The notes below the pieces were generated by a model that saw only the letters and a program-made list of their open reading frames with translations, had not been told where the DNA came from and made no database searches. From IMG/VR virus record IMGVR_UViG_3300036760_000325, positions 1 to 20,592 of that record: DNA of 20,592 bases, one strand, 5' to 3'. Below, one piece after another: positions 1 to 20,592 of the stretch. The position numbers and the translations under genes are program-made. How positions within the stretch are numbered: the first letter of the stretch is position 1; each line of letters begins with the position of its first letter. The stretch comes from a virus.

Positions 1-1
1 A

Positions 2-727
2 GTTCAGTTCAATGACTCTGGGACTTTCGGAGGAGATTCCGGCCTCACCTACAACAAGACTACCGACACGCTCACGACTGTGACTGTTTCTGGAACTACA
101 GGGCAGTTCGGTGGAACTCTATCGGCACAAAACGGTGAGTTTTCAAATTCTCTTACCGTATCGGGCGTGCCTGTAGAGATGTCAAAGTTCTCAAAAAAGA
201 ACTTTGATAAGGTAATCTTTACCTCTCTTTCTGGTACGCAAACTATTTTCTCAGAAACCATTCCGGCAAACTCCCTGGGCATTGACAAAACTGCGGAGCT
301 TTATTGGATAGGAAAGGCCGTTATTATTAACTCGACGACTACCGTTAAGATGGCGATAAAATTTGGTGACACCCTTTTTTGGGGAGAAACGCTGACCCTT
401 CAAAATACTACACAGGGACAACAGGGACATGCTATTTTTGCTCATTTTAGATTATCTAATCGTGGTTCAATCTCTTCACAAATCTTTGGAGGGTATCTGG
501 GCGTCTCAGATAATCAACCAACGGCCAGCGGCGCCGCCGGCGGCGCAGGGGCCGCGGGATTTAGCTCCTCTCTTGCGACCACAGCTGCTATGGCTTTTGC
601 TATGGTGGGAAGTGGAACTGTAGATACAACCCAGGCTCAAGTATTTTCTATAGACGTCCATGGTTGGAGCGCGGCCGCTGCCGGCAGATTTATTGAAAGA
701 AGCTACTATTCATTAGAGATAGTCTAA
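2..727 (+). CDS. tail appendage / receptor-binding-type protein, 5'-truncated
   Basis: The reading frame is open from the window edge, so only the last 241 residues are present; a GTG at 80 lies inside the gene and is not the start. The first residues read VQFNDSGTFGGDSGLTYNK, a motif I associate with phage tail fibres and appendages, where it precedes short beta-repeats. Residues about 90-241 carry a pattern known from C-terminal jelly-roll head domains of phage appendages: an ETIPANSLG strand, alternating hydrophobic strands, and an aromatic/Arg end (RSYYSLEIV). This suggests a virion surface protein that contacts the host. Two Ala/Gly-rich stretches coded by very GC-rich DNA (521-560 and 671-685) stand out from the surrounding sequence. 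The virion role is inferred from the motif and position; the receptor is unknown. Confidence 0.75.
   Translation, partial: VQFNDSGTFGGDSGLTYNKTTDTLTTVTVSGTTGQFGGTLSAQNGEFSNSLTVSGVPVEMSKFSKKNFDKVIFTSLSGTQTIFSETIPANSLGIDKTAELYWIGKAVIINSTTTVKMAIKFGDTLFWGETLTLQNTTQGQQGHAIFAHFRLSNRGSISSQIFGGYLGVSDNQPTASGAAGGAGAAGFSSSLATTAAMAFAMVGSGTVDTTQAQVFSIDVHGWSAAAAGRFIERSYYSLEIV
671..685 (+). repeat. GC-rich 15-bp repeat, copy 1
   Basis: GCGGCCGCTGCCGGC occurs here and again at 4334-4348. It contains a NotI-type palindrome and a GCCGGC palindrome. Here it is read as Ala-Ala-Ala-Ala-Gly; in the second copy it is read in another frame as Gly-Arg-Cys-Arg. A DNA-level element is possible, but chance is not excluded. 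Confidence 0.35.
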
Positions 728-735
728 TCTCTTTC

Positions 736-769
736 GGAGGGGAAAACCCTCCCCTCCTTCTTACCTTCT
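736..769 (+). terminator. candidate Rho-independent terminator after the tail appendage gene
   Basis: GGAGGGG (736-742) can pair with CCCCTCC (751-757) around an A-rich loop; a shorter register, GAGGG (737-741) with CCCTC (747-751), is also possible. A pyrimidine-rich run, TTCTTACCTTCTT, follows directly. It begins nine bases after the stop codon of the appendage gene and lies before a strong ribosome site for the next gene, as expected for a terminator between late genes. The T-tract is interrupted by C, which lowers confidence. Confidence 0.55.
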
Positions 770-812
770 TACCCAGATTTACAAGGGAAAAATCTGAACA
801 GGAGGTATTAAA

Positions 813-1436
813 ATGAGCTGTGAAAATCCTTTGAACATCGCATCGACTCCTTACGTGGATTGTACGGTAGCGACAGTGTCAGGACATTTACAGAATGAGA
901 TTGATAGTATTGTCCCCGGGGTTTGGGCTCAGATTCTGAACGTATCTGGTTCTCTGTCGAATGTAAACTCTGTATTTACTACTTCTTCATTTCCGGCTAT
1001 GGACATGCTTCAGGTGTTTGTAAGATTTGACGATCTGTACATATCTAATGATTTACCAGTACTACACACCTATGCGAATGAAGATCTTGATATTACACAT
1101 TACAGCGACTATGGAACGTTATTTTCTATACAGACCCTAAATGAAGAATTAAGTTTGATGGAATCTCGTTACCAGCTACAAGGCTATATAGCTAATTCAG
1201 CTGACAAGTTGAAACTGCTTTATAATTCTCTAGGTTATAGCATTACTCTGGATGATCTAGGAGAGATTACGTTCGCGGACTTCAATGATCCTAGTGGACT
1301 ACTCCCTCATTTCTGGAAGAATACTACCGATCCTATAACCAGCTTTACATTCAGCTTCTCTCATTCGGTCTATGGTATAGCCGCCTCTGGTTCTGTAAGT
1401 TCTATTCGTGTCAAAGTTTTCGGTATGAACTTCTAA
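813..1436 (+). CDS. unknown protein, probable virion/tail component
   Basis: A 207-residue protein with a clear AGGAGG ribosome site about seven bases before its ATG. I do not recognise the family. It is acidic, without a signal peptide or membrane segment. The N-terminal part is rich in Ser, Val, Thr and Asn (residues 1-60, for example TVSGHLQNEIDS), as in trimerising or fibre-linker segments of phage tail proteins. The middle (about 60-145) is more helical, and the C-terminal 40 residues are beta-rich, Ser/Phe-rich and end in VRVKVFGMNF-like strands (actual end IRVKVFGMNF). Its place between an appendage protein and a repeat protein suggests a structural role, perhaps a fibre, spike or assembly partner, but this is inference from context only. 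Confidence 0.6.
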   Translation: MSCENPLNIASTPYVDCTVATVSGHLQNEIDSIVPGVWAQILNVSGSLSNVNSVFTTSSFPAMDMLQVFVRFDDLYISNDLPVLHTYANEDLDITHYSDYGTLFSIQTLNEELSLMESRYQLQGYIANSADKLKLLYNSLGYSITLDDLGEITFADFNDPSGLLPHFWKNTTDPITSFTFSFSHSVYGIAASGSVSSIRVKVFGMNF

Positions 1437-1450
1437 TAGCATTTTGGTAT

Positions 1451-1468
1451 AGCAGGGCTGTCCCTGCT
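1451..1468 (+). terminator. perfect 7-bp hairpin between genes, weak terminator candidate
   Basis: AGCAGGG (1451-1457) and CCCTGCT (1462-1468) form a perfect stem with a four-base CTGT loop, 14 bases after the stop codon at 1436 and about 35 bases before the endonuclease start. Only two further Ts follow, so it may act as an RNA processing or stability element, or mark the border of the inserted endonuclease gene, rather than as an efficient terminator. Confidence 0.4.
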
Positions 1469-1493
1469 TTACCTCAAGGGGTTTTGGGAACAT

Positions 1494-1498
1494 GGAGG
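1494..1498 (+). promoter_or_regulatory. ribosome binding site that decides the endonuclease start
   Basis: GGAGG lies five bases before the ATG at 1504. An in-frame ATG at 1492 overlaps this site and has no ribosome site of its own, and the ATG at 1501 is too close. The start at 1504 is therefore preferred. Confidence 0.6.
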
Positions 1499-1503
1499 CA
1501 ATG

Positions 1504-2130
1504 ATGGCAAAATTTGAAGATCTAATGGGTAGAGTTTTTGGAAAACTTACGGTTCTACGAATGGGAGAGAGGGATAAGTACAATAACATTCGTTGGCTTT
1601 GCTTATGCGAATGTGGTAGAGAAACCTCACCTAGATCTAATGCTTTGACTACAGGTAAATCAACCTCCTGCGGTTGTTATGGCAGGACTAGATTAGCTCT
1701 GGGCCGGGAAAAACACGGGCTATCCAAGCACCCCTTGTATAGAGCCAGAGTTGCTGCCATTCAACGTTGTTATAATGTAAAAGATCCTAATTTCATCCTT
1801 TATGGTGGACGAGGAATAAAGGTAGATTCCATATGGCTAGAAAGTACGGTTGCGTTTATCGAGTGGGGATTAGAGAATGGTTGGGAAAAGGGATTGGATC
1901 TGGATAGGATAGATAATGACGGTGATTATACTCCGAATAACTGCCGGTTTATTTCTCACAGACAGAACTCAGGAAACACCAGAATTCAAAAGAACAGAAA
2001 TCTACCTGTTGGTGTAAGAAAGTTGAAAAATAGATTTACAGCCCACATAAACTTGGGCTCTTTTCTTACATCAGAAGAGGCTACTTTAGCTTATCTTTCC
2101 GCACTAAGGAAGTTGGAAATTGACAGCTAA
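1504..2130 (+). CDS. putative free-standing homing endonuclease, HNH-type with AP2-like C-terminus
   Basis: A 208-residue protein. Residues about 5-55 hold a small domain with GRVFGKLTVL and a Cys pattern (CLCECG ... SCGC) that probably binds zinc. The middle has YGGRGIKVDSIWLES and LDRIDNDGDYTPNNCRFIS, the signature I know from phage HNH-type endonucleases. The last 45 residues (LPVGVRKLKNRFTAHINLGSF ... EEATLAYLSAL, spanning about 162-205) resemble an AP2 DNA-binding domain. Such genes usually sit between host genes as selfish homing elements and cut alleles lacking them. Here it separates two structural genes. ATGs at 1492 and 1501 are alternative starts, but GGAGG fits the one at 1504. 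The nuclease call rests on these motifs; the target is unknown. Confidence 0.75.
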   Translation: MAKFEDLMGRVFGKLTVLRMGERDKYNNIRWLCLCECGRETSPRSNALTTGKSTSCGCYGRTRLALGREKHGLSKHPLYRARVAAIQRCYNVKDPNFILYGGRGIKVDSIWLESTVAFIEWGLENGWEKGLDLDRIDNDGDYTPNNCRFISHRQNSGNTRIQKNRNLPVGVRKLKNRFTAHINLGSFLTSEEATLAYLSALRKLEIDS

Positions 2131-2149
2131 CTGCTGAGGAGGATAAACC

Positions 2150-4270
2150 GTGGTATACAATAGGTTTACCTATAATTCAGCGCTTTTCAATTCCGGAAGA
2201 GACGAAGCTGGCAGTGTTATACGTTCAATTATACAAGCCCATACAGGACCTCACATTCAGGCAGTTGTTGGTGCTGACCCCCGTCCTAACGCCACACAAG
2301 ATGGCATTTCTTTTATCTCTGACTTTGACATCACCGAAGGCACGATAAAGAAGCCACCTACCAGTTTCAACTTTCCTGATCTTCAAGCGCGTGTCAACGC
2401 AGTCAAGACGAATAGTGATTTACTCCTGGCGATCATTTTTGGTCAGGCTGCTCGAGATCTACCTGCCGCTATCTATCTAACGAATCGTATTCCTGATCTT
2501 CCCGCCTCGATTTTTGCTTTGCTTCAGACAGATCTTGGTGCTGACATCTTTGGTACGTTCATGTACAAAGACCTCCTGGCGTCTATCCTCGCGCGTCCTA
2601 TCTTTACTGATGATCTTCCCACGCGCATCAACCTCCTCTACCCTCATGATCTTCGTGGGCGTATTACTGGTCAGACTGGTGGAAATCTTGGTGCTATCAT
2701 TTGGTCTCCCAAGGATCTCTCGGCAAGTATCGCTATTACCTTTGGTGATAACCTCACAGCCTCCGTTTTGGGTATGTCATTCAAGAACCTTCCTGCCAGA
2801 ATGTTGGGTATTCCAGGCCCTTCTTTCCGCGCATTCATTCGAGGCTCTGCCAGCGCGACAGACGACTTGCCGTCGATCGTTCATCTTCTGAATGAGAGTC
2901 CCGATCTTCCTGCCAGTATCAATCCTACCTATCCGGGTCCGAACGATTTCCTTGCTGACATAACTGCGATCGGACATCACGATAACATGTCTGCGGTTAT
3001 CCTCAGTGCTTTTCAAGGTGTGGATAATCTAGGGGCTCTTATCAAGACAGGCGGAGAAGTTGATCTTCCGGCGATCATAGATTTTCTGGGCGCTCTGAAC
3101 ATTACAGCGACTATCGGCACTATTCCTTTCGGTGTTCGCAACAGAGAACTACCTGCTTTTGCGCAAAGTGTTCATCCGGCAGATCTGGGCGCTGTTATGA
3201 CTATCAACCGTAATACGGCATTCTTGGGTGCGTTTATCGAAGCTCTCAGCGATACCAAGGATCTTGGTGCTTTTATTCGGGCGGCAGAAACTTTCATTAC
3301 CGCCATCTTTACCGTAAGCACCATGTCTGCTAGAAATTTGCGGGCGGTTATTGGAAGACCAGAATGCGACGGCGGAAGTGCTATCAAAGAACTATCCGCC
3401 ACCGCTATAGCCAAGAACGCAAAGAACCTCCTTGCTATTATTACTTCCTTTGCCCAACACGAACTCGGCGCCAGTGTAAATACCTCCAACATCATCCACG
3501 CCATGGATGTGATCAATGTACGATACTCTTCTCGAAGAGATAAGAAGACCAAGGTTCTTCGTAGCACTGATTCAATTGCTATTAGATACTCCCCTTTCCG
3601 TGGAAAGAACTTGGGCGCTGCGATCACGGGAACATTGACATACAAGGATCTGAATGCTCGAGTAGCCGCAGGCTTCCCTCTTCCACGTGTTGTTCCTACC
3701 CTCTCCCGTTTGACCGCCGCAGATTTGAGAAACGGCGGAGAAAACCTAAACATTCAAGAGATCAGACTACAACTGGAAGGCCGTCTGGTAGAGTTCATCT
3801 ATGTGAATGGTACAGATGATGCCTTTATCCGCGATTCAGAAGAGCAGTGGCGCATCAATGTACGTTCTTTCCAGCCCATTGCGGCTAACTTGTTTGGAGA
3901 CTTTGCCGTAGCCAGAATTTGTCGGCGGGGAGACATTCAATCCTTTGCCACTATTGACGCAGCCGTAAGGGCTTGTATCAGCATGGTTCTTGGACTTGAA
4001 GGGCAGTTAGAACTTGGTGCCAGTATTACGCCTACTGGTGGTTTCAAGGGCTTGCGCGCGTTGGTGGGAGTAAGTGATACTTACGATGATCTCCGTGCCA
4101 CTGCTGGAAGAGTTTTCCCCTCTGATTTTGGCGCTAACATAGCCCCCACGGGTCAAATAAATGAGCTCATCGCGACGGTGGTTGGCGTGGGACAGGACGC
4201 TTCTGATCTAACCGCATCTATTTACCAAGAATCCGAGGGCAGCCTAATAGCCAGTATTACTGGCGTGTAA
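2150..4270 (+). CDS. 706-residue repeat protein, probable virion structural protein
   Basis: Starts at GTG, eight bases after GAGGAGG. From residue 77 almost the whole protein is built of units beginning (D/N/E)-L-(G/P/x)-A-x-(I/V), such as DLPASI, NLGALI and ELGASV, repeated every 12-14 residues. I count about 38: 29 between residues 77 and 443, two at 487 and 500, seven from 621 to 703. The small-residue/hydrophobic alternation suggests one beta-strand per unit and a solenoid or stacked-sheet fold. Residues 454-488 hold a basic insert with two similar pieces (INVRYSSRRDK and IAIRYSPFRGK), and about 535-615 look globular. No signal peptide or membrane segment is seen. A fibre or tail role is inferred from neighbours and fold; I do not recognise a named family. 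Confidence 0.65.
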   Translation: MVYNRFTYNSALFNSGRDEAGSVIRSIIQAHTGPHIQAVVGADPRPNATQDGISFISDFDITEGTIKKPPTSFNFPDLQARVNAVKTNSDLLLAIIFGQAARDLPAAIYLTNRIPDLPASIFALLQTDLGADIFGTFMYKDLLASILARPIFTDDLPTRINLLYPHDLRGRITGQTGGNLGAIIWSPKDLSASIAITFGDNLTASVLGMSFKNLPARMLGIPGPSFRAFIRGSASATDDLPSIVHLLNESPDLPASINPTYPGPNDFLADITAIGHHDNMSAVILSAFQGVDNLGALIKTGGEVDLPAIIDFLGALNITATIGTIPFGVRNRELPAFAQSVHPADLGAVMTINRNTAFLGAFIEALSDTKDLGAFIRAAETFITAIFTVSTMSARNLRAVIGRPECDGGSAIKELSATAIAKNAKNLLAIITSFAQHELGASVNTSNIIHAMDVINVRYSSRRDKKTKVLRSTDSIAIRYSPFRGKNLGAAITGTLTYKDLNARVAAGFPLPRVVPTLSRLTAADLRNGGENLNIQEIRLQLEGRLVEFIYVNGTDDAFIRDSEEQWRINVRSFQPIAANLFGDFAVARICRRGDIQSFATIDAAVRACISMVLGLEGQLELGASITPTGGFKGLRALVGVSDTYDDLRATAGRVFPSDFGANIAPTGQINELIATVVGVGQDASDLTASIYQESEGSLIASITGV
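2378..4258 (+). repeat. coding array of ~38 degenerate 12-13-codon repeats (D-L-x-A-x-I)
   Basis: The array covers residues 77-703 of the 706-residue protein. Unit starts at residues 103, 116, 128, 141, 155, 167, 179, 189, 201, 213, 225, 239 and 252 show the 10-14-residue spacing. It is broken at about 444-486 by a basic segment and at about 506-620 by a non-repeat region. Repeats are degenerate at the DNA level, though GATCTTCC- and GATCTTGGT-like pieces recur. Confidence 0.8.
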
Positions 4271-4287
4271 ATTTCCAGGAGACTTGA

Positions 4288-4881
4288 TTGATAAAGACAT
4301 GTAAAAAATGCGGCACGGCAGATTGGACTCCGGGCGGCCGCTGCCGGCCGTGCGCTCGAGCACATAGTGCGAAGTGGCTGAAAGATAATCCAGATAAAGC
4401 ACGAGCACATAATACAAAATGGCGTTTGGTTAATACAAATAAGGCGTACGCGCTCACTAGAAAATGGGAAGCAACTAATTCGGATCGAGTGCGTGCGACC
4501 AAGGCTAGATGGGAAGCTAATCACCCAACTTACTATGCCGATTATATCAGAAATCGCTGCAAGGCAGATGTCCGATTTCGCCTCAGACGTAACCTACGTG
4601 AACGATTGCGTCAGGCTATCAAAGGAAATTTCAAAACAGGTTCTGCCGTCGCAGATCTGGGTTGTTCTATCCCGGAACTTAAGCTACATTTAGAAAACCA
4701 GTTTCAACCAGGGATGTCCTGGGAAAACTACGGAGAATGGCACATAGATCACATAAGGCCTTTAGCGAGTTTCGATTTAGCCGATAGAGAGCAATTCCTA
4801 CAGGCTTGCCATTTCAGCAATCTACAACCGCTGTGGGAGGAAGATAATAGGAAAAAAGCTGACAAGTACTTGCCAAGCTGA
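4288..4881 (+). CDS. HNH homing endonuclease with N-terminal zinc finger and KW repeats
   Basis: A 197-residue protein starting at TTG, six bases after AGGAG. The N-terminus has a CxxC...CxxC zinc finger (C5, C8, C19, C22). Residues 29-75 contain four units opened by K/R-W at exactly 15-residue spacing (29-30, 44-45, 59-60, 74-75), basic and helical, probably DNA-reading modules. The C-terminal HNH nuclease has HIDHIRPL (H152, D154, H155), NLQPLW (N178) and DNRKKAD (N187, K189), all catalytic positions present. It is probably a selfish mobile gene between the structural genes and the replication operon, and likely active. A GC-rich 15-bp sequence shared with the first gene of the window encodes part of the zinc finger. 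Confidence 0.88.
   Translation: MIKTCKKCGTADWTPGGRCRPCARAHSAKWLKDNPDKARAHNTKWRLVNTNKAYALTRKWEATNSDRVRATKARWEANHPTYYADYIRNRCKADVRFRLRRNLRERLRQAIKGNFKTGSAVADLGCSIPELKLHLENQFQPGMSWENYGEWHIDHIRPLASFDLADREQFLQACHFSNLQPLWEEDNRKKADKYLPS
4334..4348 (+). repeat. GC-rich 15-bp repeat, copy 2
   Basis: Exact copy of the 15-mer at 671-685, lying in the zinc-finger codons of the HNH gene and read in a different frame from copy 1. Confidence 0.35.
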
Positions 4882-4922
4882 CCGTTGCGACAAAGGTGTC
4901 TATTTGGCTATAACTTTTTCCT

Positions 4923-4950
4923 TGCTTTTTTTGTGAATACCTCTTATACT
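4923..4950 (+). promoter_or_regulatory. candidate sigma70-type promoter for the replication operon
   Basis: TTGCTT (4923-4928) and TATACT (4945-4950) are separated by 16 bases in an AT-rich part of the 129-base gap before the sliding clamp gene. This is the largest gene-free stretch in the window and lies where late-type structural genes give way to replication genes, so a promoter is expected here. The -10 box is one base from consensus; the -35 box matches only its TTG. Confidence 0.45.
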
Positions 4951-4984
4951 TTCTGCAAGCCCAGAGGCAGGGTATTTCCCCCGC

Positions 4985-5004
4985 CCAATTATCGGGTATT
5001 GGAG
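4985..5004 (+). promoter_or_regulatory. clamp-gene ribosome site within a small possible hairpin
   Basis: GGAG (5001-5004) lies six bases before the ATG at 5011 and fixes that start; upstream in-frame codons to a TTG at 4885 encode a non-homologous leader. CCAAT (4985-4989) can pair with ATTGG (4998-5002) over an eight-base loop, which would cover part of the ribosome site. Translational control is possible, but the stem is short. Confidence 0.35.
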
Positions 5005-5010
5005 AAACAG

Positions 5011-6171
5011 ATGAAGTTTACCATCACTGCTCAAGATTTGAAGCGGGCGTTGAACACCTGTAATGAAATTGCGCCCGTAAGTTCAGCGATCGCTGAAGAA
5101 AAGACTGGTGTTCTGCTGCGAACTAACGGAAATTCCGTGGTATTTATGGCGTTTGATGACACCTCTTATGTTCGCGTGGAAGTTCCTGCCGAAGTTCAAG
5201 ACCCAGGTGAGGCGCTGGTGCGCTGTGTGGCAATCACTACGCAAGTCAATGCGTCCTATACGGATGTAGGATTTGACGGGGAGCCCAACCAAATTAAGGT
5301 GGAGACTACTTCGAAGGGAACCCTTCATTTGGTAGGAACCAATCGTGTGCGAGCAGGCACCAACCTTCCCACCAAGAGAAACCTTGCCCTATTGAACGCA
5401 GGTTTCTTCGTAGAGACCCCCGTTTTTAATAGCGCCAAGGCAACTCACTTCCCAGCCTTCCAGTTCATGGATGGTTTGGCAAAGGTGAGCCACGCCGCCT
5501 CCAAAGACAACTCCAAGCTCCACTTCAATTGTATCAGCCTCTCCCTAGGAGACGCGGAAGTGGTATTCGCTGCAACTGATGGTATCCAAATTGCTGAGTT
5601 CAAGAAAGCCGCTGAAGTCAAAGGACTTCGCGGCTCTTTTATTTTAGGGCTAAAGTTTGCCACCGTTGCTGCCAAATTGGTCAATCCGGGTAAGTTTGAT
5701 ACCGTGGACATCTATGTGGAGGACGAGAAGTTCTTCCTGAAGAGCGGCGGTACGGTTCTGGTGGGCACTCTGCTAAACACCGCGTTCCCGAAGTACGAAC
5801 CTTACATGGAAACTAAGGCGCTTTTGCGAGCCACTTTCCCCACGGAGGACTTCCTGTCCATCCTACAGGGAATTCTGCCGTCGGTAGATGCCAAGAGCCA
5901 CAGAATGGTTTTGGCAGCTGAGAAGGCTGGAAACGCCATCGTATCCACCTCCAGCATTACAGGTGAAGCAGAGAGTTCTGGGCTCGTCGTAGAGACCCCA
6001 GAAGACTTCACCCTTCACTTTGATAGCACCCTGCTTCATAACGCTATTCGGCAGCTGAAGGGGGGCCACTTTGAGTTCTACTTCACAAATGATGCCAAAG
6101 GGGTAGTGCTCAAGTCTCAGAAGGACGACGACTTCAAAGCCTTCGTCTGTACCCTGAAGAAAGTAGATTAA
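5011..6171 (+). CDS. dnaN-like: DNA polymerase sliding clamp (DnaN/beta-type)
   Basis: A 386-residue ring-clamp subunit that would encircle DNA and tether the phage or host polymerase. The start MKFTITAQDLKRAL matches the beginning of bacterial beta clamps. Other family signs are ATDGIQIAEF (residues 188-197, the ATDG-x-R/Q-L/I-A strand), FPKYEPYM (259-266, as FPdY in beta clamps) and a C-terminal strand ending CTLKKVD, like the M-P-x-R-L end of DnaN. The length is close to the bacterial 366-380, fitting three clamp domains and a dimeric ring rather than the two-domain T4 gp45 type. It opens the replication operon and is followed after two bases by an unknown gene. Divergence from bacterial clamps is considerable, so client preference cannot be told. 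Confidence 0.85.
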   Translation: MKFTITAQDLKRALNTCNEIAPVSSAIAEEKTGVLLRTNGNSVVFMAFDDTSYVRVEVPAEVQDPGEALVRCVAITTQVNASYTDVGFDGEPNQIKVETTSKGTLHLVGTNRVRAGTNLPTKRNLALLNAGFFVETPVFNSAKATHFPAFQFMDGLAKVSHAASKDNSKLHFNCISLSLGDAEVVFAATDGIQIAEFKKAAEVKGLRGSFILGLKFATVAAKLVNPGKFDTVDIYVEDEKFFLKSGGTVLVGTLLNTAFPKYEPYMETKALLRATFPTEDFLSILQGILPSVDAKSHRMVLAAEKAGNAIVSTSSITGEAESSGLVVETPEDFTLHFDSTLLHNAIRQLKGGHFEFYFTNDAKGVVLKSQKDDDFKAFVCTLKKVD

Positions 6172-6173
6172 GA

Positions 6174-6716
6174 ATGCTCTTCTTTGATGAGCAAGAAGCC
6201 ATCAAAGAACTCCAGAGTAGAGGTTACAGGGTGGTCAAAGAAGACTATCCCGATGCCGGATCAATAAATACTCTGCGGGAACTGGTGGATTACTTCTATA
6301 GTCGCCGCAGATTTTACAACCCTGATCGTAAGTTTCCCTATAGCATTGACTATACTGAGGATGTGAAGACTCTGAGCACTTTTATCAGGTCCCGTCAAAA
6401 ATTGGGGCTGGGTAGAAAAGACGCTGTTCGGGAAGCAGCAATCCTTGTAGATGCTATGTTCCGCTTTGAAAAGCAAATGAAGCTGCGAGAGCCTATAATC
6501 AGTCCTACTCTTCTATCCCAAGCGTGGGCAATGGACAAGGTATGCTCCTTTATGAATGGAGAAGTGGCGGAAGCGGGAGAATACGATACAGAGCTCTATC
6601 TCAATGAGGTAAATGAGTATTACAACAAGAAGAATGCCGCCAAGGACTTTGAAAGAGCGGCCCAAGAGCGGAAGAAAATACTGGAGAGACTGAATGAGCA
6701 CAAAGAAAGAGAATGA
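6174..6716 (+). CDS. unknown protein between clamp and RecA
   Basis: A 180-residue, highly charged, soluble protein that I do not recognise. Its ATG is two bases after the clamp stop codon and its end overlaps the recA start by 23 bases, so it is translated as part of the operon. The first 45 residues contain YRVVKEDYPD and Tyr/Arg-rich YFYSRRRFY. Residues 70-125 are helical, and the last 45 (YNKKNAAKDFERAAQERKKI and beyond) look like a coiled coil or long basic helix. No catalytic motif, Cys cluster, signal peptide or membrane segment is visible. The position suggests a role in replication or recombination, perhaps as an adaptor or loader, but that is a guess from context. Confidence 0.75.
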   Translation: MLFFDEQEAIKELQSRGYRVVKEDYPDAGSINTLRELVDYFYSRRRFYNPDRKFPYSIDYTEDVKTLSTFIRSRQKLGLGRKDAVREAAILVDAMFRFEKQMKLREPIISPTLLSQAWAMDKVCSFMNGEVAEAGEYDTELYLNEVNEYYNKKNAAKDFERAAQERKKILERLNEHKERE

Positions 6717-7785
6717 AGCCCGTCTCGGGGTAGTGACCAAATCAATAGAGAAAGAGTATGGGCACGTAATCAAATGGCTGGGAGAGGCAGCGGCAATAAC
6801 GAGGGAAGTAATACCGACCGGCTGTATTGGACTTGATAATGCTATTGGAAAAGGGGGATTTGAAAGGGGATTGACCGCTGAGTTTTTCGGAGTAGGCGGA
6901 GCCGGAAAGAGTTTCCTCGGTTATAGCATCATAAAGCAAGCAACTCTCCAAGGACATAAGTGTGCTATCATCGATGCCGAGAACTCCTTGGATCCCAATC
7001 TTCTTATCAATGTGGGTCTTCCAGCGGACATGGTTTTGGTGGTCGATGGTGCCCCTACGGGAGAAGCTAACCTCCAGATCGCTGATAATCTGATGGCTAC
7101 TGGAGACTTCGCGGTCGTTATGATTGACAGCGTCGCTGCTCTCATCCCAGAAAGCCGGGTCGAGAATGACTATGATCAACAGACTATGGGTCTCCACGCG
7201 AGACTGATGAGCGCCGGCCTCCAGAAGATCGTGCCCGTCGCCAAGAAGACCAATACCCTTTTGCTTTTCATCAATCAGATCCGAAACAAGATTGGAGCCT
7301 ATGGAAATCCCCAAACTACAACTGGCGGGGAGGCCCTGGGTTTCTATGCTTCTTATCGGGTCGAGGTGATGGGTAGCCCTCAGAGCAAATCCCGTCGCCT
7401 TCAAGACGAAGGAACTGGTGAGGTTTATGGGCACCGAACTACCTTTCGTGTAGTCAAGAACAAACGAAACGCTCCCTACCGAGAAGCTGAGGTAGATCTC
7501 ATCTACGGAATAGGGTATGATAACGTCGGAGAGATTATCGATCTCGGTGCCGACACGGGCATCATCGAAAAGGGCGGCGCTTGGTTGAACTACAAAGAGC
7601 ATAAGTGGCAGGGTAGAGGTGCTGCCAAACTTGCTCTCATGGGAAACACAGAGCTTCGTGATGCTATCGAAAAGAGCATTCGTTCTGTGATTTCTGGTGA
7701 GGTTGTAGAAGTACCTGTTGCTCCAAAGGAAGATACACCTGATGATAAGCCTGCTAGCCAAAAGCGTACGAGAGACGCTAAATAG
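6694..7785 (+). CDS. recA: RecA/UvsX-type recombinase
   Basis: A 363-residue strand-exchange ATPase that forms filaments on single-stranded DNA. It has an altered Walker A, GVGGAGKS (66-73; bacterial RecA has GPESSGKT), IIDAENSLDP with the catalytic Glu at 96, Walker B VVMIDSVAAL (141-150), QQTMGLHARLMSAGLQK (162-178), LFINQIRNKIG (191-201) and the L2-side TTTGGEAL (208-215). It resembles bacterial RecA more than T4 UvsX in these motifs. The C-terminus is short and Lys/Asp-mixed rather than strongly acidic. ATG has GGAGAG six bases ahead and overlaps the gene before. The next gene starts inside its 3' end. It would serve phage recombination-dependent replication and repair with the nucleases nearby. 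Confidence 0.95.
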   Translation: MSTKKENEARLGVVTKSIEKEYGHVIKWLGEAAAITREVIPTGCIGLDNAIGKGGFERGLTAEFFGVGGAGKSFLGYSIIKQATLQGHKCAIIDAENSLDPNLLINVGLPADMVLVVDGAPTGEANLQIADNLMATGDFAVVMIDSVAALIPESRVENDYDQQTMGLHARLMSAGLQKIVPVAKKTNTLLLFINQIRNKIGAYGNPQTTTGGEALGFYASYRVEVMGSPQSKSRRLQDEGTGEVYGHRTTFRVVKNKRNAPYREAEVDLIYGIGYDNVGEIIDLGADTGIIEKGGAWLNYKEHKWQGRGAAKLALMGNTELRDAIEKSIRSVISGEVVEVPVAPKEDTPDDKPASQKRTRDAK

Positions 7786-8092
7786 CGCGTTCCCGAATAC
7801 GCTCGTCAAGGAAGAGGAATACATTCCCTATAAAGGGCAGAAACTCTTCTTTGACTTTTATTTACCCACCCTCCACATTTATGTAGAGGTTCAGGGTATC
7901 CAGCACACGGAGTTCAACTCCCATTTTCATGGCGACGCTGCTGCTTTTCGCGCCGCTAAAAAGAGAGACCTACTAAAGAAAGAGTGGTGCAGTCTGAACG
8001 ACGTCACCCTCGTATGTATCAACTACGATGAGATCCCTATTTCTGTAGCAGATCTCTTGCGTAAAGTTTCGGAGGCTCAACAGAATGGATGA
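7742..8092 (+). CDS. Vsr-like PD-(D/E)XK nuclease domain protein
   Basis: A 116-residue protein. The ATG at 7742 overlaps recA by 44 bases and follows AAGGAAG; a TTG at 7718 would add eight residues. The core FFDFYLPTLHIYVEVQGIQH (36-55) gives the D-x(10)-E-x-Q pattern of the PD-(D/E)XK nuclease fold (D38, E49, Q51) with a following His. Then come FRAAKKRDLLKKEWC and VTLVCINYDEI, the layout I know from Vsr-like (very-short-patch-repair-type) nucleases. It would cut DNA, perhaps processing recombination intermediates or mismatches, given recA next to it. It is a bare nuclease domain without an added DNA-binding module. Active-site residues appear present; the substrate is unknown. Confidence 0.7.
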   Translation: MISLLAKSVRETLNSAFPNTLVKEEEYIPYKGQKLFFDFYLPTLHIYVEVQGIQHTEFNSHFHGDAAAFRAAKKRDLLKKEWCSLNDVTLVCINYDEIPISVADLLRKVSEAQQNG

Positions 8093-8567
8093 TCGTATCC
8101 GCAATAGACTATTAGAAACATCAACCGCTCTATCTCTATACTCTGCTACTTCTCCATCTGAAGTAGAGGACATCTTCAATTTCAAACCAGCGGTGGACAT
8201 GGATGCGACGAACTCGCAAGTCCTTTCCCGCTATACCATTATTCTTGCTCAGTATCTTATTACCCTCCAGGTGCGATACAATACCGCTCGAGTTATTGCT
8301 GGTCAAAAGAAGAAGGTTCTGGATCGCAAGGTCTACGACCTGCTAAAGACCGACGCTGTGGAAGGTAAGACCCTGAAGGAAAGGGAAGCCAACGCTATCT
8401 CCTCCTCTCCGGAGCTTCAAGGGTTGGAACTGGATTATGACGAGGCTTCCGCGGAGAGAGATCTTTTGGAAGGTTTGGATAGTCCCATTACAGAACTTAT
8501 CAATGCCTTGAAGTCAGAGGTGCGCAGACGCGCAGAGGAACGCCAGTACAGCCGAGAAAGAGTTTAA
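8085..8567 (+). CDS. unknown helical protein, possible recombination mediator
   Basis: A 160-residue protein whose ATG overlaps the nuclease gene by eight bases, with GGAGG nine bases ahead. It is predicted mostly helical. Residues 44-85 (LSRYTIILAQYLITLQVRYN, then a Lys-rich stretch) and 115-155 (LDYDEASAERDLLEGLDSPI, then ALKSEVRRRAEE) look like two antiparallel helices. A helix, basic stretch, K-T-x-K-E-R-E-A stretch and second helix also occur in UvsY-like recombination mediators beside phage recA/uvsX genes. I see no decisive motif, so this is a position- and shape-based suggestion. A coiled-coil structural or loader role is equally possible. Confidence 0.7.
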   Translation: MDDRIRNRLLETSTALSLYSATSPSEVEDIFNFKPAVDMDATNSQVLSRYTIILAQYLITLQVRYNTARVIAGQKKKVLDRKVYDLLKTDAVEGKTLKEREANAISSSPELQGLELDYDEASAERDLLEGLDSPITELINALKSEVRRRAEERQYSRERV

Positions 8568-9998
8568 ATGGACCTGTCAAAAGCCAAGGAACTCTTTGCG
8601 CAAACCGGCATGGAGGCTGCGGTTCTGGCTTGCGTATTCAAAGATCCTACCAACTACTTTGAAGTAGAGGCTAAGCTGGCGGAAAATGATTTCCTGCGGG
8701 AACATCATCGTGCCCTTTGGACCATTGTTCGAACGTTGGTACGAGAAGGCATCACCAGCATTGACACTGCTGCTATTCTGAACCAAGCGGGGATCCTGTC
8801 GTTAGAGAAAGAGATTGGTGGGTATGATTACATCACTGCTCTCTTTGATAAGAACATTGATCCTTCCAACATCGACTTCTACATTCAACGGGTTTCGGAT
8901 GCCAGCACCAAGTTGAAGGTGCTCCGTGCGACGACCGAGATTGCTGAACTAACAGAGCAGAACAAATCCCTTACGGGAGAGACCCTTACAGCTTCGGATC
9001 TTGTGGAGCACGCCCAACAGAAGTTCCTACAGATCTCTATCGAAGCCCAGAAGAGCGAAGACGCAGTAAACATCGCTACTGGTATTGACGAACTTCTCGC
9101 GGAGGTTACCGCTGCCCCAACGGATGTGCGAGGTCTTCCTACCGGCTTTCAGATACTGGACAAGGCCGTCAATGGTTTGGAACCCGGAACGCTCACGGTA
9201 TTAGGTGCGCGACCCAAGACCGGCAAGTCTGCGATCCTTTTGAACTGGGCAAAACACATCGCGTATACTGCGCACGCTCCTATCCTCATCATCGATACGG
9301 AAATGAGTAAGCGTGAGCAGCAGTTCCGCCTACTCTCCGTCTTGTCCAGCGTTCCCGAAAGAGAAATCAAGAATGGAACCTTTTATCAGAATGACGAACA
9401 GCGCCATGCGGTAGAGCAAGCTAGGGTTATTCTCGATAGTGGTCTCATTCTTCACAAGTACTATCCTGACTTTACTCCCGAGGGAGTTGCCGCGCTGACG
9501 AGGAAGTACTACTATCAGCACGGTGTTCGTTGCCTGATTTTCGATTATATCAAACTTCCCGATGCTGATCTGCAGATGATGAACAACGTGAAGGAGCATC
9601 AGGCATTGGGGTTTCTGTGTGTGGCTTTGAAAAACTTGGCGGGACAACTACAAATACCCGTCATTACCGCAGCGCAAATTGGTCGAGGCGGAGCAAACAA
9701 GGGGCATGTCAATTCCTCTGAGTTCGCAGACAGCGATCGTATTCTACGCTACGCAAACACTCTTCTTGGTCTTTCCGCCAAGACCAAGGATGAGTTTATT
9801 AAACTGGAAGAGAAGTATGGACGAGATACCGCCCGGAACATGGGCACCCATCGTCTCCAAATTCTTGATGCTCGCGCCGGCGGAACTAACTTCACAGGCA
9901 TCGACCTGTACTTCCGTAAGGAAATAATTACGCTGTCTGAAGCACAGCAGCAGCTCACAGATTTGATGAAGAGCGAGGAGGCTTCTGAAAATGATTGA
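8568..9998 (+). CDS. dnaB: DnaB-type replicative helicase
   Basis: A 476-residue hexameric 5'-3' fork helicase. The N-terminal DnaB domain (about 10-115) starts with GMEAAVLACVFKDPTNY, as in DnaB proteins. After a linker comes the RecA-fold motor: GLPTGFQILDKAVNGLEPG (189-207), Walker A GARPKTGKS (213-221), TEMSK (244-248, the E of the bacterial SLEM motif), Walker B RCLIFDYIKL (321-330) and AAQIGRGG (368-375) with the H4 Gln. ATG follows the preceding stop codon directly, with only AAAGAG ahead, implying translational coupling. With the primase two genes on, it would form the phage primosome. No intein is present, although phage DnaB is a frequent intein host. Confidence 0.94.
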   Translation: MDLSKAKELFAQTGMEAAVLACVFKDPTNYFEVEAKLAENDFLREHHRALWTIVRTLVREGITSIDTAAILNQAGILSLEKEIGGYDYITALFDKNIDPSNIDFYIQRVSDASTKLKVLRATTEIAELTEQNKSLTGETLTASDLVEHAQQKFLQISIEAQKSEDAVNIATGIDELLAEVTAAPTDVRGLPTGFQILDKAVNGLEPGTLTVLGARPKTGKSAILLNWAKHIAYTAHAPILIIDTEMSKREQQFRLLSVLSSVPEREIKNGTFYQNDEQRHAVEQARVILDSGLILHKYYPDFTPEGVAALTRKYYYQHGVRCLIFDYIKLPDADLQMMNNVKEHQALGFLCVALKNLAGQLQIPVITAAQIGRGGANKGHVNSSEFADSDRILRYANTLLGLSAKTKDEFIKLEEKYGRDTARNMGTHRLQILDARAGGTNFTGIDLYFRKEIITLSEAQQQLTDLMKSEEASEND

Positions 9999-10443
9999 TT
10001 TTACCCAGCTACGTGATGTGTCCATTATAATTGGCATAGTTGCATCTTTTGGTGGTTTGTCTTATGTTTATTACACGAACGAGAAAGTCCGCAATGTAGT
10101 AAAGAAGATTCTTCCGTTTCTGCCTATGGTCCTGGGATTTTTTGCTGGGCGAATCAAAGATGAAAAGGGCGTATTTGACCTTCACGATTTCGTAACACTC
10201 ATGGGCAGGGTGAGTGAGAGATTACGTGCAACCTTTAACGATGTTTCCAACTTGGAATTTGACGATGTACAGGACGAAGTGTTCGCGATCGTGTCCGAGG
10301 AACTGAAGCGCTACCGAGAGGCTGGAGTTAAGAATGTTCCCAACGTATCCGATGCGACCGTAAGACAGCAAGTTAAGCTCGTGTTCGAAGCTATCAAGAG
10401 GGTAACAAGTGAAAATCCAGCCGGAGATGATTCACAGAGTTAA
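9991..10443 (+). CDS. membrane-anchored protein of unknown function
   Basis: A 150-residue protein whose ATG overlaps the helicase by eight bases, with GAGGAGG nine bases ahead. Residues about 10-28 (VSIIIGIVASFGGLSYVYY) form one membrane helix. Residues 40-53 (KILPFLPMVLGFFAG) are hydrophobic and could be a second crossing or a re-entrant segment. The remaining 95 residues are soluble and charged. The topology recalls phage holins of the LLH type (N-terminal helix, charged tail), but lysis genes rarely lie between helicase and primase genes. A membrane anchor for replication is an alternative. Both are inference; only the membrane segment is seen directly. Confidence 0.75.
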   Translation: MIDFTQLRDVSIIIGIVASFGGLSYVYYTNEKVRNVVKKILPFLPMVLGFFAGRIKDEKGVFDLHDFVTLMGRVSERLRATFNDVSNLEFDDVQDEVFAIVSEELKRYREAGVKNVPNVSDATVRQQVKLVFEAIKRVTSENPAGDDSQS

Positions 10444-11422
10444 GCAGGGCGTCGATGCAGAGGCTGTTCTTCTCCACCTTGGTTTCCATGTAGTTCGTCG
10501 AGGGGCAAAAGAACTCCGAGGTCCTTGTAAGGTTCATGGTGGAGATAACCCAACTGGTTTTAGGTTCAACTTGGAAACCCGAACATGGTGCTGCTATACT
10601 CGTCATTGCGAAGGCGAAAATGATAGAGATCTTGTAGGATTGGTGCAACGGGTAACCGGGCAATCCTTCACTCAAAGTGTTCAGCTTTTAGCCGACATTG
10701 CTGGTGTAAATCTGAACAACCAGGATGACTTTTCCGCAGAGTATCTGAAGTTAAAGCAACAGCGGGAAATCGATAAGGAAATCCAGCAAGCCGCCAAGGC
10801 AAAAGAGATCGATACTGGTTCCTATTCAGAAGAAGTCGTCGAAGAAATGATGAAGAAGAGAAGTGATTACTTCATCAATAGAGGCTTTCCTAAAGACCTG
10901 CTTGACTTTTTTCAAGTGGGTGGAATGACAGATGGTAAAGGTGTTCATAGGGAAACCATTCCTATTCGAGATCCAGAAGGCAACGTTCTAACGATCAGCG
11001 CCAGACGGACAGATAGTGATGAAGACCCTAAGTATATTCTGGTAAAGAATGTGCCTAAAGGAATTACCCTATACAACTTGGATGTTGCTAAAGAGTATGT
11101 GGGATTACCTCGTACTCTTATCTTGGTTGAAGGTTTCGTAGATGTTTGGACTTTGGCTCTTCACGGGGTATGGAACACCGTAGCCGCAATGGGCACAGGT
11201 CTGACGTCAAGGCAAGCGCAATTACTTTCGATTTATTCAGATGAAGTTGTTCTAATGTTGGATCCGGATGAAGCCGGGCAACAAGCAATGGATAGGGCGG
11301 AGAAGCTATTAAGCTTCTATGTATCGGTGAAGCCACTAAGGTTGCCTCCGGACAAGGACCCTAAGAATTTCACACATGCTGATATTCAGCACTATTTTGG
11401 AGGATACATACATCATGACTGA
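10409..11422 (+). CDS. dnaG-like: DnaG-type primase, compact
   Basis: A 337-residue RNA primase starting at GTG (with GAGGG just ahead), overlapping the membrane protein gene by 35 bases. The N-terminal zinc site is of CHC2 type: C40-x2-H43 and then C61/C62 and C67 (WCCYTRHC), irregular beside the usual CxxC. A linker of charged helix (108-150) follows, then the catalytic core with a Toprim domain: LILVEGFVDVW (E241) and VLMLDPDEAG (D285, D287), the metal-binding residues. It ends about 50 residues after the Toprim Asp pair, so the C-terminal helicase-binding domain of bacterial DnaG (about 580 residues in all) is absent. It probably works with the DnaB-type helicase upstream and the SSB downstream. 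Confidence 0.9.
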   Translation: MKIQPEMIHRVKQGVDAEAVLLHLGFHVVRRGAKELRGPCKVHGGDNPTGFRFNLETRTWCCYTRHCEGENDRDLVGLVQRVTGQSFTQSVQLLADIAGVNLNNQDDFSAEYLKLKQQREIDKEIQQAAKAKEIDTGSYSEEVVEEMMKKRSDYFINRGFPKDLLDFFQVGGMTDGKGVHRETIPIRDPEGNVLTISARRTDSDEDPKYILVKNVPKGITLYNLDVAKEYVGLPRTLILVEGFVDVWTLALHGVWNTVAAMGTGLTSRQAQLLSIYSDEVVLMLDPDEAGQQAMDRAEKLLSFYVSVKPLRLPPDKDPKNFTHADIQHYFGGYIHHD

Positions 11423-12053
11423 CGGGATCAATTCTGTTTTACTTCAGGGCGAGCTTTGCTGGCCAGAACTGAAATACACTGGCGCCGGTAAACCTTTGTT
11501 CAAGGCCAAGGTTTGCATTCCTACCGCGAACCAATTCACCGGCGAAACCCAGAAAGCATACCTTCGCATCACTGCGTGGGACGAGTTCGCGGAGTATCTA
11601 AATACTCTACCACCAAGGACCAACATTCGTGTGTCTGGTCGCATTCAGGAGCGTTCCTTCACGAATAAGGAAGGTAAGCGCCAGTCCGTTACCGACATCG
11701 TCGTTGATGGCGTGGAAGCGGTAGAGGCAACCACCGGCGAGAACCAGTTCATCCTTCAGGGCGAGATAGTTTGGCCGGAACTGAAGACCGTGGGAGAGCG
11801 CGGTACTTCCCTATTCAAGTCCAAGGTCAAGATCCCATTTGTGAAGCAGGACGGAACTCTTGGTTCCTCCTACATTCGCATTACCGCTTGGGATGACATT
11901 GCTGAGGGTCTGAATTCCGTAGGCGAAGGTGGAGTTGTTAAGGTATCTGGGCACATCCAGGATAGAAGCTTCACCGGTGATAACGGACAGAAGCGCGTAT
12001 TCACCGACGCTGTGGTGACCAACTTCACTACCCCCGAGGCGATCCATGCCTAA
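11415..12053 (+). CDS. ssb-like: single-stranded DNA-binding protein with two tandem OB domains
   Basis: A 212-residue protein. ATG at 11415 (GGAGG 11 bases ahead) overlaps the primase end. It consists of two similar OB-like halves, about 6-103 and 111-206. Paired segments: LQGELCWPELK / LQGEIVWPELK, YLRITAWDEFAEYLN / YIRITAWDDIAEGLN, RVSGRIQERSFT / KVSGHIQDRSFT. This is the strand pattern of SSB-type folds (LxG, R-I-x-A-W-D, V-x-G-x-I). At the DNA level the halves still share an exact 12-mer 312 bases (104 codons) apart, pointing to a tandem duplication. The C-terminus (TTPEAIHA) lacks the acidic tail by which bacterial SSB recruits partners. It would coat single strands at the fork; binding itself is inferred from the fold. 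Confidence 0.8.
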   Translation: MTDGINSVLLQGELCWPELKYTGAGKPLFKAKVCIPTANQFTGETQKAYLRITAWDEFAEYLNTLPPRTNIRVSGRIQERSFTNKEGKRQSVTDIVVDGVEAVEATTGENQFILQGEIVWPELKTVGERGTSLFKSKVKIPFVKQDGTLGSSYIRITAWDDIAEGLNSVGEGGVVKVSGHIQDRSFTGDNGQKRVFTDAVVTNFTTPEAIHA

Positions 12054-12387
12054 TCAGGTAAAAGGCGTAGCTCCAGGCTTCCTACTCCTTCCCGCCCGTG
12101 AATACGAATGGGAGTTGGTGCGAAAGCTTGAGATCTCTATCCCTAACAAAGGCCAGCTGAGTACTCTGGTCAAGGCCAACAGCGCTAACGAACAACTAAA
12201 GTTTGCCGGTGAGGATAGCTTCACCGTATTTGATGATGGTGTTCTGTCCCTCTGGGAAGTTATTCGAGTGCTATTTGCCAATGTCAAGTACCCTGACTTG
12301 AAGGACGACGAGTGCTTTAATGTTTTCGGGGTAGAGATCAATGAGAACGACATCGTACTTCACGGTGAAGTCATTAGGAATGTATGA
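12046..12387 (+). CDS. unknown small protein of the replication operon
   Basis: A 113-residue acidic protein, unrecognised. Its ATG overlaps the SSB gene by eight bases with GAGG six bases ahead, and its stop overlaps the next start (ATGA), so it is firmly in the operon. It starts VKGVAPGFLLLPAREYEWEL and has hydrophobic strands alternating with charged residues throughout (SFTVFDDGVLSLWEVIRVLF, VFGVEINENDIVLHGEVIRN). No membrane segment, Cys cluster or catalytic motif is visible. It might assist SSB, being translationally coupled to it, but nothing in the protein itself shows this. Confidence 0.7.
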   Translation: MPNQVKGVAPGFLLLPAREYEWELVRKLEISIPNKGQLSTLVKANSANEQLKFAGEDSFTVFDDGVLSLWEVIRVLFANVKYPDLKDDECFNVFGVEINENDIVLHGEVIRNV

Positions 12388-12566
12388 CCGCTGAGTTTGA
12401 TATCCAAGATTGCGTGTATTGTGGGCAGCCCATTGATGGTATGCCCTTGCTGACCAAGACAAGGGAGCACTATTCACTCAGCGCCACATATTATTGCGGA
12501 AATTGCGAGAGCAACTTCACCCTCTATTTTGAAGAGGATGAAAACGGTAGTTTGCGAAAACTCTGA
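12384..12566 (+). CDS. small zinc-ribbon protein
   Basis: A 60-residue protein starting in an ATGA overlap with the gene before. Two knuckles, CVYCG (C10, C13) and YCGNC (C38, C41), are about 25 residues apart, the pattern of a zinc ribbon. The rest is acidic (FEEDENGSLRKL at the end). Such small ribbons in phage genomes often act as nucleic-acid or protein adaptors. The specific role is unknown. The DnaJ-like gene follows after 11 bases. Confidence 0.7.
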   Translation: MTAEFDIQDCVYCGQPIDGMPLLTKTREHYSLSATYYCGNCESNFTLYFEEDENGSLRKL

Positions 12567-12577
12567 AAGGCGCAATC

Positions 12578-13384
12578 TTGAAGGATTATTACAACCTGCT
12601 GGGTGTTGAAAGGGATGCTGACGAGAAGGCAATCAAGAAAGCCTATCGTGTGCTTGCCAATGAATGGCATCCTGATAAACACCAAGTAGATGGAGAAGAA
12701 CAGAGAAAGGTTGCGGAGGAGAAATTCAAACAGATCTCCGAAGCCTACTCTGTTCTCTCCGATCCAGAGAAGAAAGCTAACTATGATCTTTCGGGCGATC
12801 CTTCCGGTATCAACTACGGATTTAGAACCCACGGAGATCCGATGGAGTTCATGCGCAATTTTGGGAACTTCTCTTTTAGAAGGGAACCAAGACAGCCTCA
12901 GTCAGCACGAGGACAGGGAGTACAGCTGGGATTAGAACTGGGACTTGCCGAAGCTTTATTCGGCGCCGAGAAGAATTTTCAATACTCAACAAACTCTCCG
13001 TGTGATGTCTGTGGAACTAAAGGCGGAACAGAATTCCAAACTTGCTCCGAATGTAAGGGCGCGGGGCATATTGTTCGACAAGAACCCAACATGATCCTTC
13101 AAAGTACCTGCACTGCTTGTCGAGGGCAAGGACAAAGGATTAGTAAGACTTGCGACCCTTGCCAGGGACGAGGTATTGTTTCCGAAGAAAGACAGATCAA
13201 TGTTCAAATTCCCCCTGGTCTTCATAATGGTTCCATCCTTCGTATAGCTGGGGCGGGGGGTAGGGGTTTCAACGGAGGCGCCCCGGGAGATGTAATGCTT
13301 CAGATCTCCGTTAGGTATCCCAGCCTCGAGCAATTGACGGAAGAAGAGAAGGCTCAACTTCACGGGTTGCTCTCGAAGGCATAG
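12578..13384 (+). CDS. dnaJ-like: DnaJ-type co-chaperone, shortened
   Basis: A 268-residue J protein starting at TTG, eight bases after AAAGG. The J domain (1-70) is complete, with HPD at 31-33 (EWHPDKH), so it should stimulate a DnaK ATPase. A short G/F-like linker (72-115) follows, then four CxxC zinc motifs: CDVCGTKG (142), CSECKGAG (156), CTACRGQG (178), CDPCQGRG (192). After these comes a single beta-sandwich segment, VQIPPGLHNGSILRIAGAGG, then directly the usual C-terminal helix (LTEEEKAQLHGLL). Bacterial DnaJ (about 375 residues) has a second substrate domain here; it is missing. It probably recruits host DnaK for phage protein folding or remodelling of replication complexes, as lambda uses DnaJ/DnaK; that is inference. 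Confidence 0.92.
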   Translation: MKDYYNLLGVERDADEKAIKKAYRVLANEWHPDKHQVDGEEQRKVAEEKFKQISEAYSVLSDPEKKANYDLSGDPSGINYGFRTHGDPMEFMRNFGNFSFRREPRQPQSARGQGVQLGLELGLAEALFGAEKNFQYSTNSPCDVCGTKGGTEFQTCSECKGAGHIVRQEPNMILQSTCTACRGQGQRISKTCDPCQGRGIVSEERQINVQIPPGLHNGSILRIAGAGGRGFNGGAPGDVMLQISVRYPSLEQLTEEEKAQLHGLLSKA

Positions 13385-13395
13385 GGTTTTATTAT
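13367..13395 (+). promoter_or_regulatory. possible promoter before the RuvC-like gene
   Basis: TTGCTC (13367-13372) and TATTAT (13390-13395) are 17 bases apart at the end of the DnaJ gene and in the 48-base gap after it. The -35 box resembles TTGCTT of the candidate promoter at 4923. The following RuvC-like gene has a strong AGGAGG site. Short motifs of this kind occur by chance, so confidence is low. Confidence 0.25.
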
Positions 13396-13432
13396 TCTTT
13401 CCGAGGGCTTACCGCTGCTCTCAGGAGGGAAA

Positions 13433-13891
13433 ATGAAGATCTTGGCTCTGGACATCTCCACAAAATCCACAGGTTGGTTTATAGATCAGGAAAATTGTGG
13501 AATGATAAAGATCAAAGAGGATTTGGAATTTCCTGATAAGCTGGTTTTGTTCAGGAAAGAACTTTTGTCCTTGCTGGTAAAATACAAACCTAAAGTTGTA
13601 GTAATAGAAGATGTACATTATAGAACAGGGTTTAGCAGCATACATACCGTAAAGGCACTTGCTAAATTTGGAGGAGTAGCCTCAGAAGTCTCTGCTTCAA
13701 AGAAGGCAAAAGTTATTCTGCTTACTGCGACCTCTGCCCGTAAGGCTTTAGGATTAGAAGGTAAGATTACAAAAGAAGATGTGTTCAACTATTTCAATTC
13801 CACTTTTTCTTTGGATTGGAATTTCAAAGAACATAATGACATTACCGACGCCTGGGCATTGCACGTCGCGACGGTAAGGCAGGTTGAATAG
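13433..13891 (+). CDS. ruvC-like: RuvC-like Holliday junction resolvase (RNase H fold)
   Basis: A 152-residue endonuclease with a strong AGGAGG before its ATG. It has the RuvC/RNase H-fold acidic residues in order: ILALDISTKSTGW (D7), VVVIEDVHY (E59), and HNDITDAWAL near the end (D136, D139). A Thr/Ser-rich TATSARKALGL loop lies between, as in RuvC (P-x-x-V-K). The length is close to RuvC (about 170). It would resolve recombination and replication junctions before packaging, together with the phage RecA and nucleases. The RuvC partner helicases RuvA/B are not encoded here. All four acidic residues are present, so an active enzyme is likely. Confidence 0.85.
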   Translation: MKILALDISTKSTGWFIDQENCGMIKIKEDLEFPDKLVLFRKELLSLLVKYKPKVVVIEDVHYRTGFSSIHTVKALAKFGGVASEVSASKKAKVILLTATSARKALGLEGKITKEDVFNYFNSTFSLDWNFKEHNDITDAWALHVATVRQVE

Positions 13892-13918
13892 GTTCAAACA
13901 CTTAACGAGTGCGCTCTC

Positions 13919-14050
13919 ATGAAGTTTGTACAAGAACAGCAGCACTGCAAGCGTTGCTCTTTATTCCAAGGCGACGAACATTCAACCACCTTGAGAAATC
14001 TTATTCAAGAGTGGGAAAAAAAGACGAGGTTACCAAATAATGTACATTAA
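13919..14050 (+). CDS. small 43-residue CxxC protein
   Basis: Between the resolvase and the RecB/Cas4-type nuclease, ATG at 13919 opens a 43-codon frame that runs to TAA at 14048-14050, overlapping the next gene's start by 11 bases, as most genes here do. It has HCKRC (C10, C13), a polar middle and a basic helical end (LIQEWEKKTRLPNN). No strong ribosome site precedes it, only GAG-containing sequence. The frame fills the 148-base gap almost completely. I cannot assign a function; the CxxC pair might bind metal with a partner. Confidence 0.45.
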   Translation: MKFVQEQQHCKRCSLFQGDEHSTTLRNLIQEWEKKTRLPNNVH

Positions 14051-15245
14051 GGCCCTATCTGCAACTGGAATTAAGGATTTTCTGCAGTGTAAATTGAAGG
14101 TCGTTCTTCGCTACGATCGCGAAATTCCTTCTATCCGAAACGATCACGCCAAGATTGGTACTGCAGTCCATGAAGCCCTCGAACAATTCACCTTAAGAAT
14201 GCTTAGCAAGAAGAGTTTTCCAGATCCTTCCGATTACGAGTTTGCTATTGCTACTTTCATGAATAATGCGACGCAGGAAGGCTTGGAGAACATGAGCTTC
14301 TATACTGATGGAAGACGAATTGTGACCGAGTTCATAGACCGCTTTGATCCATCTGAAGAGATTATAGATGTGGAACATAAGTTCAAGATTACCACACCTG
14401 CTGGTATTCCCATTACGGGCGCGATCGATAAGGTTGTGAAGATCGATGAGGACACTATCGCCATCATTGACTATAAGACTGCTCGGAACGCCCTAACTCC
14501 CTACGAATTACAGGATGATGTTCAGTTATCTATGTACGACTACGCTGCTAGCTTAATTTGGCCGCAGTACAAGAACAGGCTTTTGTACTTGGACTTCGTT
14601 CGTATTAACAAGAAGGTTTTTACCTTTCGCACAGAGGAACAATACCAACTTTTTGGGGAATTTCTCCAGAGTATTTGGATGCAGATCAACAAACTGGAAG
14701 AGGAAGAGGTAGTAGGGAACATTAACCGCCTTTGCGGATGGTGTGATTACAAAGATCGTTGTCCGGCCTATGCGAACTTCATTAACTCCAAGCAACTGAA
14801 GCTTCGCCCCCTTACTGACATCAGTGATGATGAATTCGTTGCGCATTGGGAAGAGACTGCCGATCAAAAAGCCATTCTTGAATCCCGACAGCGGGACTTG
14901 AAAATGACTGCCCACGAGAAGTTTATGCGAGGTGAGACTATTCAGGGAGGCGGTAAGGAGCTCTACTCTTCTCAGCAATCTCGAACTAACTACGATGTGG
15001 AGCAGGTAGTGGATCTTATTCCTAAGGAAGATCTACTTTCAGTGCTTAACGTAAATAAGGCTCGTCTAGATCGCTATGCTAAGGAAGATCCGCAGCTTAA
15101 GAATAAGCTTGCTCGTATTGCCCAGGTGTCCTATAATGCGCCTGTCTATAAGACAAGGGCTGTAAAGATTGATGAGAAGGCGGTATCACAATTCGATGGA
15201 TACGAACAAGACACAATCATTGATGAAGACGAAAGCGCAGCTTGA
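14040..15245 (+). CDS. RecB/Cas4-type PD-(D/E)XK nuclease with Fe-S cluster cysteines
   Basis: A 401-residue nuclease; GAGG lies ten bases before its ATG. N-terminal LSATGIKDFLQCKLK has the S-x5-C opening of this family (C17). GTAVHEALE (H44), ITGAIDKVV (D130) and IIDYKTAR (D144, K146) are the catalytic H, D and D-x-K positions, followed by Q-L-S-M-Y-D-Y (162-168). CGWCDYKDRC (C232, C235, C241) with C17 makes the four-Cys set that binds a 4Fe-4S cluster in Cas4 and AddB. The last 150 residues are helical and unrecognised. Without CRISPR genes nearby, it is best read as a phage exonuclease for recombination or end-resection, with recA, the resolvase and SSB as context. Confidence 0.85.
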   Translation: MYIKALSATGIKDFLQCKLKVVLRYDREIPSIRNDHAKIGTAVHEALEQFTLRMLSKKSFPDPSDYEFAIATFMNNATQEGLENMSFYTDGRRIVTEFIDRFDPSEEIIDVEHKFKITTPAGIPITGAIDKVVKIDEDTIAIIDYKTARNALTPYELQDDVQLSMYDYAASLIWPQYKNRLLYLDFVRINKKVFTFRTEEQYQLFGEFLQSIWMQINKLEEEEVVGNINRLCGWCDYKDRCPAYANFINSKQLKLRPLTDISDDEFVAHWEETADQKAILESRQRDLKMTAHEKFMRGETIQGGGKELYSSQQSRTNYDVEQVVDLIPKEDLLSVLNVNKARLDRYAKEDPQLKNKLARIAQVSYNAPVYKTRAVKIDEKAVSQFDGYEQDTIIDEDESAA

Positions 15246-15426
15246 GGAATTAGGCAATCCGCGCATCGCGATTGAATTGAAAGATGGCGGAAAGATGTTT
15301 GGCGAGGTAGATAAGTTCACCAATTATACCATCTACGTAAAGAATAAATACGGGGACGTATTGGATGTGCCCCGCAGGATCATTAAGAGGGCATTACTCT
15401 TGATTAACGGAGGAAAAGGAAAATGA
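15223..15426 (+). CDS. small Sm/Hfq-like protein
   Basis: A 67-residue protein overlapping the nuclease gene by 23 bases and the glycosyltransferase gene by four (ATGA). The start is uncertain: ATG 15223 is preferred because the recognisable part begins soon after; ATG 15196 would add nine residues, and neither has a clear ribosome site, so coupled translation is likely. IAIELKDGGKMFGEVDKFTN (15-34) followed by YTIYVKN fits the Sm1 pattern (hydrophobic strand, D/N-G, K-x-x-G, F-x-N/Q). DVPRRIIKRALLLI (48-61) would be the Sm2 strand pair, with VPRR where Hfq has YKH. The fold call is from the pattern. If right, it may form a ring and bind RNA. Confidence 0.55.
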   Translation: MKTKAQLEELGNPRIAIELKDGGKMFGEVDKFTNYTIYVKNKYGDVLDVPRRIIKRALLLINGGKGK

Positions 15427-17990
15427 GCAATCAGCAACCCGAGTTTCTAAAGCGAATCAATCTCGCTGGTGAAAAGAAAAAGAGCAAGATTATTTTCTAC
15501 GGAGACTCTCCAACCTGCGCAACAGGCTTTGGTCAGGTCTCTCGCAACATTCTGCCGGCGCTCCACGCTTCCGGGCGTTTCGAAGTGGACATCCTTGGTA
15601 TTAACTATTGGGGGGACCCACACGAATACCCCTTCAAGATCTGGCCGATGGCGATCAATAACCAGCGGGACCCCTATGGACGTCAACGCCTTCAGCAGCA
15701 CCTCCACGATCCCCGCCTAGAGTACGACATCTTATTCTTCCTTCAGGATACTTTCATTCTTGATTTCCTACCCAATCTTATCGCTTCTTTGAAGCAGGCT
15801 GGGAAGCAATTCAAGAGCGTATTCTACTACCCTGTGGATGGTATCCCCAAGAAGGAGTGGATTGACGCTGCGAATTGCGTAGATTACCCGGTAACCTATT
15901 CTCAGTTTGCGCACAACATGTCCTCTATGGTAGTTCCAGCGATTGGTGAGCGCTTGCAGATCATGCCGCACGGGGTAAATCCTAAGGTATTCTTCCCTGT
16001 ACCCGCTGCAGAGATTAAGCAGTTTCGAGAGCAGTTCTTTGGAACTATGTCGAACCGCTTCATCATTACCAACGTCAATCGAAACCAACAGCGTAAGGAC
16101 ATTCCTGCCACCATTCGTGCCTTCAAGGAATTCCAGAAACAGCGACCTGAAAGCCTTCTCTATCTGCACATGGCGGCCCAAGACCAGGGTTGGAACCTTC
16201 CAGAGGTTATCAAGGCGTTTGATCTGGATATCACCAAGGATGTTATTCTGCCTCAGAACTTCTCCCCGTCCACCGGTTTCCCGTTGAACATTCTGAACCT
16301 GATCTATAACGCCAGCGACGCTGTCATTAGTACTACCGTTGGCGAAGGTTGGGGTCTTTGCGTAGATGGAAATACTCGTATAGCCACCACCAAAGGCTTT
16401 CATCCGATTAATAGCCTGCAGACTGGTGATCGTGTAGTGTTGGGAGGCAAAGAACATCGTATTCGCGGTGTTTCTTCCGCCCCGAAAAAAACAGCTTATA
16501 GTGTGAAACTTTTTGGTAATCAGGAACTTATTGGAACCTACGAGCACAAAGTTCCTACCTATAATAGAGGCTATGTTCCTCTGGGAGAAATAACCACAGA
16601 CGACTGGCTTGTTGTAGACAAGGCGGTGCTTTCCGAAGACCAAGATTACATTTACGACCTGTCTACCTTTGCAGATAATCACGATGAGTATTATGTTTGG
16701 AATAGGATGGGTTTCAGTTCCAAGCCCGTACATAGTATAACCTCCATAATGTCGGAATTAGGAGAGACCAAAAAGATTGTAGAAACTGCTCTGAAGGTCT
16801 ATCTGGATAACCAGGCCACAGCGAGTAGCAGGGTTATCCGTGTGGTGGCGCATCTTGCGAACATCGGATATGAACGACCCCGTGTTTTGATTCCTCGACA
16901 CATTAGATTCAATTCTGATTTTGCTCGACTTTTAGGATACTACACTGCCGAAGGTAGTAATGAAAATGGGGTTGGCATAGAATTTGATTTCCATAAGAAA
17001 GAAACCGAATACCATTCTGATGTTCAGGATCTTATGTACAAGTTCTTTGGTTTGAAAGCGGATGTAAGGATAAGAGAAAATAAATTTGAACTTCGTTATC
17101 GCTCCTCCATTTTGGCTAAACTATTTGGCGAACTATGTGGAATTCATGCCCTTCACAAGCACATTCCTCTTCTATGCCTTCAGCACAAAAATAAAGCCAA
17201 AGAGTTTCTAAAGGCGTTCTGGTATGGAGACGGGCATTATGAGAAGAATGAGTTAAGTTTCTGTACCGCTTCTCCTCAGCTGAAAGAGGAGATCATGTGG
17301 CTGCTTACTGGTTTTGGTGTTTTTTCCAAATCCAACTTTAAAGGGGCGGGTAATGGTTCTTGGAACATTTATGTAAATGGAGAAGACTACAACCTGCTCG
17401 CAGAGATTTTTGATCTTTCCAATAGACACGACACTTTCAAAACCAGACCTTACGTCAAGAAAGAAAAGGACTGCTTTCTGGTGAAGGTCAAAGAAGTAAG
17501 CAAATTTATTCCTTCCAAGGACCAGTTATTTTGGGACATAAGTGTAGAAGGCAAAGAACACTTTGTAGCCAATGGTATCGTGATACATAATTCTTGGACT
17601 GAGGCTATGGCTTGTAAGGTTCCTGTTATCTTCCCGAACAACACGTGCCTGGGTGAATACATCACCGAGGAGACCGGTTATCCCTACGCCAGCGGACAGG
17701 ACGCCGATCACATCACGGTTCTTCCGAACGATAACGAAGTTCCTCGTCCGACTGCGCACATCAACGAAGTAGTCGCCCGCCTGCTACAAGTTCACGATGA
17801 CCGAGATGAGGCAAAGAAGCGTGCAGAAAATGCTTACAAGATGGTCATGAACAATCTTGTATGGGATAAGCACATCAATCCTCGTTGGTTGGCTATGTTT
17901 GATCAGATTATAGCGGAAGCTAATCGCCCCTATGCTCCTTCACAGGGCAACAACCTGGCACGCCCTGTTCTTAAGGGAGATCTACTCTAA
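15423..17990 (+). CDS. GT4-like glycosyltransferase precursor interrupted by an intein
   Basis: An 855-residue precursor: N-extein 1-312, intein 313-723, C-extein 724-855. The joined 444-residue enzyme is a GT-B-fold glycosyltransferase. FYGDSPTCATGFGQVSRNIL (25-44) is the N-terminal G-loop, MPHGVNPKVF precedes the donor domain and NRNQQRKDIPATIRAFKEF (226-244) the phosphate-binding Arg/Lys strand. The intein lies between L312 and S724, so splicing builds EGWGLSWTEAMACKVPV, the GT4 E-x7-E motif (E308, E727). Before splicing the enzyme should be inactive. ATG overlaps the Sm-like gene by four bases. It probably transfers a nucleotide-sugar-derived sugar; the neighbouring glycosyltransferase and epimerase genes fit a glycan pathway, while the acceptor (virion, DNA or host surface) is unknown. 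Confidence 0.92.
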   Translation: MSNQQPEFLKRINLAGEKKKSKIIFYGDSPTCATGFGQVSRNILPALHASGRFEVDILGINYWGDPHEYPFKIWPMAINNQRDPYGRQRLQQHLHDPRLEYDILFFLQDTFILDFLPNLIASLKQAGKQFKSVFYYPVDGIPKKEWIDAANCVDYPVTYSQFAHNMSSMVVPAIGERLQIMPHGVNPKVFFPVPAAEIKQFREQFFGTMSNRFIITNVNRNQQRKDIPATIRAFKEFQKQRPESLLYLHMAAQDQGWNLPEVIKAFDLDITKDVILPQNFSPSTGFPLNILNLIYNASDAVISTTVGEGWGLCVDGNTRIATTKGFHPINSLQTGDRVVLGGKEHRIRGVSSAPKKTAYSVKLFGNQELIGTYEHKVPTYNRGYVPLGEITTDDWLVVDKAVLSEDQDYIYDLSTFADNHDEYYVWNRMGFSSKPVHSITSIMSELGETKKIVETALKVYLDNQATASSRVIRVVAHLANIGYERPRVLIPRHIRFNSDFARLLGYYTAEGSNENGVGIEFDFHKKETEYHSDVQDLMYKFFGLKADVRIRENKFELRYRSSILAKLFGELCGIHALHKHIPLLCLQHKNKAKEFLKAFWYGDGHYEKNELSFCTASPQLKEEIMWLLTGFGVFSKSNFKGAGNGSWNIYVNGEDYNLLAEIFDLSNRHDTFKTRPYVKKEKDCFLVKVKEVSKFIPSKDQLFWDISVEGKEHFVANGIVIHNSWTEAMACKVPVIFPNNTCLGEYITEETGYPYASGQDADHITVLPNDNEVPRPTAHINEVVARLLQVHDDRDEAKKRAENAYKMVMNNLVWDKHINPRWLAMFDQIIAEANRPYAPSQGNNLARPVLKGDLL
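16359..17591 (+). mobile_element. intein 1 (LAGLIDADG type), in the E-x7-E motif
   Basis: A 411-residue in-frame intein with C1 and the A block CVDGNTRIATTKGFHPINSL. The B-block T-x-x-H is GTYEH (T60, H63). The homing endonuclease has two LAGLIDADG helices, LLGYYTAEG (191-199, E198) and FLKAFWYGDG (283-292, D291), both with their acidic residue. A segment at about 125-150 (HSITSIMSELGETKKIVETA) looks like a DNA-binding helix pair. The end is EHFVANGIVIHN followed by Ser as the first C-extein residue, so all splicing residues (C1, H63, H410, N411, Ser+1) are present. Rows 16921-17100 inside it hold 64 G+C of 180 against 96 of 180 in extein rows 16081-16200 plus 17701-17760, so it is more AT-rich than its host gene. 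Confidence 0.93.
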
Positions 17991-20173
17991 TGGCAGGCGT
18001 CAAGTACATAGGCCCAGTTTTCGACGGGTGCTACGATGCTGAGACTGAAGCCTTGACCGCCGATGGTTGGAAATTCTTTTCAGAACTATCTTTCGGAGAC
18101 CCTCTTGCCACTTTGAATCCCTCTGGTTGCTTGGAATATCATAAACCGGAGCAACTTATAGTCAAAGATTGGGAAGGAGAAATGTGCCACTTCTCTAATC
18201 ATCGAGCGGGTATAGATCTTTTGGTTACACCCGACCACAACATGTATGTAGCGCCCGAAACCTTTAGACGAAAGGATCGGAAATCCTCCGGTTTTCGTTT
18301 TGAAAAGGCTGCGCAGGTTTTAGGCAAGTATCGCCTCTTTAAGAAAGATTGCTTCAATACTACCTCTGGTTTACCTTTCGTGGAAATTTGTGGGCGCCAA
18401 ATACAAACAGAAGATTGGTTAGAATTCTTGGGTTATTATCTTTCCGAAGGTTCTTCTACACTGACTTCTAATAGGCATTACATTGTTCAAATAAGACAGA
18501 CGGGCATTCATCTGGATAAAATGGCAGCTGCTTTGCAGAAAGTAACGATGAATAAGGTAAATGTTAGAAAGACAGACGGGCGTGCCCTGGTTAATGACAA
18601 GGAATTAGCGCTCTATTTGAAATCTACTTTTGGGAATAAGTATCATAAGCACATTCCTCGTACGATACTTCAGCATTGTTCTAAAAACCAATTGTTAATT
18701 CTTTTCAATGCTCTTATGTGCGGGGACGGTCACATTCCTATTGTTCCTGGTGGCTCTTCTTATACGACTGCGTCTCTTCGTCTTCGCGATGATTTTATGG
18801 AATTGCTTTTGAAAACAGGTCTTAGCGGATCTTATACTAAAGAGAAATCCAAGGGCGATAAGATTCAGATTTATGATAGGGAATGTATTTGCCGAGAAGA
18901 TAATTGGAACATCTCCGTACGTTGGGACCAACATATCTGTGCTTTGGATGGCGCTGATTGGGGAAACGGAAATGCCACAAAAAATACAATTACCACGTAC
19001 AAGGGAAAGGTATATTGCGCCTCCGTTCCTAATCACACACTCTTTGTTCGTCGAAATGGCAAAGCGGTGTGGTGTGGAAACTCTGGATACGCCGAAGCGG
19101 CGCGGAATTATGTTCTGTCGATCCATCGTCAGGGCTATCCGGTTACCTTGGCACCCATTAGTTTCGAGCGCACCCGCCCGGATCTGGGAAAGGATGGAGA
19201 TACTCTTCGGGAACTAATCAATGCTCGAATCGATTATGATAAGGTTATCGTCCATTCTACTCCAGACCTCTGGGAAAACTTTACGCGCTTCGAAAAGAAC
19301 AAATACATCATCGGATACACGGTATGGGAGTCTAGCAAGATTCATCCTACTTGGGTAACAGCCTGTAATAAAGCGAATGAGGTTTGGTTGCCCTGTGACT
19401 GGAACATGAAGGTATTCAAAGAGTCTGGCGTTACGGTGCCTCTGTACAAAGTTCCTCATGCTATAGAAGTTCCTAGTATGGACGCTCTTCCTACCTTCAA
19501 TCTTAATGGTATCGAGGGTGATCCATTTGTCTTTTCTTCCATCTTCCAATGGCAGGAACGAAAGAATCCTTATGCTCTTCTCTCCGCTTACTGCGCTGCT
19601 TTCAGTGGGGTGGAGGATGTGGTTTTGGTATTGAAGACCTACCTCTCCGATCATAGTGGCGATAAAGAACAGATTCGTAAGCTGATTATGGAATACAAGA
19701 ACTTCATCAACTTGCCACACTTTCCGAAAATGTTTCTGGTTGTAGAGAATATGAGTAGAGAAAACATTCTTGCTCTTCACAAACGCTCAGATTGTTTTAT
19801 ACTTCTACAGAGATCCGAGGGTTGGGGACTTCCCCACTTTGAAGCGGCAGCTTGTGGCAAACCTGTTATCACTCCTGGATATGGAGGACAGACGGAGTTT
19901 TTGAAGCCGAATAATAGCTACTTGACGAATTACACTTTGACGCCTGTATGCGGGATGAATAGATTTTCCCCGTACTACCGAGGCGACCAGTATTGGTGCG
20001 AACCTGATTTGGAGAACGCCATCAACACTATGCGCCACGTCTATAACAACAGAGACGAAGCCCGCGCAAAGGGTGCAAAGGCGCGAGAGTATGTATCGAA
20101 CAACTTTACCTGGGACAGTATAGGTAAAATGGTTGTTGCCCGCTTAACAGAGCTCGATAAGAGCAGATCTTAA
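17990..20173 (+). CDS. GT-B glycosyltransferase precursor interrupted by an intein
   Basis: A 727-residue precursor: N-extein 1-13, intein 14-364, C-extein 365-727. ATG shares its A with the preceding stop codon (TAATG), with AAGGGAGA about ten bases ahead. The joined enzyme of 376 residues begins MAGVKYIGPVFDG / SGYAEAARNYVL, the N-terminal G-loop of GT4-type enzymes (GP...G-x-G...A-R-N), which the intein splits. The donor domain has FQWQERKNPYALLSAYCAAF (519-538) and an unbroken E-x7-E, EGWGLPHFEAAACGKPVI (E610, E618). It is a distant relative of the preceding glycosyltransferase. The pair may add successive sugars to one glycan. Splicing is needed to join the first 13 residues to the body. 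Confidence 0.92.
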   Translation: MAGVKYIGPVFDGCYDAETEALTADGWKFFSELSFGDPLATLNPSGCLEYHKPEQLIVKDWEGEMCHFSNHRAGIDLLVTPDHNMYVAPETFRRKDRKSSGFRFEKAAQVLGKYRLFKKDCFNTTSGLPFVEICGRQIQTEDWLEFLGYYLSEGSSTLTSNRHYIVQIRQTGIHLDKMAAALQKVTMNKVNVRKTDGRALVNDKELALYLKSTFGNKYHKHIPRTILQHCSKNQLLILFNALMCGDGHIPIVPGGSSYTTASLRLRDDFMELLLKTGLSGSYTKEKSKGDKIQIYDRECICREDNWNISVRWDQHICALDGADWGNGNATKNTITTYKGKVYCASVPNHTLFVRRNGKAVWCGNSGYAEAARNYVLSIHRQGYPVTLAPISFERTRPDLGKDGDTLRELINARIDYDKVIVHSTPDLWENFTRFEKNKYIIGYTVWESSKIHPTWVTACNKANEVWLPCDWNMKVFKESGVTVPLYKVPHAIEVPSMDALPTFNLNGIEGDPFVFSSIFQWQERKNPYALLSAYCAAFSGVEDVVLVLKTYLSDHSGDKEQIRKLIMEYKNFINLPHFPKMFLVVENMSRENILALHKRSDCFILLQRSEGWGLPHFEAAACGKPVITPGYGGQTEFLKPNNSYLTNYTLTPVCGMNRFSPYYRGDQYWCEPDLENAINTMRHVYNNRDEARAKGAKAREYVSNNFTWDSIGKMVVARLTELDKSRS
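18029..19081 (+). mobile_element. intein 2 (LAGLIDADG type), in the N-terminal loop of the second glycosyltransferase
   Basis: A 351-residue in-frame intein. C1 opens CYDAETEALTADGWKFFSEL (A block); TPDH (T67, H70) is the B-block T-x-x-H. Two LAGLIDADG helices, FLGYYLSEG (133-141, E140) and LFNALMCGDG (225-234, D233), keep the acidic residues. The C-terminal blocks are VPNHTLFVRRNGK and VWCGN, followed by Ser. The penultimate residue is Gly (G350) instead of the usual His, with Cys before it; the 'RRNGK...GN' ending occurs, to my knowledge, in other phage inteins. Sample rows 18481-18540, 18661-18720 and 18841-18900 hold 66 G+C of 180, below the extein rows 19141-19200 and 19981-20040 (67 of 120). 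Its sequence differs from intein 1 outside the blocks. Confidence 0.92.
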
Positions 20174-20187
20174 ATAGGAGATTTACC

Positions 20188-20592
20188 TTGAAAAATGTAC
20201 TCGTAACTGGTGCCAATGGCTTCGTGGGGGCTGCTGTTGTTGATCGACTACTGCGTATGAACAAGACGGTGGTTGGTCTTATTCGAGACAAGAACTATAA
20301 GTCTCGGCGGGACATTCTGGAGAACATTTCAGTAGTTCATGGAGATCTTCGTGATTACGATACCGTGCGCTACGCGGTTTCCAAGTACGAAATCGACACC
20401 ATTTTTCACATAGGAGCCATCACCATCCTTAAGATGGCGACCTACGACCCGAAAACCTGCTTTCAGACCAACATTATGGGTACGATCAATGTGCTGGAAG
20501 CCGCTCGGGAATGTAAGCATGTGTCCAAGGTGGTTGTTGCCTCTTCTGATAAGGCATACGGAAACCACGATATTCTTCCGTACAAGGAAGAC
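20188..20592 (+). CDS. NAD-dependent sugar-nucleotide epimerase/dehydratase, 3'-truncated
   Basis: Starts at TTG, seven bases after AGGAG, 14 bases beyond the glycosyltransferase stop, and runs off the window after 135 residues. MKNVLVTGANGFVG is the Rossmann start with G-x-x-G-x-x-G (G8, G11, G14) of extended short-chain dehydrogenases. HGDLRD (51-56), HIGAITILKMATYDP (74-88), NIMGTINVLEAA (95-106) and VVVASSDKAYGN (115-126) follow in family order. The SSDKAYG form points toward the CDP-glucose 4,6-dehydratase-like or UDP-sugar epimerase branch more than the dTDP-glucose branch (S-T-D-E-V-Y-G); the choice is uncertain. It would supply or convert the sugar nucleotide used by the two upstream glycosyltransferases. 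The catalytic Y-x-x-x-K lies beyond the window. Confidence 0.88.
   Translation, partial: MKNVLVTGANGFVGAAVVDRLLRMNKTVVGLIRDKNYKSRRDILENISVVHGDLRDYDTVRYAVSKYEIDTIFHIGAITILKMATYDPKTCFQTNIMGTINVLEAARECKHVSKVVVASSDKAYGNHDILPYKED

Follow-up and report, generated by a model that had tools for sequence, protein, structure and literature searches.

A tandem array of 15-residue units between the zinc ribbon and the core of a phage HNH endonuclease, a probable DNA-contact arm

What does a regular tandem repeat do between the zinc ribbon and the catalytic core of a small phage nuclease? This question is raised by ORF 4288-4881 of the IMG/VR record IMGVR_UViG_3300036760_000325. The window, i.e. the whole stretch of DNA analysed in this study, comprises 20,592 nt (positions 1 to 20,592 of that record). 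A preliminary description of this ORF had proposed that each repeat module could read a few bases, so that repeat number might set the target length. The features of the gene and its product are listed in Table 1.

Table 1. Features of the HNH endonuclease gene and its surroundings in the window.
Feature	Position	Strand	Remarks
Segment occupied here and empty in a relative (688 bp vs 43 bp in L159)	4272-4959	+	alignment with L159
AGGAGA, upstream of the ORF	4277-4282	+	
HNH endonuclease ORF, free-standing	4288-4881	+	TTG start, 197 aa; PHROG phrog_1035, E 1.9e-16
Zinc-ribbon-like head, C5xxC8...C19xxC22, residues 5-22	4300-4353	+	sequence
Array unit 1, residues 29-43, KWLKDNPDKARAHNT	4372-4416	+	modelled helix break at N34
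Array unit 2, residues 44-58, KWRLVNTNKAYALTR	4417-4461	+	modelled helix break at N49
Array unit 3, residues 59-73, KWEATNSDRVRATKA	4462-4506	+	modelled helix break at N64
Array unit 4, degenerate, residues 74-88, RWEANHPTYYADYIR	4507-4551	+	modelled helix break at H79
Cryptic fifth unit, residues 89-103	4552-4596	+	D94 at the Asn position; runs into core helix 95-112
HNH (beta-beta-alpha) nuclease core, residues 120-197	4645-4878	+	H152, D154, H155, N178, N187

The 15-residue repeat of the window protein is real. Translation from TTG 4288 confirmed the pairs of a basic residue and tryptophan that had been described (K29-W30, K44-W45, K59-W60 and R74-W75), and residues 29-75 correspond exactly to the positions given for them, 4372-4512. 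The motif N-x-(D/N)-(K/R), which was thought to follow each pair, is present in units 1-3 (N34-P-D-K, N49-T-N-K, N64-S-D-R), with the Asn four residues past the Trp, and absent from unit 4 (H79-P-T-Y). Between residues 25 and 88 the mean BLOSUM62 autocorrelation was 1.39 at lag 15, 1.06 at lag 30 and 0.02 or less at the remaining lags from 5 to 29, and in 20,000 shuffles a value of 1.39 was never attained at lags 5 to 30. These shuffles contained no case of four [KR]W pairs at equal distances and 26 cases of four W at equal distances. The DNA of the units is dissimilar (17-26 of 45 bases identical between units), and the family profile introduced below scores three of the four units above its threshold, unit 2 falling below. 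Residues 29-88 carry a net charge of +8. The repeats also join a CxxC zinc finger to the HNH core, as had been claimed, and are true modules between zinc ribbon and core.

In the core, W145 to H152, D154, H155, N178 and N187 are invariant among 31 aligned sequences including that of the window, and the window model has the beta-beta-alpha order (strands 151-155 and 179-183, helix 184-190). Taken together, invariants and model give the protein the HNH nuclease motif of a free-standing HNH homing endonuclease, while its Pfam HNH score of 11.5 bits lies under the 21.4-bit cut-off. The PHROG family is annotated as 'endonuclease VII'; the Endonuclease_7 profile (PF02945) did not match the window protein at E up to 1, and an NCBIfam scan gave a single match far under its cut-off. 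Sequence matches in the PDB, chiefly RecA fusions (E 6.6e-5 and weaker), were short, contained no stretch that passed alone, and were rejected as chance. Scans of the whole window with Rfam (gathering threshold) and for tRNAs were empty, and promoter or terminator matches near the ORF did not exceed the chance level.

The window protein was modelled with AlphaFold from 31 sequences (mean pLDDT 92.2, pTM 0.65), and the model contains one 14-residue helix per unit. The helices 20-33, 35-48, 50-63, 65-78, 80-93 and 95-112 are each parted from their neighbours by a single residue (N34, N49, N64, H79 and D94, i.e. at 5 of 5 unit places), and the pLDDT of the array block is 93-98. A PDB structure search with this model and with that of the 11-unit relative L083 gave no match at E up to 0.001. 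Structure matches in VIA were mainly between the HNH core and Cas9 or other HNH domains (maximum Z of 5.3), and BFVD yielded 41 matches at E up to 0.001, of which the named ones are phage and giant-virus proteins. In the L083 model, residues 1-39 could be aligned over 38 residues with the restriction enzyme Hpy99I (Z 4.8, rmsd 1.6 A), which is considered as a lead only. In a backbone constructed with one N-cap residue per unit (nine settings), neighbouring helices met at 98-133 degrees and each unit added a rise of 10.4-15.5 A; this backbone clashed at textbook angles and was not used as evidence.

The best explanation, to which we assign a probability of roughly 0.55 as a whole, is that ORF 4288-4881 is a homing-type, free-standing HNH nuclease gene whose product carries a basic helical DNA-contact arm, and that this arm and the zinc ribbon are swapped as one cassette. 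The N-terminal half of the protein consists of the zinc ribbon followed by a tandem run of 15-residue units. As sequence and model suggest, each unit would form a 14-residue basic helix, and the conserved Asn (or His/Asp) would close one helix and cap the next. The array would be laid along the DNA, and array and ribbon would carry or assist target recognition while the HNH core cuts. Because unit number changes over moderate divergence, it would tune reach or affinity and would not alone define the resident site. It is possible that the units read bases; basic charge and association with nucleases would be equally expected of a plain tether.

For a survey of viral relatives, 158 loci were collected: the window, 80 loci from viral contigs found with its protein and a further 77 found with the relative L005. 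An ORF with the core motif was present in 139 of the 158 loci, giving 112 distinct and 95 non-redundant proteins, in which units were called by an iterated 15-column profile. In total, 314 units were found (0 to 11 per protein). At least one unit occurred in 77 of the 95 relatives and at least two in 70; the other 18 scored zero units, and the family can thus do without the array. The unit consensus is [K/E]-[Y/W]-[Y/R]-x-[K/N]-N-[K/R/P]-[E/D]-K-[I/L/V]-x-[E/A]-x-x-[K/R], with Asn or His at position 6 in 96% of the units, Y, W, F or H at position 2 in 88%, and a mean net charge of +2.3 per unit. In cellular genomes, an insensitive peptide-pattern scan with one array retained 2 of 227 stretches as relatives. 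Three loci (L065, L071, L080) possess, by eye, a helix-turn-helix-like segment instead of the zinc ribbon ahead of the array. The L082 record (IMGVR_UViG_3300027792_000015), a 105 kb phage contig, contains four dispersed ORFs related to the window HNH gene, one with an internal stop and three with arrays (L001, L002, L005).

The spacing of the units is strikingly constant. Of the 237 gaps between neighbouring units in the 95 relatives, 191 measured 15 residues (30 residues in 14 cases and 26 in 12), while shuffled sets gave no gap of 15 in 100 rounds and one in a separate 5 rounds. The gaps other than 15 cluster at 26, 30 and 22 residues. A wider set of 123 distinct array ORFs, each required to show two or more gaps of 15 or 30 and hence biased to regular arrays, contained 547 gaps, of which 463 measured 15 and the others mostly 26 (24 cases), 30 (22), 22 (10) and 19 (5). 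In several of the 12 gaps of 26 among the non-redundant proteins, a unit of 11 residues is present, which lacks roughly one helical turn (clearest in L039, L119 and L154); the remaining gaps contain no unit-like filler. In the 61 ORFs with a zinc-ribbon pattern ahead of the array, the distance from the last zinc-ribbon Cys to the first Asn place was 12 residues in 35, 8 in nine and 16 in two. These steps of about one helical turn suggest that the facing of the side chains is kept while the length varies.

TALE and BurrH proteins consist of tandem helical repeats. Unlike these, the units described here have 15 residues and one helix each, and a paired hypervariable code position is lacking: at all 15 positions, identity within proteins was at least as high as between proteins (314 units), and no hypervariable, code-like pair of positions was found. 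The most variable position, both within and between proteins, is position 14.

The array is a self-standing module common to several phage nuclease families. A search with an array alone led to 76 viral loci, and all loci together contain 176 array ORFs, of which 123 are distinct. By a loose pattern, 82 of these have the family core and 41 do not, some of the latter being core variants. When 20 of the 41 were scanned with Pfam, three matched Endonuclease_7 and four matched Pfam HNH above the cut-off, while the remaining 13 matched no family up to its curated cut-off; array ORFs without a Pfam nuclease are present at L179, L183 and L217. The arrays of L083 and L160, scanned alone, matched no Pfam family at E up to 1. 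NUMOD1 and NUMOD3 models matched none of three array-holding records, but also none of 14 controls. Since the array precedes several nuclease types and two arrays lack a Pfam match, it resembles the NUMODs in its role as a module associated with nucleases, and it may be a very remote NUMOD itself. At L123 (2170-4309), an intein (Pfam Intein_splicing, E 8.9e-12) has an array HNH as its nuclease part, and its C-terminal block lies downstream in an overlapping frame. No description of this 15-residue array was found among the articles listed by the literature searches, as judged by their titles and the openings of their abstracts.

Evidence for exchange came from four Kolesnikvirus sequences (SeKF_13, Prophecy, Roscha1 and phi63_307). 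Between SeKF_13 and Prophecy, nucleotide identity is 96% at the N terminus, 62% in the zinc ribbon, 63% in the array and 98% in the core. The left edge of the diverged block is sharp (near codons 51-56), and the right edge is more gradual (about codon 197). Four-fold sites, although few, agree at 55 of 58 places outside the block and at 7 of 11 inside (p 0.01), which argues for exchange over relaxed selection alone. Roscha1 and phi63_307 have a common array and differ from SeKF_13 and Prophecy more strongly in the array (66% identity) than in the core (89-91%). Judged by these comparisons, the exchange of zinc ribbon and array as a cassette ahead of a constant core is demonstrated at this one isolate locus. 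The profile counts 8 units in SeKF_13, 7 in Prophecy and 5 each in Roscha1 and phi63_307; it misses an extra degenerate unit in Prophecy, so the difference between SeKF_13 and Prophecy is mainly one 11-residue unit.

A second case of array exchange is perhaps, and even likely, given by L121 and L136, whose cores share 82 of 97 residues and whose arrays share 22 of 71. Among 32 pairs with a core identity of at least 72%, which are not independent of each other, the array is more diverged than the core in 26, and in 6 its divergence does not exceed that of the core. Arrays may evolve faster than the core, so that divergence need not mean exchange outside the Kolesnikvirus locus and perhaps L121/L136. 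In a more far-reaching reading, ribbon and array would be a recombinationally exchanged target-recognition cassette and a tandem DNA-reading module undetected by Pfam, in which each helix contacts DNA, and phages would direct a constant HNH nuclease to new targets through exchange of arrays or recombination of the 45-base units. As a whole this reading is tentative and, in our estimate, unlikely.

Natural alleles with different unit numbers occur in the Flavobacterium elemo phages. A 6-unit allele (238 aa) and a 4-unit allele (204 aa) replace the same 22 bp of one empty record. The flanks of both alleles are 98.5-100% identical to those of the empty record, and the two ORFs are about 70-73% identical to each other, with gaps of 15 and 19 residues in the comparison. 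A seemingly identical leader precedes both alleles (L160, 2174-2275; L161, 2402-2503); the diverged part is the coding part. This leader contains the inverted repeats CCGCCAAG...CTTGGCGG and ACCCTCT...AGAGGGT followed by a T run, which perhaps serve as terminator or regulator. At the Kolesnikvirus locus, the alleles differ by array gaps of 11, 34 or 45 residues. Within the family, profile unit counts differ in 80% of 203 pairs at 60-70% core identity, in 13% of 38 pairs at 80-90% and in 5% of 40 pairs at 90% or more; the counts are mostly stable in the closest pairs, and gain or loss of units is thus not very fast. Several apparent differences in unit number were dropped: in L120/L122 the shorter ORF differs at its N terminus and has the same array, in L128/L139 the arrays align without a gap, which indicates a scoring effect, and in L110/L149, L035/L040/L147 and L074/L153 the gaps were not of clean unit length or only a single flank was shared.

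These alleles would also suit a passive basic spacer, in which the array only tethers the ribbon to the core, adds non-specific affinity and reads no bases. Different unit numbers at one site would be expected of such a tether, and so would the finding that variability within proteins exceeds that between proteins at no unit position, position 14 being variable in both. The linker of I-TevI, called a 'protein ruler' (PMC2988022, in the part of that article considered), provides a precedent. On the other hand, ribbon and array of SeKF_13 and Prophecy differ as one block, which is unexpected for an inert linker, and the spacings other than 15 lie mainly near whole helical turns, as if the facing of the side chains mattered. 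The spacer is therefore regarded as possible but somewhat unlikely.

Periods of 15 and 11 residues are those of right-handed coiled coils, and the array might accordingly be an oligomerisation rod that pairs with another copy. The steps of 15 and 11, the unit's modest amphipathic moment (P 0.03 on shuffling of positions) and the annotation of isolate ORFs as 'coil containing protein' agree with this. So does a helix in the L083 model (pTM 0.45), which runs unbroken from 132 to 205 through H146, H161, N176 and N191 and along which pLDDT drops from 97 to 76. However, the same model shows 8 of 12 expected breaks (every 15 residues from N41 to N131, and D206), the helix of the window model is broken at 5 of 5 places, and the units are strongly basic, which makes a coiled coil quite improbable.

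The proposal of a fixed few bases per unit, with a target length set by unit number, is most improbable. The near-identical tandem geometry, the basic helices and the block exchange would fit it, but 6 and 4 units stand at one base-exact elemo insertion point, arrays of clearly different length occupy one Kolesnikvirus locus (the insertion point being assumed to equal the target), and profile unit counts differ in four fifths of the pairs at 60-70% core identity. The earlier interpretation is supported in part: the units are true modules between ribbon and core and belong to an array found with several nuclease types, and ribbon and array can be swapped together, which would be expected of a recognition part. 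The preliminary description had also named variable spacing among homologues and a missing link to target recognition as grounds against its proposal; unit number indeed varies with no apparent connection to the site, but the spacing itself is strikingly constant, so that these grounds apply in part.

The gene with the probable DNA-contact arm is mobile. A search with the sliding clamp of the window led to one relative, L159, whose flanks match the window at 93.4% (2116-4271) and 99.7% (4960-11168), and ORF 4288-4881 lies inside the 688 bp that are reduced to 43 bp there. The gene is thus located in a replaced segment at a boundary of exchange, which is the pattern that the title of PMC10448857 names. 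Elsewhere, the L159 record contains one remote relative of the window HNH protein (E 1.4e-4). In the elemo phages, 68 records match the locus; among the 60 matches listed, five records carry the gene (four phages and a RefSeq copy) and 55 match in the flanks only, the empty junction having been read at base level in one record. Occupied and empty alleles are hence available for L159 (n=1) and for the elemo phages and, together with the intein of L123, support a putative homing role.

Further observations concern other genes of the window. A second HNH gene (1492-2130; phrog_374, E 5.3e-64) has no match anywhere in the whole L159 record, and the segment 801-2115, comprising this gene and ORF 813-1436, corresponds to about 10 bp in L159. 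Two adjoining ORFs (15423-17990 and 17990-20173) each possess a LAGLIDADG domain. The latter has glycosyltransferase domains as well, and the former matches Intein_splicing and, below threshold, a glycosyltransferase. The L159 copy of ORF 15423-17990 lacks residues 313-723, the two matches being adjacent, so the intein of this ORF, too, is present in one relative and absent from the other. Furthermore, a phage DnaJ with J, CXXCXGXG and C-terminal domains is encoded at 12578-13384, near genes for a single-strand-binding protein and a RuvC-like protein.

Several known systems are comparable. NUMOD-type regions beside nuclease domains contact long targets and, like the array, are short modules beside HNH or GIY-YIG domains (PMC3943268, in part); unlike them, the array is a long tandem series in which each unit is one helix of 15 residues. 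In T5orf172 homing endonucleases with repeated zinc fingers (CapR, DUF723, DUF4397), the consulted portion of PMC10448857 reports intragenic recombination, domain swapping between nucleases and genes that lie where exchanged segments end, as the gene studied here does. They share a repeated DNA-binding part with the proteins studied here, for which it is predicted, but in those enzymes whole zinc fingers repeat beside a T5orf172 domain (GIY-YIG subfamily), whereas here the HNH core is accompanied by a single zinc ribbon and helices of 15 residues. The I-HmuI-like HNH homing endonucleases of lactococcal Skunavirus likewise combine a constant HNH with a variable, presumed DNA-binding part and vary in presence across genomes; their variable part is C-terminal, and the section of PMC12724721 available mentions no tandem helical array. 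With regard to recombination endonuclease VII (PF02945), three Endonuclease_7 proteins carry the same array, whereas the window protein lacks that match.

Phage homing nucleases rely on their DNA-contact parts, and the array described here has no Pfam match in the two cases scanned alone. A tandem unit that is common to several nuclease families, holds its register of 15 residues and is swapped in one piece offers a clean system for the question of how targets change. The natural allele pairs, i.e. the elemo alleles with 6 and 4 units and the Kolesnikvirus alleles with a constant core and different arrays, make target change testable in vitro and in phage crosses.
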